This document shows, piece by piece, positions 1-63,928 of a stretch of DNA of 63,928 nucleotides. The notes below the pieces were generated by a model, which saw only the letters and a program-made list of their open reading frames with translations, was not told the DNA's origin and ran no database searches. The DNA is from Oscillibacter sp. (GTDB lineage: Bacteria; Bacillota; Clostridia; Oscillospirales; Oscillospiraceae), in the NCBI RefSeq assembly GCF_028693505.1, contig NZ_JAQUVF010000015.1:1-63928 (forward strand), given 5' to 3'. Each line of letters opens with the position of its first letter. Position 1 is the first letter of the stretch. The position numbers and the translations under genes are program-made.

Positions 1-96
1 CGACCTGTGCGTAGGAGAAAACACTTTGCGCGAAGCGAGCGTCGAATGGTCCGCCAAAGGCGGGCATATGAGGCGCAGAGCGCAGCGAAACCCTTT

Positions 97-166
97 GTCC
101 AAAAAGCCCAACGGGCTTTTTGGACAGACTCGAAGAAGCTCCGGACTTTCGTCCGGAGCTTCTTCG
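97..166 (-). terminator. Double-hairpin terminator after the SLH gene
   Basis: Two hairpins follow the stop codon of the SLH protein gene. The first (131-166) has a perfect 16-bp stem with a TTTC loop. The second (97-125) has a 13-bp stem, GTCCAAAAAGCCC, with loop AAC, so T-tracts lie in the 3' arm on either strand. Positions 1-96 further downstream show no convincing gene; they may be the edge of the neighbouring transcription unit. Confidence 0.75.
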
Positions 167-175
167 CCTGTTTGC

Positions 176-2521
176 TCAGTGGCTGACTTCGATGACCCGC
201 ACAGCGCCGCCCGAAACATAGATGTTTGCCGTGCTGGCATAGGCATGCGCCGCGTCGAGAGAAATCCACGTGCCCGCGTCCTTGTTGTAGCAAGGCACGT
301 CGCTGGCCACCGTATACGTCCGGCCACCAATGGTGACCGCACTTTGACCGCTCCAAGCACTGTTGGAAACGCCCTGCATTTTGTCCAGCGTCACCAAACT
401 GGCGTAGCCGTTGCCGCTCTTATTCAGCGTCACCGCCACATAGTCGCCGTTACGCGCCGTGAAGCCGGTGGCGAAGGGACCCACGGACAAGCCGCTGCCG
501 TAGTCCACTTCCAGCTTGGTCCGGGAGGTATAGCGGCCGTTGACGCCCTCCTCCTTCTCCGCGTTGGGACCGGCATCGTCGTTCCAGACCCAGATCTTCT
601 GGCCGTCAACCGTCTCATAGTGACCGTTGACGCCGTCTCTCTTGGTCTCGTTGTCGCCCTTATCCGCGTTCCAGACCCACTCGTCATCCTCGTATTTGAC
701 CACTGCGCGGCCATAAATCACCGTGTCGGTGTTGGCAGCGCCGCCGAGGACGATCAGGTCCACCTGACCTGCCCAGTTGGTCCGGGCGTAGGTGATCTGG
801 GAGGCGGGGAGGATGCCGCTGGTAAGCTGGGACAGCGCCACATCCTCTCCGTTGCGGAAAACCATCACGTTTTCACTCAGTGCAACACTGCCCAGCTTCC
901 GGGTAGACACATTCAGCTCGCCGGAGGCGCCGCCGCTGAGGCGGGAGAGGGTAACGCCGCTCTTGCTGGCGGAGATGCGCACCAACTGCCCCTTGAAGGA
1001 GCCGGCGTTGGAGGCCTTTACCTCAATTTTGGCAGTGCCGCAAAGCATCTGCACCGTGCCGCTGGAGGAAACGATGCCCACGGCATTGCTCCGCGCGGCG
1101 TTTCCGCTGGCTTCCACCGCACCGGCTACCTGACCGCCCTCGGTCAAAAGCAGCGTCATCTGGTCGCCGGGCTTAAACTTGGAAAGGCTCTCCATGGCGG
1201 TGGGCAGCACGTCAAATTCCTGGCCCAGCGCCGTGATGGTGGTGGGCTCCTTGGGATTGGGCTTGCAGCTTTCGTAGTACACCGTCACCCGGGTGTCGCA
1301 CACCCGAATGGAGTTGGTGGCGGCGGAGTAGATGGCAACGTCGTACTTGCGCAGATCGCCAAGACCCGCCGAAGCGCCGTTTTTATAGATGCTGTATCCG
1401 GTGATCCCGCCGGTGAGGGCGTCAAAGCCGGTGGCGGAATGGTCGTCATAAACCACCACGGCCGCCGTAGCGCTTCCGCCGCCGCCCACGAAGATGTATT
1501 CCACATTCCCGGAATCGCCAAGGTACAGTGTCAGCGCGGTTCCGGCGTGGACCCAGCTGGAGACGCTGCCCCAGGAGGTCTCTTCTCCGTTGTAGAAGCT
1601 CTTGGTGTCGCTCTTGACCGTGTACTTCACCCCGTTGCTATCCGTAATCTGCGTGGTGGTGCAGGTGGATAGCGTGATGACGCGGCTGGCGCCGGTGGAG
1701 TCCGGCACAAAGGTGACGGCCTGCCCATGGGCATTGACCACCATCGTCCCCCGCAGGCCGTTGAGCGAGCCGTTGGAGGTCTTGCCGGAGGCCAGCTGGT
1801 AAACGGTGCCGTCCGCGATCTGGAGGGCATTGTTTTTCCCGTCTGTCCCGGTGGCGGTGGCAGAGACCAGCATGGTGTTGGTCACGGGGGTCCCCAGCGT
1901 GGAAAGATAGCTGCCGCCCTCCCGCTTGTTGGCACGCAGCAGATTTAAGAACAGGCGCGCCGCCTGCCCCCGGGTCAGGGGCGCGTTGCCGTTGGACCCC
2001 ACGCCGTCGGTAAGGCCCACTTGTGCGCCGACGGCCATGTAGCTGTCCGGCCACACGCCGCCCACATTTTCGTCCTTATATTCCAGCAGGCGCAGCAAAA
2101 TGGTCACCGCCTGCCCCACCGTGACCGTCTGGTCGGGGTGGAACTTGCCGTCCGGATAACCGGCGATGATGCCCTTGCCCTTGGCGGCCATATTGATGTA
2201 GCCTGCCGCCCAGTGGGACGGTTTCACGTCCGGAAACACCGTGACGGTGGAGTAGCGCCCCAGCTGGTCCTCTCCCGCCATGGCATAGACCACCATTTTA
2301 CAAAACTGTGCCCGGTTCAGCACACTGTCGGGGCGAAAGCTGCCGTCGCCATACCCGTCCAGCACACCCATCAGTCGCAATGTCTCCACGGCCACAGCGG
2401 TGGATTTGTCCGTCACATCGGCGAACGTCACAGTGCCTGCCCCGGCCGCCATCGCCGAAAGCGGCAGCATGGATACCGCCATGCACACCGCCGTCAGCCA
2501 TGTCAAAATTCGTCTTTTCAT
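176..2521 (-). CDS. SLH-domain surface protein
   Basis: A 781-residue exported protein. A signal peptide (MKRR, hydrophobic core, cleavage near AMA-A at about residue 26) is followed by three S-layer homology repeats at roughly residues 33-80, 93-140 and 150-200. These carry the usual GYGDGSFRPD / GYPDGKFHPD and LNRAQF / LTRGQA signatures. SLH triplets bind pyruvylated secondary cell-wall polymer, so the protein should be held on the cell surface. The remaining ~580 residues match no family I recognise; they look beta-rich and contain two acidic near-repeats ending in GVNGHY / GVNGRY (nucleotides about 530-690). The ATG at 2521 was chosen because GAGAAGGAGAAGC lies just upstream; the longer reading frame lacks a ribosome site. 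It starts 13 bp after the ABC permease and is probably the last gene of the exporter operon. Surface location is confident; the function of the C-terminal part is unknown. Confidence 0.9.
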   Translation of the reverse strand: MKRRILTWLTAVCMAVSMLPLSAMAAGAGTVTFADVTDKSTAVAVETLRLMGVLDGYGDGSFRPDSVLNRAQFCKMVVYAMAGEDQLGRYSTVTVFPDVKPSHWAAGYINMAAKGKGIIAGYPDGKFHPDQTVTVGQAVTILLRLLEYKDENVGGVWPDSYMAVGAQVGLTDGVGSNGNAPLTRGQAARLFLNLLRANKREGGSYLSTLGTPVTNTMLVSATATGTDGKNNALQIADGTVYQLASGKTSNGSLNGLRGTMVVNAHGQAVTFVPDSTGASRVITLSTCTTTQITDSNGVKYTVKSDTKSFYNGEETSWGSVSSWVHAGTALTLYLGDSGNVEYIFVGGGGSATAAVVVYDDHSATGFDALTGGITGYSIYKNGASAGLGDLRKYDVAIYSAATNSIRVCDTRVTVYYESCKPNPKEPTTITALGQEFDVLPTAMESLSKFKPGDQMTLLLTEGGQVAGAVEASGNAARSNAVGIVSSSGTVQMLCGTAKIEVKASNAGSFKGQLVRISASKSGVTLSRLSGGASGELNVSTRKLGSVALSENVMVFRNGEDVALSQLTSGILPASQITYARTNWAGQVDLIVLGGAANTDTVIYGRAVVKYEDDEWVWNADKGDNETKRDGVNGHYETVDGQKIWVWNDDAGPNAEKEEGVNGRYTSRTKLEVDYGSGLSVGPFATGFTARNGDYVAVTLNKSGNGYASLVTLDKMQGVSNSAWSGQSAVTIGGRTYTVASDVPCYNKDAGTWISLDAAHAYASTANIYVSGGAVRVIEVSH

Positions 2522-2534
2522 ATGCTTCTCCTTC

Positions 2535-3787
2535 TCATTCCGCCCGCAGCGCTTCCACAGGCTGGAGTTTGGACGCCTTGGCCGCGGGATAGATGCCGAA
2601 CACAACGCCCAGCAGCACCGACAGCAAAAACGCTCCCACCGTGATGGCCGGCGACGGCCAGATATCCACATGGACCAGCAGTTTTCCCGCCACTCTCGTT
2701 GCCACGGTCCCCAGCGCCATACCGATCAATCCGCCGATGCCGCAGAGCATGGCCGCCTCAATGAGGAACTGGGTCACGATAGAGCTGCGCTCCGCGCCGA
2801 TGGCCCGGCGGATGCCGATTTCTCTTGTCCGCTCGGTGACGGTGACCAGCATGATGTTCATAATGCCGATGCCGCCCACCAGCAGCGAGATGGCAGCAAT
2901 ACCGCCCAACACCAGACTCATCATGGTGGCCTGCTCGTTGACGGAATTTTGCCACTGGTTATTGCTGTTGGCATACCCGTTTCCGCTTTTTCCGTTGTTG
3001 GTCAATCCCGTTAAAAATCCGCTGATGCGGGAGGTGGCCTCCACAGCGGCCTCCGCCGAGGCGGCCTTCACCGTGAAGTCGTTCATGGTGGTGCCGGGCT
3101 GGATGAGACGGCTGACGGAATAGGGGAACACGATGACGTTGTCCATGGACCAATTGGAGTTCGGGTCCTTCTCCGCGTAGACCCCCACCACCGTGAACGG
3201 CAGGCCGTTGATCTGCATCGTCTGCCCCACAGGGTCCGCGTAGTTAAAAAAGTTCTGCGCCGCCCGGGCGCCCAGAATACAGACCTGCGCGTAGTTTTTG
3301 ATGTCGATGGCGCTCAGGTCCCGCCCCCCGGCCAAGGTAAAGTTGTTGCAGACGCTGTACTGATCGCTTCCGTAATACAGATTGGGCGGCAGCGCCACAT
3401 TGCCCTGATTTTGCTGAGAGCCGTCCATGCTCCACATATTTTCCTGATTTTTCTGCATGGCGGTGCTGCTTTTGGAGCCGTAGACCACCGTGGCGGAAGC
3501 GTTGCTGTTGGGCGTGACGCCCAGCACCAGATCGCTGCCCAGCGAATTGCAGTAATTATACAGCGCCTCAAAGGCGTTTTGTCCGTTATAGAGGTAGGCG
3601 GACACGTCGATGCGGTTGGTGCCCATGGCCTCCATCTGCTTGAGGTTTTGCTCATTCATGCCGTTGATGGTGGAAACGATGGTCATGACCGACGCGATGC
3701 CGATGATGATGCCCAGCATCGTCAGCATGGACCGGCCCTTGCTGCCAAGAATGGACTTGACGGCCATTTTGATGGCCTGACGAATAT

Positions 3788-3791
<4 letters not shown>
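2535..3791 (-). CDS. MacB/FtsX-type ABC transporter permease
   Basis: A 418-residue permease with the MacB plan. One N-terminal membrane helix follows the amphipathic start ([19 protein letters not shown]). A large extracytoplasmic MacB_PCD domain spans about residues 45-290, and three C-terminal helices carry the conserved [13 protein letters not shown] segment. Such permeases act with an ATPase and a HlyD adaptor to push peptides, antibiotics or lipid-like molecules out of the membrane. The start is ambiguous. GTG at 3791 gives a 4-bp GTGA overlap with the ATPase stop and the family-typical N-terminus. TTG at 3797 is possible, with a very short spacing to GGAGG. Substrate cannot be told from sequence. 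Confidence 0.9.
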
Positions 3792-4483
<692 letters not shown>

Positions 4484-4484
4484 A

Positions 4485-5750
4485 TCACATCCAGGAGCTT
4501 TCCGTCTGTACCTGTGTAAAGACTTCCGCTCCCTCCTCCACACCGGATTTGATCTCCACATTATAGTCGTCGGAAATACCGATCTCCACCGGCACCGCCC
4601 AGAAATCCTTGGGTACGCCGTCCACCGGCACCTCCAGATCCACGGCGTTGTCCGGGCGGCTGCCCTTGACAAAGACCACGCTGCCGGTGGTGCCGTCGGG
4701 CAGCGGAACGGTTTTCACGCACTGGATGGGAAGCAGCAGACAGTTGTCGTTTTCACTGGCCGCCAGAGAATAGTTGATGTAGCTTCCGGTCATCAAGGAC
4801 CCGTCGGTATTGTCCACGGTGATGATCATGGGATAGCTGGCCACGCCGTTTTCCGCCTTGGAGTTGAGGCTGACGGTCTCCACCGTGCCCATAAACTGGG
4901 TGCCCCACTGGTCGATGGTCACCGTCATGCCGGGCTTCACATAGCTGACGTTCCGCTCGTCCACCGTGGCGTCCACGGTGATGGTGGAGGTATCGGCAAT
5001 GGTGATGACCGCCGTATTGGCCGCCACCTCCTGCCCCTGCTGGAGCATCAGGCCGATGACTGTCCCGTCGATGGGCGCCACGGCGTTGCAGTTGTCCAGA
5101 TTCTTCTGGGCGGTCTCCAGCGTCTTGCGGGCGTCCTCCAGACTCTGCTCCACGGTGAAGATCTCGCTCTCGCTGTCCTTGGTGATGGTGTCGCCGGGAT
5201 TCAGCGTCACCACCTCCATCAGCTTTCCGGGATACCCGGCCGCCAGATTCAATCCGGCAATATCCTTACGGAGGGTGTTCAGCTTCTTCTCATACCCCTC
5301 CACGTCTTTTCTCGCTTTATCCGCAGCGGTGCGGGCCGCCTCGGACTCGATCACAAACAGCGGGTCTCCCGCAGTGACCTTCTGGCCCTCCGTGACCAGC
5401 ACATCCTGCACCGTGCCGGCGGTGGTCAGCGTAATGGTCTCGCTGGTCTTGGCCTTGGTCAGACCGCTGCCCTCCACCGTGGAGGTAATGGCCCCGTACT
5501 GGACGGTATCCGTTACCACCTGCTCCGTGGAGGCCTTCTTCCCGCCCAGCGTCTTATACAAAATGCACCCAATGACCAGAAGCACCAGCAGAATAACGCC
5601 CCACCGAATGATCCGCCGCCGCTTTTTCCGGGGCATGGCCTTCCATTTCCCGCCAAGCGGTTTTCCGGACGCCTTGTCCGTTACCGGAACGGTCGGCGTG
5701 CTCTCCGGCTGCCCCTCGGGCAGGGTCTCTCTTTCCATGACTTCAGACAT
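4485..5750 (-). CDS. HlyD/MacA-family membrane-fusion adaptor
   Basis: A 421-residue adaptor: a basic cytoplasmic tail, one membrane helix at about 47-66, then an extracytoplasmic barrel-sandwich (biotinyl-lipoyl-like) domain split by a coiled-coil hairpin (around 125-225, rich in Lys, Glu and Ala) and a C-terminal beta-barrel region. In Firmicutes such proteins (YknX type) assist MacB-like exporters, although there is no outer membrane. It is the first gene of the exporter operon and starts at an ATG with AAGAGGAGAAGC upstream. A promoter overlapped by an inverted repeat lies 50-80 bp upstream, so export is probably induced by a signal. Confidence 0.92.
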   Translation of the reverse strand: MSEVMERETLPEGQPESTPTVPVTDKASGKPLGGKWKAMPRKKRRRIIRWGVILLVLLVIGCILYKTLGGKKASTEQVVTDTVQYGAITSTVEGSGLTKAKTSETITLTTAGTVQDVLVTEGQKVTAGDPLFVIESEAARTAADKARKDVEGYEKKLNTLRKDIAGLNLAAGYPGKLMEVVTLNPGDTITKDSESEIFTVEQSLEDARKTLETAQKNLDNCNAVAPIDGTVIGLMLQQGQEVAANTAVITIADTSTITVDATVDERNVSYVKPGMTVTIDQWGTQFMGTVETVSLNSKAENGVASYPMIITVDNTDGSLMTGSYINYSLAASENDNCLLLPIQCVKTVPLPDGTTGSVVFVKGSRPDNAVDLEVPVDGVPKDFWAVPVEIGISDDYNVEIKSGVEEGAEVFTQVQTESSWM

Positions 5751-5783
5751 GTTTGCTTCTCCTCTTCTTTGTTGATCCGTCGC

Positions 5784-5829
5784 GAACTGTATGAAACAGG
5801 TTAATACAGTTCTCCCCTGAAAGCAACAA
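5784..5829 (-). promoter_or_regulatory. Exporter operon promoter with inverted-repeat operator
   Basis: A perfect 9-bp inverted repeat, GAACTGTAT-N11-ATACAGTTC (5784-5792 and 5804-5812), lies upstream of the HlyD gene. On the minus strand a plausible promoter, TTGTTG (5829-5824), 17-bp spacer, TATTAA (5806-5801), places its -10 box inside the repeat. That is the geometry expected of a repressor or response-regulator site. The half AACTGTATTAAC recurs with one change at the glycolipid promoter (25105-25116). Confidence 0.5.
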
Positions 5830-5920
5830 CAAAACAGTTACAGATTCCTGCTTCTGGGGTCTTATATAGATATAGACGCGCCAAACCGGTAAATGGTTCC
5901 TAAAAAATTCAGATAAACAG

Positions 5921-5950
5921 AAAAGAAACCGCTCCCCGTTGGGGGAGCGG
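5921..5950 (-). terminator. Terminator after the TRAP permease
   Basis: On the minus strand a 9-bp GC-rich stem (CCGCTCCCC paired with GGGGAGCGG, 5929-5950) is followed by TTTCTTTTCT, 11 bp after the permease stop. Confidence 0.8.
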
Positions 5951-5961
5951 TATTCGGTGCG

Positions 5962-7929
5962 TCAAGCGACAGTGGAAAGCCGTTTGGCCGCAGCGCGCTG
6001 ATAGAAGATGACGCCGCCGGCCATCACAAGGCCCAGCACATCGGTGAGGGTGCCCGGAATCATCATGCCCATGCCGCCCACTGCCAGCAAAATGCGCAGC
6101 AGGGGGTTAATTTTGCAGTACAAATAGCCGTTGAGGGCCGCCGCCACGCCGAAAAGGCCGATGAGGGAGCTGATGACGATCTGCACCACCTCGTACCACA
6201 CGGTGTTGATGAAAAGCATGGAGGGGTTCAACGCGAAAATGTACGGCACAATAAACGCGGCGATGGCGAGTCTTGTGGCGTTGAGGGCCGTTTTCATGGG
6301 CGGCGCCTTGGCGATGGCGCTGCCGGCGTAGGCCGCAAGCGCAACCGGGGGCGTGATATCCGCCACGATGCCGAAATAGAACACGAAGAAGTGCGCCGCC
6401 ATGGCGGGAACGCCGATGGCAGGATTCATCAAAATGGGGGCGCAGGTGGCCGCCATAATGCAATAGTTGGCCGTGGTGGGCACGCCCATGCCCAGCACAA
6501 TGCAGCAGAGCATCGTCAGCACCAGCGCGATCATCATATGCCCGCCGGAAACGGAGACGATGGCGGTAATGAGCTTGGAGGCAAGACCGGTGACCGTAAT
6601 GCAGCCGGCCACGATCCCCGCCATGGCGCAGGCGACAGCCACAGTGATGGTGCCCTTTCCGCCGGCTTCCAGCGCGTCAAAGAACTTGGTAACGGTCAGG
6701 CGGTCATCCTTGTTGATGATGCCCACCAGCACCGCCACGCCGATAGCCACAGCGGCGGAGAACTGCATGGTCTTGAGGTTCAGGGATACCATCACCACCA
6801 GCACCACCAGCGGCGAGAGCAGATAGAGCTTCTTCACGAGAACGCGCATCTTGGGCAGCTCTTCCTTGGGGATGCCCTTGAGACCCAGCTTCTGTGCTTC
6901 CAGATGCACGGAGATATAGATGCCGGTAAAATACAGCACGGCGGGCAAAATGGCGGTGACTGCCACGGTGGCATAGCTCACATTCATGTACTCCGCCATC
7001 AAAAAGGCGGCGGCGCCCATAATGGGGGGCATGATCTGTCCGCCGGTGGAGGCGGCCGCTTCCACCGCGCCCGCGAATTCCGCCTTGTAGCCCGTCTTTT
7101 TCATCATGGGGATGGTGACAGAGCCGGTGGTCACGGTGTTGCCCACGGAGGAGCCAGACACCATGCCGCAAAGGGCGGAGGAGATGACGGCCACCTTCGC
7201 AGGTCCGCCTGCGGAAGCGCCGGCAATGGAGTTTGCAAGACTGATAAAAAACTGCGCGATACCGGTCCGCTCCAGAAACGCGCCGAAGATGATGAACACC
7301 ACGATATACTTGGCGCACACGTTGATGGGCGTGTTCATCACACCGGTGGTGGTGTAAAACAGATTGTAGATCACAAGCTTAGTCTGGACCTGGGTAAAGG
7401 TGTATACCAGCAGCGCACCCACCACGCACAAAATCGGCAGTCCCACACTGCGTCGGCACAGCTCGATCAAAGCGACAATGCCAATCACGCCCACGGTTAA
7501 AAGCACCGGGTCCTTGGCCGCCCGCAAAGAGAGCTTAATGATCCGCTCGGCGTTCAGGGCGTAATAGAAGAAAGCGCCCGCGCCGAGGATCATGATGGCC
7601 CAGTCGTACCACGGCATGGAATTGACCTTCACGTGGTGCTTCCGGGCGGGGAAATTCAAATAGCCCATGACCAGAATGGACGCCAAAAACACTGACAAGC
7701 GGACTTCCGGCAGGGCGGTAGAAAACAGTGTCACATAAATGCTGTACAAAGAAAACGCCACCATCAGATAGCGCACGATCTGTTTTGGTATGCCCTCCCA
7801 CACGCGGACGTTGGATTCCCGGTCATACTTTTTCATAACCGTTTCCACATCGGCGGCGGTGCCGACACCGGTATCCTCAACGGGGGCGGTATTGACGGGC
7901 AGCTCTTTGTCTTTTTTCCCAAAGCGCAT
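5962..7929 (-). CDS. TRAP transporter fused permease (TAXI type, 4TM-12TM)
   Basis: A 655-residue, very hydrophobic protein in which the small DctQ-like and large DctM-like TRAP subunits are joined. About four helices lie in the first ~190 residues and about twelve follow. Landmarks are GASAGGPAKVAVISSALCGMVSGS and GQIMPPIMGAAAFLMAEY in the DctM core. TRAP systems take up organic acids using a Na+ gradient and a binding protein. The fused form pairs with TAXI-family binding proteins, and one is encoded directly upstream. ATG start with AGAGGAAA upstream. Substrate unknown; glutamate and other organic acids are usual for the family. Confidence 0.93.
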   Translation of the reverse strand: MRFGKKDKELPVNTAPVEDTGVGTAADVETVMKKYDRESNVRVWEGIPKQIVRYLMVAFSLYSIYVTLFSTALPEVRLSVFLASILVMGYLNFPARKHHVKVNSMPWYDWAIMILGAGAFFYYALNAERIIKLSLRAAKDPVLLTVGVIGIVALIELCRRSVGLPILCVVGALLVYTFTQVQTKLVIYNLFYTTTGVMNTPINVCAKYIVVFIIFGAFLERTGIAQFFISLANSIAGASAGGPAKVAVISSALCGMVSGSSVGNTVTTGSVTIPMMKKTGYKAEFAGAVEAAASTGGQIMPPIMGAAAFLMAEYMNVSYATVAVTAILPAVLYFTGIYISVHLEAQKLGLKGIPKEELPKMRVLVKKLYLLSPLVVLVVMVSLNLKTMQFSAAVAIGVAVLVGIINKDDRLTVTKFFDALEAGGKGTITVAVACAMAGIVAGCITVTGLASKLITAIVSVSGGHMMIALVLTMLCCIVLGMGVPTTANYCIMAATCAPILMNPAIGVPAMAAHFFVFYFGIVADITPPVALAAYAGSAIAKAPPMKTALNATRLAIAAFIVPYIFALNPSMLFINTVWYEVVQIVISSLIGLFGVAAALNGYLYCKINPLLRILLAVGGMGMMIPGTLTDVLGLVMAGGVIFYQRAAAKRLSTVA

Positions 7930-8032
7930 GCTGGTTTCCTCTCTTCCTTCATTTCTTCACTTCTTCGCGAAGCGCATGACTTTGCATCCTGTCACCGTGC
8001 AAACTCATCTGCCTCGTAAAACCGATAAGGGA

Positions 8033-8059
8033 CTGCGGCGGGCTTTTTGCCCGCCGCAG
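8033..8059 (-). promoter_or_regulatory. Intercistronic hairpin between binding protein and permease
   Basis: A perfect 11-bp GC stem (CTGCGGCGGGC) with a five-base loop lies 30 bp after the binding-protein stop. No T-run follows on the minus strand, so it is unlikely to terminate fully. It may stabilise the upstream message and give more binding protein than permease. Confidence 0.5.
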
Positions 8060-8088
8060 CCTCTCGGATGGTTTCACCCGGGGGTTTT

Positions 8089-9117
8089 TTACTTGGTGGG
8101 GACGTCGTAGCCCTTCTCGGCAAAATACTTGGCAGCGCCGGCATGATAGGGCACGGAGGTCACGGAGGTGGCAAAGTCCAAGCTCAGCTCGCCGCCCTTG
8201 GCGTGGACGGCGGTGATGGCGTCGATATTTTCAAACACGCCGGAGACGAAGTTGTACACATCCTGCTCGCTGACATCGTCCCGGGCAATGATGACGGCGC
8301 TGACCGCCACGGTGGTGGTGTCAGACTCCAGACCGTACACATCGGCGGGGATGGTGTATTCGCTGTAATAGGGGGACTCGGCGCGCAGGGCGTCAATGTG
8401 CTCCTTATCCAGACTCACAAGATACGTGGGCTTGGAGTTGGACAGCTCCACAATGGCGGTGGTGGGAGCGCCGGCCACCACGAAGGCAGCGTCGATCTTG
8501 CCGTCCTTCAGCGCCTCAGCGCTGTCGCCGAAGCCCTGATAGGTGGGCTTAATGTCCTTTTCCACGTCCAGCCCGTAAGCGCCCAGCACGTCCACGGCGT
8601 TATAGTACACGCCGGAACCGGAGTCGCCCACAGAGACGTTCTTGCCCGCAAGGTCCGCCACGGTCTTGATGCTGGGGTCGCAGGTGACGATCTGGACCTG
8701 CTCCATATACAAAGCGGCCACGGTGGAGAAGCAGTCCACCTTGCCGGTTTCCGCGAAGAGGTTGGTGCCGTCATAGGCGTAGCTCATGACGTCGGACTGG
8801 ACAAAGCCCAGCTGCGCGCCCTCCATATCCATCAGCTCCACGTTGCCCTGAGAGCCCTTGCCCTCCACGGCGGTGACCTTGGTGCCGGTGGAGCTGCTGA
8901 CCTGACCGGCCAGCACGGAGCCGAACGCGAAGTAGGTTCCGGAAGAACCGCCGGTGGTGAAGGTCAAATTGCTGCCGGTGGAGGCGGGAGCCTGGGTCTC
9001 CCCCTGGGCGGGAGTGCCGGTATCGGCGGGCTTCTCCGCGGCCTTATCGCCGCCGCAGCCGGCCAGAACAGTAGCCATCATCGAAACGGCCATCAGCAAA
9101 GACAGAAACTTTTTCAT
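8089..9117 (-). CDS. TAXI-family TRAP substrate-binding lipoprotein
   Basis: A 342-residue lipoprotein: signal peptide with lipobox LAGC (lipidated Cys21), then a Thr/Pro/Ala linker. The TAXI domain follows, with TTGGSSGTYFAFGSVLA at its start and VGDSGSGVYYNAVDVLGAYG in the middle. In this family the protein captures the substrate outside the membrane and hands it to the fused permease, whose gene follows 159 bp downstream. The ATG at 9117 was chosen because AGAGGAAAGAGGA lies upstream and the resulting N-terminus is a proper signal peptide. Confidence 0.93.
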   Translation of the reverse strand: MKKFLSLLMAVSMMATVLAGCGGDKAAEKPADTGTPAQGETQAPASTGSNLTFTTGGSSGTYFAFGSVLAGQVSSSTGTKVTAVEGKGSQGNVELMDMEGAQLGFVQSDVMSYAYDGTNLFAETGKVDCFSTVAALYMEQVQIVTCDPSIKTVADLAGKNVSVGDSGSGVYYNAVDVLGAYGLDVEKDIKPTYQGFGDSAEALKDGKIDAAFVVAGAPTTAIVELSNSKPTYLVSLDKEHIDALRAESPYYSEYTIPADVYGLESDTTTVAVSAVIIARDDVSEQDVYNFVSGVFENIDAITAVHAKGGELSLDFATSVTSVPYHAGAAKYFAEKGYDVPTK

Positions 9118-9171
9118 CTTCAAATCCTCTTTCCTCTTTATTTTCATACTGGGTCCAACAATTACTTGCAT

Positions 9172-9200
9172 ATCATACCGTACCCGCCGTCATTTTTCAA
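9172..9200 (-). promoter_or_regulatory. Sigma-A promoter of the TAXI-TRAP operon
   Basis: On the minus strand TTGAAA (9200-9195) and TATGAT (9177-9172) are separated by exactly 17 bp, about 50 bp before the binding-protein start. Confidence 0.75.
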
Positions 9201-9312
9201 GTTTTATTTTTCACATTTTCAATATTTTATGCAAGTCAGCGCCCATCGCCTTGCAATTCAGCGATTTTTTTGTCAATTCCTTATCTGTACATTTCTCCAT
9301 CTCACAATCTTG

Positions 9313-9361
9313 CACAAAAAAAATTCCCCAGCGTTTTAGCCGATTGGCTAAAACGCTGGGG
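9313..9361 (-). terminator. Terminator of pyruvate carboxylase gene
   Basis: A perfect 16-bp stem (9326-9341 with 9346-9361, loop of four) is followed on the minus strand by AATTTTTTTTG. It begins 7 bp after the pyc stop codon. Confidence 0.93.
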
Positions 9362-9368
9362 AAGCCAT

Positions 9369-12300
9369 TTATTGGATCGTCAGCAGCAGCTGACCGCCCT
9401 TCACGGTGTCGCCCTCGCGGACCTCGATGGCAGCCACGGTGCCCGCCATGCGGGCAGTGACGGCTGTTTCCATCTTCATGGCCTCGATGGTCAAAAGGGT
9501 CTCGTTTTTCTCCACCCGGTCGCCCACCTTAACATTGATCTTGCTGACAGCGCCGGGGATGGACGCGCCCACCTGACTCTTGTCCTCCGGGTCCGCCATG
9601 GGCACCTTCACAATGTTCTTCTGGGCGGCCTCGTCAGGGACCTGCACATCCCGGCGGATGCCGTTGAGCTCAAAGCTGACGGTGCGCATGCCCTCTTTAT
9701 CCACCTCGCCAAGGCCCAGATATTTGATGACCAGGGTCTTGCCGTCGGCGATGTTGACCTTGTTGGTCTCGCCCACCGCCAAACCGTGGAAGAACACATG
9801 GCTGCCAAGGCGCATGATATAGCCGTATTCCTTCCGGTTTTTGACGAATTCCTCCAAAACCTTGGGGTACAGGCAGTAGCTCAGCACCGCGCGCCAGCTG
9901 GGGTTCGGATCGAAGGCGGACATCTCCCGCTTCTTTTCCTCAAAGTCCACGCTCTCTAAAAGCTCGCCGGGGCGGCAGGTGATGGGGGCCTTGCCCTTGA
10001 GCACCACCCGCTGCAAGTCCTTGGGGAAACCGCCGGCAGGCTGGCCCATCATGCCGGAGAAGTAGCTCACGACGGAATCCGGGAAGGCCAGATTCTCGCC
10101 CTTTTCCACAATATCCTCCGGCGTCAGGCTGTTTTGGGTCATGAAGATCGCCATGTCGCCCACCATCTTGCTGGAGGGGGTGACCTTCACGATGTCCCCC
10201 AGCATCTCGTTGACCTTGCGGTAATTCTCCCGGACCTCCTCAAAGCGGCTGCCAAGGCCCAGAGATTCCACCTGCGGCTTCAGGTTCGTATACTGGCCGC
10301 CGGGGATCTCGTAGCGGTAGATATCCGTGGAGGAGCACTGGATGCCTGCCTCGAAGATATCATAGCGCTTGCGCACATCCTCCCAGTAGTCGGTGAGGGA
10401 CTGGAGCCGTCCAAGGTCCAGACCGGTATCCCGCTCGGTCCCCTGCAAAGCTGCCACCACGGCGTTCAAAGAGGGCTGGCTGGTGAGAGAGGCCATGGAG
10501 GAGACGGCGCAGTCCACAATGTCCACGCCGGCCTCGGCGGCCATGAGGTAGGTCGCCACCTGGTTGCCGGAGGTATCGTGGGTGTGGAGCTGGATGGGGA
10601 TCCCGACCTCCTGCTTGAGGGTGGAGACCAGCTTCTTGGCGGCGTAAGGCTTCAGCACGCCGGACATATCCTTGATGCACAGCACATGCGCGCCGCGGTG
10701 CTCCAGCTCCTTCGCCAGCTTCACATAGTACTCCAGCGGGTATTTGTCCCGCTTGGGGTCCAGAATGTCGCCGGTGTAGCAGATGGTGGCCTCGCAAATT
10801 TTATCCTGCTTGAGCACCTCGTCCATGGCGACTTCCATGCCCGGCACCCAGTTGAGGGAGTCGAACACCCGGAACACGTCCACGCCGGAGCGGGCGGCCT
10901 CCTTGATAAACTCCCGGATGACGTTATCGGGGTAGTTGGTGTAGCCCACGGCGTTGGCGCCCCGCAGCAGCATTTGCAGCAGGAGGTTGGGGGCCTTTTG
11001 CCGGATCATATCCAGCCGCTCCCACGGAGACTCGTGGAGGAAACGGTACGCCACATCGAAGGTCGCGCCGCCCCAGCACTCCAGAGAAAACGCGTCCGCC
11101 AGAATCTCGCTGGTGGCGTCCATGCCCTTGATGATATCCCGGGTGCGCACCCGGGTCGCCAGCAGGGACTGATGGGCGTCGCGGCAGGTGGTGTCGGTGA
11201 TGAGCAGCTTTTTCTGGTCCCGCACCCAGTCGGAAACCGCCTTGGGGCCCTTGGCGTCCAGCATCTGCTTCAGGCCGTCCGGCCGCACGCCGGTGACCGC
11301 CGGGAACCGGGGCGCGTCGTAAAACTTGTGGCCCTCCCGCTCCTTCACCACGATATTGCCAATGTATTTGAGCATCTTGGTGGCCCGGTCCTGACTCTCG
11401 TCGATCTGGAACAGCTCCGGGGTCTCGTCAATAAATTTGGTGTGGCACTTGCCCGCCATAAAGGTGGGGTTTTTCAGGATGTTGGTGATAAAGGCGATGT
11501 TGGTCTTGACGCCCCGGACGTGGACCTCGTTGATGGCCCGGGCCGCCTTGCGGCACACGCCGGGGAAGGTATTGTCCCACGTGGTGATCTTCACCAGCAG
11601 GGAGTCATAATAGGGGGAGATCACCGCGCCGGTATAGGCGTTGCCGCCGTCCAGCCGGATGCCGAAGCCACCGGCGGAGCGATAAGCCGTGATCTTGCCG
11701 GTGTCGGGGGCGAAGTTGTGGGTGGGGTCCTCGGTGGTGACGCGGCACTGTATGGCATAGCCGTTTTGGCGCACGTCCGCCTGCGAAGTAATTCCAATTT
11801 CCGGATCGCTCAGCGGGCGGCCCTCCGCCACCAGAATCTGGGAGCGCACGAGGTCGATGCCCGTCACCATTTCCGTGACGGTGTGCTCCACCTGAATGCG
11901 GGGGTTCATTTCGATGAAGTAGTGATGGCCCTCTTTATCCACCAGAAATTCCAGCGTACCGGCATTCACATAGCCCACGTGCTTTGCGATCTTCACCGCG
12001 TCGTCGTACAGCGCCTCCCGGACGGACGCTTCCACGGAGAAGGCGGGCGTAAACTCCACCACCTTCTGATAGCGCCGCTGGAGGGAGCAGTCCCGCTCGT
12101 ACAGGTGGACCACGTTGCCATACGCGTCGCCCAGGACCTGCACCTCAATGTGCTTCGGCTCCACCAAAAACTTTTCCATGAAGATGTCGTCGTTGCCAAA
12201 GGCCTTTTTCGCCTCCGCCTTCACCAGGTCAAAGTTGACGCCCACCTCTTCCACCGTGTCGCAGCGGCGCATGCCCCGTCCGCCGCCGCCTGCGGCAGCT

Positions 12301-12785
12301 TTCAAAATGACGGGGAAGCCGAAGGACTGGGCGAGACGCTGGGCCTCCTCCCGGCTCTTGAGCGGTTCCGTGGTGCCGGGGGTGGTGGAAACGCCGCAAG
12401 CCACCGCGATCTGCTTGGCGGAGAGCTTGTCGCCCATCATATCCAGCACCTTGGAGGAAGGCCCGATAAACTGGATGTCCGCCTCCTCGCAGGCCCGGGC
12501 AAGGTCGCCGTTTTCCGACAAAAAGCCGTAGCCGGGGTGGATGGCGTCCGCGCCGTGGAGCTTCGCCAGCTGGATGATGCGGGGAATATTCAAATAAGCG
12601 CCCAGAGGGCTTTCGTTCTCGCCAATGAGATAGGACTCGTCGGCAGCGGTCCGGAAGATACTGTACGTATCCTCGTTGGAGTAAATGGCAATGGTCTGCA
12701 AACCCAAATCGTGGCAGGCCCGGAAAATTCGCATGGCGATTTCTCCCCGGTTGGCCACCAGCACCTTTTTAAACGTTTTGTTCAT
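9369..12785 (-). CDS. pyc: Pyruvate carboxylase
   Basis: A 1138-residue, full-length, single-chain pyruvate carboxylase. It makes oxaloacetate from pyruvate, bicarbonate and ATP, feeding anaplerosis. Domains in order: biotin carboxylase (1-450; KVLVANRGEIA at the start, glycine-rich AAAGGGGRGM ATP-grasp loop, EMNPRIQVEH), carboxyltransferase (about 530-800; TDTTCRDAHQS active-site motif), a tetramerisation segment, and a biotinyl domain (about 1070-1138) with the EAMKM motif and biotinylated Lys1104. ATG start with AGGAGGACAAC upstream. Monocistronic, with its own promoter and terminator. It is distinct from the separate acc subunits at 36-39 kb. Confidence 0.98.
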   Translation of the reverse strand: MNKTFKKVLVANRGEIAMRIFRACHDLGLQTIAIYSNEDTYSIFRTAADESYLIGENESPLGAYLNIPRIIQLAKLHGADAIHPGYGFLSENGDLARACEEADIQFIGPSSKVLDMMGDKLSAKQIAVACGVSTTPGTTEPLKSREEAQRLAQSFGFPVILKAAAGGGGRGMRRCDTVEEVGVNFDLVKAEAKKAFGNDDIFMEKFLVEPKHIEVQVLGDAYGNVVHLYERDCSLQRRYQKVVEFTPAFSVEASVREALYDDAVKIAKHVGYVNAGTLEFLVDKEGHHYFIEMNPRIQVEHTVTEMVTGIDLVRSQILVAEGRPLSDPEIGITSQADVRQNGYAIQCRVTTEDPTHNFAPDTGKITAYRSAGGFGIRLDGGNAYTGAVISPYYDSLLVKITTWDNTFPGVCRKAARAINEVHVRGVKTNIAFITNILKNPTFMAGKCHTKFIDETPELFQIDESQDRATKMLKYIGNIVVKEREGHKFYDAPRFPAVTGVRPDGLKQMLDAKGPKAVSDWVRDQKKLLITDTTCRDAHQSLLATRVRTRDIIKGMDATSEILADAFSLECWGGATFDVAYRFLHESPWERLDMIRQKAPNLLLQMLLRGANAVGYTNYPDNVIREFIKEAARSGVDVFRVFDSLNWVPGMEVAMDEVLKQDKICEATICYTGDILDPKRDKYPLEYYVKLAKELEHRGAHVLCIKDMSGVLKPYAAKKLVSTLKQEVGIPIQLHTHDTSGNQVATYLMAAEAGVDIVDCAVSSMASLTSQPSLNAVVAALQGTERDTGLDLGRLQSLTDYWEDVRKRYDIFEAGIQCSSTDIYRYEIPGGQYTNLKPQVESLGLGSRFEEVRENYRKVNEMLGDIVKVTPSSKMVGDMAIFMTQNSLTPEDIVEKGENLAFPDSVVSYFSGMMGQPAGGFPKDLQRVVLKGKAPITCRPGELLESVDFEEKKREMSAFDPNPSWRAVLSYCLYPKVLEEFVKNRKEYGYIMRLGSHVFFHGLAVGETNKVNIADGKTLVIKYLGLGEVDKEGMRTVSFELNGIRRDVQVPDEAAQKNIVKVPMADPEDKSQVGASIPGAVSKINVKVGDRVEKNETLLTIEAMKMETAVTARMAGTVAAIEVREGDTVKGGQLLLTIQ

Positions 12786-12836
12786 TTGGTGTTGTCCTCC
12801 TCTTTCTATGGTTGTGGTTTTTCCCGAATTTTATAC

Positions 12837-12866
12837 AGTATACTCTTCTCCCTTTGGCAGATGCAA
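12837..12866 (-). promoter_or_regulatory. Promoter of pyc
   Basis: On the minus strand TTGCAT (12866-12861), an 18-bp spacer and TATACT (12842-12837) lie about 50 bp before the start codon. The rest of the 278-bp gap holds only the thrS terminator. Confidence 0.6.
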
Positions 12867-13000
12867 TGGCTTCTGCCACTACTTTTGCAAATTTAGAGAA
12901 GCGCCCAGTTTTTTTACGTAATTTTACTTCACCTTTTGTTCATTTCAGCACTGCTAATGGGCGCCATCACGAAACCAACGGGCGGGAAGTTTAGAAGCCG

Positions 13001-13040
13001 CAAAGAAAACAGGGCCTGCCGGATTTTATCCGACAGGCCC
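13001..13040 (-). terminator. Terminator of thrS
   Basis: A 12-bp stem (13012-13023 with 13029-13040) has one C/A difference that becomes a U-G pair in minus-strand RNA, which fixes the orientation. TGTTTTCTTT follows. Confidence 0.85.
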
Positions 13041-13063
13041 CTTGCCGTTTGTGTGTGCAGAAC

Positions 13064-14824
13064 TTACTTTCTGTCCTTGGTATCCACGACGTTTTTGAGC
13101 AGCGCGGTAAACTCCGCTTTGCTCATCACGCCCAGATCGCCGTCCGCGCGATGGCGCACGGAGACGGTGCCGCTTTCGGCCTCCTTGTCGCCGATGACCA
13201 GCATATAGGGAATCTTCTCCAGCTGCGCTTCCCGGATCTTCTTGCCGATCTTCTCGTTGCGCAGGTCCGTTTCCACACGGTAGCCGGCGCTCTCCAGCTC
13301 GGCGGAAACCTCCTTGGCGTAGTCGGCGGCCCGGTCAGTGATGGGCAGCAGCTTTACCTGCACGGGAGAGAGCCACGTGGGGAACGCACCGGCAAAGTGC
13401 TCGGTGATGATGCCGATAAAGCGCTCGATGGAGCCGAACACCACCCGGTGGATCATGACGGGGCAGTGCTTTTCGCCGTCGGTCCCGGTATACTCCAGAT
13501 GGAAGCGGCCGGGGAGCTGGTAATCCAGCTGGATGGTGCCGCACTGCCACGTGCGCCCCAGAGAGTCCTGAATGTGGAAGTCCAGCTTGGGGCCGTAGAA
13601 CGCGCCGTCGCCGGGGTTGACCACGTATTCCTTGCCGATGCTGGTGATGGCCTCCGCCAGGGCATTGGTGGCCACGTCCCAGTCCTCCACGGAGCCGATA
13701 TGGTCGTCCGGCATGGTGGAAAGCTCGATCTTATAGGGCAGACCGAAGAGGGAGTAAACCTCGTCGAAGAGGCGGGCGATGCGGATGACCTCGTCTTTGA
13801 TCTGGTCCTTGGCCAGCAGGATATGGGCGTCGTCCTGCGTGAAGCAGCGCACGCGGAACATGCCGTGCAGCGCGCCGGAAAGCTCGTGGCGGTGAACCAG
13901 GCCCAGCTCGCCGTAGCGCAGGGGGAGGTCCCGGTAAGAGTGGGGCGCCAGATCATAGACCAGAATGCTGCCGGGGCAGTTCATGGGCTTGATGGCGAAA
14001 TCCTCCTCGTCGATGACGGTGGTGTACATGTTGTCCTTATAGTGGTCCCAGTGGCCGGAGGTCTCCCACAGCGTCCGCTTCATAATCTGGGGCGTGGAAA
14101 TTTCCAGATAGTCCCACTTCTTATGGACCTGCCGCCAATAGTCGATGAGGGTGTTTTTCAGCACCATGCCCTTGGGCAGGTAGAAGGGGAAGCCGGGGGC
14201 CTCGTCCCGGAAGGCGAAGAGGTCCAGCTCCTTGCCCAGCTTCCGGTGGTCCCGGCGCTTGGCCTCCTCAATGCGCGCAAGATACGCGTCCAGCTCTTCC
14301 TTCTTGGGGAAGGCCACGCCATAGATGCGCTGCAGGGTCTCCCGAGAAGAATCGCCCCGCCAGTAGGCGGCGTTGCAGGTGGTCAGCTTGATGCCATTGC
14401 CCTTGATGCGGCCGGTGGAGTCCAGATGGGGACCTGCGCAAAGGTCGGTGAACTCGCCCTGCTTATAAAAGCTGATGGCGGCGTCGGCGGGCAGGTCGTT
14501 GATGAGCTCCACCTTATAAGGCTCGCCCTTTTCCTCCATGAACGCAATGGCTTCCGCACGGGGCAGCTCAAAGCGCTCCAGCTTCAGCTTTTCCTTGCAG
14601 ATCTTGCGCATCTCGGTCTCGATGCCCTCCATGATCTCCGGGGTGAAGGGGAAGGGAGAATCCAGATCGTAATAAAAGCCGTTTTCGATAGACGGGCCGA
14701 TGGCCAGCTTCACCTCGGGATACAGCCGCTTGACGGCCTGCGCCAGCACGTGGGAGCAGGTATGCCAGTAAGTGTGGCGATACTCCTCATTTTCAAAGGT
14801 ATACTGATTGTTTTCTTCAGACAT
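13064..14824 (-). CDS. thrS: Threonyl-tRNA synthetase lacking the TGS domain
   Basis: A 586-residue class II synthetase that charges tRNA-Thr. It begins directly with the editing (N2) domain, with HTYWHTCSH giving the H-x3-H pair (H21, H25) and TDLCAGPHLDSTG giving the editing cysteine. The N-terminal TGS (N1) domain of the usual ~640-residue enzyme is missing. The catalytic core carries MNCPGS, HRHELSGALHG and CPVMIHR, which supply the zinc ligands Cys-His-His and motifs 2 and 3. A ~100-residue anticodon-binding domain ends the protein. ATG start with AAGGAGGAACG. TGS-less ThrRS enzymes are known, so this is probably not a truncation. A T-box leader controls it. Confidence 0.97.
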   Translation of the reverse strand: MSEENNQYTFENEEYRHTYWHTCSHVLAQAVKRLYPEVKLAIGPSIENGFYYDLDSPFPFTPEIMEGIETEMRKICKEKLKLERFELPRAEAIAFMEEKGEPYKVELINDLPADAAISFYKQGEFTDLCAGPHLDSTGRIKGNGIKLTTCNAAYWRGDSSRETLQRIYGVAFPKKEELDAYLARIEEAKRRDHRKLGKELDLFAFRDEAPGFPFYLPKGMVLKNTLIDYWRQVHKKWDYLEISTPQIMKRTLWETSGHWDHYKDNMYTTVIDEEDFAIKPMNCPGSILVYDLAPHSYRDLPLRYGELGLVHRHELSGALHGMFRVRCFTQDDAHILLAKDQIKDEVIRIARLFDEVYSLFGLPYKIELSTMPDDHIGSVEDWDVATNALAEAITSIGKEYVVNPGDGAFYGPKLDFHIQDSLGRTWQCGTIQLDYQLPGRFHLEYTGTDGEKHCPVMIHRVVFGSIERFIGIITEHFAGAFPTWLSPVQVKLLPITDRAADYAKEVSAELESAGYRVETDLRNEKIGKKIREAQLEKIPYMLVIGDKEAESGTVSVRHRADGDLGVMSKAEFTALLKNVVDTKDRK

Positions 14825-14860
14825 GATTGCGTTCCTCCTTGTTCCGTTGAGGGGCGGAAA

Positions 14861-15112
14861 TTAAAAAAATCCCACCCCTGACCAAAATCAGGGGTGAGAT
14901 ACGAAACTCGTATTCCACGGTTCCACCCTGCTTGCGTCCCGAAGGGCGCCGCTCGTGTCCTCTATAACGGGAGGTCCCGTCCCAGCCTACGTATCGGTGG
15001 GCAGCTCCAAGGCGGTAACCGGTTCCGGGTGCGGCAAGAGCCGCTTCCAGCCAGCGGCGGCTCCTCTCTGGTGTCTTTTCCGGACGGTGTCCTTTTCAAT
15101 GCCTTTTTATAA
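14861..15112 (-). ncRNA. T-box riboswitch leader of thrS
   Basis: The conserved T-box bulge sequence AGGGTGGAACCGTG is present on the minus strand (14929-14916). Downstream is a strong intrinsic terminator: a 9-bp stem (14896-14888 with 14881-14873) followed by GGATTTTTTTAA. About 180 nt upstream form the stem I region, including a distal hairpin with CCGCT...AGCGG arms. Uncharged tRNA-Thr should stabilise the antiterminator and switch thrS on. The specifier is not certain; an ACC (Thr) triplet at 15016-15014 on the 3' side of stem I is a candidate. Confidence 0.92.
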
Positions 15113-15118
15113 TTTATT

Positions 15119-15147
15119 ATCATATCACCGGGAATTCTCCTTGTCAA
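15119..15147 (-). promoter_or_regulatory. Promoter of the thrS T-box transcript
   Basis: On the minus strand TTGACA (15147-15142), a 17-bp spacer and TATGAT (15124-15119): a full-consensus -35 with a near-consensus -10, just before the T-box leader. Confidence 0.9.
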
Positions 15148-15193
15148 GAAGCGGAAGTACCCATTTTTGCGTCATTTTTTGTCTCCGCCCCTT

Positions 15194-15562
15194 TTACCGG
15201 ATGACGTTCCAGTAGAGGCACAGCCCCGCCGGAATGAGGATCTGCGCCAGCAAAATCAGGGGAACGCCGATGCGAAACGACCGGTGCAGCGTTTTATGGC
15301 GCCACACCCGCATCCCCAGCAGCGCGCCCACGCTGCCGCCCAGAGCGGCAAGCAGGAACAGCGTTTTCTCCGGCACCCGGCGGACGCTCTCGTGCTGCTG
15401 CTTTCGCTTTGCCTTCCACTTGTCCACGCCAAAGACGAAGAAGGTCACAAGATTGATCCCCACCAGCCAGCAGGCAAGCACTCCCCAGGGGGAGCCGACC
15501 ACCGCCCAGACAAAATCATTCTGGGCCTGGGGCGCCACCGTCGTTTTCAGCAATTCCAGCAT
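15194..15562 (-). CDS. DUF1294 membrane protein
   Basis: A 122-residue membrane protein with about three helices. The DUF1294 core is clear: NLVTFFVFGVDKWKAKR, RRVPEKTLFLLAALGGSVGA, MRVWRHKTLHRSFRIGVPL. The family has no established function. The ATG at 15562 follows GGAGGAGAAGAGAC; the longer frame lacks a ribosome site. No clear terminator follows, so some read-through into the thrS leader is possible. Confidence 0.88.
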   Translation of the reverse strand: MLELLKTTVAPQAQNDFVWAVVGSPWGVLACWLVGINLVTFFVFGVDKWKAKRKQQHESVRRVPEKTLFLLAALGGSVGALLGMRVWRHKTLHRSFRIGVPLILLAQILIPAGLCLYWNVIR

Positions 15563-15627
15563 GTCTCTTCTCCTCCGTTCTCCGGCAGTCCCCGCCGCCC
15601 GCGCTGACTGCAAAAATTTCACCTATT

Positions 15628-15655
15628 AGTTTAACGGTCTCTATACAAAAGTCAA
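15628..15655 (-). promoter_or_regulatory. Promoter of the DUF1294 gene
   Basis: On the minus strand TTGACT (15655-15650), 16-bp spacer and TAAACT (15633-15628), about 65 bp before the start codon. Confidence 0.5.
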
Positions 15656-15751
15656 CCGTCATTTTCACGCTTTGCCGGGTCTGCGGTCGTTCCCCTGCGG
15701 GAACAAATTTGCAGCTCTTCCCGTCCGAAGCAAAAAAGGAGGCGGCATCTT

Positions 15752-16570
15752 GTGAAAAAATGGTCTGTGTTTTCTCTTTTTCTGGCAGTTTATCTCTGCC
15801 TGTGCCTGCTGGCAGCCTGCGGCGCTGCGGGCGGCGGGGCAGCGCCGGAGAATCCTGCGGGCGGCGCGGCGGACAAGGGCGTTCAAAGCGCCGACGTCAC
15901 CATGGTCTGCCGGGTAATCTCCGGCGGCGGAACGGACACGCTGCTGCTGGCAAAGCAGTCCGGCTCAAGCGGCGACGTCTACCGCCTGAAATGGGAGAAC
16001 GGCGCGGACGGCGCGCTGCGGGACGGGGCGCTGGTGGAGATTGCTTTTAGCGGCGACATCCTGGAATCCTTCCCCGCCCAGCTGTGTCAGGTCTCCTCGC
16101 TTACGGTGCTGGAGGATGGCTTTGACGACCGCTGCGCGCTGTATTTCCGGGTGCTGAACGATCTCTGGACCGTGGACGAGGGGCTAAACAGTGATCTTAC
16201 GGCGCTGGGGGTGGACCTCTCCGCCACCGGTCTTTCGGAGAGCGAACGCGCCGCCGTGGCGTGGGCCTTCAGTGAAGCCCACGGCATCGTCCCCGTTCAG
16301 GGCACCTTCGCGGAGCTGACGGAGCAGGGCTATATCACCGGAGAGCCTTTAGAAGGCAGCGATGCGCGGTTCTGGCAGTGGACGGACGGGTGCCTGTTCT
16401 CCATCACGGAAAAGCCCTCGGAAGGCACAACCAGCCTGAATATCGTCCGATTTGACGCCCAGAAGTGGCGCAGCGGCACCGGCGCTTACTACTTCGCGGA
16501 CTGCACCGCCGTCCAGAGCGCCGACGGGGCATGGGACGGCTATCAGGTGGGCAGCGAGGCCATTTCCTGA
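15752..16570 (+). CDS. Lipoprotein of unknown function
   Basis: A 272-residue predicted lipoprotein. The signal peptide ends in lipobox LAAC (Cys23), followed by a Gly/Ala-rich linker. The mature part has two pieces: a small beta-rich region (about 45-115) and an alpha/beta region containing DDRCALYFRVLNDLWTVDEGL (about 125-180). I do not recognise the family. GTG start with AAAGGAGGCGG nine bases upstream. It stands alone, divergent from the DUF1294 gene, and precedes asnS, which has its own promoter. Confidence 0.82.
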   Translation: MKKWSVFSLFLAVYLCLCLLAACGAAGGGAAPENPAGGAADKGVQSADVTMVCRVISGGGTDTLLLAKQSGSSGDVYRLKWENGADGALRDGALVEIAFSGDILESFPAQLCQVSSLTVLEDGFDDRCALYFRVLNDLWTVDEGLNSDLTALGVDLSATGLSESERAAVAWAFSEAHGIVPVQGTFAELTEQGYITGEPLEGSDARFWQWTDGCLFSITEKPSEGTTSLNIVRFDAQKWRSGTGAYYFADCTAVQSADGAWDGYQVGSEAIS

Positions 16571-16598
16571 CCGCCATCTCAAAACTCACCGTTTGCTC

Positions 16599-16627
16599 TT
16601 GAAAAAAGGTTGAGAATAGAGTACAAT
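16599..16627 (+). promoter_or_regulatory. Promoter of asnS
   Basis: TTGAAA (16599-16604), 17-bp spacer, TACAAT (16622-16627), about 65 bp before the asnS ATG. Confidence 0.75.
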
Positions 16628-16691
16628 AGTCAATTATTGTGCATACTTTTCCAATAAAAACAGTAAAAACAAGAAAAATGGGTGAACAGCA

Positions 16692-18086
<1,395 letters not shown>

Positions 18087-18094
18087 ATACCCAA

Positions 18095-18126
18095 CAGGAC
18101 CGGACGGCAGCAGCCGTCCGGTCCTG
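18095..18126 (+). terminator. Terminator of asnS
   Basis: A perfect 14-bp stem (CAGGACCGGACGGC) with an AGCA loop starts 8 bp after the asnS stop. The T-tract after it is poor. Confidence 0.7.
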
Positions 18127-18307
18127 TTATACGTCACAGACTTTTTTGCATCTATAAGTTCTGCTTATGGCTCTCTTGAGAAATTTGACTTACCGTAACC
18201 GCTTTTTTCCCTTCCCTTTCGCGCTCTTTCGTGGTATATTTTGAAGGCACGCAAAAGTAACACCTTTTATATACAACACACTGTTTACAAGATAGGGAGG
18301 CCACTGC

Positions 18308-19981
18308 ATGAAGATTGTCACCGACATTGAGATCGCTCAGTCCTGCACCATGAAGCCCATCACGGAAATTGCCGAGACCGCCGGCGTAGACGCCAAATAT
18401 CTGGAGTTTTACGGCAACTACAAGGCCAAGGTGGACTACCGTCTGCTGCGGGAAGTGAACAAGCCGGACGGCAAGCTGATTTTGGTCACCGCCATCAACC
18501 CCACGCCTGCGGGCGAGGGCAAGACCACCACCACCGTGGGTCTGGCGGACTCCATGCGCAAGCTGGGCAAAAAGACGCTGGTTGCCCTGCGGGAGCCGTC
18601 CCTTGGGCCGGTGTTCGGCGTCAAGGGCGGCGCGGCCGGCGGCGGCTATGCCCAGGTGGTGCCCATGGAGGACATCAATCTGCACTTCACCGGAGATTTC
18701 CACGCCATCGGCGCGGCCAACAATCTCTGCGCCGCCATGCTGGATAACCACATTCAGCAGGGCAATGCGCTGGGCATCGACGTCAAGCGCATCACGTGGA
18801 AGCGCTGCGTGGACATGAATGACCGGCAGCTGCGCAACATTGTGGACGGACTTGGCGGGCGGATGCAGGGCGTCCCCCGGGAGGACGGCTTTGACATCAC
18901 GGTGGCCAGCGAGATCATGGCGGTGCTGTGCCTCTCCGCCGACATTCCCGATCTGAAGGTGCGCCTTGGCCGCATGGTGGTGGCATACTCTTACGACGGA
19001 ACCCCCGTCACCGCCCACGATCTCAAGGCTGAGGGCGCCATGGCGGCCCTGCTCAAGGACGCGCTCAAGCCCAATCTGGTCCAGACGCTGGAGGGAACGC
19101 CCGCCTTCATCCACGGCGGCCCCTTCGCCAACATCGCCCACGGCTGTAACTCCGTGATGGCCACCCGGATGGCTATGCGCCTTTCCGACTATGCCGTCAC
19201 CGAGGCAGGCTTCGGCGCGGACCTCGGCGCGGAAAAGTTTTTGGACATCAAGTGCCGTCTGGCGGGGCTTACCCCCTCCGCTGTGGTGGTGGTCGCCACG
19301 GTCCGGGCGCTGAAAAACCACGGCGGCGTCCCCAAGGCGGAGCTGAATCAGGAGAATCTGCCCGCGCTGGAGCGGGGACTGCCCAATCTGCTTCAGCACG
19401 TGGAAAACATCACGCAGGTATTCGGACTGCCCTGCGTGGTGGCCATCAACGCCTTCCCCACCGACACCGCCGCCGAGCTGCAGCTGGTGGAGGACAAGTG
19501 CCGGGCACTGGGCGTCAACGTGGCCCTCAGCGAGGTCTGGGCCAAGGGCGGCGAGGGCGGTCTTTCCCTTGCGGAGGAAGTCGTCCGCTTGTGCGAGCAG
19601 CCGGGAAGCTTCCGCTTCTCCTACGACACGGAGGACTCCATTGAAAAGAAGCTCAATGACATTGCCCGCCGGATCTATCACGCCGACGGCGCGGTTTTGA
19701 CCGCCGGTGCGCAAAAGCAGGTGAAGGAGCTGGAGACGCTGGGCTTCGACAAGCTGCCCATCTGCATGGCCAAGACCCAGTATTCCTTCTCCGACGACGC
19801 CAGTAAGCTGGGTGCGCCCAAGGACTTCCAGATCACGGTGCGGAATCTGAAGGTCTCCGCCGGGGCCGGATTCTTGGTGGCGCTGACCGGCGACATCATG
19901 ACCATGCCAGGGCTTCCCAAGGTGCCCGCCGCGGAGAAGATCGACGTGGACGAAAACGGAAAAATCACCGGACTGTTCTAA
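18308..19981 (+). CDS. fhs: Formate-tetrahydrofolate ligase
   Basis: A 557-residue enzyme that makes 10-formyl-tetrahydrofolate from formate, THF and ATP. It serves one-carbon metabolism and, in acetogens, the methyl branch of the Wood-Ljungdahl pathway. The P-loop is [11 protein letters not shown] (about 66-76). Family landmarks include [35 protein letters not shown] and [18 protein letters not shown]. Length matches the family. ATG start with GATAGGGAGG upstream. Nothing else of the Wood-Ljungdahl pathway is present, so acetogenesis cannot be claimed. A TATATT box at about 18234 could be its -10 but has a weak -35. Confidence 0.97.
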
Positions 19982-19998
19982 TTACCCATCCACATGAA

Positions 19999-20034
19999 AA
20001 AACGGAAGCTCCCCCAAAGGGGAGCTTCCGTTTT
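19999..20034. terminator. Bidirectional terminator between fhs and pyk
   Basis: A 16-bp stem with AAAA on its 5' arm and TTTT on its 3' arm (loop CAAA) lies between the converging genes and can serve both. Confidence 0.92.
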
Positions 20035-20077
20035 GTTTTTCCCAAGAGCGCCCTTCCCGGGCGGGGACTCTCTCCGC

Positions 20078-21820
20078 TTACTGGGGCAGCGTCTGCACGG
20101 TGCCCCGGGCGCAGTCCACGGAAACCATCACGCCGTCCTTAAGCCGGTGGGTGACGTCCATGGCGCCCACAATGACCGGCTTATTCAGCGTGAGGCCCAC
20201 CGTGGCGGCATGGCTGTCGCCGCTGGCCTCCTCGCTGATGACGGCGGCGGCCTGCCGGACATAGGGCAGCATCTCGTTGGTGGTGTAGGGCACCACCAGT
20301 ACATCGCCGGGGCGGAATTTTTCCGTCACTTCGTCAAGACCCCGGCAAACGCACAGCGCTCCGCTGGCCTTCTGGTCGCCAATGCCCACGGCATTGACCA
20401 AAGAGCCGCCCACCTGATGGACCCGGATCATGTTGGTGGTCCCGGTGACGCCCACAGGCACCCCGGCGGTGACCACCACCAGATCGCTCTGTTTTACGAT
20501 TCCGGCGTTTACCGACGTTTGCACCGCCAGCTCCACCAGTTCGTCGGTGCTGCCGGCGTAGGGCATGGTCAGCGGCTCCACGCCCCAGTAGAGCGCCATC
20601 TGCCGCTGGACCTGCGGGTCCAGCAGCAGCGCCACCACCGTGGTCTTGGGCCGGAAGCGGCTGACCATCTGGGCGGTGACGCCCCGCTGGCTGACGGTGA
20701 GAATGGCGTCCGCGCCGATATCCAGCGCGGTGGAGCAGGCGGCGTGGGCCGTGGCGGCGGTGACGGAAAGACGGGCCTTGCCCATCACCTTCAGCGGCCG
20801 CACCGTCTCGTCCATGGTGGCCTCGGTCTTGCGGGCGATGGCGTCCATCGTGCGCACCGCCTCCACCGGATACTTGCCCGCCGCCGTCTCGCCGGAGAGC
20901 ATGATGGCGGAGGTGCCGTCGTAAATGGCGTTTGCAACGTCCGTGATCTCCGCCCGGGTGGGGCGGGGATTTTCCATCATGGAGTCCAGCATCTGGGTGG
21001 CGGTGATGACCGGCTTTCCGATGGCCACGCACTGGGCGATCATGTCCTTTTGCAGGACCGGAATCTCCGTGAAGTCGATCTCAACGCCCAGATCGCCCCG
21101 GGCCACCATGATGCCGTCCGCCACCGCCAGGATTTCAGGCAGATTGGAGATGCCCTCCTGATTTTCCACCTTGGCGATGATGCGGATATTGGAGCCGGCC
21201 CGGTCCAGCACGCTGCGGATCTCCCGCACGTCGGCGGCGGAGCGGACAAAGCTGGCGGCAATATAATCAAAGCCCTGCTCGGCGCCGAAGAGGAGATCCT
21301 CCCGGTCCCGCTGGCTCATATAAGACATGTTCAGCCGCACGCCGGGGACGTTTACGCCCTTTTTATCCTTCATCATGCCGTCGTTTTCCACACGGCAGCG
21401 GATGTTGGCGCCGGTGGTCTCCAGAACAGTCAATCGCACCAGCCCGTCGTCCAGCAAAATGGTGTCCCCCGCCTTCACGTCGCTCGGCAATTCGGAGTAG
21501 GTGATGGCGCAGCGATGCGCGTCGCCCTGCACGTCCTCCGTGGTCAGCGTAAATTCCGCCCCCGTCACCAGCTTCACAGATCCGGCTGCAAAGGTTTTCA
21601 GCCGGATCTCCGGCCCCTTTGTGTCCAGCATGGCCGCCACGGGACGCTTCAGCTCCTCCCGCAAAACCTTCAGCTTCTCCAGCCGGACCTTGTGCTCTTC
21701 ATGGCTGCCGTGGGAAAAATTGAACCGGGCCACGTTCATGCCCGCGAGGACCATTTCCCGCAAAACGCCCTCCCGATCTGTGGACGGCCCCAGTGTGCAG
21801 ACAATTTTCGTCTTTCTCAT
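20078..21820 (-). CDS. pyk: Pyruvate kinase with C-terminal phosphohistidine-like domain
   Basis: A 580-residue pyruvate kinase, the last ATP-forming step of glycolysis. The (beta/alpha)8 core carries CTLGPST, ARFNFSHG, the catalytic lysine motif IIAKVENQEG and MLDSMMENPRPTRAE, with a small B domain inserted at about 70-165. An extra ~100-residue domain at the C-terminus (from about 475, VCRGLDEVTEKFRPGDVLV) resembles the mobile PEP-utiliser domain found on Bacillus and Clostridium pyruvate kinases. The ATG at 21820 has AAGGGG seven bases upstream; a TTG two codons earlier is less likely. Monocistronic. Confidence 0.97.
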   Translation of the reverse strand: MRKTKIVCTLGPSTDREGVLREMVLAGMNVARFNFSHGSHEEHKVRLEKLKVLREELKRPVAAMLDTKGPEIRLKTFAAGSVKLVTGAEFTLTTEDVQGDAHRCAITYSELPSDVKAGDTILLDDGLVRLTVLETTGANIRCRVENDGMMKDKKGVNVPGVRLNMSYMSQRDREDLLFGAEQGFDYIAASFVRSAADVREIRSVLDRAGSNIRIIAKVENQEGISNLPEILAVADGIMVARGDLGVEIDFTEIPVLQKDMIAQCVAIGKPVITATQMLDSMMENPRPTRAEITDVANAIYDGTSAIMLSGETAAGKYPVEAVRTMDAIARKTEATMDETVRPLKVMGKARLSVTAATAHAACSTALDIGADAILTVSQRGVTAQMVSRFRPKTTVVALLLDPQVQRQMALYWGVEPLTMPYAGSTDELVELAVQTSVNAGIVKQSDLVVVTAGVPVGVTGTTNMIRVHQVGGSLVNAVGIGDQKASGALCVCRGLDEVTEKFRPGDVLVVPYTTNEMLPYVRQAAAVISEEASGDSHAATVGLTLNKPVIVGAMDVTHRLKDGVMVSVDCARGTVQTLPQ

Positions 21821-21862
21821 ATGCAAACCCCTTTCTCAGGTAATCGTTTTCTTTCCGTGAAT

Positions 21863-21891
21863 ATTGTAACACAGTCCCGCAAAATTGTAAA
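21863..21891 (-). promoter_or_regulatory. Promoter of pyk
   Basis: On the minus strand TTTACA (21891-21886), 17-bp spacer, TACAAT (21868-21863), about 45 bp before the pyk start. Confidence 0.78.
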
Positions 21892-21959
21892 ACCCCCCGC
21901 AGGTAAAAATAGTGAAAAAATTTTGTTTTCCCAAATGTATTTCTTTGGCATCCGTTGTT

Positions 21960-22129
21960 TTCAGGCGGCACGCCTGCCCTTCGGGAGTCCGGCGGGAAGC
22001 GCTGGAAGCGCTCCTCCGTCACGAGGGTCAGCAGCTCTGGTACAGCCAGCTCATGACCACGCCCCAGACCATCGCCGATTTTTGCAGCCGGACCACTGGA
22101 TGCAAACCTACGAGGTGCGCGTAGTATAA
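21960..22129 (+). pseudogene. Possible 3' relic of a small plus-strand gene
   Basis: In the 350-bp gap between pyk and the glycosyltransferase, one plus frame reads plausibly (LEALLRHEGQQLWYSQL, then TTPQTIADFCSR). A second plus frame continues as WMQTYEVRVV with a stop at 22129, just before a terminator. Together they look like the frameshifted end of a lost gene. There is no good start or ribosome site, and its upstream part would run into the pyk promoter. Not recognised; low confidence. Confidence 0.25.
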
Positions 22130-22142
22130 CCCTTCTCGCCGC

Positions 22143-22176
22143 AAAAAATCGCACGGTTAACACCGTGCGATTTTTT
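22143..22176. terminator. Terminator of the glycolipid operon
   Basis: A perfect 15-bp stem, AAAAAATCGCACGGT with loop TAAC, gives a T-run on both strands. The glycosyltransferase stop codon (22175-22177) overlaps its outer end. Confidence 0.9.
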
Positions 22177-23218
22177 ATACATTGACCCGCCTTGGGGAAA
22201 GCGGCGCTGGCAGCGGCGGCAAAATGCGCTCCTGCCGGTAGATTTCCCGCAGCTGACGGCCCACGGCCTCCAGACTTCGCTCCGCCGCCACCTGCTCTCC
22301 CGCCGCCGTCAGGTCCGGCAGCGCTCCGTCCAGCAAACCTTCGACGAGGCGGCAAAAGCCGTCGGTGTCCGCAGCCTTGTAGACGTTCTTTCCGTCCTCC
22401 AGCCAGTCCTGATACACGGGGATGTCCCGCACCACGGTGGGAATGCCGCAGCTGAGCGCTTCCAGCACCACGATGCCCTCCGTCTCCTCATGGCTCAAAA
22501 AGGCGAACACATCCGCGCCGCAGTAAGCCTCCCGGAGCTGCCCACGGTCCACAAAGCCGGGGAAGCGCACGTTGGCGGGCGCTTGGTCCATGGCCTCCCT
22601 GATCGCGGCGGGGACCAGACGGGGGTCCGTCCAGCCAAACCAGAAAAATTGAGCCGCGGGCATCCGCCGGGCCATCTCCAGAAACTCCGGCAAGCCCTTT
22701 CGGGCGATGGTGTGGCCCACGGAGATGACCGCCTTTTCCCCGTCCCCAAGGCCGTACCGCCGCCGAAACGCCGCGCCCAGCGCCTTGTCCGGATGGAAAA
22801 AGGCCGTGTCCACCCCGTTGGACAACGGGTACACCGGCCGGCGCAGGCCGTAGGTTTTCAAAAGGTCGCGGGAGTATTCCGTGGGCGTGATGACCACGTC
22901 CCCCAGCCCGTAGCAAAACGTGATCCACCGCCGGAACAGCGGGGCGAGCAGGTTGGAGCCTTTGAAGGAATCCCGGAAATCCTCCATGGTGGAGTGGCCG
23001 TACCAGACCACCTTCTTCCCCCGCAGTTTGGCCCCCAGCGCCGCCGCCACAGAGTCCGGCAGCACGGTGTTGACGTGGATGGCGCCCACGTCCTGCGCCC
23101 AGTGGTCCGCCGGGGAGATCCCCGCCCGATGCAGCGACTCTCTTTGGTGCTGCATGGCCTGTCCCACACCGCTCTTGCCCACAAGCTTCTCGCCGCCGCG
23201 ATAAATGTAAATGCGCAT
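22175..23218 (-). CDS. GT4 glycosyltransferase, likely second glycolipid transferase
   Basis: A 347-residue GT-B glycosyltransferase. The segment VVWYGHSTMEDFRDSFKGSN and a C-terminal donor site (AFLSHEETEGIVVLEALSCGIP, with the paired glutamates of retaining GT4 enzymes) are visible. The GHST-EDF-SF-GSN pattern resembles, from memory, the diglycosyl-diacylglycerol synthases of low-GC Gram-positives (CpoA/LafB group). The likely role is adding the second sugar to a membrane glycolipid at the cytoplasmic face; this is inference. ATG at 23218 with AAGGAGGCAGC. It is the third gene of the operon, 14 bp after the VTT gene. Confidence 0.85.
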   Translation of the reverse strand: MRIYIYRGGEKLVGKSGVGQAMQHQRESLHRAGISPADHWAQDVGAIHVNTVLPDSVAAALGAKLRGKKVVWYGHSTMEDFRDSFKGSNLLAPLFRRWITFCYGLGDVVITPTEYSRDLLKTYGLRRPVYPLSNGVDTAFFHPDKALGAAFRRRYGLGDGEKAVISVGHTIARKGLPEFLEMARRMPAAQFFWFGWTDPRLVPAAIREAMDQAPANVRFPGFVDRGQLREAYCGADVFAFLSHEETEGIVVLEALSCGIPTVVRDIPVYQDWLEDGKNVYKAADTDGFCRLVEGLLDGALPDLTAAGEQVAAERSLEAVGRQLREIYRQERILPPLPAPLSPRRVNV

Positions 23219-23232
23219 GGAAGCTGCCTCCT

Positions 23233-23820
23233 TTATTTGACCAATGCCTGCCAGATGACCGTGAGTCCCAGACTGTACAGGGCAATGGCAAACGGTTTTC
23301 CCAAAAGAATGATGGTGGTGTACCGCCGCCAGCTCATCTCGGTGGTCCCCGCCAGATAGCACAAAAAGTCGTCCGGCGCCACTGGCAAAAAGATCGCCAG
23401 TGCAAACAGCCGGGAAAAGCGGGCCTTCTCCCGGGTCCACCGGCTGTATTTTTCAATGGTCCGCTGGGAAAAGAGCAGGGGCAGCAGGGGCTTTCCGCAG
23501 TTGCGCGCCACGGCGAAGGCCAGCAGCGACCCAATGCAGATGCCCACATAATTGTAAACAAATCCCCACATGGGGCCAAACAGCAACACCCCCGCAAGGC
23601 AGCCAAGGCCACCCGGCAGCACGGGGACCACCACCTGCACCGCCTGAAACGCGGTGAACAGCAGCGCCCCCGCCGCGCCCGCGCCCGCCACCAGTGCGGC
23701 CAAGCGCTCCTGAGAGGTCAGGATGCCGGTCTGCCAGCCCCACAGGGCCACCAGAATGCAAATGGCAAGTCCCGCCAGAGAGACCACCCGCAAAACGGTT
23801 CGTTCAATGGGCTGCGTCAT
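23233..23820 (-). CDS. VTT/TVP38 (DedA-superfamily) membrane protein
   Basis: A 195-residue integral membrane protein of the VTT family. The core VVPVLPGGLGCLAGVLLFGP, GSLLAFAVARNCGK and FLPVAPDDFLCYLAGTTEMSWRRY is typical, with about five hydrophobic segments. DedA-superfamily members act as lipid scramblases or undecaprenyl-phosphate flippases. Here the gene sits between two glycosyltransferase genes and overlaps the first by 4 bp (ATGA). Handling of the glycolipid or its carrier is therefore a reasonable inference, not shown by sequence. The ATG at 23820 is preceded by GGAGGTGTC; the longer frame is antisense noise. Confidence 0.88.
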   Translation of the reverse strand: MTQPIERTVLRVVSLAGLAICILVALWGWQTGILTSQERLAALVAGAGAAGALLFTAFQAVQVVVPVLPGGLGCLAGVLLFGPMWGFVYNYVGICIGSLLAFAVARNCGKPLLPLLFSQRTIEKYSRWTREKARFSRLFALAIFLPVAPDDFLCYLAGTTEMSWRRYTTIILLGKPFAIALYSLGLTVIWQALVK

Positions 23821-24989
23821 GCGGACACCTCCTTGCAGCTGTGTCGGGCCATCTGCCGACAATAAATTTCTTCCGCTCTTGCGGCAAAGGTCTCCGCGGA
23901 AAATTCCCCGGCGCTTTCCCGCGCCGCCGCGGACAGCGCCTGTCTCCGGTGGGGCTGGGCGGAAAACAAATCCAGCTTTTCCTGAAAATCCGCCCCGGTG
24001 CGGTACTGCCAGCCGTTTTCCCCGTCCCGGATGACGCCCTGGAGACAGGGGTCCTCCCGGCACAGCGCCGGGACCCCGGCCGCCAGCGCCTCCGCGTAAG
24101 TAAGGCCCTGTGTCTCGCTGGTGGAGGCGGAGACAAACAGGTCCCCCAGCTGATACCAGTCCGCCACCTGCTCCGGCGGCACCTGCCCGGCAAACACCAC
24201 GTCCGGCGCATGAAGCCCCAGCTCCTCGGTCAGCTTCTCCAGCGCGGCGCGGTGGGGTCCGTCCCCCACCAGAAGCAGCGTGAGCGCACCGTGGCCCATG
24301 GCCGCGCGCAGCCGCAGCAGCTCCTCCACGTTTTTTTCTTCCGCCAGACGGCCCACGCTCACCAGCACCAGCCGGTCCTCCGGAATATGCAGGCTCGCCT
24401 TCAGCACCGCCGTCCGCCACGGGTCCGCCTCCCGGCAAAAGCGCCTGAGGTCAATGCCCGACGGCACCACAAACACCGGCTGGCGCACGCCGTAGCCCTT
24501 TAGCAGCTGCCGCACCTTCGCCGTGGGGGCGATCAGCGCGTCCGTCTGCCCGGCTACCCAGCGGGAAAACACCGCCACCGCCTTCTTCCCGAAGCGGACG
24601 CTGGGGGAAAAGTAATGGGTATAGTCCTCGTAGACGGTGTGGTACGTATGGATCAAGGGAATATCCAGCTCCTCCGCAATGCGGCGGGCCAGAAAGAACG
24701 TGGAAAACTCGCACTGGGAATGGACCACGTCCGGATGCCACGCCACCAGATCCCGCACATAGCTTCCCGCCAGCGCCGTGCGCAGGCGGGCGCCGGGATA
24801 GATGAGTCCCGCAGCCACGGAGCCGAGATAGGTGACGCCGTTTTTCTCCCCGGAGCGCGTGGTCTGGGAAAGCGTCAGCACCCGCACCTCGTGCCCCCGA
24901 CGCTCCAGCTCCTGCCGGAGATTCTTCACCGACGTGACCACACCGTTCACTGCCGGCAGATACCAATCCGTCGTAATTAAAATTTTCAT
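23817..24989 (-). CDS. GT4 glycosyltransferase, likely diacylglycerol glucosyltransferase
   Basis: A 390-residue retaining GT-B enzyme. The N-terminus (ITTDWYLPAVNGVVTSVKNLRQELERRGHEVRVLT) and the IHTYHTVYEDYTHYF segment fit the 1,2-diacylglycerol 3-alpha-glucosyltransferase group (LafA/Spr0982-like). The donor-site end reads FVSASTSETQGLTYAEALAAGVP. It would transfer the first sugar from a nucleotide donor to diacylglycerol at the inner membrane face. First gene of the operon; ATG with AAGAGGAACC; overlaps the VTT gene by 4 bp. Acceptor and sugar are inferred from family resemblance only. Confidence 0.87.
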   Translation of the reverse strand: MKILITTDWYLPAVNGVVTSVKNLRQELERRGHEVRVLTLSQTTRSGEKNGVTYLGSVAAGLIYPGARLRTALAGSYVRDLVAWHPDVVHSQCEFSTFFLARRIAEELDIPLIHTYHTVYEDYTHYFSPSVRFGKKAVAVFSRWVAGQTDALIAPTAKVRQLLKGYGVRQPVFVVPSGIDLRRFCREADPWRTAVLKASLHIPEDRLVLVSVGRLAEEKNVEELLRLRAAMGHGALTLLLVGDGPHRAALEKLTEELGLHAPDVVFAGQVPPEQVADWYQLGDLFVSASTSETQGLTYAEALAAGVPALCREDPCLQGVIRDGENGWQYRTGADFQEKLDLFSAQPHRRQALSAAARESAGEFSAETFAARAEEIYCRQMARHSCKEVSA

Positions 24990-25050
24990 TCTCGGTTCCT
25001 CTTTTCCTTGCTTCTCTTTCTATAACGATGCAAACGCCCGTTTTGCTTCA

Positions 25051-25122
25051 ACAGTTTGTCTGCACTCTGTATCATTGTACTAGCGTATTAGTAATAATAG
25101 TACAGTTAACACAGTTTGTCAA
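25051..25122 (-). promoter_or_regulatory. Glycolipid operon promoter with repeat sites
   Basis: On the minus strand TTGACA (25122-25117), 17-bp spacer, TATTAT (25099-25094) form a near-perfect promoter. The spacer holds AACTGTGTTAACTGT, two AACTGT direct repeats. The 10-mer GACAAACTGT occurs twice, exactly 60 bp apart (25111-25120 and 25051-25060). An inverted repeat TGTACTA-N15-TAGTACA (25076-25104) spans the -10 box and the start of transcription. Several protein-binding sites are likely. Confidence 0.7.
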
Positions 25123-25226
25123 GTATCCGAACCCAGTATATTTATTTTTTGTGAAGGGTTCCTTCGTTTTCCTGTAAAATCCATAAAAAATTATGCTCAC
25201 CGGCGCAGTCGGTGGTTTTCCTCCGC

Positions 25227-25271
25227 AAAAAAGGAGTCCCCCGGACCGATGGTCCGGGGGACTCCTTTTTT
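25227..25271. terminator. Terminator of the HpcH/HpaI aldolase gene
   Basis: A 21-bp perfect stem with A- and T-tracts at its base and a GAT loop, 14 bp after the aldolase stop. It can act on both strands. Confidence 0.95.
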
Positions 25272-25285
25272 TTAAGTCTCTTCAA

Positions 25286-26074
25286 TTATTTGGAGAAGCT
25301 TTCCACATCCGCCTTGGCGCCCTGCATGAAGATGTAGGTGTCGCAGGCGTAGCCGATGAACTTGACGCCCAGATCGCGCCACTTCTTGCCGCCCTCCACG
25401 GAGTCGGCAAAGCAGCCAACCTTCACGCCCTTGGCGGCGGCCTTGGCGATAATCACCTTGATGGCGTCGGTGACGGCGGGGTGGTCGATCTGGCCCACGA
25501 GGCCCAGAGAGCTGGAGAGGTCGTAGGGTCCAACGAACACCACGTCGATGCCGGGGACATCCAGAATCTCGTCCAGATTGTCCACAGCCTTCTTGCCCTC
25601 GGCCTGCACGATGACCATGGTATCCTGCGCCTTGGCGAAGTAGTCCTTGCCGGCAATGGCGCCAAACCCGGCGGAGCGGACGAAGCGGCAGGTACCCCGG
25701 GTGCCCACGGGGGAGAACTTGGCGGCAGACACGGCGGCCCGGGCCTGCTCGGCGGTGTCGATCTGGGGGATCATCACCGCGCCGGCGCCCACGTCCAGCG
25801 CCTGATCGATCCAAATGTCGCTGCCGCGGGGCACGCGGACCACGGGGCAAACGCCGGCCACGTTGGCGGCGCGGATCAGATTGGGCAGCGTCTGGAAGGT
25901 GGTGGTGCCGTGCTCCATATCCAGCAGCACGAAATCATATCCGGCGTAACCGGCAGCCTCTACAAACGCGGGGTCGGTCCCGATCATGAAGGGGCCGAGA
26001 GCGCCCTTGTCGGAATCCATTGCGGCCTTAAAACGGGTGATGCTGTCCATCGTCGGCATTTTGCTTACATCCAT
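25286..26074 (-). CDS. HpcH/HpaI-family aldolase/citrate lyase-like protein
   Basis: A 262-residue TIM-barrel class II pyruvate aldolase. Visible family features are VLLDMEHG, VVRVPRG, the metal-binding Glu in IVQAEG and Asp in VGPYDLSSSLG, and MIPQIDTAEQARAAV. These enzymes cleave or form 4-hydroxy-2-oxoacids, usually giving pyruvate plus an aldehyde. The real substrate is not deducible, and no aromatic-degradation genes are nearby. ATG with AAGGAGAATC upstream. Monocistronic between its own promoter and terminator. Confidence 0.9.
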   Translation of the reverse strand: MDVSKMPTMDSITRFKAAMDSDKGALGPFMIGTDPAFVEAAGYAGYDFVLLDMEHGTTTFQTLPNLIRAANVAGVCPVVRVPRGSDIWIDQALDVGAGAVMIPQIDTAEQARAAVSAAKFSPVGTRGTCRFVRSAGFGAIAGKDYFAKAQDTMVIVQAEGKKAVDNLDEILDVPGIDVVFVGPYDLSSSLGLVGQIDHPAVTDAIKVIIAKAAAKGVKVGCFADSVEGGKKWRDLGVKFIGYACDTYIFMQGAKADVESFSK

Positions 26075-26153
26075 AATTGATTCTCCTTTTCTTTTCGGCG
26101 TCCGCGCCGTTCATTCCATATTGCGGAAAACTCTTCCGCGTTTCAACACCTAC

Positions 26154-26183
26154 ACTATACGCGCCGCCTTAGCGGTTTGTCAA
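26154..26183 (-). promoter_or_regulatory. Promoter of the HpcH/HpaI aldolase gene
   Basis: On the minus strand TTGACA (26183-26178), 18-bp spacer, TATAGT (26159-26154). The -35 box overlaps the end of lspA, so no separate lspA terminator is visible and read-through is likely. Confidence 0.8.
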
Positions 26184-26605
26184 CGCTTTCCCCGCACTTT
26201 TCGGCGCTTTCCCAGCAGTACGGCCCCGGTGAAAATAAACAGGTCCGCCAGATTGTACACATACCGGTTGAGCGGGCGGGGCGCTTTGGGGAACTGCAGG
26301 TAATCGTACACCCGCCCCCGGCGCAGACGCTCCAGCAGATTGCTGACTCCCCCGCCCAGAATCAGCGCGGTCCCGGCACCGCTCTTGCGGCGCAGGCAAA
26401 AAAGCGCGGAGAGCGCCAGCAGGGAAAGCGCAATCAATCCGCCCTTTGGCAGTGGCAATCCAAAGGCGGCCCCCTCGTTCCAAAGCGTCCGCAGGCGGAC
26501 CCATCCCCCGGCATACGTGCGCTCCCCGCGGCTGGTGCGGTCCAGATACCAGCGTGCGGCGGTGCAAAGTGCCAGCACCGCGCCCGATACAAGCAGGATT
26601 CCCAT
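26180..26605 (-). CDS. lspA: Lipoprotein signal peptidase (SPase II)
   Basis: A 141-residue membrane aspartyl protease that removes signal peptides from prolipoproteins; the window encodes several lipoproteins. Four hydrophobic segments and the LspA signatures are present: NEGAAFG (43-49), GGGVSNLLERLRRGRVYDYLQF with catalytic Asp101, and YNLADLF with Asp121. The N-terminal D-x-x-TK motif is degenerate (LDRTSRG), but both catalytic aspartates are kept. ATG at 26605 has AAAGG seven bases upstream; GTG at 26611 would overlap the preceding stop by 4 bp and is an alternative. Translationally coupled to the GTPase-NYN fusion gene. Confidence 0.9.
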   Translation of the reverse strand: MGILLVSGAVLALCTAARWYLDRTSRGERTYAGGWVRLRTLWNEGAAFGLPLPKGGLIALSLLALSALFCLRRKSGAGTALILGGGVSNLLERLRRGRVYDYLQFPKAPRPLNRYVYNLADLFIFTGAVLLGKRRKVRGKR

Positions 26606-26607
26606 GA

Positions 26608-29256
26608 TCACACCTTTCCGGCCTTGGCGGCCTTTTCCATGGCGGTGCGCATGGCGCCGCTCCTCGTTTTCTGGTTGTTTTTCGCCAGCGCGGCGGCGAT
26701 CTGCCCCTGCACCCGCTCCACTTCCTCATGGAAACCGGACGCGGAAACGCGCAGCGCGCCGTGGCCCAGAATGATCAGCTGCTCCGGCCCGTCGGAGGTG
26801 GCCACCCGCACCCGGTGGCGGCGATCAATTTCGTAGGTGGCCTTTTCAATGTAGGCGTCCGCCGTCTCCGCCTCTTTCGTGTAGACCACATGGATGTTGT
26901 GGTATTTCTCCACTGACCCCTGCCCGCCCTTGACGCGATAGGCGTCAAACACCAAAATGACGTGGCAGTGCTGATAGCCCTGGTAATTGCACAGCAGGTC
27001 GCACAGCATTTTCCGGGCGGCGTCCAGATTGTCCCGGGCCACCGTCTTGAGCTCGTCCCACGCAAAGAGGATGTTGTATCCGTCCACCAGCAGGTACTCC
27101 TCTCCCGAAAAGGCTTCCCGCACGGCCTGACCCGCTTGCGCATCGTCGGTGCTGGGGCGGCGGGGTTCTCGGGGCGGCTGGAAGGCGGGGGAGCGGACGG
27201 GACCGTAGGTCCGCTCAAAAATGGCCTGCAATTCCCGATCCTGCTCCACCGTTCCGGCGTAGGTCGAGGGACGCCGGGGGCGATATGCTTCCGTCTCCCG
27301 CTCCTGCGGCTTCCCTAGCCGCAGTCCGCTGTCCACATGGGCAAGGGCGGAAACCTGATCCCACTTCACCGTGTACCCGCCGCCGTGGGCGCAGAACACG
27401 GAGTCCGCCGGGTTGTCCGCGTCCCGCTCCGGGTCGTAGCCCGACGCGGCGGCAATGCGCGCCCCCTCCGGGCAGGGACGGTAGCCCGCCGGGGTGCAGA
27501 GAAGCCTTCCCCGGCCCCGGGTATAGGCCGTTACCTCCCGGGCATAGTCCCGCAGCGCCGCCACCGGTGCAGCTCCCGTGAGCACCGTCTCCTCCCCCGC
27601 CGTCTCCGGCGGATTCTGCTGCCCGTTCATGCGCTGGAGATCGCTCATGGCCCGCCCCACCTGCTCGGAGGGCAGCTCCAGCCGGAAATCATACCATGGC
27701 TCCAGCAAAACGCTTTGCGCCTGCATCAGTCCCTGCCGCAGCGCCCGGAAAGCGGCCTGACGGAAATCGCCGCCCTCCGTGTGCTTTTCGTGAGCCCTCC
27801 CCGCCACCAGCGTGACCCGCAGGTCCGTGACCGGCGCGCCGGTCAGCACGCCGGGATGCTCCCAAAGGGCAAGCTGCCCAAGAATCAATCGCTGCCAGTG
27901 GCCCTCCAGCTGGTCCTCCGGACAGGCGGACCCCAGCGTCAGTCCGCTGCCCGGCTCCCCCGGCTCCAGCAGGAGATGGACCTCCGCATAATGGCGTAGC
28001 GGCTCAAAGTGGCCGATGCCCTCCACGGGAGCGGTGATCGTCTCCCGGTAGAGGATCGCCCCCGCGCCAAACGTCGCTTCCATGGAAAAGCGCTCCCGCA
28101 GGATGCGCTGCAAGATCTCCAAGTGCACCTCGCCCATGAGCTGCATGCGGATCTCCCGGTGTACCTCGTTCCAAACCACGTGAAGCTGGGGGTCTTCCTC
28201 TTCCAGCAGCCGCAGCTGGGGCAGCGCGGTGTGGGGGTCCGTCCCCTCCGGCAGCTCCACCCGATAGGCGAGGACCGGCTCCAGCAGCGGGCTGGTCCAG
28301 TCGGACTCAAAGCCCAGCCCCATGCCCGGCACCGTGTGGCTCAGGCCCGTCACCGCGCACACCGTGCCGGCGCTCGCTTCCTCAATGAGACGAAATTTCG
28401 TCCCGGAATACAAGCGCAGCTGGTCCGCCTTTTCCTCCCACGCCGTCTCGCCGTCCGCGCCGCAGGCGGTGAGCATTTCCTTTACCCGCAGCGTGCCCCC
28501 CGTGACCTTCAAGTAGGTGAGCCGGGCGCCCTGCCCGTCCCGGGCGATTTTGAACACCCGGGCGCCAAAGGACTGGGGATAGTCGGGCAGGGGCGCATAG
28601 CGTGCAAGGCCCGCCGCCAGCGCGTCCACCCCCTCCAGCTTCAGCGCGGAGCCAAAATAGCAGGGGAACAGCGCCCGCCGGGAAATCATGCCCCGCACGT
28701 CCCCGTCGGGGAGGACGCCGCGCTCCAAATACCGCTCCAGCACCGCTTCGTCGCACACGGCGGCCTCCTCCGCCAGGGTCTCCGCCGCGCCGAAATCCAC
28801 GCAGCCGCCGGAGAGCCGCCGCTTGAGCTCGGCAAGCACCTTCTCCCGGTCCGCGCCCGCCAAATCCATTTTATTGATAAAGAGGAACACCGGCACCTCG
28901 TACCGTTTCAGCAGCTGCCAGAGCGTCCGGGTGTGGGCCTGCACGCCGTCCGTCCCGCTCACCACCAGCACGGCGCAGTCCAGCACCCGGAGCGTCCGCT
29001 CCGTCTCCGCCGAAAAATCCACATGGCCCGGCGTATCCAGCAGGGTGATCTCCCGCTCTCCCGCGGAAAATACCGCCTGCTTGGAAAAAATCGTAATGCC
29101 CCGCTCCCGCTCCATGGGGTCCGTATCCAAAAAGGCGTCCTGATGGTCCACCCGCCCCAGCTTGCGCAGCGCGCCGCTTTCGTAAAGCAGCGCCTCGGAA
29201 AGCGTGGTCTTTCCCGCGTCCACATGGGCCAGTATGCCAACGACCAGCTTCTTCAT
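26608..29256 (-). CDS. TetM-like translational GTPase fused to a YacP/Rae1-type NYN domain
   Basis: An 882-residue two-part protein. Residues 1 to about 650 form an EF-G-like ribosomal GTPase of the TetM/TetW class: G1 AHVDAGKT (10-17), G2 RGIT (52-55), G3 DTPGH (74-78), G4 NKMD (128-131), then domains II-V with GEVHLEILQRIL. After a Pro/Arg-rich linker, residues 719-858 form a NYN (PIN-like) domain with the YacP/Rae1 pattern: LLVDGYNILFAW, VFDAYRVKGG, EKYHNIHVVYTKEAETADAY, VATSDG. The expected acidic residues are D725, D771, D800 and D822. Free-standing Rae1 of Bacillus subtilis enters the ribosomal A site and cuts mRNA; TetM binds the same region. A coupled ribosome-remodelling and mRNA-cleaving factor is therefore a fair inference. 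It may not confer tetracycline resistance. ATG with GGGAGGGC; divergent from pfkA; followed by lspA. Confidence 0.93.
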   Translation of the reverse strand: MKKLVVGILAHVDAGKTTLSEALLYESGALRKLGRVDHQDAFLDTDPMERERGITIFSKQAVFSAGEREITLLDTPGHVDFSAETERTLRVLDCAVLVVSGTDGVQAHTRTLWQLLKRYEVPVFLFINKMDLAGADREKVLAELKRRLSGGCVDFGAAETLAEEAAVCDEAVLERYLERGVLPDGDVRGMISRRALFPCYFGSALKLEGVDALAAGLARYAPLPDYPQSFGARVFKIARDGQGARLTYLKVTGGTLRVKEMLTACGADGETAWEEKADQLRLYSGTKFRLIEEASAGTVCAVTGLSHTVPGMGLGFESDWTSPLLEPVLAYRVELPEGTDPHTALPQLRLLEEEDPQLHVVWNEVHREIRMQLMGEVHLEILQRILRERFSMEATFGAGAILYRETITAPVEGIGHFEPLRHYAEVHLLLEPGEPGSGLTLGSACPEDQLEGHWQRLILGQLALWEHPGVLTGAPVTDLRVTLVAGRAHEKHTEGGDFRQAAFRALRQGLMQAQSVLLEPWYDFRLELPSEQVGRAMSDLQRMNGQQNPPETAGEETVLTGAAPVAALRDYAREVTAYTRGRGRLLCTPAGYRPCPEGARIAAASGYDPERDADNPADSVFCAHGGGYTVKWDQVSALAHVDSGLRLGKPQERETEAYRPRRPSTYAGTVEQDRELQAIFERTYGPVRSPAFQPPREPRRPSTDDAQAGQAVREAFSGEEYLLVDGYNILFAWDELKTVARDNLDAARKMLCDLLCNYQGYQHCHVILVFDAYRVKGGQGSVEKYHNIHVVYTKEAETADAYIEKATYEIDRRHRVRVATSDGPEQLIILGHGALRVSASGFHEEVERVQGQIAAALAKNNQKTRSGAMRTAMEKAAKAGKV

Positions 29257-29289
29257 GCCAGCCCTCCCGCTTCTTTTTATCGTGGCTCG

Positions 29290-29318
29290 ATCATATCATT
29301 TTTCCCGGCCGTCCGCAA
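29290..29318 (-). promoter_or_regulatory. Promoter of the GTPase-NYN fusion gene
   Basis: On the minus strand TTGCGG (29318-29313), 17-bp spacer, TATGAT (29295-29290), giving a short leader of about 27 nt. No TetM-type leader peptide or attenuator fits in it. Confidence 0.6.
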
Positions 29319-29410
29319 GTCGGGCGGCGGTCTCGTTGTGTTCCTTCACATATTTTTCGTGCTTAGTTAATCGTTTTCTACAAAATTTAATCATTTTCGC
29401 AGAAAGAATC

Positions 29411-29439
29411 TTGACAGCAAAGTTTGAGAATTGTATAGT
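29411..29439 (+). promoter_or_regulatory. Promoter of pfkA
   Basis: TTGACA (29411-29416), 17-bp spacer, TATAGT (29434-29439), about 80 bp before the pfkA start. Confidence 0.85.
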
Positions 29440-29521
29440 CGATGAAAAAGGCTTTTCGGTCGGTGTCTTTTTCGCAGCGGTTGAAAATCGCACCAGAGCA
29501 GCAAGGCAAGGAGGACTCAGC

Positions 29522-30532
29522 ATGGATCATCAGGTAAAACGAATCGGCGTTCTGACCAGCGGCGGCGACGCCCCCGGCATGAACGCGGCTGTCCGCGCCG
29601 TTGTGCGGACGGCGATTGGCAGCGGCATTGAGTGCATCGGCATCCGCCGGGGCTGGAGCGGCCTCATCAACAGCGACTTCTTCCCTATGGACACCGGCAG
29701 CGTCAGCCATATCATTGACAAGGGCGGCACGATTCTCTACACCGCCCGCAGCGAGGAATTCTTAGGCGCTCCCGGCCGTGACAAGGCCTTGGCAACGTGC
29801 AAGCTGCTGGGGCTGGACGGCATCGTGGCCATCGGCGGAGACGGCACCTTCCGGGGCGCTTTGGCGCTGTCTCGTCAGGCGCAAGAAGCCGGGCACCGGC
29901 TGCAGGTGGTGGGTATCCCCGCCACCATCGACAACGACATCGGCTGTTCCAACTATACCATTGGCTTCGATACCGCCTGCAACACCGCCATTGAGTGCGT
30001 CGACAAGCTGCGGGATACCATGCAGTCTCACGAGCGCTGCTCCGTGGTGGAGGTTATGGGCCGCCACGCGGGATATCTTGCCCTGTACGTGGGTATTTCC
30101 GTGGGCGCCACCGCCGTTTTGATCCCCGAGCGGGAGGTGGATTTTGACCGGGACATCGTGGAGAAAATCCGCCGGGCACGTCTCATGGGCACCACCCATT
30201 ACATGGTCGTGGTGGCGGAGGGCGCCGGCAGCGCCGTGGACATCGGCCGCCTGATCCACGACGAGATCGGCATCGACCCCCGGGTCACCGTACTGGGACA
30301 TATCCAGCGGGGCGGCTCCCCCACCGCCCGGGACCGGGAGACCGCCAGCCGCATGGGCTACGAGGCGGTGATGTCGCTGTGCGCCGGCAAGGGCAACCGC
30401 ATCATCGCCACGCAGGAAGGCCGCATGGTGGATTTGGACATGGAGGAAGCGCTCCAAATGACCAAGCCCTTCCAGATGGACCGCTATCAGATTCTGGAGG
30501 CGCTGACCAGCACCGGAAGATTCCCTCTGTAA
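29522..30532 (+). CDS. pfkA: ATP-dependent 6-phosphofructokinase
   Basis: A 336-residue PFK that phosphorylates fructose 6-phosphate to fructose 1,6-bisphosphate, the committed glycolytic step. The first nucleotide-binding loop is SGGDAPGMNAA (13-23), GGDGT (105-109) is the ATP-type rather than the PPi-type motif, and the catalytic ATIDNDI and GHIQRGGSPTARDR segments are present. Slightly longer than the ~320-residue norm. The ATG at 29522 follows AAGGAGGACTC; the longer frame crosses the promoter and is not real. Confidence 0.97.
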   Translation: MDHQVKRIGVLTSGGDAPGMNAAVRAVVRTAIGSGIECIGIRRGWSGLINSDFFPMDTGSVSHIIDKGGTILYTARSEEFLGAPGRDKALATCKLLGLDGIVAIGGDGTFRGALALSRQAQEAGHRLQVVGIPATIDNDIGCSNYTIGFDTACNTAIECVDKLRDTMQSHERCSVVEVMGRHAGYLALYVGISVGATAVLIPEREVDFDRDIVEKIRRARLMGTTHYMVVVAEGAGSAVDIGRLIHDEIGIDPRVTVLGHIQRGGSPTARDRETASRMGYEAVMSLCAGKGNRIIATQEGRMVDLDMEEALQMTKPFQMDRYQILEALTSTGRFPL

Positions 30533-30578
30533 CAAAATAGGAACCATGCCCCCGCTTTGGGCGGGTGTCCGCAGAGTA

Positions 30579-30618
30579 AAAACGATCCGAACCGGGTTCA
30601 CCCGGTTCGGATCGTTTT
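30579..30618. terminator. Bidirectional terminator between pfkA and the convergent gene
   Basis: A perfect 18-bp stem starting AAAACGATCCGAACCGGG with loop TTCA gives T-tracts on both strands. Confidence 0.93.
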
Positions 30619-30677
30619 CTGCCTTATATATTCCGCCGCCCGGAAAACGGGAGGCTACCCTTTCTTTCTCTTCCGCT

Positions 30678-31718
30678 TCAAGGCTTTGCAGACATACGAA
30701 ACGTCTGGGCAACGCCCCATACCACGCTGCCATATCCGATTTCTGCCTCGTTGGGATAATCCTGACGCACCGTATAGGCGGTATCCCCGTACTGGTAGTA
30801 ATAGATCGTCAGGCACCGGCTGTCATTGACCTGCCTGAATACAGGATGATCTGTGCGCTCCAGCGCGGCGTCCGGCTCTGCTGCCTGCACCGCCGCAAAA
30901 AGTGCATCCTCGGAAACACGCCCCAGCCCCGGCCAGACACGGACGCTCAGCGTGGCCAGTTTCTGTTCCTCCATGGTCCAGATGACCTCGTTGTTTTCCG
31001 GGCGGACCGTTTCGCTCCAGCCCTCGCTGGGGATATACAGGGTATAGCCGTTTCCGGTATACAGTCTCCCCGGCAGTTCCCCGCCGGAAAGCGCAATGGT
31101 TCCTTGCTCCGGCAGCGCCGGGAGCGTCCCGGTTTCCAGCGTTTCGGCAATCGCTTTTACCAGCGCGCCAAATCCTTCCACAGCCTCGGCAGGATACTGC
31201 CCCCAGATGGCGCATCCACACTCCCCGTCATACAGCATCCGGGCAAGAGCCTCCGTTCCTGTGGCTTTGTCCGTGAAATACGACCAGTCGCGCTCCTCCA
31301 GACCGGGGCTGGAAAATCCGGGATTTTTCACCAGAAAGAACTCCTGAAAAATCATGGGCGTCCCGCCTTCGGCAATCCAAACCTCAAAGAAAACCTTTGG
31401 ATTGACGGTGGAAACCCACCTGTTGGAATCAGGTTCCTTCTGCCAGCCCTCATTCGGGATGTAGAGTGAAAAACTGCTATTCGCGTTTTCCCGAACGGAG
31501 TCGTGCAGCGGCATGACGGTCTCATACAGCGTGGCGGGCACAGTCTCCTTTTCTCCCTCCAAAAAAACAGTGATCTGGGACGCGGCCTCCCGGCCGGATC
31601 CTGTGGCGGCGTGCGAAGCATCCGCTCCGGCGGCGCCGGGGGCAGGCGGTGTTGGCCCGCAGACAGACATGGCCAGTGAAAGTGCAAAAACGGTCAGCGT
31701 TCTAAAGAATGATACCAT
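30678..31718 (-). CDS. Exported protein with duplicated domain
   Basis: A 346-residue predicted exported protein. The N-terminus (MVSFFRTLTVFALSLAMSVCG) looks like a signal peptide with a Cys at the right place for lipidation, but the lipobox (MSVC) is atypical. The mature protein appears to be a tandem duplication. Residues about 80-190 (SFSLYIPNEGWQKE...) and 220-340 (GYTLYIPSEGWSET...) share the YIP-x-EGW start followed by similar beta-strand spacing. No family recognised. ATG with GGGAGGAATC upstream. It stands alone and converges on pfkA. Confidence 0.82.
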   Translation of the reverse strand: MVSFFRTLTVFALSLAMSVCGPTPPAPGAAGADASHAATGSGREAASQITVFLEGEKETVPATLYETVMPLHDSVRENANSSFSLYIPNEGWQKEPDSNRWVSTVNPKVFFEVWIAEGGTPMIFQEFFLVKNPGFSSPGLEERDWSYFTDKATGTEALARMLYDGECGCAIWGQYPAEAVEGFGALVKAIAETLETGTLPALPEQGTIALSGGELPGRLYTGNGYTLYIPSEGWSETVRPENNEVIWTMEEQKLATLSVRVWPGLGRVSEDALFAAVQAAEPDAALERTDHPVFRQVNDSRCLTIYYYQYGDTAYTVRQDYPNEAEIGYGSVVWGVAQTFRMSAKP

Positions 31719-31852
31719 CAGCAGATTCCTCCCAGCTTTTGTTTTTGGTTTTTCCCATGAAATGGTATCATATTAAATCAAAAATGACAAGGGCGCACCG
31801 GTAAACCATACCGGCTGATGGACGCCGCCATTTGCGCGGTACGCTTCCTACT

Positions 31853-32527
31853 TTAGGGCGTTTGCGGTTCATCGGCGCGCTTCTCCGACTGGCCGTAGGT
31901 TTGAAAGCGGTTCATGGCGGCGTCCATCTGGTCCTTCGTGAGCACGTTGGGCGTCCCCACCGCCATGGCCCGCCACTGAAGCTCCGCCACAAATTCCAGA
32001 TCCCGGGCCAGCCCATAGGCCCCCGGCAGACTCTCCCCCCAGGCAACCAAGCCGTGGTTGCCCAGCAGCACCGCCCGCCCCTCGCCGCAGGCTTCCACCG
32101 CCTCCCGAGCAAGGGCCTCCGTGCCGAAGAGACAGTAGGGCGCGCAGGGCACCTCCGCCGCTCCGGCGGCAGCGATGGCATAGTGGACGGCCCGAAGGGG
32201 CTGTCCCAGCACCGCCAGCGTGGTGCAGTACACGGAATGGGTGTGGACCACCGCCCGGGCCGCCGGGTGTCGGCGGTAAAGCTGGGTATGCAGCGCCCAC
32301 TCGCTGGAGGGCTTTCTCTCCCCCTCCACCACGTGGGCCTCCAGATCCGTCACCACGATGTCCGCCGGGGTTATGGAAAAATAGTCGAGTCCCGACGGCG
32401 TAATGGCCATCAGGCACTCCTGTGGGTCGTAGACGCTCAGGTTTCCGCTGGTGCCGGTGCTCAACCCCGCGGCGCTCATCTGCCGCCCGCACTCCGCCAG
32501 CTGCGCTCGAATCTCCTGCAATTTCAT
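31853..32527 (-). CDS. Class II aldolase/epimerase (L-fuculose-phosphate aldolase type)
   Basis: A 224-residue zinc-dependent enzyme of the AraD/FucA family. The motifs are in order: GLSTGTSGNLSV (phosphate binding), ITPSGLDY, PSSEWALH (catalytic Glu), VVHTHSVYCT (two zinc His) and LLGNHG (third zinc His). Length fits L-fuculose-1-phosphate aldolase better than ribulose-5-phosphate 4-epimerase; an S-methyl-ribulose-phosphate salvage role is also possible. ATG with AAGGAGAACG. The start lies only 24 bp from the trkH terminator, leaving no room for its own promoter there. The sugar substrate is not settled. Confidence 0.88.
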   Translation of the reverse strand: MKLQEIRAQLAECGRQMSAAGLSTGTSGNLSVYDPQECLMAITPSGLDYFSITPADIVVTDLEAHVVEGERKPSSEWALHTQLYRRHPAARAVVHTHSVYCTTLAVLGQPLRAVHYAIAAAGAAEVPCAPYCLFGTEALAREAVEACGEGRAVLLGNHGLVAWGESLPGAYGLARDLEFVAELQWRAMAVGTPNVLTKDQMDAAMNRFQTYGQSEKRADEPQTP

Positions 32528-32550
32528 AGGCGTTCTCCTTTCTTATTTCA

Positions 32551-32579
32551 AAAAAGGCCGCCCGACGGGCGGCCTTTTT
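32551..32579. terminator. Terminator after trkH
   Basis: A 13-bp stem, AAAAAGGCCGCCC with loop GAC, lies 6 bp after the trkH stop and just before the aldolase ribosome site. Some read-through must occur if the aldolase is expressed from the trk promoter. Confidence 0.85.
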
Positions 32580-32584
32580 GCAGT

Positions 32585-34048
32585 TCAGGGAGCGATCTTT
32601 CGGCTGAGCAGCCGCCGCTTCCAGATGGAGGGGGCGAACAGCAGCAGCGTGGGGAAAATTTCCAGACGGCCCACCAGCATGTTGAAGGAAAGCAGGAGCT
32701 TGCTCCAGGGGGAGAATGCCGCAAAGTTCCCCATGGGACCCACCAATTCAAGGCCCGGGCCGATGTTGTTGATGCAGGCGGTCAGCGCCGTAAAGGTGGT
32801 GATCAGGTCAAACTGCTCCAGCGACAGCAGCAGGAAGGAGACCGTAAACACCAGAATGTAAACCGTGAGAAACAGATGGACGCTGCGCAGGTTCCGGTCC
32901 GTCAGGGGCTTGCCCTCAAACCGCACCGTGGACACCGCGTTGGGATGCAGCATCCGCCGCATGTCGCCGTAGGACGCCTTGATCAAAATGACCACCCGCG
33001 CCACCTTGATACCGCCGCCGGTGGACCCGGCGCAGGCGCCGACGAACATCAGCACCACCAAAATTGCCTTGGAAAAGGTGGGCCAGGTGTTGAAATCCAC
33101 CGAGGAATAGCCGGTGGTGGTGATGATGGAGGACACCTGAAAGAAGGCGTGGCGCAAACTGGTGGCGGCGGAGCCGTAAATGTGGACGATGTCCACGGCA
33201 ATGGCAACCACCGCGGCGGTGACGATCAGGAGGTAGCTGCGCAGCTCCTCGGAGTGGAACACGTCCCGGAACCGCCGGATCAGCAGGAAATAGTACAAAT
33301 TGAAATTCACGCCGAAAAGGAGCATGAAGATGCCGATGACAATGTCGAAATAAGGGCTGTTGTAGGCGCCCACGCTGAGGTTGCGGCAGCTGAAGCCGCC
33401 GGTGCCGGCGGAGCCGAAGGCATGGATGCACGAATCAAACAGCGGCATCCCACCCAGAAGCAGCAGCACGATCTCGATGACCGTCATCACAAAATAGATG
33501 CCGTAGAGAATTTTGGCGGTGTCGCTCATGCGGCTGACCAGCTTGCCCACGGAGGGGCCGGGTACCTCCGCCCGCAAAAGGTGCATCCCGTGTCCGTCCG
33601 ACATGGGCAAAATGGCCATCACGAACACCAGCACGCCCATGCCGCCCACCCAGTGGGTGAAGCTGCGCCAGAACAAGCCGCCCCGGCTGAGGGGTTCCAC
33701 CGCCGTGAGGATGCTTGCGCCGGTGGTGGTGAAGCCGGATACCGTTTCAAAAAAAGCGTCCACATAGGACGGGATATCCCCGGAGAGGACGAAGGGCACC
33801 GCGCCGAAGGCGGACACGGCGATCCACGCCAGCGCCACCACCGCAAGGCCGTCCCGGGCGTACAGCGCCGTGCGCTTGGGCTGGCGAAAGCTCAGCGCCA
33901 GACCCGTCAGAACCAGCGCCGCAATGGGAATCAGGAACGGCACCGCCGACTCACCGTACAGCAGCGCCACCACCATGGGCAGCGCCAAAAGCGCCGCCTC
34001 TGTCAGCAGGATTCGGCCGTTGACGTAGCCGATCATTTGATAATTCAA
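32585..34048 (-). CDS. trkH: TrkH-family potassium uptake channel
   Basis: A 487-residue membrane protein with the four pore-loop repeats of the TrkH/KtrB family. Filter-like segments are visible at TVSGFTTTGAS, AFGSAGTGGFS, SSIITTTGYSSVD and ACINNIGPGLE, with GACAGSTGGGIKVAR on the cytoplasmic side. It imports K+ as a dimer gated by the TrkA ring encoded just upstream (16-bp gap). TTG start with GGAGG seven bases upstream; an ATG four codons later is possible. Operon order is trkA-trkH. Confidence 0.95.
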   Translation of the reverse strand: MNYQMIGYVNGRILLTEAALLALPMVVALLYGESAVPFLIPIAALVLTGLALSFRQPKRTALYARDGLAVVALAWIAVSAFGAVPFVLSGDIPSYVDAFFETVSGFTTTGASILTAVEPLSRGGLFWRSFTHWVGGMGVLVFVMAILPMSDGHGMHLLRAEVPGPSVGKLVSRMSDTAKILYGIYFVMTVIEIVLLLLGGMPLFDSCIHAFGSAGTGGFSCRNLSVGAYNSPYFDIVIGIFMLLFGVNFNLYYFLLIRRFRDVFHSEELRSYLLIVTAAVVAIAVDIVHIYGSAATSLRHAFFQVSSIITTTGYSSVDFNTWPTFSKAILVVLMFVGACAGSTGGGIKVARVVILIKASYGDMRRMLHPNAVSTVRFEGKPLTDRNLRSVHLFLTVYILVFTVSFLLLSLEQFDLITTFTALTACINNIGPGLELVGPMGNFAAFSPWSKLLLSFNMLVGRLEIFPTLLLFAPSIWKRRLLSRKIAP

Positions 34049-34064
34049 CTTGATTCCTCCGCCT

Positions 34065-35426
34065 TCACTGCAGGATGTCGTGGATGTCCTGGAGCGTCGT
34101 ATCCGTGGTCACCACAATCACATCGTCGTTTTCATGCAGGACATCGTTGCCGGAGGGGATGACAATCTGGCCGCTTTGCCGGACGATTCCCGCCAGTAGA
34201 ATGCCGCTTCTGAGCGTCAGGTCCTTGAGCGGCACGCCGATAAAGGGCACATCCGCGCTCACGCCGAATTCCAGCGCCTCCACCGCGCCGTCCACCAGAC
34301 GGTGCAGCGTCTTGACCTTTGCGCCGGAGGCGCTTTGCATGGCCCGGACATACTGGACGATCAGCTCGGTGGTCACCGAGGCGGCGGAGACCACGCTGTC
34401 GATCATGTGCTCCGCCGACACCAGATCCACCAGTGGCTTGCGGTTGATCTTCGCCACCACCTTGCAGTCTCCGGACTGCTTGGCGGCGCTCATGGACATC
34501 AGGATATTGGCCTCGTCCAGACCGGTGATCGCCACGAAGGCGTCCGTCTGCTCGATTCCCTCCTCATGCAAAAGCTCGCTGTTGGTTCCGTCTCCCACAA
34601 TGACCAGCGCCCGGGGCAGCATCTCCCCCATCTGGACGCAGCGCTGCTCGTTCTGGTCGATGATCTTCACGGACATGCCCATCTCCAAAAGTTCCGAGGC
34701 AAGGTAGTAGCACATCTTGCTGGCGCCCACGATCATCACGGAGGACGCCCGGCTGCGGAACACGCCCAGATGCCGGAAGAACTGGGAGAGCTGCTCCGGC
34801 GAGGCGGTGAGATAAATCTTGTCCCCGGCGTGCAGCACAAATTCGCCCGTGGGGATGATGGTCTCCCCCTTGCGGGCAACGGCACAGATCAGCACGCGCA
34901 CGCGGATGTTGCGGTATAGGTCCGCCAAAAGCATCCCGTCCAGCGCGGAGTTTTCGCTCAGGCGGTATTCCACCAGCTCCAGCCGGCCCTTGGAAAAGGA
35001 CTCCAGCTTCATGGCCGCCGGGAAGCGCAGCACCCGGGCAACTTCCCGGGCGGTGGCCTTTTCCGGGTTGATGGCCATGGAAAGGCCCAGCTCCTCCCGC
35101 ATGAACCGCAGCTGCGTCTCATACTCGGGGTTGCGGATGCGGGCGATGGTATGTTCAACTCCCAGCTTCTTGGCCACAAGACACGCCAAGATATTGATCT
35201 CGTCGCTGGAAGCGGTGGCGATCAACAGCTCGGCCTTTTCGGCCTCCGCCTCTTTTTGCACCTCATAACTGGCTCCGTTGCCGCAAACACCCATCACATC
35301 ATAGATATTGATGATGTTGTCGATCAGTTGGGAATTCTGGTCGATGACGGTCACACGGTTTTCCACAGAGAGCTGCTGCGTCAGCGCCAGTCCCACCTTT
35401 CCAGCGCCCACGATGATGATTCTCAT
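34065..35426 (-). CDS. trkA: TrkA potassium-uptake regulatory protein
   Basis: A 453-residue peripheral protein with two tandem RCK units, each a Rossmann RCK_N plus RCK_C. The first nucleotide site is IIIVGAGKVG (3-12) with VIDQN at the strand-2 end. The second is VMIVGASKMCYYLA with IIDQNEQR. It binds NAD(H)/ATP and gates the TrkH channel. Full-length double-RCK form, as in classical TrkA. The ATG at 35426 has GAGGAGAGATT upstream. Confidence 0.95.
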   Translation of the reverse strand: MRIIIVGAGKVGLALTQQLSVENRVTVIDQNSQLIDNIINIYDVMGVCGNGASYEVQKEAEAEKAELLIATASSDEINILACLVAKKLGVEHTIARIRNPEYETQLRFMREELGLSMAINPEKATAREVARVLRFPAAMKLESFSKGRLELVEYRLSENSALDGMLLADLYRNIRVRVLICAVARKGETIIPTGEFVLHAGDKIYLTASPEQLSQFFRHLGVFRSRASSVMIVGASKMCYYLASELLEMGMSVKIIDQNEQRCVQMGEMLPRALVIVGDGTNSELLHEEGIEQTDAFVAITGLDEANILMSMSAAKQSGDCKVVAKINRKPLVDLVSAEHMIDSVVSAASVTTELIVQYVRAMQSASGAKVKTLHRLVDGAVEALEFGVSADVPFIGVPLKDLTLRSGILLAGIVRQSGQIVIPSGNDVLHENDDVIVVTTDTTLQDIHDILQ

Positions 35427-35449
35427 AATCTCTCCTCGTTCCAAATCGT

Positions 35450-35490
35450 CTCCCGGCCTGAAAAGGCCGGGAGGTAGTAAGTGAATTATA
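35450..35490 (-). promoter_or_regulatory. trkA -10 box and leader hairpin
   Basis: On the minus strand a TATAAT box (35490-35485) with no good -35 is followed by a 10-bp stem-loop, CTCCCGGCCT with a tetraloop (35473-35450), in the short 5' leader. No c-di-AMP riboswitch is recognisable; the hairpin may stabilise the message or affect initiation. Confidence 0.4.
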
Positions 35491-35595
35491 CTGGATAATT
35501 CCTGAAAAGGGAATACCTTTCACAGGGGTTTGGCGGAAATTTTATATTCTCCGGTCGTCCCTTTTTTTCTTTTTATCCGCGTCTCTATTTTTTTC

Positions 35596-35624
35596 TTGAC
35601 AAATCCCCCGCACTTGCATAAAAT
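35596..35624 (+). promoter_or_regulatory. Promoter of the acc-fab operon
   Basis: TTGACA (35596-35601), 17-bp spacer, TAAAAT (35619-35624). Transcription would start at about 35631, directly before the palindromic operator. Confidence 0.88.
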
Positions 35625-35636
35625 GTGCTTAAATTA

Positions 35637-35671
35637 TTTTAGTTAAATATTTTTAATTAAAATAACTAAAA
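35637..35671 (+). promoter_or_regulatory. Candidate FabT/FabR-type operator
   Basis: An AT-only tract just downstream of the promoter contains TTTTAGTTA and TAACTAAAA as a 9-bp inverted repeat (35637-35645, 35663-35671). Between them lies a 12-bp perfect palindrome, TTTTAATTAAAA (35651-35662). The TAGTTA/TAACTA halves suit a dimeric MarR-family repressor, and one is encoded at the end of the operon. Confidence 0.6.
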
Positions 35672-35697
35672 TTTAAAAATATCAAAGGAGTACCCCC

Positions 35698-35928
35698 ATG
35701 GAATTTGAAAAGGTACGTGACATCATTGTGGAGACCATCGGCTGCGACGCCGAGCAGGTGACGCTGACCGCCACGCTGGCGGAGGACCTGGGCGCCGACT
35801 CTCTGGCTTCTGTGGAGCTGGTGATGGCGCTGGAAGAGGCCGCCGGCATTTCCATCGACGATGGGGATGTTGCCGCGCTCAAAACGGTGGGCAACATCAT
35901 GAACTACCTCGCTTCCCACAAGGCCTGA
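35698..35928 (+). CDS. acpP: Acyl carrier protein
   Basis: A 76-residue acidic four-helix protein that carries growing acyl chains on 4'-phosphopantetheine attached to Ser35 in the GADSLASVEL motif. First gene of the acc-fab operon; ATG with AAAGGAGTACC upstream. A 69-bp gap separates it from accB. Confidence 0.97.
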   Translation: MEFEKVRDIIVETIGCDAEQVTLTATLAEDLGADSLASVELVMALEEAAGISIDDGDVAALKTVGNIMNYLASHKA

Positions 35929-35997
35929 CCACTCTTCGGCGAGGGACGGCATCCCCGTTCCTCGCCGGAACCAGCTTTCCGCTGAGAAAGGAACTCC

Positions 35998-36411
35998 ATG
36001 ACCAATCAGGAACTTTACGATTTGATTGCCTGCTTTGAGCGCAGCTCCCTTGGGACGCTGAAGCTCTCCCGGCAGGATTTTTCCATAGAGCTGAGCCGGG
36101 GCGGCGGCACCGCCCCCGCAGGAAACGCCCCCATCCCGGCAGGCGTTTCCGCCGCGCCCGCCCCGGTGGAATCCCCCGCCGTCACAGCGCCTCTGGTGGG
36201 TGCTTTTTACACCGCCCCCGCCCCGGATCAGCCGCCCTTCGCACCGGTGGGCGCGCATATCAAAAAGGGGCAGACGGTCTGTCTCATTGAGGCCATGAAA
36301 ATGATGAGCGAGGTACTCGCCCCCTGCGACTGCGTGATCGAAGCGGTATTGAAGGCTGACGGAGAGCTGGCGGCCTTCGGGGAGCCGCTTTTGCGCTACC
36401 AGCCATGCTGA
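35998..36411 (+). CDS. accB: Acetyl-CoA carboxylase biotin carboxyl carrier protein
   Basis: A 137-residue BCCP. An N-terminal segment (1-35) is followed by a Pro/Ala-rich flexible linker (about 37-62) and a biotinyl domain with EAMKMM; Lys101 is the biotinylation site. It shuttles the carboxyl group between AccC and AccAD. Shorter than the E. coli protein (156 residues). ATG with AAAGGAAC; its end overlaps accC by 7 bp. Confidence 0.96.
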   Translation: MTNQELYDLIACFERSSLGTLKLSRQDFSIELSRGGGTAPAGNAPIPAGVSAAPAPVESPAVTAPLVGAFYTAPAPDQPPFAPVGAHIKKGQTVCLIEAMKMMSEVLAPCDCVIEAVLKADGELAAFGEPLLRYQPC

Positions 36412-37796
36412 AGCGGGTTTTGATCGCGAACCGGGGCGAGATCGCGCTGCGCATCCTGCGCGCCTGCCGAGAGCTGGATATGGAGACGGTGGCCGTTTAT
36501 TCCACGGCGGACGCGGAGGCCCTCCACGTCCAGCTGGCCACCCGGTCTGTGTGCATTGGCCCTGCCAAGGCCGCCGAGAGCTACCTCAATCAGGACGCGC
36601 TTTTGACGGCGGCCCGCCTGACCGGCTGCGACGCCGTCCACCCCGGCTACGGCTTCCTTTCGGAAAACGCCGACTTTGCGGACGCCTGCAAAGCGGCGGG
36701 GCTGGTTTTTATCGGCCCCTCCGGAGACGCCATCCGCATGGCGGGGTCCAAATCCGCCGCCCGGGACCGGATGAAGGCGGCGGGCGTCCCGGTGACCCCC
36801 GGCTCCGAGGGTGCGGTAAATACCGTGGAAGATGCCCTGCGCGCGGCGGAGGCCGTGGGCTACCCCGTGCTGCTCAAGGCCAGCGCCGGTGGCGGCGGAC
36901 GGGGCATCCGCCGCTGCAACAGCTTATCTGAGCTTCCCGCCGCCTACGCCGAGGCAAAGGCCGAGGCCACCGCCTGCTTTGGCGACGGGGAGATGTATCT
37001 TGAAAAGTTGGTGCTCCACCCCCGGCACATTGAGTTTCAAATTCTGGCGGACCGCTTCGGCCACACCCTCCATCTGGGGGACCGGGACTGCTCCGTCCAG
37101 CGGAGAAACCAAAAGCTCATTGAGGAAGCGCCCGCCAAATGCCTCACCCCGGCGCTGCGGGAGGCCATGGGCGCCGCCGCCGTCCGGGCAGCCCAGGCCG
37201 TGGGCTACGAAGGCGCGGGCACCGTGGAATTTTTGCTGGATGCCGACGGGCAGCACTTCTATTTTATGGAGATGAACACCCGCATTCAGGTGGAGCACGG
37301 CGTCACGGAGCTGGTGACCGGCGTGGATCTGGTGCGGGAACAGCTGCGCATCGCCTCGGGTCTTGCGCTGGACTTCACGCAGGAGCAGGTGCTAATGGCG
37401 GGCCACGCTATCGAGTGCCGCATCAACGCGGAGGACCCGGCAAAAAACTTTCAGCCCTGCCCGGGGGAGGTGGCCTTTTTGCACTTTCCCGGCGGCGCGG
37501 GGGTCCGGGTGGATTCCTGTTTGTATCAGGGCTGCGCCCTCTCCCCCTACTACGATTCCATGGCCGCCAAGCTGCTGGTCCACGCGCCCACCCGGCTGGA
37601 GGCCATCCGAAAGATGCGCCGGTGTCTGGAGGAATTCACGTTGGAGGGCTTTCCCACCAACGCGGAGCTCTCCTACCAGATTCTCTACCATCCCGTTTTT
37701 GTCCGAGGCGGCTGCACCACAGCCTTTCTGGATGAGCGCCTGCCCGAGCTGCTGGACTTCAGCCGCCGGGTGGCGGCGTGTGAGGAGGACGTATGA
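36405..37796 (+). CDS. accC: Acetyl-CoA carboxylase biotin carboxylase subunit
   Basis: A 463-residue ATP-grasp enzyme that carboxylates biotin on AccB using bicarbonate and ATP. Landmarks are RVLIANRGEIALRIL, HPGYGFLSENADFA, KASAGGGGRGIRRC and EMNTRIQVEHGVTE. Full length. It overlaps accB by 7 bp and accD by 4 bp, so translation is coupled for stoichiometric subunits. Confidence 0.97.
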   Translation: MLKRVLIANRGEIALRILRACRELDMETVAVYSTADAEALHVQLATRSVCIGPAKAAESYLNQDALLTAARLTGCDAVHPGYGFLSENADFADACKAAGLVFIGPSGDAIRMAGSKSAARDRMKAAGVPVTPGSEGAVNTVEDALRAAEAVGYPVLLKASAGGGGRGIRRCNSLSELPAAYAEAKAEATACFGDGEMYLEKLVLHPRHIEFQILADRFGHTLHLGDRDCSVQRRNQKLIEEAPAKCLTPALREAMGAAAVRAAQAVGYEGAGTVEFLLDADGQHFYFMEMNTRIQVEHGVTELVTGVDLVREQLRIASGLALDFTQEQVLMAGHAIECRINAEDPAKNFQPCPGEVAFLHFPGGAGVRVDSCLYQGCALSPYYDSMAAKLLVHAPTRLEAIRKMRRCLEEFTLEGFPTNAELSYQILYHPVFVRGGCTTAFLDERLPELLDFSRRVAACEEDV

Positions 37797-38647
37797 ACAG
37801 CATGTTTGCCAAGCGCCGGGCCCGGCTTCTGGCCATGAAGGCCATCCGGGACAACTATATCCCCGGCGACCGCCTGACGGAGTGCCCCAGCTGCCATGGG
37901 GAAAACACCCGCAAGGCGGTGGCCGAAGGGCTTTCCGTGTGCCCCAAGTGCGGCTATCACTGGCCCATCGGCGGCTACTACCGGCTCAGCACCATTTTGG
38001 ACCCCGGCTCCTTCCGGGAGCTGAATGAGAAGTACCCGGCGGCGGACCCACTTTCCTTTCCGGACTACCCGGAAAAGCTCGCCGCCGCCCAGCGCAAAAC
38101 CGGCCTCAGTGAGGCCGCCGTCACCGCCACCGGTTCCATCGGGGGACGCAAATGCGTGGTGGGCGTGCTGGACAGCCGCTTTTTCATGGGCAGCATGAGC
38201 GCCGCCGTGGGGGAAAAGATCACGCTGGCCATTGAGTATGCGGGAAAGAACAAGCTGCCCCTCATCCTCTTTTCCGCCAGCGGCGGGGCCCGGATGCAGG
38301 AGGGCATTCTCTCCCTCATGCAGATGGCGAAAACCAGCGCCGCGCTGGCCCGGTTTTCGGAAAAAGGGCTGCTCTACATCTCCGTTTTGACGGACCCCAC
38401 CACCGGCGGCGTCACCGCCAGCTTCGCTTCCCTTGGCGACGTCATTTTGGCGGAGCCCGGCGCGCTCATCGGCTTTGCCGGTCCCCGGGTGATCCAGCAG
38501 ACCATCGGCGAGACGCTGCCGGAGGGCTTTCAGCGCGCGGAGTACCAGCTCTCCCACGGCTTTGTGGACGCCGTGGTTCCCCGGGGGCAGCTGCGGGAGA
38601 CGCTTTCCCGTCTCCTGCATCTCCACGAGAAAGGAGGCCGCCTATGA
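37793..38647 (+). CDS. accD: Acetyl-CoA carboxylase carboxyltransferase beta subunit
   Basis: A 284-residue subunit with an N-terminal zinc ribbon (CPSC at about 31-34 and CPKC at about 50-53) and a crotonase-fold carboxyltransferase domain (SASGGARMQEG oxyanion region, DPTTGGVTASFA). With AccA it transfers the carboxyl group from biotin to acetyl-CoA to give malonyl-CoA. Overlaps accC and accA by 4 bp each. Confidence 0.97.
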   Translation: MNSMFAKRRARLLAMKAIRDNYIPGDRLTECPSCHGENTRKAVAEGLSVCPKCGYHWPIGGYYRLSTILDPGSFRELNEKYPAADPLSFPDYPEKLAAAQRKTGLSEAAVTATGSIGGRKCVVGVLDSRFFMGSMSAAVGEKITLAIEYAGKNKLPLILFSASGGARMQEGILSLMQMAKTSAALARFSEKGLLYISVLTDPTTGGVTASFASLGDVILAEPGALIGFAGPRVIQQTIGETLPEGFQRAEYQLSHGFVDAVVPRGQLRETLSRLLHLHEKGGRL

Positions 38648-39462
38648 GCGCGCTCACCGCCGCGGAGCGGGTGGCTATGGCCCGGCACCCCCAGCGGCCC
38701 AACATCACTGACTATATCGACGGCCTCTTCACCGACTTTTTCGAGCAAAAGGGCGACCGTCTTTGCGGCGAGGACGAAGCGATTCTGGGCGGCGTCGCCC
38801 TCTATCACGGGCAGAGCGTCACCGTCATCGGCACCCGGAAGGGCAAAACGCTGGAGGAAAACCTCCGGTGCAATTTCGGCATGCCGAACCCGGAGGGCTA
38901 CCGCAAGGCCCTGCGGCTGATGCGTCAGGCGGAAAAATTTCGCCGGCCCGTCCTCACCTTTATTGATACCGCCGGGGCATACCCCGGTCTGGAGGCCGAG
39001 GCCCACGGGCAGGGCGAGGCCATCGCCCGAAACCTCTTGGAGATGAGCCGCCTTACGGTTCCTGTGGTGGCGGTCATCACCGGAGAGGGCAACAGCGGCG
39101 GCGCGCTGGCGCTGGGCGTTGCCAACCGGATCTTGATGCAGGAGAACGCCGTGTACGCCATCCTCTCGCCGGAGGGCTTTGCCTCCATTTTGTGGAAGGA
39201 CGCCGCGCGCAGCGCGGAAGCCAGTGAACTGATGCGCCTCACCGCACCGGAGCTTTTGCGCCTCGGCATCATTGACGACATCATCCCGGAGCCGGAGGGC
39301 GGCGCGCACTGCGACGCCGCGCAGGCCATCCGCGAGGTGGATCGCGCCCTGCGCCGCCACCTCTCCTCCCTCTGTAAGGAAAGCGGCGCGGCGCTGGCGG
39401 AGGATCGCTACCAGAAATTTCGAAAAATGGGAGTGGCCGCTCCCGGGAAAGAGGCGCTATGA
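38644..39462 (+). CDS. accA: Acetyl-CoA carboxylase carboxyltransferase alpha subunit
   Basis: A 272-residue crotonase-fold subunit. DRLCGEDEAILGGVA, FGMPNPEGYRKALRLMRQAEKF, FIDTAGAYPGLEAEAHGQGEAIA and GEGNSGGALALGVAN are all present. Shorter than E. coli AccA (319), lacking most of the N-terminal helical segment, as is usual in Firmicutes. Overlaps fabH by 4 bp. Confidence 0.97.
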   Translation: MSALTAAERVAMARHPQRPNITDYIDGLFTDFFEQKGDRLCGEDEAILGGVALYHGQSVTVIGTRKGKTLEENLRCNFGMPNPEGYRKALRLMRQAEKFRRPVLTFIDTAGAYPGLEAEAHGQGEAIARNLLEMSRLTVPVVAVITGEGNSGGALALGVANRILMQENAVYAILSPEGFASILWKDAARSAEASELMRLTAPELLRLGIIDDIIPEPEGGAHCDAAQAIREVDRALRRHLSSLCKESGAALAEDRYQKFRKMGVAAPGKEAL

Positions 39463-40406
39463 GCGGAATCAAAATTCGCGGCACCGGACGCTGCGTCCCG
39501 GAAAAAGTCGTCACCAACGACGATCTTGCAAAAATCGTGGACACCAACGACGCGTGGATCGCCTCCCGCACGGGCATCCGCCGTCGCCGCCACTGCGCCG
39601 GAGAGACCCACACCGCCCTTTGCGTGGGGGCCGCCCGGGCGGCGCTGGAAAAATCCGGCATCGCGCCGGAGGAGATCGGCGTTTGCATCGTGGCAACGCT
39701 GACGCCGGACCATCTGGTCCCCGCCGCCGCGTGCCTTTTGCAGCGGGAGCTGGGCCTTGCGGAGGATACGCTATGCTTTGACCTCAACGCCGCCTGCACC
39801 GGGTTTCTCTTCGCGCTGCACACCATGGAATGTCTTTTAGCCGCCGCGCCCCGGAAATACGGCCTTGTCATCGGGGCAGAGGTCCTCAGCCGCATTCTGG
39901 ATTGGACCGACCGGGGCACCTGCATCCTCTTCGGGGACGGGGCCGGGGCCGCCGTGGTGGAATGGCGGGAGGGCTGGACATCCATCGGCGCGGTGCTGGG
40001 CACCCGTGGCGACGACGCGCTTTTGCGGGTAGCGGGGGCGGAGACGGGGGAGCGAAGCTTCATCCGCATGGACGGCACCAAGGTCTTTAAATTTGCTGTG
40101 GAGACCGTGCCCCGCTGCATGGATCAGGTGCTGGAAAAGGCAGGCATGACCGCCGACGACGTGGACTTTTTCGTCTTTCATCAGGCCAACGCCCGCATCA
40201 TCGATCTGGCGGTACGCAAATACCGCATCCCGCCGGAAAAGTACTATAAAAACATTGAAGAATACGGCAACACCTCCGCCGCCAGCATTCCCTTGGTCTT
40301 AAGCGAATTGCAGGACCTCCAGAAGGTCCATAGCGGCAGCCGGGTTTTGGTTGTAGGCTTTGGCGGCGGGCTGACCTGGGGCGGCGCGCTGGTGGAATTT
40401 GCATGA
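39459..40406 (+). CDS. fabH: Beta-ketoacyl-ACP synthase III
   Basis: A 315-residue thiolase-fold enzyme that starts fatty acid synthesis by condensing acyl-CoA with malonyl-ACP. The catalytic triad is visible as Cys113 (NAACTGF), His241 (FHQANARI) and Asn271 (YGNTSAAS). Whether it prefers acetyl-CoA or branched primers cannot be read from the sequence. ATG overlaps the accA stop by 4 bp. Confidence 0.97.
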   Translation: MSGIKIRGTGRCVPEKVVTNDDLAKIVDTNDAWIASRTGIRRRRHCAGETHTALCVGAARAALEKSGIAPEEIGVCIVATLTPDHLVPAAACLLQRELGLAEDTLCFDLNAACTGFLFALHTMECLLAAAPRKYGLVIGAEVLSRILDWTDRGTCILFGDGAGAAVVEWREGWTSIGAVLGTRGDDALLRVAGAETGERSFIRMDGTKVFKFAVETVPRCMDQVLEKAGMTADDVDFFVFHQANARIIDLAVRKYRIPPEKYYKNIEEYGNTSAASIPLVLSELQDLQKVHSGSRVLVVGFGGGLTWGGALVEFA

Positions 40407-40419
40407 GAAAGGACTCCCT

Positions 40420-41361
40420 ATGACAAAGCTGAACGAACTGCTGGGAACCGAATTTCCCATTATTCAGGGTGGAATGGCGAACATCGCCACCGGGGCCTTT
40501 GCCGCCGCCTGCTCCAACGCGGGTGCGCTGGGCGTGATCGCCACCGGCGGCATGCTGGACTCCGCGCTTTTGCGCGAGCAGATCCGCATTTGCAAAAGCC
40601 TGACCGACAAGCCCTTCGGCGTCAACTTGATGCTGATGAACCCCTGCGCCGGGGAGATGGCGAGAATCGTCATGGAGGAAGGCGTGCCGGTGGTCACCAC
40701 CGGCGCGGGCAATCCCGGCGCGTACATCCCCGCGTGGAAGGCGGCGGGCGTGAAGGTTTTGCCGGTGGTGGCGGCCAGCATCCTTGCAAAGCGGCTGGCC
40801 CGGGCCGGGGCCGACGCCATCATCGCCGAGGGCACCGAGTCCGGCGGCCACGTGGGCGAGATGACCACCATGGCGCTTTTGCCCCAGGTGATCGACGCGG
40901 TGGATGTTCCGGTGATCGCCGCAGGCGGCATTGCCGACGGTCGGCAGATGGCCGCCGCCTTCGCCCTGGGCGCCTGCGGCGCACAGGTGGGCACCTGCCT
41001 GCTGGCAAGCGCGGAGTGCCCCATCCACGAAAACTACAAGCAGGCCCTTTTAAAGGCCAAGGACTCCGACACCACCGTTACGGGCCGGTCCGTGGGCGGG
41101 CCGGTGCGGGTACTGAAAAACCGGATGGCCCGGGAGTATCTGGCCCTCGAAAAGCGGGGGGCCACGCTGGAGGAGCTGGAGCACGTGACGCTGGGCGGAC
41201 TGCGCCGGGCGGTATTTGATGGCGACACGGACCGGGGCAGCGTGATGGCGGGACAGGTGGCCGGAATGCTCCACGAGATTCGACCCCTGCGCCAGATTTT
41301 TGAAGAGCTGTATGCGGGCGGCATCGCCGCCCTCGGCGAGGCGAATCAGAGATGGCGGTGA
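40420..41361 (+). CDS. fabK: Enoyl-ACP reductase II (FMN-dependent)
   Basis: A 313-residue FMN TIM barrel of the FabK/nitronate monooxygenase superfamily. It has PIIQGGMANIATG at the start, EGTESGGHVGE (flavin/active-site region) and VIAAGGIADGRQMAAAFALGACGAQVGT (phosphate-binding loop). FabK performs the last reduction of each elongation cycle in bacteria lacking FabI; no FabI is encoded here. The ATG at 40420 follows AAAGGACTCC, 13 bp after fabH. Close fit to FabK in length and in its place in the operon. Confidence 0.93.
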   Translation: MTKLNELLGTEFPIIQGGMANIATGAFAAACSNAGALGVIATGGMLDSALLREQIRICKSLTDKPFGVNLMLMNPCAGEMARIVMEEGVPVVTTGAGNPGAYIPAWKAAGVKVLPVVAASILAKRLARAGADAIIAEGTESGGHVGEMTTMALLPQVIDAVDVPVIAAGGIADGRQMAAAFALGACGAQVGTCLLASAECPIHENYKQALLKAKDSDTTVTGRSVGGPVRVLKNRMAREYLALEKRGATLEELEHVTLGGLRRAVFDGDTDRGSVMAGQVAGMLHEIRPLRQIFEELYAGGIAALGEANQRWR

Positions 41362-42440
41362 CGATTCGGGGGAAGTGCCTCCCCCTCCCCATCTTACAGG
41401 GCGGCATGGGCGTGGGCGTGAGTCTGGAGCGCCTTGCCGGGGCGGTAGCGGCGTGTGGCGGCATGGGCACCATCTCCACGGCCCTGTGCGGCTTTCGGGA
41501 GCCGGACTTTACCGTCGACCCCAAGGGGGCCAACCTCCGGGCGCTGGAGAGGCAGGTCCGGCGGGCCAAGGCCCTTGCCAGAGGCGCGGGGCTGGTGGCG
41601 GTGAACGCCATGGTCGCCACCACCCAGTATGCCGAGAGCATCCGCACCGCCCTGCGGGCCGGGGTGGACGCGGTGGTGTGCGGCGCGGGCCTTCCCCGGG
41701 ACCTGCCCGCCATTGCAGCGGAGGTGCCGGAAAGCGACGCCGCCATCGCGCCCATCGTCAGCAGCGGACGGGCGGCGGCGCTTTTGTGCCGCCTGTGGGA
41801 TAAGCACTACCACCGCGTGCCGGATTTCGTCGTGGTGGAAGGCCCCCTCGCCGGGGGACATCTGGGTTTTTCTCCGGAGGAGGCCCACAGGGCGCAATCC
41901 GGGTCCCCCATCCCCCTCTCCGCCCTGCTTGAGGAGGTGCTGGAGGCACTGGCCCCCTTCCGGGACCGGTACGGCCGGGACATTCCGGTGTTTGTGGCAG
42001 GCGGCATCAAAGACGGCGGCGAGATGCGCCGGTACACGGACAAAGGCGCCGCCGGGGCGCAGTTTGCCACCCGGTTCATCGCAACAGAGGAATGCGACGC
42101 CTCGGCGGACTATAAACGGGCGTTGCTGGGCGGGGGCACGGAAGATGTGGAGATCGTGCAAAGCCCCGTGGGCATGCCGGGCCGCGCCCTGCGCAGCCCC
42201 CTCATCCAGCGGGTGGAGGCGGGCACGCAGCCGCCGATCGCGCGCTGCGTCCGCTGTCTTTCCGCCTGCGATCCAAAAACCGCGCCCTACTGCATTTCCA
42301 AGGCGCTGATCGCGGCGGCCAACGGGGACTGGGAAAACGGGCTGTTCTTCTGCGGCGCTTCCGTGGGAGAGGTCAATGCCCTTTCCACCGTCCAAGCGCA
42401 AATGGACCAAATCATGAACGAATGGAGGGCCGCGCCATGA
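41352..42440 (+). CDS. Second FabK-like/nitronate monooxygenase-family flavoprotein
   Basis: A 362-residue FMN TIM barrel with PILQGGMGVGVSLERLA, EGPLAGGHLGFSPEEAH and VFVAGGIKDGGEMRRYTDKGAAGAQFATRF. It is paralogous to the adjacent fabK. Unlike FabK it ends with a ~70-residue extension bearing a Cys cluster (CVRCLSACDPKTAPYC), which could bind a metal or Fe-S centre. It overlaps fabK by 10 bp and fabD by 4 bp, so it is firmly part of the operon. Possible roles are an enoyl-ACP reductase variant, an isomerase for unsaturated chains, or a nitronate oxidase; the sequence does not decide. No symbol given. Confidence 0.85.
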   Translation: MAVTIRGKCLPLPILQGGMGVGVSLERLAGAVAACGGMGTISTALCGFREPDFTVDPKGANLRALERQVRRAKALARGAGLVAVNAMVATTQYAESIRTALRAGVDAVVCGAGLPRDLPAIAAEVPESDAAIAPIVSSGRAAALLCRLWDKHYHRVPDFVVVEGPLAGGHLGFSPEEAHRAQSGSPIPLSALLEEVLEALAPFRDRYGRDIPVFVAGGIKDGGEMRRYTDKGAAGAQFATRFIATEECDASADYKRALLGGGTEDVEIVQSPVGMPGRALRSPLIQRVEAGTQPPIARCVRCLSACDPKTAPYCISKALIAAANGDWENGLFFCGASVGEVNALSTVQAQMDQIMNEWRAAP

Positions 42441-43372
42441 AGCTCGGTTTTTTGTACGCCGGACAGGGCAGCCAGCACCCCGGAATGGGGGCGGACCTGT
42501 ACGAAGCCTTTCCCGCCTTCCGCGCTGTGATCGACCGCGCGGAGGTGGACTTTGACTTAAAGGAGGTCTCCTTTACCGACGCCCACGGCGTTTTGAACGA
42601 GACCCGCTACACCCAGCCCTGCATGGTGGCCTTCGCCGCCGGACTCACCGCCGTATTAAAAGAGGCGGGCATTACACCCGCCGCCGTGGCGGGCCTTTCT
42701 CTGGGAGAATATTCCGCGCTTCACGCCGCCGGGGTGTTTGATGCCGCCGAAGCCGTAAAGCTCGCAGCCTTTCGTGGAAAGGCCATGGAGCGCGCCGCCG
42801 AGGGACACGAGAGCGCCATGGTGGCGGTTTTGGGCCTTGCGCGGGATGCTTTGGAGGGCTGCTGCCGCGACAGTGCGGAATACGGCTGCGTGGTCATTGC
42901 CAACTACAACTGCCCCGGCCAAATGGTGCTGGGCGGAGACAAGGCGGCGGTGGAACGCGCCGCCGCCCTCGCGAAAGAGCGGGGCGCACGGCGCTGCCTT
43001 CCTCTGAAGGTCAGCGGCCCCTTCCACACCCCCCTGATGGCCCCCGCCGGGGAGGCCCTCCGCAAGTATTTCGAGGGCGTTTCCTTCGGCGAGCCGTCCA
43101 TTCCCGTGCTCTTCAACTGTCTGGGCGGCGAAAAAAGCCCCACGGACACCGTGGCGCAGCTGCTGGTCCGGCAGGTCCAAAGCAGCGTCTACATGGAGGA
43201 TTCCATCCGGAAGATGGCCTCCATGGGGCTGGACGCACTGGTGGAGATCGGCCCAGGGAAGGCGCTGAGCGGCTTTGTGAAAAAAACGGCCCCGGAACTG
43301 CCCGTCTACGCCGTGGAGACCGTGGCGGACGTGGCATCCCTCATCCAACTGATAAAGGAGCAGACAACATGA
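42437..43372 (+). CDS. fabD: Malonyl-CoA:ACP transacylase
   Basis: A 311-residue acyltransferase that moves malonyl from CoA to ACP. The nucleophile elbow is GLSLGEYS with Ser88, and His198 in VSGPFHTPLM completes the dyad; GQGSQHPGMG (9-18) shapes the oxyanion hole. The ATG at 42437 overlaps the preceding stop by 4 bp and has GGAGGGCC upstream. Confidence 0.96.
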   Translation: MKLGFLYAGQGSQHPGMGADLYEAFPAFRAVIDRAEVDFDLKEVSFTDAHGVLNETRYTQPCMVAFAAGLTAVLKEAGITPAAVAGLSLGEYSALHAAGVFDAAEAVKLAAFRGKAMERAAEGHESAMVAVLGLARDALEGCCRDSAEYGCVVIANYNCPGQMVLGGDKAAVERAAALAKERGARRCLPLKVSGPFHTPLMAPAGEALRKYFEGVSFGEPSIPVLFNCLGGEKSPTDTVAQLLVRQVQSSVYMEDSIRKMASMGLDALVEIGPGKALSGFVKKTAPELPVYAVETVADVASLIQLIKEQTT

Positions 43373-44112
43373 ATTTTTGCGGAAAGACCGCCGTGGTCAC
43401 CGGCGGCAGCCGGGGACTGGGCCGGGCCATCTCCCTGGAGCTTGCAAAGGGCGGCGCGAACGTAGTTCTTTGCTACGCCGGGAACGAAAGCGCCGCCGAG
43501 GAAACCGTCCAAAGCTGCGAGGCGCTGGGCGGGAAGGCGCTGGCCATCCGGTGCGACGTTTCCCAAAGTGACGAGGTCAAGGCCCTCATGGACGCGGCGC
43601 TCACGGCCTTTGGCCGCATCGACATTCTGGTGAACAACGCCGGCATCACCCGGGACGCACTGCTGATGACCATGAAGGAAGCGGATTTTGACGCCGTGAC
43701 GGCCACCAATCTCAAGGGCACCTTCCTTTGCATGAAGGCGGTGGCCCGGCAGATGATGCGCCAGAAGTACGGGCGCATCGTGAATCTCTCCTCCGTGGTG
43801 GGGCTGCACGGCAACGCCGGACAGGTGAACTACGCCGCCAGCAAGGCCGGCGTCATCGGCATGACCAAATCCCTCGCCAAGGAGCTTGCCTCCCGGAACG
43901 TCACCGTCAACGCCGTGGCGCCGGGATTCATCGATACCGACATGACCGCCGCCCTGCCGGAAGCGGCTAAGACCGCCATGCTCTCCGCCATTCCGGTGGG
44001 ACGGGCGGGGCGTACGGAGGATGTGGCCCGGGCCGTGGCATTTCTCGCCGGGGACGAGACCGGATACATCACCGGGCAGGTGCTGTCTGTGGACGGCGGG
44101 ATGTCCATGTGA
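43369..44112 (+). CDS. fabG: 3-oxoacyl-ACP reductase
   Basis: A 247-residue short-chain dehydrogenase that reduces 3-oxoacyl-ACP with NADPH. TGGSRGLG (11-18) is the cofactor loop, NNAG (89-92) is conserved, and the active-site residues are Ser142, Tyr155 and Lys159. ATG overlaps the fabD stop by 4 bp. Confidence 0.97.
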   Translation: MNFCGKTAVVTGGSRGLGRAISLELAKGGANVVLCYAGNESAAEETVQSCEALGGKALAIRCDVSQSDEVKALMDAALTAFGRIDILVNNAGITRDALLMTMKEADFDAVTATNLKGTFLCMKAVARQMMRQKYGRIVNLSSVVGLHGNAGQVNYAASKAGVIGMTKSLAKELASRNVTVNAVAPGFIDTDMTAALPEAAKTAMLSAIPVGRAGRTEDVARAVAFLAGDETGYITGQVLSVDGGMSM

Positions 44113-44157
44113 GCGTCCCTTCCACCCCACACTTCAACTGACATGAGGAGGTACATT

Positions 44158-45399
44158 ATGGAACGACGCAGAGTCGTCATCACCGGTCTCGGGGCCGTCA
44201 CCCCCATTGGCCTCACCGCGCCGGAAAGCTGGCAGGCCGTGCAAAACGGCGTGTGCGGCGTGGCGCCCATCACCCAGTTTGACGCCGAAGCCATGAAGGT
44301 CAAGCTGGCGGCGGAGGTCAAGGGCTTTGACCCCGAGACCCTGCTGGGCCGGCAGGAGAGTCGGCGCATGGGCCGCTTTACCCAGTTTGCCGTGGTCTCC
44401 GCCCGGGAAGCGCTTGCCGACGCGGCCTTTTCCATGCAGGAAACCGACCCCGACCGCTGCGGCGTCATCCTCTCCAGCGGCATCGGCGGTCTTTCCATCA
44501 CGGAAGCGGAGCACGAACGGGGCAAGGAAAAGGGCTGGGACCGGGTCTCTCCCTTCTACATTCCCACCGGCATCTGCAACATGGCGGCGGGACAGGTGGC
44601 CATTGACGCCGGGTTTCGCGGCATGTGCTCCTGCCCCGTCACCGCCTGCGCCGGGGGCACCAACGCCGTGGGCGACGCCTTCCATTACATTCGGGACGGC
44701 TACGCCGACGTGATGCTCTGCGGCGGCACGGAAGCCTGCGTCACGCCGCTGGCCATCGGCGGCTTCACCTCCATGAAGGCGCTATCCCAGACGGAGGACC
44801 CCCTGCGGGCCTCCATCCCCTTTGACAAGGAGCGCAGCGGGTTCGTTTTGGGCGAGGGCGCGGGCATGCTGCTGCTGGAGGAGCTGGAGAGCGCGCTATC
44901 CCGGGGCGCGAAGATCTACGCGGAAATCGCGGGCTACGGCGCCACCTGCGACGCCTATCACATGACCGCCCCCCGCCCTGACGGCAGCGGCGGGGCCAAG
45001 GCCATGGCTCTGGCGCTGGCGGACGGCGGCGTGAGCGCGGGAGAGGTGGGCTACATCAATGCCCACGGCACCTCCACCCATCTCAACGACGCCGGGGAGA
45101 CCGCCGCCGTCAAGGCGGTGTTCGGCCCCCATGCCTACACGCTGGCCATGAGCTCCACCAAGTCCATGACCGGCCACATGCTGGGCGCGGCAGGCGCGGT
45201 GGAGGCCATCTTCACGGCGCTCTCCCTGCAAAACGGCTTCCTGCCCGCCACCATCCACTACCAATGCCCCGACGAGGAATGCGATCTGGACGTGGTGCCC
45301 GGCGTGGGCCGCCGGGCCGACATCCGCTGCGCCATGTCCAACTCTCTGGGCTTTGGCGGGCACAACGGCAGCCTTTTGCTGAAGAAATGGGAGGCGTGA
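44158..45399 (+). CDS. fabF: Beta-ketoacyl-ACP synthase II
   Basis: A 413-residue thiolase-fold elongation enzyme. The catalytic triad is Cys164 (VTACAGGTNA), His303 (NAHGTSTHLND) and His340 (KSMTGHMLGAAGA). The ATG at 44158 was chosen because AGGAGGTACATT sits directly upstream; an upstream in-frame ATG five codons earlier destroys that site. A 45-bp gap after fabG is the widest inside the fab part of the operon. Confidence 0.97.
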   Translation: MERRRVVITGLGAVTPIGLTAPESWQAVQNGVCGVAPITQFDAEAMKVKLAAEVKGFDPETLLGRQESRRMGRFTQFAVVSAREALADAAFSMQETDPDRCGVILSSGIGGLSITEAEHERGKEKGWDRVSPFYIPTGICNMAAGQVAIDAGFRGMCSCPVTACAGGTNAVGDAFHYIRDGYADVMLCGGTEACVTPLAIGGFTSMKALSQTEDPLRASIPFDKERSGFVLGEGAGMLLLEELESALSRGAKIYAEIAGYGATCDAYHMTAPRPDGSGGAKAMALALADGGVSAGEVGYINAHGTSTHLNDAGETAAVKAVFGPHAYTLAMSSTKSMTGHMLGAAGAVEAIFTALSLQNGFLPATIHYQCPDEECDLDVVPGVGRRADIRCAMSNSLGFGGHNGSLLLKKWEA

Positions 45400-45400
45400 G

Positions 45401-45832
45401 ATGGAGCTTGATTCCAACCAGATCCTCAAAATCCTGCCCCACCGCTATCCCTTCCTTCTGGTGGACCGCGTCACGGACTATGCCCCCGGCCAGTGGGCCA
45501 AGGGCATCAAATGCGTCAGCATGGGGGAGGGCGTATTTTGCGGTCACTTTCCCACGCAGCACGTTCTGCCCGGCGTGCTGATTCTGGAGGCGCTTGCGCA
45601 GGTGGGCGCCATCGCCATTCTCTCCCTGCCGGAAAACGAGGGAAAAATTGCCCTGTTCGGCGGCGTGAAAAACGCCCGCTTCAAGCGCATGGTCGTGCCC
45701 GGAGACGTTTTAGAGCTGGAATGCCAGCTGACAAAGCGCCGGGGGCCGGTGGGCATCGGGACGTGCAAGGCCACCGTAAACGGAGAGGTCGCCTGCACCG
45801 CGGAGCTGACCTTTGCCATTCGTGGAGAATGA
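45401..45832 (+). CDS. fabZ: 3-hydroxyacyl-ACP dehydratase
   Basis: A 143-residue hot-dog-fold enzyme that dehydrates 3-hydroxyacyl-ACP. ILPHRYPFLLVDRV opens the protein. The active-site pair is His49 (GHFPTQHVLPG) and Glu63 (ILEALAQ), with the normal 14-residue spacing. It starts 1 bp after fabF, with GGGAGG upstream. The only dehydratase in the operon; no FabA or FabM is seen. Confidence 0.96.
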   Translation: MELDSNQILKILPHRYPFLLVDRVTDYAPGQWAKGIKCVSMGEGVFCGHFPTQHVLPGVLILEALAQVGAIAILSLPENEGKIALFGGVKNARFKRMVVPGDVLELECQLTKRRGPVGIGTCKATVNGEVACTAELTFAIRGE

Positions 45833-45833
45833 C

Positions 45834-45862
45834 TTGCCGTTTTCCCGCAATCTTGTTATACT
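45834..45862 (+). promoter_or_regulatory. Internal promoter for the MarR gene
   Basis: TTGCCG (45834-45839), 17-bp spacer, TATACT (45857-45862), immediately after the fabZ stop. It would let the regulator be made independently of the fab operon. Confidence 0.6.
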
Positions 45863-45896
45863 GGGCAGGAAGATCACAGGGAGGCGGGAAACGCAG

Positions 45897-46370
45897 ATGT
45901 TGAAATATGCTTTTTTTAACGTGTATACCAAGTTCAAGCTGCATTTTTATCAGGAGATTTTTCGGCGCTTTCAGGACCGAGAGGCAAGTCTCACCACGGT
46001 GGAGACCTTTTGCATGGAGACCATTCAGGCACTGGGCAGTCCCACGGTGAACGAGTTCGCCTCCTTCATGCGCATCTCTCCGCCCAACGCCGCCTACAAG
46101 GTCAACAGTCTGGTGAAGAAGGGGTATGTCCGCCGGGTCCAGTCCCCGGAGGACCGGCGGGAATATCATCTGGAGGCCACCCAGAAGTATATCGACTACT
46201 ACAATATCTCCACTAGCTACATGGTGGAGGTCATGGACCGCATTGCCCGGCGTTTTACGCCGGAGGAGTGCGTCAAGCTGGAGGAGATGCTCGCCGTCGT
46301 CAGCCGGGAGCTGATGCCGGAGGTGCATATTCCGGAGGTCCGGATGCCGGAGCCTCCCGCCGCCAACTGA
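45897..46370 (+). CDS. MarR-family regulator, likely of fatty acid synthesis
   Basis: A 157-residue winged-helix protein. The helix-turn-helix lies at about 48-75 (TVNEFASFMRISPPNAAYKVNSLVKKGYV), followed by the wing (RVQSPEDRREYHLEA) and dimerisation helices. MarR proteins next to fab genes (FabT in streptococci, FabR-type in clostridia) repress the operon in response to acyl-ACP, so autoregulation through the palindrome at 35637-35671 is a sound inference. The ATG at 45897 has GGGAGG about 12 bases upstream, rather far. Last gene before a strong terminator. Confidence 0.87.
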   Translation: MLKYAFFNVYTKFKLHFYQEIFRRFQDREASLTTVETFCMETIQALGSPTVNEFASFMRISPPNAAYKVNSLVKKGYVRRVQSPEDRREYHLEATQKYIDYYNISTSYMVEVMDRIARRFTPEECVKLEEMLAVVSRELMPEVHIPEVRMPEPPAAN

Positions 46371-46412
46371 AAAAGGAGCACAGTACTTTGGCGCTCCTCA
46401 AACGAAATCGCA

Positions 46413-46455
46413 AGAAGGCGTCACCGTTTAAAACGGTGACGCCTTCTGTTTTTTT
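46413..46455 (+). terminator. Terminator of the acc-fab operon
   Basis: A 15-17-bp stem (AGAAGGCGTCACCGTTT and its complement) is followed by GTTTTTTT. Confidence 0.96.
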
Positions 46456-46499
46456 AATGTTTGTAAACCGCCCGGCAAACGGGACGTTGTAAGCACGCT

Positions 46500-46520
46500 T
46501 TAGGGCAAGAAGGCGAAGCA
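46500..46520. repeat. 21-bp dispersed repeat, copy 1
   Basis: TTAGGGCAAGAAGGCGAAGC plus a final A occurs here and again at 47222-47242 in the same orientation, on either side of the lipoprotein gene. It has no gene of its own. Confidence 0.75.
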
Positions 46521-46565
46521 AGCCGGAGAAACAGGAATTTGTCTGCCCTACTGATAATGATTCCC

Positions 46566-47153
46566 TTAGTTCCCTCCGAAAGTTCCGCGGCCAAGTTCGA
46601 TTCTGGTCAGCAATATCTGAGCATTGCCTGTGTATTTGGGGAAAGCTTGTCGGGCGGTTTCCACTACCTGTGCAAATTCATCTGTAAGCCCATGGGTTTT
46701 ATCCGTTTGACCAATCATTTCGCAAATATATTCGGCCGCCGGCACCTTTCCTTGTCCGGTCAATTCAACAGTTTGTTCACCCATCAAGCTGCAATATGAC
46801 AGAACAGCATTTGGTGCCTCCAAAAATCTCTGATACAGTTCCTCATATGCCTCTTCACTGAGAGTGTCCGCCGACAGGCAAAATGCAATCAGCTTATCCA
46901 GCGGTGCACCTGCAGGATTGCCTCCAACTTCAACAAAAGCAGGGTTTTCAAGTCCACCCTGCATACCGAAATCTTCTGCTGTGACGCTTACAATCTCCCA
47001 TTGCGTATCTTCCAGCTCAGGGATGGGTTCAATTGCAGACTCTGCATTAGATGATACGGTTACTTCCGACGATGATGATTGAACATTTTTAGAACTGCAT
47101 CCACACAGGGATATGAGTCCAATTACAAGCAGAACCATGTTTAGTTTTTTCAT
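46566..47153 (-). CDS. Small lipoprotein, AT-richer than its neighbours
   Basis: A 195-residue predicted lipoprotein. The signal peptide ends in lipobox LCGC (Cys19), followed by a Ser-rich linker (SSKNVQSSSSEVTVSS) and a mature domain with QWEIVSVTAEDFGMQGGLENPAF and LTDEFAQVVETARQAF. The C-terminal NAQILLTRIELGRG recalls surface lipoproteins of this group, but I cannot name the family. Base composition is visibly lower in GC and codon use less biased than the surrounding genes. It is bracketed by a 21-bp repeat. Recent acquisition is possible. ATG at 47153 with GGGGGATTAAC upstream. Confidence 0.82.
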   Translation of the reverse strand: MKKLNMVLLVIGLISLCGCSSKNVQSSSSEVTVSSNAESAIEPIPELEDTQWEIVSVTAEDFGMQGGLENPAFVEVGGNPAGAPLDKLIAFCLSADTLSEEAYEELYQRFLEAPNAVLSYCSLMGEQTVELTGQGKVPAAEYICEMIGQTDKTHGLTDEFAQVVETARQAFPKYTGNAQILLTRIELGRGTFGGN

Positions 47154-47754
47154 GTTAATCCCCCAATCATATCCCAATATATCAGGCTGTCCTCTACCAC
47201 GTCTCAGCCGCCTATTGCGTCTTAGGGCAAGAAGGCGAAGCAGTTTGCATCTGCGTTGCGCCGTTGGTACAGGGAAAGATGCCGCTTTGCGGCAGAATCC
47301 GGCCCCCGCTTTTCTTTGTCGCGGCAAAGAAAAGTCGCCGCCGGAGCGGTGGAAAAGAAACCGTTTTGGGAGTTTTGTCTTCTGCAAACCTTTGGTGCAT
47401 CCAGTAGACGCGAAGCTACTCCTTTGCAAAAATCCGGGGCAAAAAATCGCATCGTCTCTGCTTGTGCGCCGCTGCCGCTCACGGGTCAAAATTAGGCTAG
47501 CGGCAGCGAAAACAGCGGCACAGGCCATCCGACAACTTCCCCCAGCTTGCGGAAGATCAATTCACCGCGTCTACTGGATGCACTGAAGCTTCGTAGGAGA
47601 CAAAACCCTTAAGCGCCTTTCTTTTGTACCGTGCACGGCACGTTTTCTTTGCGCAAGAGCAAAGAAAATGTGGGGTGCATTCTTGACGGCAAAGCCGCCG
47701 TCCCCGCCCAAGGCGCAGGTATTTCTGCTTGCCGCTTTGCGCCTGCGTCCCCTT
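47154..47754. repeat. Non-coding block rich in hairpins and repeats
   Basis: A 600-bp gap with no credible gene; the small reading frames are low-complexity and lack ribosome sites. It holds copy 2 of the 21-bp repeat (47222-47242). An 18-bp perfect inverted repeat, GTGCATCCAGTAGACGCG, lies at 47395-47412 and, reversed, at 47566-47583. Two look-alike hairpins are CTTTTCTTTG-loop-CAAAGAAAAG (47309-47334) and TTTTCTTTGC-loop-GCAAAGAAAA (47643-47668). Such blocks resemble genome-wide intergenic repeats of gut clostridia, but copy number cannot be judged here. Confidence 0.7.
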
Positions 47755-48699
47755 TTAAAACAACTTCTCCGGCAGACGGATGTCGGTTTTTGGCACCTTC
47801 TCCCAGTCAAAATCCAGCAGCAGCGCCTGGGGCGCTTTCGGCTCCGCCGAGGGATTGAACCCCGCAAGGTACGCAAGCTTTCCCAGCACCTCTTCCGGCG
47901 CGACCTTATCCCGCAAGGCGTCCAGCCCCGCGTCCGCGTCCCGCTTGGAAAGCCGCCGCCCGGACGGTGAGAGCAGCAGCGGAAAGTGGTAAAACGCCGG
48001 AGGCGTCAGCCCCAGAAGGTGGTATAAATACAGCTGGCGCGGCGTGGAGGCAAGCAGGTCCGCCCCCCGCACCACCTCCGTCACCCCCATGGCGGCGTCG
48101 TCCACCACCACCGCCAGCTGATAGGCAAACATGCCGTCGGACCGGCGCAGGAGAAAGTCCCCGCACTCCCGGGAAAGCACTTCCCGGTAAGAACCCAGAT
48201 GCCCGTCGGCAACGCCCCACGTCTCCTCCGGCACCCGCAGCCGGAGCGCGGGGGACCGGGTTTTTGCCTTTTGGGCGATCTCCGCCGCTGTCAAATTCCG
48301 ACAGGCGCCGCCGTAGATCGTCTGCCCATCCTCCCGGTGGGGCGCGCTGGACGCGTGAAGCTCCGAGCGGGTACAAAAGCAGGGGTACACCAGCCCCTGT
48401 CCCTCCAGCTTTTCCAGCGCGGAGCGATAGAGCGCGGTGCGCCGACTTTGAACATACGGCCCCCTAGCCCCGCCCACAGTGGGACCCTCGTCCCAGAAAA
48501 GGCCCAGCCACCGCAGGTCCTTCTCCATTTGATCGGCATAGCGCCGGGGACAGCGGGCGGTGTCCAGATCCTCGATGCGCAGCACCACCCGTCCGCCCTT
48601 TTGCCGGGCGGAGAGCCATGCCAGCAGGCAGCAAAGAATGTTGCCCAGATGGATGCGTCCGCTGGGCGAGGGGGCAAAACGCCCGGTCACCGATTCCAT
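47755..48699 (-). CDS. gluQRS: Glutamyl-Q tRNA(Asp) synthetase
   Basis: A 314-residue truncated glutamyl-tRNA synthetase paralogue with the catalytic core only. FAPSPSGRIHLGN (8-20) is the HIGH-like motif and LSKRDAD the KMSKS-like motif. Zinc ligands are at CFCTRSE and the Y-x3-C of YGGACR. It lacks the anticodon-binding domain of GltX. GluQRS enzymes attach glutamate to queuosine in tRNA-Asp. The ATG at 48699 has GGGGGAGCG upstream; the longer frame is not supported. No queuosine genes are in the window. Confidence 0.92.
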   Translation of the reverse strand: MESVTGRFAPSPSGRIHLGNILCCLLAWLSARQKGGRVVLRIEDLDTARCPRRYADQMEKDLRWLGLFWDEGPTVGGARGPYVQSRRTALYRSALEKLEGQGLVYPCFCTRSELHASSAPHREDGQTIYGGACRNLTAAEIAQKAKTRSPALRLRVPEETWGVADGHLGSYREVLSRECGDFLLRRSDGMFAYQLAVVVDDAAMGVTEVVRGADLLASTPRQLYLYHLLGLTPPAFYHFPLLLSPSGRRLSKRDADAGLDALRDKVAPEEVLGKLAYLAGFNPSAEPKAPQALLLDFDWEKVPKTDIRLPEKLF

Positions 48700-48778
48700 T
48701 GTGCGCTCCCCCCTTCCTGTTTTCCCCATTATATCCACAGCGGGGCGAAAGCGCAAGCGCCATCAGATTAGCTCCCGC

Positions 48779-48947
48779 AAACGGCTGTACAACCGTTTTT
48801 TTTAGTGGTATAATGGCCGCAAAGCGGCTATTATACGCGCATTCGCCCGCCGCGCGGGCAGGCGCTTGGATTTTAGGTCCCGCCGCTGGAGGCGGCGCGT
48901 GGCCACACGATACCACAGCTTGGCGGTTGTGGTATCCTGTATTTTCT
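48779..48947 (+). promoter_or_regulatory. Palindromic promoter and multi-hairpin leader of the ion-transport operon
   Basis: AAACGGCTGTACAACCGTTT (48779-48798) is an 18/20 palindrome covering a weak -35 (TGTACA). A TATAAT -10 (48809-48814) follows after 17 bp and lies inside a 13-bp inverted repeat (48808-48836). The ~150-nt leader then shows three more stems: GCCCGC-CGC-GCGGGC (48845-48859), CGCCGC-loop-GCGGCG (48881-48897) and GATACCACA-N10-TGTGGTATC (48909-48936). A structured regulatory leader is likely; I do not recognise a known riboswitch. Confidence 0.55.
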
Positions 48948-48969
48948 GAAAGAAAACGAGGTGTTTGGA

Positions 48970-49572
48970 ATGCAGACGGAAATGCGGACCTTTGGATATC
49001 TTTGTCCCCAGTGCGGCAAGCCGGTGATGGGGAGCCGTTCCGTGTTCGCGCTGGAGGCCGCCGACGCGGAGATTGCCTGCGAGTGCGGCGAGAGCGTTCT
49101 GCGGACGGAATTTGACGGGCAGAAGTACCGGATCGACGTCCCCTGTGGAATCTGCGGGCAGACCCATGTGGCGGTCTGTGACCCGGAGCGGGTGCTCAAG
49201 GGCGCTACCGCCCTTGGCTGCGCGGATACAAAGCAATTTTGCTGCTTTATCGGGCCGGAGGGCACCGTGGAAAAAAACCTGCGGGAGCTTTCCGTTCTCG
49301 TGGAGAAGGAAAAGCAGCAAGCGGACTCCCCCGAGGTGTTTGCGGACAACGTCATCATGTACGAGATCCTCTCTGAGCTTAAGGACATTGCCGCCCGCCC
49401 CGGCGGCATCACCTGCGGCTGCGGCAGCAGCCACTACGGCATGGAAATTGCCCGCTCCGCCGTGGACCTTATCTGCCGGGAGTGCGGCGCGAAGCTGCGC
49501 ATCCCTGCGGCAACGGACCGGGATCTGGACGACTTGTGCTGCCACATCAAGCTCCTGATCCCCGGGAAGTAA
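48970..49572 (+). CDS. Zinc-ribbon protein of unknown function
   Basis: A 200-residue Cys-rich cytoplasmic protein with five closely spaced cysteine pairs: CPQC (12-15), CEC, CGIC, CGC and CREC, suggesting two or three zinc ribbons. A central Glu/Lys-rich helical part (VEKNLRELSVLVEKEKQQ) separates them. No catalytic motif seen. The ATG at 48970 has GAGGTG upstream at good spacing; a GTG three codons earlier is too close. Two bases separate its stop from the NhaC start, so it is co-transcribed with two ion transporters and could be a metal-responsive partner; this is inference. Confidence 0.85.
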   Translation: MQTEMRTFGYLCPQCGKPVMGSRSVFALEAADAEIACECGESVLRTEFDGQKYRIDVPCGICGQTHVAVCDPERVLKGATALGCADTKQFCCFIGPEGTVEKNLRELSVLVEKEKQQADSPEVFADNVIMYEILSELKDIAARPGGITCGCGSSHYGMEIARSAVDLICRECGAKLRIPAATDRDLDDLCCHIKLLIPGK

Positions 49573-49574
49573 CC

Positions 49575-50918
49575 GTGCTTTCCTGCTTTCTTCTCTTTTT
49601 GGCAGGCGTGGTATTCTGCCTAAGCACCGGGCATACGCTTTTGTGGGCGCTGACGCTGGGGTTGGGGCTGTTTTTCGCGCTTGGCCTCCGGCGGGGCTTT
49701 TCTCCCCGTGCTCTTTTTTCCATGGCATGGCAAAAGGGGCGGGAGTCTTTGATCGTGGTGCCTGTCTTTTTGCTCATCGGCGTGGTCACGGCCCTTTGGA
49801 GAGCCTCCGGCACCATTTCTTTTTTCCTCTACTACGGCCTTCAGGGGATCTCTCCGGCGTTTTTTGTGCTGATGGCGTTTTTGCTCTCCGCCCTGCTCTC
49901 CTTCGCCCTTGGCACCAGCTTTGGCGTGGTGGGGACGGCGGGCCTGGTTTTAATTACGCTGGGGCGCTCCGGCGGCGTGGATCTGGCGGTAACGGCGGGC
50001 GCCATTCTCTCCGGCGCCTATTTTGGCGACCGCTGCTCCCCCATGTCCTCGTGTGCGTCGCTGGTGGCGGCCTGCACAGGGACGGAGCTTTACGCCAACG
50101 TCCGGGAAATGCTGAAAACCGGCGCCTTGCCCACGGCATTGACGGCGGCGGTATTCGCCGTGCTCTCGGTTTTAAACCCCATTACCTCCGTGGATGCGGC
50201 GGTGCTCCGCGCGCTTTCCGAAAATTTTTCCCTGCATCCCATCGTGCTTCTCCCCGCCGTGGCGATGCTGGCGCTGCCGCTTTTGAAGGTTCCCGTCAAG
50301 CGGGCCATGGCGGTCAGCGCGGCCGCCGCTTTTTTATTGGCGGTGTTTTTGCAGGGTCTGCCGGCGCGCCATGCCGCTCTGGCGGCGATTTTCGGCTACG
50401 TCCCGGCCCAGGGTGCGTTGCGCGCCATTCTCTCTGGCGGTGGCCTTGTATCCATGCTGCTGAGCGCGGCGGTGGTGTTTCTCACCAGCCTCTACGCCGG
50501 GATTCTGGAGGGCATTGACGCGCTTGGCCCTGCCAAAGCGTGGACGGAGCGTCTGGCGGCGCGTCTGGGCCTGTTTCCCGCCATGTGCATTGTCAGCGCT
50601 GTTTTGGTGGCGGTTTTTTGCAACCAGAGCGTCATGGTGCTGATGGATGAGCAGCTTCTCGCGGACGCTTACCGCCGCCGCGGCGCTTCGCAAATGGAGC
50701 TTGCCATGGACATTGCCAACTCCGGCGTCCTCCTCGCGGGGCTGATCCCGTGGAGCATTGCCATCACCGTCCCCCTTCGGACGCTGGACGTGGGGCTGGA
50801 GGCGATGCCCTACTGCGTGCTGCTGTACGCCATTCCCATATGTTATCTCTTTACAAAACGGTATTTCCGGGCGGGGCAAAACCCGCCTGTGTCCACGGAA
50901 AGGGAGGAATCCTTATGA
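49575..50918 (+). CDS. NhaC-family Na+/H+ antiporter
   Basis: A 447-residue membrane protein with about 11-12 helices. Motifs fitting the NhaC/ArsB-like fold are FALGTSFGVVGTAGLVL, ILSGAYFGDRCSPMSS (a hallmark of NhaC) and VAVFCNQSVMVLMDEQLL. It would exchange Na+ for H+, although some family members move amino acids or organic acids. GTG start, with GGAAG only five bases upstream; translation is probably coupled to the zinc-ribbon gene. Confidence 0.88.
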   Translation: MLSCFLLFLAGVVFCLSTGHTLLWALTLGLGLFFALGLRRGFSPRALFSMAWQKGRESLIVVPVFLLIGVVTALWRASGTISFFLYYGLQGISPAFFVLMAFLLSALLSFALGTSFGVVGTAGLVLITLGRSGGVDLAVTAGAILSGAYFGDRCSPMSSCASLVAACTGTELYANVREMLKTGALPTALTAAVFAVLSVLNPITSVDAAVLRALSENFSLHPIVLLPAVAMLALPLLKVPVKRAMAVSAAAAFLLAVFLQGLPARHAALAAIFGYVPAQGALRAILSGGGLVSMLLSAAVVFLTSLYAGILEGIDALGPAKAWTERLAARLGLFPAMCIVSAVLVAVFCNQSVMVLMDEQLLADAYRRRGASQMELAMDIANSGVLLAGLIPWSIAITVPLRTLDVGLEAMPYCVLLYAIPICYLFTKRYFRAGQNPPVSTEREESL

Positions 50919-52078
50919 TCACTCTGCTGTCCCGGATTTTTCTCCGGAGCGACGGCAAGTCGGAAGCGGAGCTTCGCACCGCCTACGGCGTTCTTTGCGG
51001 CGCGGTGGGGATCGGGCTGAATCTTCTGCTGTTTTTGGGGAAATTTTTTGCCGGGACGATTTCCGGCTCCATCGCCATCACCGCCGACGCCTTCAACAAC
51101 CTCTCCGACGCGGGCAGCTCCTTTGTGACGCTGCTGGGCTTTCATCTGGCGGGGCAAAAGGCGGATATCCAGCACCCATTCGGTCACGGACGTATCGAAT
51201 ACCTCTCCGGTCTGGCGGTTTCCGTCCTGATTTTACTGATGGGCCTTGAGCTGATCAAATCCTCCGTCGGCAAGATTTTAAACCCCGCTCCCATCGTCTC
51301 CGGCCCGCTGGTGATTGTGATTTTATGCGTGTCCATCGGGGTAAAGCTGTACATGACCTTCTACAACCGGCGCATCGGCGCCAAGCTGAACGCCCCCGCC
51401 ATGCATGCCACCGCCATGGACTCTCTCAGCGACAGCGTGGCAACCTCCGCCGTGCTGATCGCCACGTTGGTGGGGCAGTTCTCCGGTCTCATGATCGACG
51501 GCTGGTGTGGCCTTCTGGTGGCGGTTTTCATCCTCTGGTCCGGTTACAACGCCGCCCGGGACACGGTGGACCCTCTGCTGGGCAAACCGCCCACCCACGA
51601 ATTTGTATCCCAGATCCGTGCGCTGGTCATGGCCCACCCCTCCATCATCGGGGTCCACGATCTCATCGTACACGACTACGGCCCCGGCCGGGTGATGATC
51701 TCTCTCCACGCGGAGGTCTCCGCTTCCGAAAACGTGCTGGAGCTGCATGACGAGATCGACAATGTGGAAAAAGAGCTGCGGGAAAAGCTGGGCTGCGACA
51801 CCGTGATCCACATGGACCCCGTCGTCACGGACGACGGCGTCACCGAGGAGACCCGTTTGCGGGTGGCGGCGCTGGTCCACTGCATTGACGACGCCATCAA
51901 CATCCACGATTTCCGGATGGTAGCGGGACCCACCCACACCAATGTGATTTTCGACGCGGTGGTCCCCTTCCGCTTCCGCCTGAGCGACAGCGAGGTGGAA
52001 TCCAAAATCAAGACCGCCATTCGCGCGCTGGACGGCAACTATTACGCCGTGGTCAACGTGGAGCGGTCCTATACATGA
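50915..52078 (+). CDS. Cation diffusion facilitator (CDF) family metal exporter
   Basis: A 387-residue CDF protein. Six membrane helices occupy about 25-220, with metal-site residues in SIAITADAFNNLSDAGSS (D58, D65) and HATAMDSLSDSVATS, plus HPFGHGRIEYLS. A cytoplasmic domain (220-300, ferredoxin-like) and an additional ~90-residue C-terminal region follow. CDFs export Zn2+, Fe2+, Co2+ or Mn2+ in exchange for protons; the specificity is not certain. ATG overlaps the antiporter stop by 4 bp, with GGGAGGAATCC upstream. Confidence 0.93.
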   Translation: MITLLSRIFLRSDGKSEAELRTAYGVLCGAVGIGLNLLLFLGKFFAGTISGSIAITADAFNNLSDAGSSFVTLLGFHLAGQKADIQHPFGHGRIEYLSGLAVSVLILLMGLELIKSSVGKILNPAPIVSGPLVIVILCVSIGVKLYMTFYNRRIGAKLNAPAMHATAMDSLSDSVATSAVLIATLVGQFSGLMIDGWCGLLVAVFILWSGYNAARDTVDPLLGKPPTHEFVSQIRALVMAHPSIIGVHDLIVHDYGPGRVMISLHAEVSASENVLELHDEIDNVEKELREKLGCDTVIHMDPVVTDDGVTEETRLRVAALVHCIDDAINIHDFRMVAGPTHTNVIFDAVVPFRFRLSDSEVESKIKTAIRALDGNYYAVVNVERSYT

Positions 52079-52081
52079 AAA

Positions 52082-52116
52082 AATGTCCGGCGGTGCTCTT
52101 TGCACCGCCGGACATT
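52082..52116 (+). terminator. Terminator of the ion-transport operon
   Basis: A perfect 15-bp stem, AATGTCCGGCGGTGC with loop TCTTT, lies 4 bp after the CDF stop; the T-tract is weak. Confidence 0.8.
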
Positions 52117-52144
52117 CATATTTATGGGCGTTTGGGACAACCTA
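52116..52144 (+). promoter_or_regulatory. Possible forespore (sigma-G/F type) promoter of spoVAD
   Basis: TCATA (52116-52120), 17-bp spacer and CAACCTA (52138-52144) approximate the forespore consensus (HATR and CATNNTA) with two or three mismatches, about 30 bp before the gene. Known biology predicts such a promoter; the match itself is modest. Confidence 0.3.
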
Positions 52145-52175
52145 TGGAAAATCCGTCAAAACGAGGTGACTTTCA

Positions 52176-53192
52176 GTGAATGACAAACGTGTGGGCAAGC
52201 GGACCATTGCGCTCTCGCATCCGCCCTCCGTCCTTTCCTTTGCCAATATCGGCGGGAAATTCGAGGGGCAGGGTCCGCTCTCGGAGTACTTCGACGAGCT
52301 GAGCGACGACGCCTTCTTCGGGGAAAAGACCTGGGAGAAAGCGGAATCCATTATGCAAAAGCGTGTTCTGGAGCGGGCGCTGGACCGGGCAAAGCTAAAG
52401 CCCGGCGACCTTGATTACGTGCTGGCAGGCGATCTTTTGAACCAGTGCATCGGCTCCTCCTTCGGCCTGCGGGATTTCGGCATTCCCTTCTACGGGCTTT
52501 ACGGCGCCTGTTCCACTATGGGAGAGTCGCTGTCCCTGGCCGCGCTTTTGATCGACGGCGGCTACGCCGACCGCGCCGCGGCCCTGACCAGCTCTCATTT
52601 CTGCACTGCCGAGCGGCAATACCGCATGCCGGTGCCTTACGGCAGCCAGCGCACCCCCACCGCCCAGTGGACCGCCACCGCCTCCGGCTGCACCATTCTC
52701 GCAAGCGACGGCCCCGGCCCCTATGTGACCCACATCACCTGCGGCAAAATCGTGGACAAGGGCATTGCCGACGCCAACAACATGGGCGCCGCCATGGCTC
52801 CCGCCGCTTACGACACCCTCGCCGCCTTTTTCCGGGACACCGGGACCAAACCCGACGATTACGACCTTGTGATCACCGGCGATCTGGGAGAGCTGGGCCA
52901 CGCCATCGTCCGGGACTTCTTCTCCCGGGACGGTGTGAAACTTGGGGCAAACTTTCAGGACTGCGGCTTGCTCCTCTACGACCGCGAGCAGCAGGACATG
53001 CACGCCGGCGCCTCCGGCTGCGGCTGCTCCGCGTCCGTGTTGAACGGCTACCTGCTCTCCCAGCTGCAAAAGGGCGTCTGGCAGCGGATCGTCTTTGCCC
53101 CCACCGGCGCGCTGCTCTCCCCCACTTCCAGCTTTCAGGGGGAGTCCATTCCCTCCGTGTGCCACGCGGTGTGTCTCTCCCGCACGAAGTAA
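52176..53192 (+). CDS. spoVAD: Stage V sporulation protein AD
   Basis: A 338-residue thiolase-fold protein of the SpoVA complex, which moves dipicolinic acid into the forespore and out at germination. Typical segments are VLAGDLLNQCIGSSFGLRD, GLYGACSTMGESLSLAALLIDGG and FQDCGLLLYDREQQDMHAGASGCGCSA. It is normally flanked by spoVAC and spoVAE; here it stands alone and spoVAE lies 10 kb away. GTG start with GAGGTGAC upstream. Marks the organism as a spore former or close relative. Confidence 0.95.
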   Translation: MNDKRVGKRTIALSHPPSVLSFANIGGKFEGQGPLSEYFDELSDDAFFGEKTWEKAESIMQKRVLERALDRAKLKPGDLDYVLAGDLLNQCIGSSFGLRDFGIPFYGLYGACSTMGESLSLAALLIDGGYADRAAALTSSHFCTAERQYRMPVPYGSQRTPTAQWTATASGCTILASDGPGPYVTHITCGKIVDKGIADANNMGAAMAPAAYDTLAAFFRDTGTKPDDYDLVITGDLGELGHAIVRDFFSRDGVKLGANFQDCGLLLYDREQQDMHAGASGCGCSASVLNGYLLSQLQKGVWQRIVFAPTGALLSPTSSFQGESIPSVCHAVCLSRTK

Positions 53193-53317
53193 TGTTTTCC
53201 GCCGAGAAACAGCCGCAAGCCGTATAGAAAGTGCACAAAGGTTTTTTTTCAGAAAGTCCCGGTTTTAGAAGAGTTTCCGAAATCCGCCAAAAGCTCGCTC
53301 TGTCAGTGCTAAAACCA

Positions 53318-53347
53318 TTGACAGGACGGGCTTTTGGCTCGTATAAT
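53318..53347 (+). promoter_or_regulatory. Upstream promoter of glnA
   Basis: TTGACA (53318-53323), 18-bp spacer, TATAAT (53342-53347): both boxes are perfect. The -35 is embedded in CTGTCA-N13-TGACAG (53300-53324), a possible operator. Transcription from here meets a terminator within about 10 nt. Confidence 0.85.
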
Positions 53348-53358
53348 CCAAAAAGAGA

Positions 53359-53400
53359 GAGCAAGGGCGCCCCCTCTCGGGCCGCCCCTGCTCATTTTTT
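53359..53400 (+). terminator. Intrinsic terminator in the glnA leader
   Basis: GAGCA and GGGCG pair with CGCCC and TGCTC (one mismatch between them), followed by ATTTTTT. It lies between a consensus promoter and glnA, so it is probably an attenuator rather than an end for spoVAD. Confidence 0.75.
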
Positions 53401-53427
53401 GTTTCTTAAATTCTTACACTTTAAAGT
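53399..53427 (+). promoter_or_regulatory. Second, terminator-proximal promoter of glnA
   Basis: TTGTTT (53399-53404), 17-bp spacer, TAAAGT (53422-53427), beginning in the T-run of the terminator and about 38 bp before the glnA ATG. It would bypass the attenuator. Confidence 0.45.
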
Positions 53428-53464
53428 AGTAAATCGCAGCTTTGTGCTGAAAGGAGACCTTGCC

Positions 53465-54796
53465 ATGGGCAGATATTCCAAGGAGGAGATCATCCGTCTG
53501 GTGGAGGACGGGGATATTCAGTTTATTCGGATGCAGTTCACCGATATTTTCGGGCAGATGAAAAACGTGGCCATTACCGCCTCCCAGATCCGGCGGGCCG
53601 TCAACAACGAGATCATGATGGACGGCAGCTCCATCGAGGGCTTTGTCCGCATTGAGGAGTCCGACCAGTATTTGTGGCCGGATCTGGACACCTTCGCGGT
53701 GCTGCCGTGGCGACCGCAGTACGGCAAGGTGGCGCGGCTGATCTGCGACGTGCACAATCCCGATGGCACGCCCTTCATGGGCGATCCCCGCAACGTCCTG
53801 CGGCAGGCACTTTCCCGGGCGGAGCGCATGGGATACACCTTCCACGTGGGGCCGGAGCTGGAGTTTTTCCTCTTCCAGACGGACGACAACGGAAAGCCCA
53901 CCGCCCAGACGGCGGACGAAGCCAGCTACTTTGACCTGGGGCCTCTGGACCACGGGGAGAGCACCCGCCGGGAGGTGGCGCTGGCGCTGGAGCAGATGGG
54001 CATGGAGGTGGAGGCCAGCCACCACGAAATTGCCGCCGGGCAGCACGAGATCGATTTGAAGTATACCGAGGCGCTGCGCGCCGCGGACAATATCATGACC
54101 TGCAAGCTGGCGGTGAAAACGCTGGCGCAGAAAAACGGCCTCCACGCCACCTTCATGCCAAAGCCCATCACCGGCGCCGCTGGCAGCGGGATGCACCTGA
54201 ACATGTCCCTGTTCCACGGCGGAAAGAACCTCTTTTTCGACGAGCACACCCGCAATCAGCTCTCCGCCACGGCCACCGCGTTTATTGCGGGGCTGCTGAC
54301 CCACGTGCGGGGCCTGTGCGCCGTCACCAATCCGCTGGTCAACTCCTATAAGCGGCTGGTCCCGGGCTATGAGGCCCCCTGCTACCTCGCGTGGTCCTCC
54401 TCCAACCGCTCCTCGCTGGTGCGCATTCCCGCCCCCCGGGGGCAGGCCACCCGGGTGGAGCTGCGCAATCCGGACCCCTCCTGCAACCCGTATCTCGCCA
54501 TGGCGGTGTGTCTGGCGGCGGGCTTAGACGGCATCGAGCGAAAGCTGACGCCGCCGCCGGAGGTTGCGGAAAACATTTACGCCATGACGCCGGAGACTCG
54601 GGCCGCCCACGGCATTGAAAGTCTCCCCGGCACGCTCTTTGCCGCCCTCCGCGCCATGGAGCAGGACACGGTGGTGACGGATACCCTTGGCCCCCACGTC
54701 ACCGCCCACTATATCGGCGGCAAGCAGCGGGAATGGACGGAGTATCAGTCGCAGGTCTCCCAGTGGGAGCTGGAGCGGTATCTCGTGGCATATTGA
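53465..54796 (+). CDS. glnA: Glutamine synthetase, type I
   Basis: A 443-residue GSI-alpha glutamine synthetase that makes glutamine from glutamate, ammonia and ATP. MDGSSIEGF (the Asp-50-like loop), GPELEFFLF, HHEIAAGQHEIDLKY, GSGMHLNMSLF and NPYLAMA are intact. The ~25-residue adenylylation insert of GSI-beta is absent, so control is by feedback and transcription. The ATG at 53465 has AAAGGAGACC. An ANTAR regulator and glutamate synthase follow. Confidence 0.97.
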   Translation: MGRYSKEEIIRLVEDGDIQFIRMQFTDIFGQMKNVAITASQIRRAVNNEIMMDGSSIEGFVRIEESDQYLWPDLDTFAVLPWRPQYGKVARLICDVHNPDGTPFMGDPRNVLRQALSRAERMGYTFHVGPELEFFLFQTDDNGKPTAQTADEASYFDLGPLDHGESTRREVALALEQMGMEVEASHHEIAAGQHEIDLKYTEALRAADNIMTCKLAVKTLAQKNGLHATFMPKPITGAAGSGMHLNMSLFHGGKNLFFDEHTRNQLSATATAFIAGLLTHVRGLCAVTNPLVNSYKRLVPGYEAPCYLAWSSSNRSSLVRIPAPRGQATRVELRNPDPSCNPYLAMAVCLAAGLDGIERKLTPPPEVAENIYAMTPETRAAHGIESLPGTLFAALRAMEQDTVVTDTLGPHVTAHYIGGKQREWTEYQSQVSQWELERYLVAY

Positions 54797-54857
54797 CCGG
54801 CGTTTGACGGCGCGGGCCTTTTACAAAATCCGGTTTTTCAGGAAGGGAGGCGGGCTT

Positions 54858-55397
54858 ATGGACAGGATCGTGGTGGCGTTTTCCAACGAGGAGGCGCAGC
54901 GCCGCATTCTACATCTGCTGGAAAACGGCGGCTATGCCCCGGCGCTTTGCTGCTGCAGCGGCGCGGAGGCCATCCGGGCCGTGCGCAAGCTGGGCAGCGC
55001 CACGGTGGTGTGCGGCTTCAAGCTGCGGGACATGACCGCAGAAAACCTTGCCGCCGACCTCCGGGGGACCGCCGTGCTGCTGGTGATCTCCTCCGCCGTG
55101 AATCTGGACCTGTGTGAGGGGGAAAACCTCTACAAGCTCTCCACCCCCGTCCTCCGGGCCGACTTTTTCGCCACCATGGACCTTCTGCGGCAATTGGAGG
55201 AAAAATCGCTGCACCACCCGCCTCCCAAGCGGAGGGACGAAGAGCAGCTGGTGGTCCAACGGGCCAAGGAACTTTTGATGGATGTCCACCGCATGACGGA
55301 GGGCGAGGCCCACCGCTTTTTGCAAAAACGCAGCATGAACGCGGGCTGGAAGATGGCGGAGACCGCCCAGTTCATTCTTGATTCCTACACCCACTGA
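54858..55397 (+). CDS. ANTAR-domain RNA-binding antiterminator (NitR-like)
   Basis: A 179-residue two-domain regulator. Residues 1-110 form a response-regulator-like fold without the phosphate-accepting aspartate (VVCGFKL where an Asp is expected). Residues 126-177 form an ANTAR domain (QRAKELLMDVHRMTEGEAHRFLQKRSMN...AETAQFIL). ANTAR proteins bind paired leader hairpins and prevent termination. In clostridia a similar gene (NitR) sits beside glnA and controls it. The leaders of glnA and amtB both contain a promoter-proximal terminator, so they are the natural candidate targets. ATG at 54858 with GGGAGGCGGG. Confidence 0.9.
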   Translation: MDRIVVAFSNEEAQRRILHLLENGGYAPALCCCSGAEAIRAVRKLGSATVVCGFKLRDMTAENLAADLRGTAVLLVISSAVNLDLCEGENLYKLSTPVLRADFFATMDLLRQLEEKSLHHPPPKRRDEEQLVVQRAKELLMDVHRMTEGEAHRFLQKRSMNAGWKMAETAQFILDSYTH

Positions 55398-55446
55398 CCT
55401 CTCTCCGGGCAAGCCCGGAATTCTTGAAAAGATCGGAGGGATTCCC

Positions 55447-59979
<4,533 letters not shown>

Positions 59980-59998
59980 GAAAGGAGGGAACCTCATT

Positions 59999-61399
59999 AT
60001 GGGAAAAACGACCGGATTTTTGGAATACACCCGCAGGGATGATCCCGCCCGGGCGCCGGAGGTACGCGTTGCCGACTGGGAGGAATTCCATCTCCCCCTG
60101 CCCGAGAGCGTGCGCGCCCAGCAGGGCGGCCGCTGCATGAACTGCGGCGTGCCCTATTGTCAATCGGGCATCGTCTGGGAGGGCAAGCCCTTCGGCTGCC
60201 CCCTGCACAACCTGATCCCGGAGTGGAACGACATGCTCTTTTCCGGCAACCCCGCCCACGCGCTCTCCCGGCTGCTCAAAACCAACAACTTTCCGGAGTT
60301 TACGGGCCGGGTCTGTCCCGCGCCCTGTGAGCAGGCCTGCATCTGCGGCATGTACGCCAGCCCCGTCACCATCCGGGACAACGAGCTTTGCGTCATTGAG
60401 ACGGCGTTCGCCGACACCGCCTCCCTGCGCCGCCGCCCGCCCCAGTGGTCCGGGAAAAAGGTGGCCGTGGTCGGCTCCGGCCCCGCGGGCCTCGCGGCAG
60501 CGGACCAGCTCAATCACCGGGGCCACTCCGTCACCGTGGTAGAGCGATGGGAACGGCCCGGCGGCCTTTTGACCTACGGCATCCCCAACATGAAGCTGCC
60601 CAAATCCGTGGTGCAGCGCCGCATCGACCTCATGACCGACGAGGGCGTGAGCTTTGTTTGCGGGGTGGACGCCGCCCAAAGCGCCACCGCAGCGCGCCTG
60701 CTGCGGGAATACGACGCGGTGATCCTCTGCTGCGGATCCGGCGCTCCCCGGCCCCTGGGCATCGACGACAAGGGCGTTTCCGGCGTGTATTACGGCACGG
60801 AATACCTCAAGGCCGCCGTGGAACGGCATATTTTTGCGAAAGAGACCGTCTCCGTCCCCTCGGCGCAAAACCGGGACGTGGTCATCATCGGCACCGGCGA
60901 CACCGCCAGCGACTGCGTGGCCACCGCCCTGCGACAGGGCTGCGCCTCCGTCACCCAGCTGGTGCGCCGTCCCCGGGAGGATTACGTAAAGGATGGCCGT
61001 CTGCCGCTGGACTACGCCCACGAGGAGGCGCTATGCGTCACCGGAACCGATCCCCGCCGCTTCGGCGTGCAGCCCCAGAGTCTTGTCACCGGGGAGGACG
61101 GCGTCCTCACCGGCGTTGTCACCCGCGACGGCGAGACCCTGCCCTGCTCGTTGCTGATCGCCGCCACCGGCTTTTCCGGCTGCGAAGCGGACGTCTGCAA
61201 GGCCTTCGGCGTGGAATCTGACCGGACCGTTTGGACCCGTCCGGGCAGCTTTGCCACCAATGTGGAGAAGGTCTTTGCCGCGGGCGACATGCGCCGGGGA
61301 CAGTCTCTGGTGGTGTGGGCCATCGCCGAGGGGCGCTCCGCCGCTGCGGAGGTGGATTCGTTTTTGATGGGCTATACCAACCTTGTGGCCCCGCTGTGA
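59999..61399 (+). CDS. gltD: Glutamate synthase small subunit
   Basis: A 466-residue FAD- and NADPH-binding subunit that feeds electrons to GltB. Two Cys clusters near the N-terminus (CMNCGVPYC and CPAPCEQACICG) bind 4Fe-4S centres. VAVVGSGPAGLAAADQLN is the FAD loop, VVIIGTGDTASDCVATAL the NADPH loop, and FAAGDMRRGQSLVVWAIAEGR the second FAD segment. Full length. ATG with AAAGGAGGGAACC upstream. Confidence 0.97.
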   Translation: MGKTTGFLEYTRRDDPARAPEVRVADWEEFHLPLPESVRAQQGGRCMNCGVPYCQSGIVWEGKPFGCPLHNLIPEWNDMLFSGNPAHALSRLLKTNNFPEFTGRVCPAPCEQACICGMYASPVTIRDNELCVIETAFADTASLRRRPPQWSGKKVAVVGSGPAGLAAADQLNHRGHSVTVVERWERPGGLLTYGIPNMKLPKSVVQRRIDLMTDEGVSFVCGVDAAQSATAARLLREYDAVILCCGSGAPRPLGIDDKGVSGVYYGTEYLKAAVERHIFAKETVSVPSAQNRDVVIIGTGDTASDCVATALRQGCASVTQLVRRPREDYVKDGRLPLDYAHEEALCVTGTDPRRFGVQPQSLVTGEDGVLTGVVTRDGETLPCSLLIAATGFSGCEADVCKAFGVESDRTVWTRPGSFATNVEKVFAAGDMRRGQSLVVWAIAEGRSAAAEVDSFLMGYTNLVAPL

Positions 61400-61417
61400 G
61401 CATTGCCATTGTGCGAA

Positions 61418-61534
61418 TTATATAATGTCTGCTGAAGTTTCAAAACAGCCCTGTTTTAAAACCCAAAAGAGCGATTTTCGCTCTTTTGGTAAATGCACTT
61501 CTCAAAGTGCATTTGTTCAGTGGACATTATATAA
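61418..61534 (+). repeat. 117-bp cloverleaf-like inverted-repeat element
   Basis: Nearly every base can pair. A 19-bp closing stem joins 61418-61436 to 61516-61534; its only two differences from perfect complementarity are both G-U pairs in plus-strand RNA. Inside are three hairpins: 61442-61457 (short), 61463-61489 (12 bp, CCAAAAGAGCGA arm) and 61491-61514 (10 bp, AAATGCACTT arm). No reading frame. It follows gltD by 18 bp. It may be a small MITE-like element or a structured 3'-UTR RNA. Confidence 0.75.
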
Positions 61535-61555
61535 GTTCCTGAGAACTTTTTGTTT
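61533..61555 (+). terminator. Terminator after gltD
   Basis: AAGTTC-CTGA-GAACTT followed by TTTGTTT: a short stem directly after the cloverleaf element, overlapping it by two bases. Confidence 0.6.
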
Positions 61556-61586
61556 AAAAGTGCAGATTTCTTGGAAATTTCGCCCA

Positions 61587-61616
61587 TTGACGAAGCCCGC
61601 TTTGCAGTGGTAAAGT
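61587..61616 (+). promoter_or_regulatory. Promoter of the ammonium transporter gene
   Basis: TTGACG (61587-61592), 18-bp spacer, TAAAGT (61611-61616). Its predicted start is within about 10 bp of a strong terminator. Confidence 0.7.
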
Positions 61617-61627
61617 CATACCAACAT

Positions 61628-61683
61628 AAAGGCAAGGACGCCTGAGAGAGTGATTACTCTCCGGCGTCCTTGCCTTTTGTTTC
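61628..61683 (+). terminator. Intrinsic terminator in the amt leader
   Basis: A 15-bp perfect stem (AAAGGCAAGGACGCC) encloses a 5-bp inner stem with a six-base loop, TGATTA, and is followed by TTTTGTTTCTT. It lies between the promoter and the ribosome site, so it is a probable attenuator. Confidence 0.88.
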
Positions 61684-61699
61684 TTAAGGAGGGAACACT

Positions 61700-63409
61700 A
61701 TGTATTCATCTGTCAACACCATCTGGGTACTGCTGGGCGCGGCTCTGGTCTTTTTCATGCAGGCCGGTTTCGCCATGTGTGAGGCGGGCTTTACCCGGGC
61801 CAAAAACACCGGCAACATTCTCATGAAAAACCTCATGGACTTTTGCATCGGCACCCCCACCTACTGGATTCTGGGGTTCGGTTTGATGTTCGCCGGCGGC
61901 GGCGCCATCATCGGCGGGCTGGACCCCTTTGTCGGGGGAGATTATGCATCCATTCTCCCGGCAGGCGTGCCGCTGTTCGCGTTCCTGATCTTTCAGACCG
62001 TCTTTTGCGCCACCTCCGCCACCATCGTCTCCGGGTCCATGGCGGAGCGGACCAAGTTCATTTCCTACTGCATCTATTCCTTCTGCATCTCCGCTTTCAT
62101 CTATCCCATCTCCGGCCACTGGATCTGGGGCGGCGGCTGGCTGAGCCAGCTGGGCTTTCACGACTTTGCCGGTTCCACGGCGGTCCACATGGTGGGCGGT
62201 GTGTGCGCCGCCATCGGCGCCGCCATTCTGGGCCCCCGCATCGGCAAGTACGATGAAAAGGGCAACCCCCGCGCCATTCTGGGCCACAACCTCTCTCTTG
62301 GCGCTTTGGGCGTGTTCGTCCTCTGGTTCTGCTGGTTCGGCTTCAACGGCTGCTCCACCGTCTCCATGGAGGGCGACGACGTGTTACTCTCCGCCGGGCT
62401 GATTTTCGTTAACACCAACCTTGCTGCGGCTGTGGCCTGCTGCGTCACGATGATCTACACCTGGCTGCGCTACAAGAAGCCGGATGTGGGCATGACGCTC
62501 AACGCCGCTCTGTCCGGTCTTGTGGCCATCACCGCAGGCTGCGACGCCGTCTCTCCCGCAGGCGCCGCCATCATCGGCATTGTGGCCGGTTTGCTGCTGC
62601 CCATCTCCGTCGGCTTCTTCGACGCCGTTTTGAAAATTGACGATCCTGTGGGCGCGATCTCCGTCCATGGCGTCTGCGGCGCCGCCGGCACCCTGCTCAC
62701 CGGACTTTTCGCCGTGGACGGCGGCGTCTTTTACGGCGGCGGGTTCCACTTCTTCCTGATTCAGTGCCTTGGCGTTGCCGCCACCGCGCTCTGGGCCGCC
62801 GTGATGATCACCATCGTCTTTCAGATTCTTAAGCACACCATCGGTCTGCGTGTTTCCGCGGAGGAGGAGATGAAGGGCCTCGACATCACCGAGCACGGCC
62901 TGCCCTCCGCTTACGGCGGCTTTGCCTTCACCTATGACGACACGCCCGACGGTCTGCCCGTGGCGGAGGGCGACGTTCCCGTGGAGACGTCTGTTCCCGT
63001 GGAGGTCGTCTCTCCCGCCGCCTCCGCGCCCGTTTCCTCTGACGGCGTGAAGATGACCAAAATCGATATTCTCTGCAAGATGGAGCGCTTCGACGCTTTG
63101 AAGCGTGCCATGTTCGACATCGGCATCACCGGCATCACCGCCTGCAACGTGATGGGCTGCGGCGAACAGCGTGGCAAGACCGAGGGATACTTCCGGGGCG
63201 CCAAGGTGGAAGCCACCATGCTGCCAAGCATTCAGGTTTCCATTGTGGTGTGCAAGCTGCCGGTTGCCCTGGTGGTGAACACCGCCAAAAAGGTCCTCTA
63301 CACCGGCCACATCGGCGACGGCAAGATTTTTGTTTCCAACGTGGAAAACGTCATCAAGGTCCGCACCGGCGAGCAGGGCTACGACGCGCTGCAGGACGAG
63401 GCCAAGTAA
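61700..63409 (+). CDS. Ammonium transporter fused to a PII (GlnK) domain
   Basis: A 569-residue fusion. Residues 1 to about 385 are an Amt channel with about eleven helices and the twin histidines H163 (AVHMVGG) and H323 (SVHGVCG). A Pro/Val-rich linker (about 410-450) leads to a PII signalling domain from Met452 to the end, which includes the B-loop TGHIGDGKIFV. The T-loop is KTEGYFRGAKVEATML. The tyrosine that is uridylylated in enteric GlnK (the Y of RGAEY) is absent, so gating should depend on ATP/ADP and 2-oxoglutarate alone. Normally PII is a separate trimer that plugs the trimeric channel. ATG with AAGGAGGGAAC. Confidence 0.96.
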   Translation: MYSSVNTIWVLLGAALVFFMQAGFAMCEAGFTRAKNTGNILMKNLMDFCIGTPTYWILGFGLMFAGGGAIIGGLDPFVGGDYASILPAGVPLFAFLIFQTVFCATSATIVSGSMAERTKFISYCIYSFCISAFIYPISGHWIWGGGWLSQLGFHDFAGSTAVHMVGGVCAAIGAAILGPRIGKYDEKGNPRAILGHNLSLGALGVFVLWFCWFGFNGCSTVSMEGDDVLLSAGLIFVNTNLAAAVACCVTMIYTWLRYKKPDVGMTLNAALSGLVAITAGCDAVSPAGAAIIGIVAGLLLPISVGFFDAVLKIDDPVGAISVHGVCGAAGTLLTGLFAVDGGVFYGGGFHFFLIQCLGVAATALWAAVMITIVFQILKHTIGLRVSAEEEMKGLDITEHGLPSAYGGFAFTYDDTPDGLPVAEGDVPVETSVPVEVVSPAASAPVSSDGVKMTKIDILCKMERFDALKRAMFDIGITGITACNVMGCGEQRGKTEGYFRGAKVEATMLPSIQVSIVVCKLPVALVVNTAKKVLYTGHIGDGKIFVSNVENVIKVRTGEQGYDALQDEAK

Positions 63410-63442
63410 GGTTCTTCCATTCCCTGCTACTTCCTTTTCATA

Positions 63443-63478
63443 GAGGAGGCCGGATTTATCCGGTCTCCTCCCCTTTTG
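63443..63478 (+). terminator. Terminator after the ammonium transporter gene
   Basis: A 12-bp stem (GAGGAGGCCGGA, one G-U) with loop TTTA, followed by CCCCTTTT. Confidence 0.85.
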
Positions 63479-63535
63479 CATAATCCGCCGTTTTTGGGAA
63501 AAACTGACCGCAGAAAACATCCGGGAGGCGTCTCT

Positions 63536-63892
63536 ATGGAATATCTCAACGCATTTCTCTGCGGCGGCATCCTCTGCGCCATCGGGCAGATTCTCATTGA
63601 CCGGACCAAGCTCACGCCCGCCCGCATTCTCACAAGCTATGTGGTGGCGGGCGTGGCGCTCAGCGCCTTTGGGCTGTATGAGCCCCTCGTCCAGTGGGGC
63701 GGCGCGGGCGCAACGGTCCCGCTCACCGGCTTTGGTCACGCCCTTGCCAAGGGCGTGGTGAAGGCCACCGGCGAGCAGGGCTGGCTGGGCGTGTTCACCG
63801 GCGGTCTCAGCGCCACGGCGGGCGGTATCACGGCGGCGGTGGTTTTCGGCGTGGTCATGGCAATTCTTTTTAAACCCGGCAATAAGCGCTGA
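63536..63892 (+). CDS. spoVAE: Stage V sporulation protein AE
   Basis: A 118-residue membrane protein of the SpoVA channel (SpoVAEB form), with about four helices and the conserved GQILIDRTKLTPARILTSYVV, LSAFGLYEPLVQ and GGAGATVPLTGFGHALAKGVV segments. It acts in dipicolinic acid transport in forespores. Separated by 10 kb from spoVAD; spoVAC is not in the window. The ATG at 63536 follows GGGAGGCGTC. Confidence 0.95.
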   Translation: MEYLNAFLCGGILCAIGQILIDRTKLTPARILTSYVVAGVALSAFGLYEPLVQWGGAGATVPLTGFGHALAKGVVKATGEQGWLGVFTGGLSATAGGITAAVVFGVVMAILFKPGNKR

Positions 63893-63897
63893 GCTGG

Positions 63898-63926
63898 GAG
63901 AGCGGACTTTCGTCCGCTCTCTTTTG
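63898..63926 (+). terminator. Terminator of spoVAE
   Basis: A 10-bp perfect stem, GAGAGCGGAC with loop TTTC, followed by TTTTGTT at the window edge. Confidence 0.9.
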
Positions 63927-63928
63927 TT

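Follow-up and report, generated by a model that had tools for sequence, protein, structure and literature searches.

A gene of Oscillibacter sp. raises the question of why a translational GTPase should share a single chain with a nuclease of a ribosome-acting family. It lies at 26608..29256 on the minus strand of the window (the whole stretch of DNA analysed, 63,928 nucleotides of contig NZ_JAQUVF010000015.1), where frame reading gave an unbroken ATG frame of 882 amino acids; the plus-strand reading of the same interval contains stops. Here, the composition, affinities, distribution and origin of this gene are described, and the possible functions of the joined protein are weighed.

The fusion gene and its two modules

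All six Pfam domains found on the 882-aa chain exceed their own cut-offs, which bears out the original prediction that one protein joins an EF-G-type translational GTPase to a Rae1-type NYN endonuclease. The GTP_EFTU domain (residues 5-222, 28591..29244, 5e-52) retains the motifs G1 to G5, as had also been claimed, and is followed by EF-G_D2 (231-308), EFG_III (326-397), EFG_IV (400-514, 27715..28059) and EFG_C (516-597). The last of these belongs to a stretch of domain V and a C-terminal extension (residues 516-640, 27337..27711); most of the unfused relatives read stop soon after residue 640. A linker, mostly of low confidence in the structure model (residues 641-718, 27103..27336), leads to the NYN domain (residues 719-838, 26743..27102, delimited by Pfam, alignment and fold), and a helical tail (residues 839-882, 26611..26742) ends the chain; all of these features lie on the minus strand. 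NYN_YacP (PF05991) was matched at residues 722-874 with 2.3e-49 and 168 bits against a gathering score of 24.6. A survey of the fusion's spread found it recurrent, and since the same unbroken fusion occurs in many independent genomes, chance or an assembly fault is excluded.

Conservation was assessed in an alignment of 27 full-length fusions, namely the one in the window plus 26 whose identity to it is 44-69%. The mean share of the majority residue was 0.68 in the G domain, 0.64 in domain II, 0.61 in domain III, 0.77 in domain IV, the best-conserved part, 0.62 in domain V, 0.64 in the C-terminal extension and 0.67 in the NYN domain, as against 0.31 in the linker, the least conserved part; it was also low (0.32) in the helical tail. 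The linker spans 67-119 residues (median 78, counted in alignment columns). These shares indicate that both modules are under constraint, whereas the link between them is not. No sign of an internal start that would release a free Rae1 was found within at most 45 codons upstream of the NYN motif, where a Shine-Dalgarno sequence with a start codon was present in 8 of 81 fused genes and in 49 of 405 control windows.

No conserved gene neighbourhood was detected: among the 40 loci in which the fusion was located by script, out of 47 given, no family recurred within five frames in more than 5. Downstream of the fusion gene in the window, the start of a frame for a signal peptidase II-like protein (Peptidase_A8, 143 aa, 26180..26611, minus strand) overlaps the stop of the fusion gene, which suggests coupled translation; because no such neighbour occurs at other fusions, it is probably not part of the same system. 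An open frame of 453 aa on the plus strand (28009-29370) covers the N-terminal half of the fusion in antisense and is probably not a gene; other long antisense frames also overlap genes in 20000-36000. Assignment to a defence system was rejected, the sole match being LeoA, at 15.8 bits, to the GTPase motif.

The C-terminal half has both the fold and the acidic residues that had been ascribed to it as a NYN domain of the YacP/Rae1 type, so that the structural outcome named as refuting the original prediction did not arise. Fold comparison returned the Rae1 fold, and alignment to the B. subtilis structure 5mq9 placed D725, D771, D800 and D822 on D7, D53, D81 and D104 of Rae1. The four acids are identical in all 27 full-length fusions and, together with N728 and Q826, invariant in all 81 distinct fused NYN sequences, 78 of which also keep E804. 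In B. subtilis, the A site of the ribosome is where Rae1 attacks mRNA (PMC12320835, PMC6613710), and a role during prolonged stalling has been suggested (PMC10100781). Known Rae1 targets include the yrzI and bmrCD messages. The same fold also resembles that of protein-only RNase P, and NYN domains have been proposed to mature rRNA and tRNA (work cited in PMC4342817). Both points would suit an rRNA or tRNA processing or ribosome quality-control nuclease that the GTPase guides to rRNA rather than mRNA, a reading that we consider very improbable.

The GTPase half had been described as TetM/EF-G-like, and its domain order and fold agree with this, whereas membership of the Tet(M) class does not hold. 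On the Tet equivalog model NF012153 the fusion scored 393.8 bits, below the cut-off of 775, compared with 367.6 for the EF-G of the same genome (L181), 876.4 for Tet(M) (L169) and 819.2 for a Tet gene (L173). On the EF-G equivalog TIGR00484 it reached 272 bits, again below the cut-off (659), while L181, the true EF-G also present in the window's genome, reached 1157.7. Loop III of domain IV, described as functionally the most important loop of Tet(M) (PMC4750697), reads GRAHEKHTEGGDF in the fusion (residues 486-498), as against GSYHEVDSSEMAF in typical EF-G and YSPVSTPADF in all 7 Tet loci read (L161, L169, L170, L173-L176); among the 27 fusions it is mostly GRAHxKHTEGGDF, with deviants in L100, L104, L106 and L110. 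In the GTPase tree the Tet(M/W) rows form a clade (99/93) separate from that of the fused and close unfused rows (100/98), and a wider tree agrees. Membership of the Tet ribosomal protection family was rejected on the score, the clade and the loop.

It was suggested in 2015 that such fusions confer antibiotic resistance, and the protein could accordingly be a ribosomal protection protein that has gained an RNase and acts against tetracycline or some other drug of the A site. The EF-G/Tet domain order would fit, the fused proteins were grouped with Tet by Atkinson 2015 (PMC4342817), and the record name "TetM/TetW/TetO/TetS family protein" is carried by one of the two plasmid fusions and by many unfused relatives. 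Moreover, Tet(M) keeps its activity with the triple change S508A P509A V510A (PMC4750697), so that loop differences alone do not rule out a Tet function. The three lines of evidence given above nevertheless stand against drug protection, as do the presence of the gene in 40 of 42 species of the genus and its rarity on plasmids, where only 2 of 72,556 records hold at least 80% of the fusion. Tet-sized matches (644 or 662 aa, 384-395 bits, called by length and score alone) occur in at least 9 of the 42 genus genomes among the matches listed, and all 9 also carry the fusion-type GTPase. Drug protection is thus improbable. The automatic name "tetracycline resistance" is probably wrong for the group and may inflate resistome counts. 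Another group of unfused Tet-like GTPases (L160, L163-L167, L177), with a loop III of the GxHHxxHTHPxDF kind, adjoins Tet(M/W) in the tree; two members scanned on the Tet model gave 587 and 598 bits (cut-off 775).

Distribution and the place of free Rae1

In a relatives sample of 60 genomes including the window's own, NYN_YacP was found in 35 of the 36 other genomes of the same genus. The frames were of at least 864 aa, save those of G022 (671 aa, at a contig end) and G024 (692 aa, a split gene), and G012 holds a second copy in a 350-aa frame; in other genera, 4 of 23 genomes had the domain in long frames. When the GTPase rather than the NYN domain was counted, 40 of 42 genus genomes, all at least 90% complete, carried the fusion type, with frames of 877-1102 aa in 37; the gene was cut by a contig end in G475, was in pieces in G022 and G024, and was missing from G474 and G482. 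The fusion is a near-universal gene of the genus. The split gene of G024 (G024:C7:5369-7161, frames of 304 and 692 aa) may reflect a mutation or a sequencing fault.

In the phylum sample (398 genomes including the window's own), 208 genomes had a NYN_YacP match and 205 had one over the cut-off. Of the 205, 182 have free genes, whose frames do not exceed 349 aa where whole, and in the other 23 the match lies in a frame of 857-937 aa. These 23 were also recovered by the GTPase profile, all with at least 756 bits, and the match ranking just below them (741) is unfused. Weak sub-cut-off NYN matches in long frames of G378, G095 and G450 were excluded from the counts, and phmmer found neither GTPase nor NYN in these frames. 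Among named records, where the best 80 loci were scanned and 20 of them were complete fusions, the fusion occurs in Lachnospiraceae, Oscillospiraceae, Ruminococcus flavefaciens, Pseudobutyrivibrio, Mogibacterium and others. Two further kinds of record were noted in passing. Twelve Clostridioides difficile plasmids of about 97-150 kb (H56-H67) contain a free gene of the NYN_YacP kind with 39% identity to the window's domain; it is predicted to encode a plasmid-borne Rae1-like nuclease. A faecal "Bacteriophage sp." record (H41, MT835563) holds a NYN stretch 73% identical over 73% of the window's domain, possibly host DNA in the record.

The fusion gene is the one NYN_YacP match of the window's genome, and its only Rae1 copy is therefore attached to a ribosomal-type GTPase rather than separate. 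None of the 205 genomes of the phylum sample has both the fused and the free form; only two have two matches, G282 with the free gene twice and G385 with a free gene cut by contig ends. From the 182 of 375 in the rest, about 11 of the 23 fused genomes would naively be expected to hold a free copy, an estimate that ignores kinship. Two families are mixed by genus: f82 has the fused form in G293 and the free form in G115, G154, G188 and G317, and f97 has the fused form in G155 and G341 and the free form in G427. The five free-state genomes of these families lack a fusion-type GTPase; the highest score among them is 364 bits.

In all five loci read, free yacP is flanked immediately by rlmB and sigH and lies downstream of cysS. 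In the fused-gene genomes, cysS was located in 16, and 10 of these places were read. The operon genes were named by eye and then checked in part by Pfam, which gave tRNA synthetase 1e, Ribonuclease_3, Thy1, SpoU methylase and Sigma-70 at L123 and confirmed rlmB and sigH of L264 and L267 and sigH of L271. In 8 of the 10 places (L264-L271) rlmB is followed directly by sigH, and as the frames are at most about 290 bp apart, there is no room for a NYN domain between them; in the other two (G058 and the window's own genome) cysS is elsewhere, so that the empty place was judged in eight. No NYN remnant was found by phmmer (E up to 0.1) in frames of at least 40 aa of the ten places. The fusion stands in for free Rae1, and this replacement, as read from the genomes, supports a ribosome-linked function of the nuclease.

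Origin of the fusion and its unfused relatives

In a GTPase tree of 49 rows, all 22 fused rows, a chosen set, form one clade (100/99). Seven unfused Bacillota GTPases with nearly the same loop III adjoin it (grouping 91/97), and an eighth (L154) falls outside that grouping. A tree of the NYN domain, built from 75 rows and 145 columns with 18 of the 60 free loci thinned out, likewise unites the fused forms in a single clade (99/94), next to two free Rae1 from the same class; its bootstrap had not settled. The fusion arose once. In the wider GTPase tree (54 rows), to which 12 of the 20 complete fused loci from named records were added and from which EF-G and part of the outgroup were omitted, NYN-less copies of Bifidobacterium (L199:8001-10103, L205:7998-10223) and Collinsella (L204:4579-6708) branch within the fused clade, beside the fusion of the window (100/98). 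They reflect an apparent transfer to Actinomycetota with loss of the nuclease. The two Bifidobacterium genomes gave no NYN_YacP match, and in that of Collinsella the match is separate and weaker (91 bits).

The unfused GTPases (of Paenibacillus, Neobacillus, Intestinibacter and others) have a loop of the GRxHxKHTSGGDF kind, nearly the same as that of the fusion, and adjoin the fused clade in the trees, but they lack the NYN domain and most end near the start of the linker. Their existence and that of the NYN-less actinomycetotal copies mean that the GTPase has a function of its own without the nuclease. A free Rae1 is present in 7 of 11 unfused-GTPase genomes (G392, G253, G278, G369, Neobacillus, Paenibacillus and Intestinibacter, but not G399, G448, G424 and G055), compared with a NYN_YacP match in 208 of 398. 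This co-occurrence is not clearly above the expected, and Rosetta-stone support from the unfused relatives was rejected. In the four phylum-sample genomes with both places known, the unfused GTPase and the free Rae1 are far apart or on different contigs.

These relatives bear on the possibility that the chain simply carries two independent functions, the NYN domain doing the ordinary job of Rae1 and the GTPase its own, with the fusion fixed by chance or by co-expression and no coupling between them. The occurrence of the GTPase alone, both in the unfused relatives and after NYN loss, is in keeping with this, as is the lack of clear co-occurrence of the unfused partners, and the long, variable linker could mean separate modules. 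However, many lineages have kept the fusion and conserved both its halves, a free Rae1 accompanies it in none of the sampled genomes, and both partners come from families placed at the ribosomal A site. Independent functions, the main rival reading, are in our judgement unlikely but to be taken seriously.

Proposed mechanism and relation to known systems

The reading we favour, with slightly better than even confidence, is that this gene encodes the sole Rae1 of the genome and that this ribosome-dependent mRNA endonuclease has been joined to an EF-G-type GTPase, which would serve as its docking and A-site-clearing module. Ribosome binding, GTPase activity and A-site mRNA cleavage are predicted for the fusion from its families, and the architecture suggests that both halves may work together in a single coordinated cycle. 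For Tet-type factors, which enter the A site, GTP hydrolysis is apparently needed for departure (PMC8161019). The C-terminal extension of Tet(M) holds a helix important for function (PMC4750697), and it is from this end that the linker starts in the fusion. If they bind as their relatives do, EF-G-type domain IV and Rae1 would compete for one A site, and the coupling should therefore be sequential. The GTP form of the GTPase would enter a paused or stalled ribosome at its factor site, with domain IV extending into the A site; GTP hydrolysis would free the GTPase, which would withdraw; and the NYN domain, tethered by about 78 residues, would move into the vacated A site and cut the mRNA, after which rescue and decay could follow.

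More tentatively, and with considerable doubt on our part, the protein may be a one-chain "clear and cut" rescue factor, in which GTP hydrolysis would empty the stalled A site and license the Rae1 domain to cut the exposed codon, or, from its seat on one ribosome of a collided pair, to cut within the other. If this were true, a translational GTPase would gate mRNA cleavage in the sole Rae1 form of many gut Clostridia. The joining of Rae1 to a ribosomal GTPase, with the old operon place empty where it could be judged and the pair kept in many lineages, points to a partner class for Rae1, and in this single-gene system recruitment and cutting should be separable by point mutations.

The GTPase-NYN architecture has been known since 2015: Atkinson 2015 reported NYN-fused "Tet" translational GTPases of Clostridiales from ten species (PMC4342817). 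Neither a functional study nor a mention of the fusion beyond that paper was found in the literature covered, which took in part of the work on Rae1 and on Tet structures. In the same literature, no earlier report was found that the fusion has replaced free Rae1 and left its operon place empty, that it arose once, that it is near-universal in a genus or that the NYN domain was lost in Actinomycetota.

Compared with known systems, the protein shares with those of Atkinson 2015 the EF-G/Tet-type GTPase, the C-terminal YacP-like NYN domain and the clostridial hosts; that paper files the fusions as Tet, whereas here the GTPase lies outside the Tet(M/W) clade and the fusion replaces free Rae1 (PMC4342817). 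From Tet(M) and Tet(O) it differs in its score under the family cut-off, its clade and loop III, its near-universal presence in the genus and its extra nuclease. With Rae1/YacP of B. subtilis (PDB 5mq8, 5mq9) it has in common the NYN fold and the four acids, and each is nearly always the sole NYN_YacP of its own genome in the survey; Rae1, however, is a free protein (a 181-residue chain in 5mq8 and 5mq9), and its free relatives lie between rlmB and sigH in the loci read, whereas the fused form is found elsewhere in the genome.
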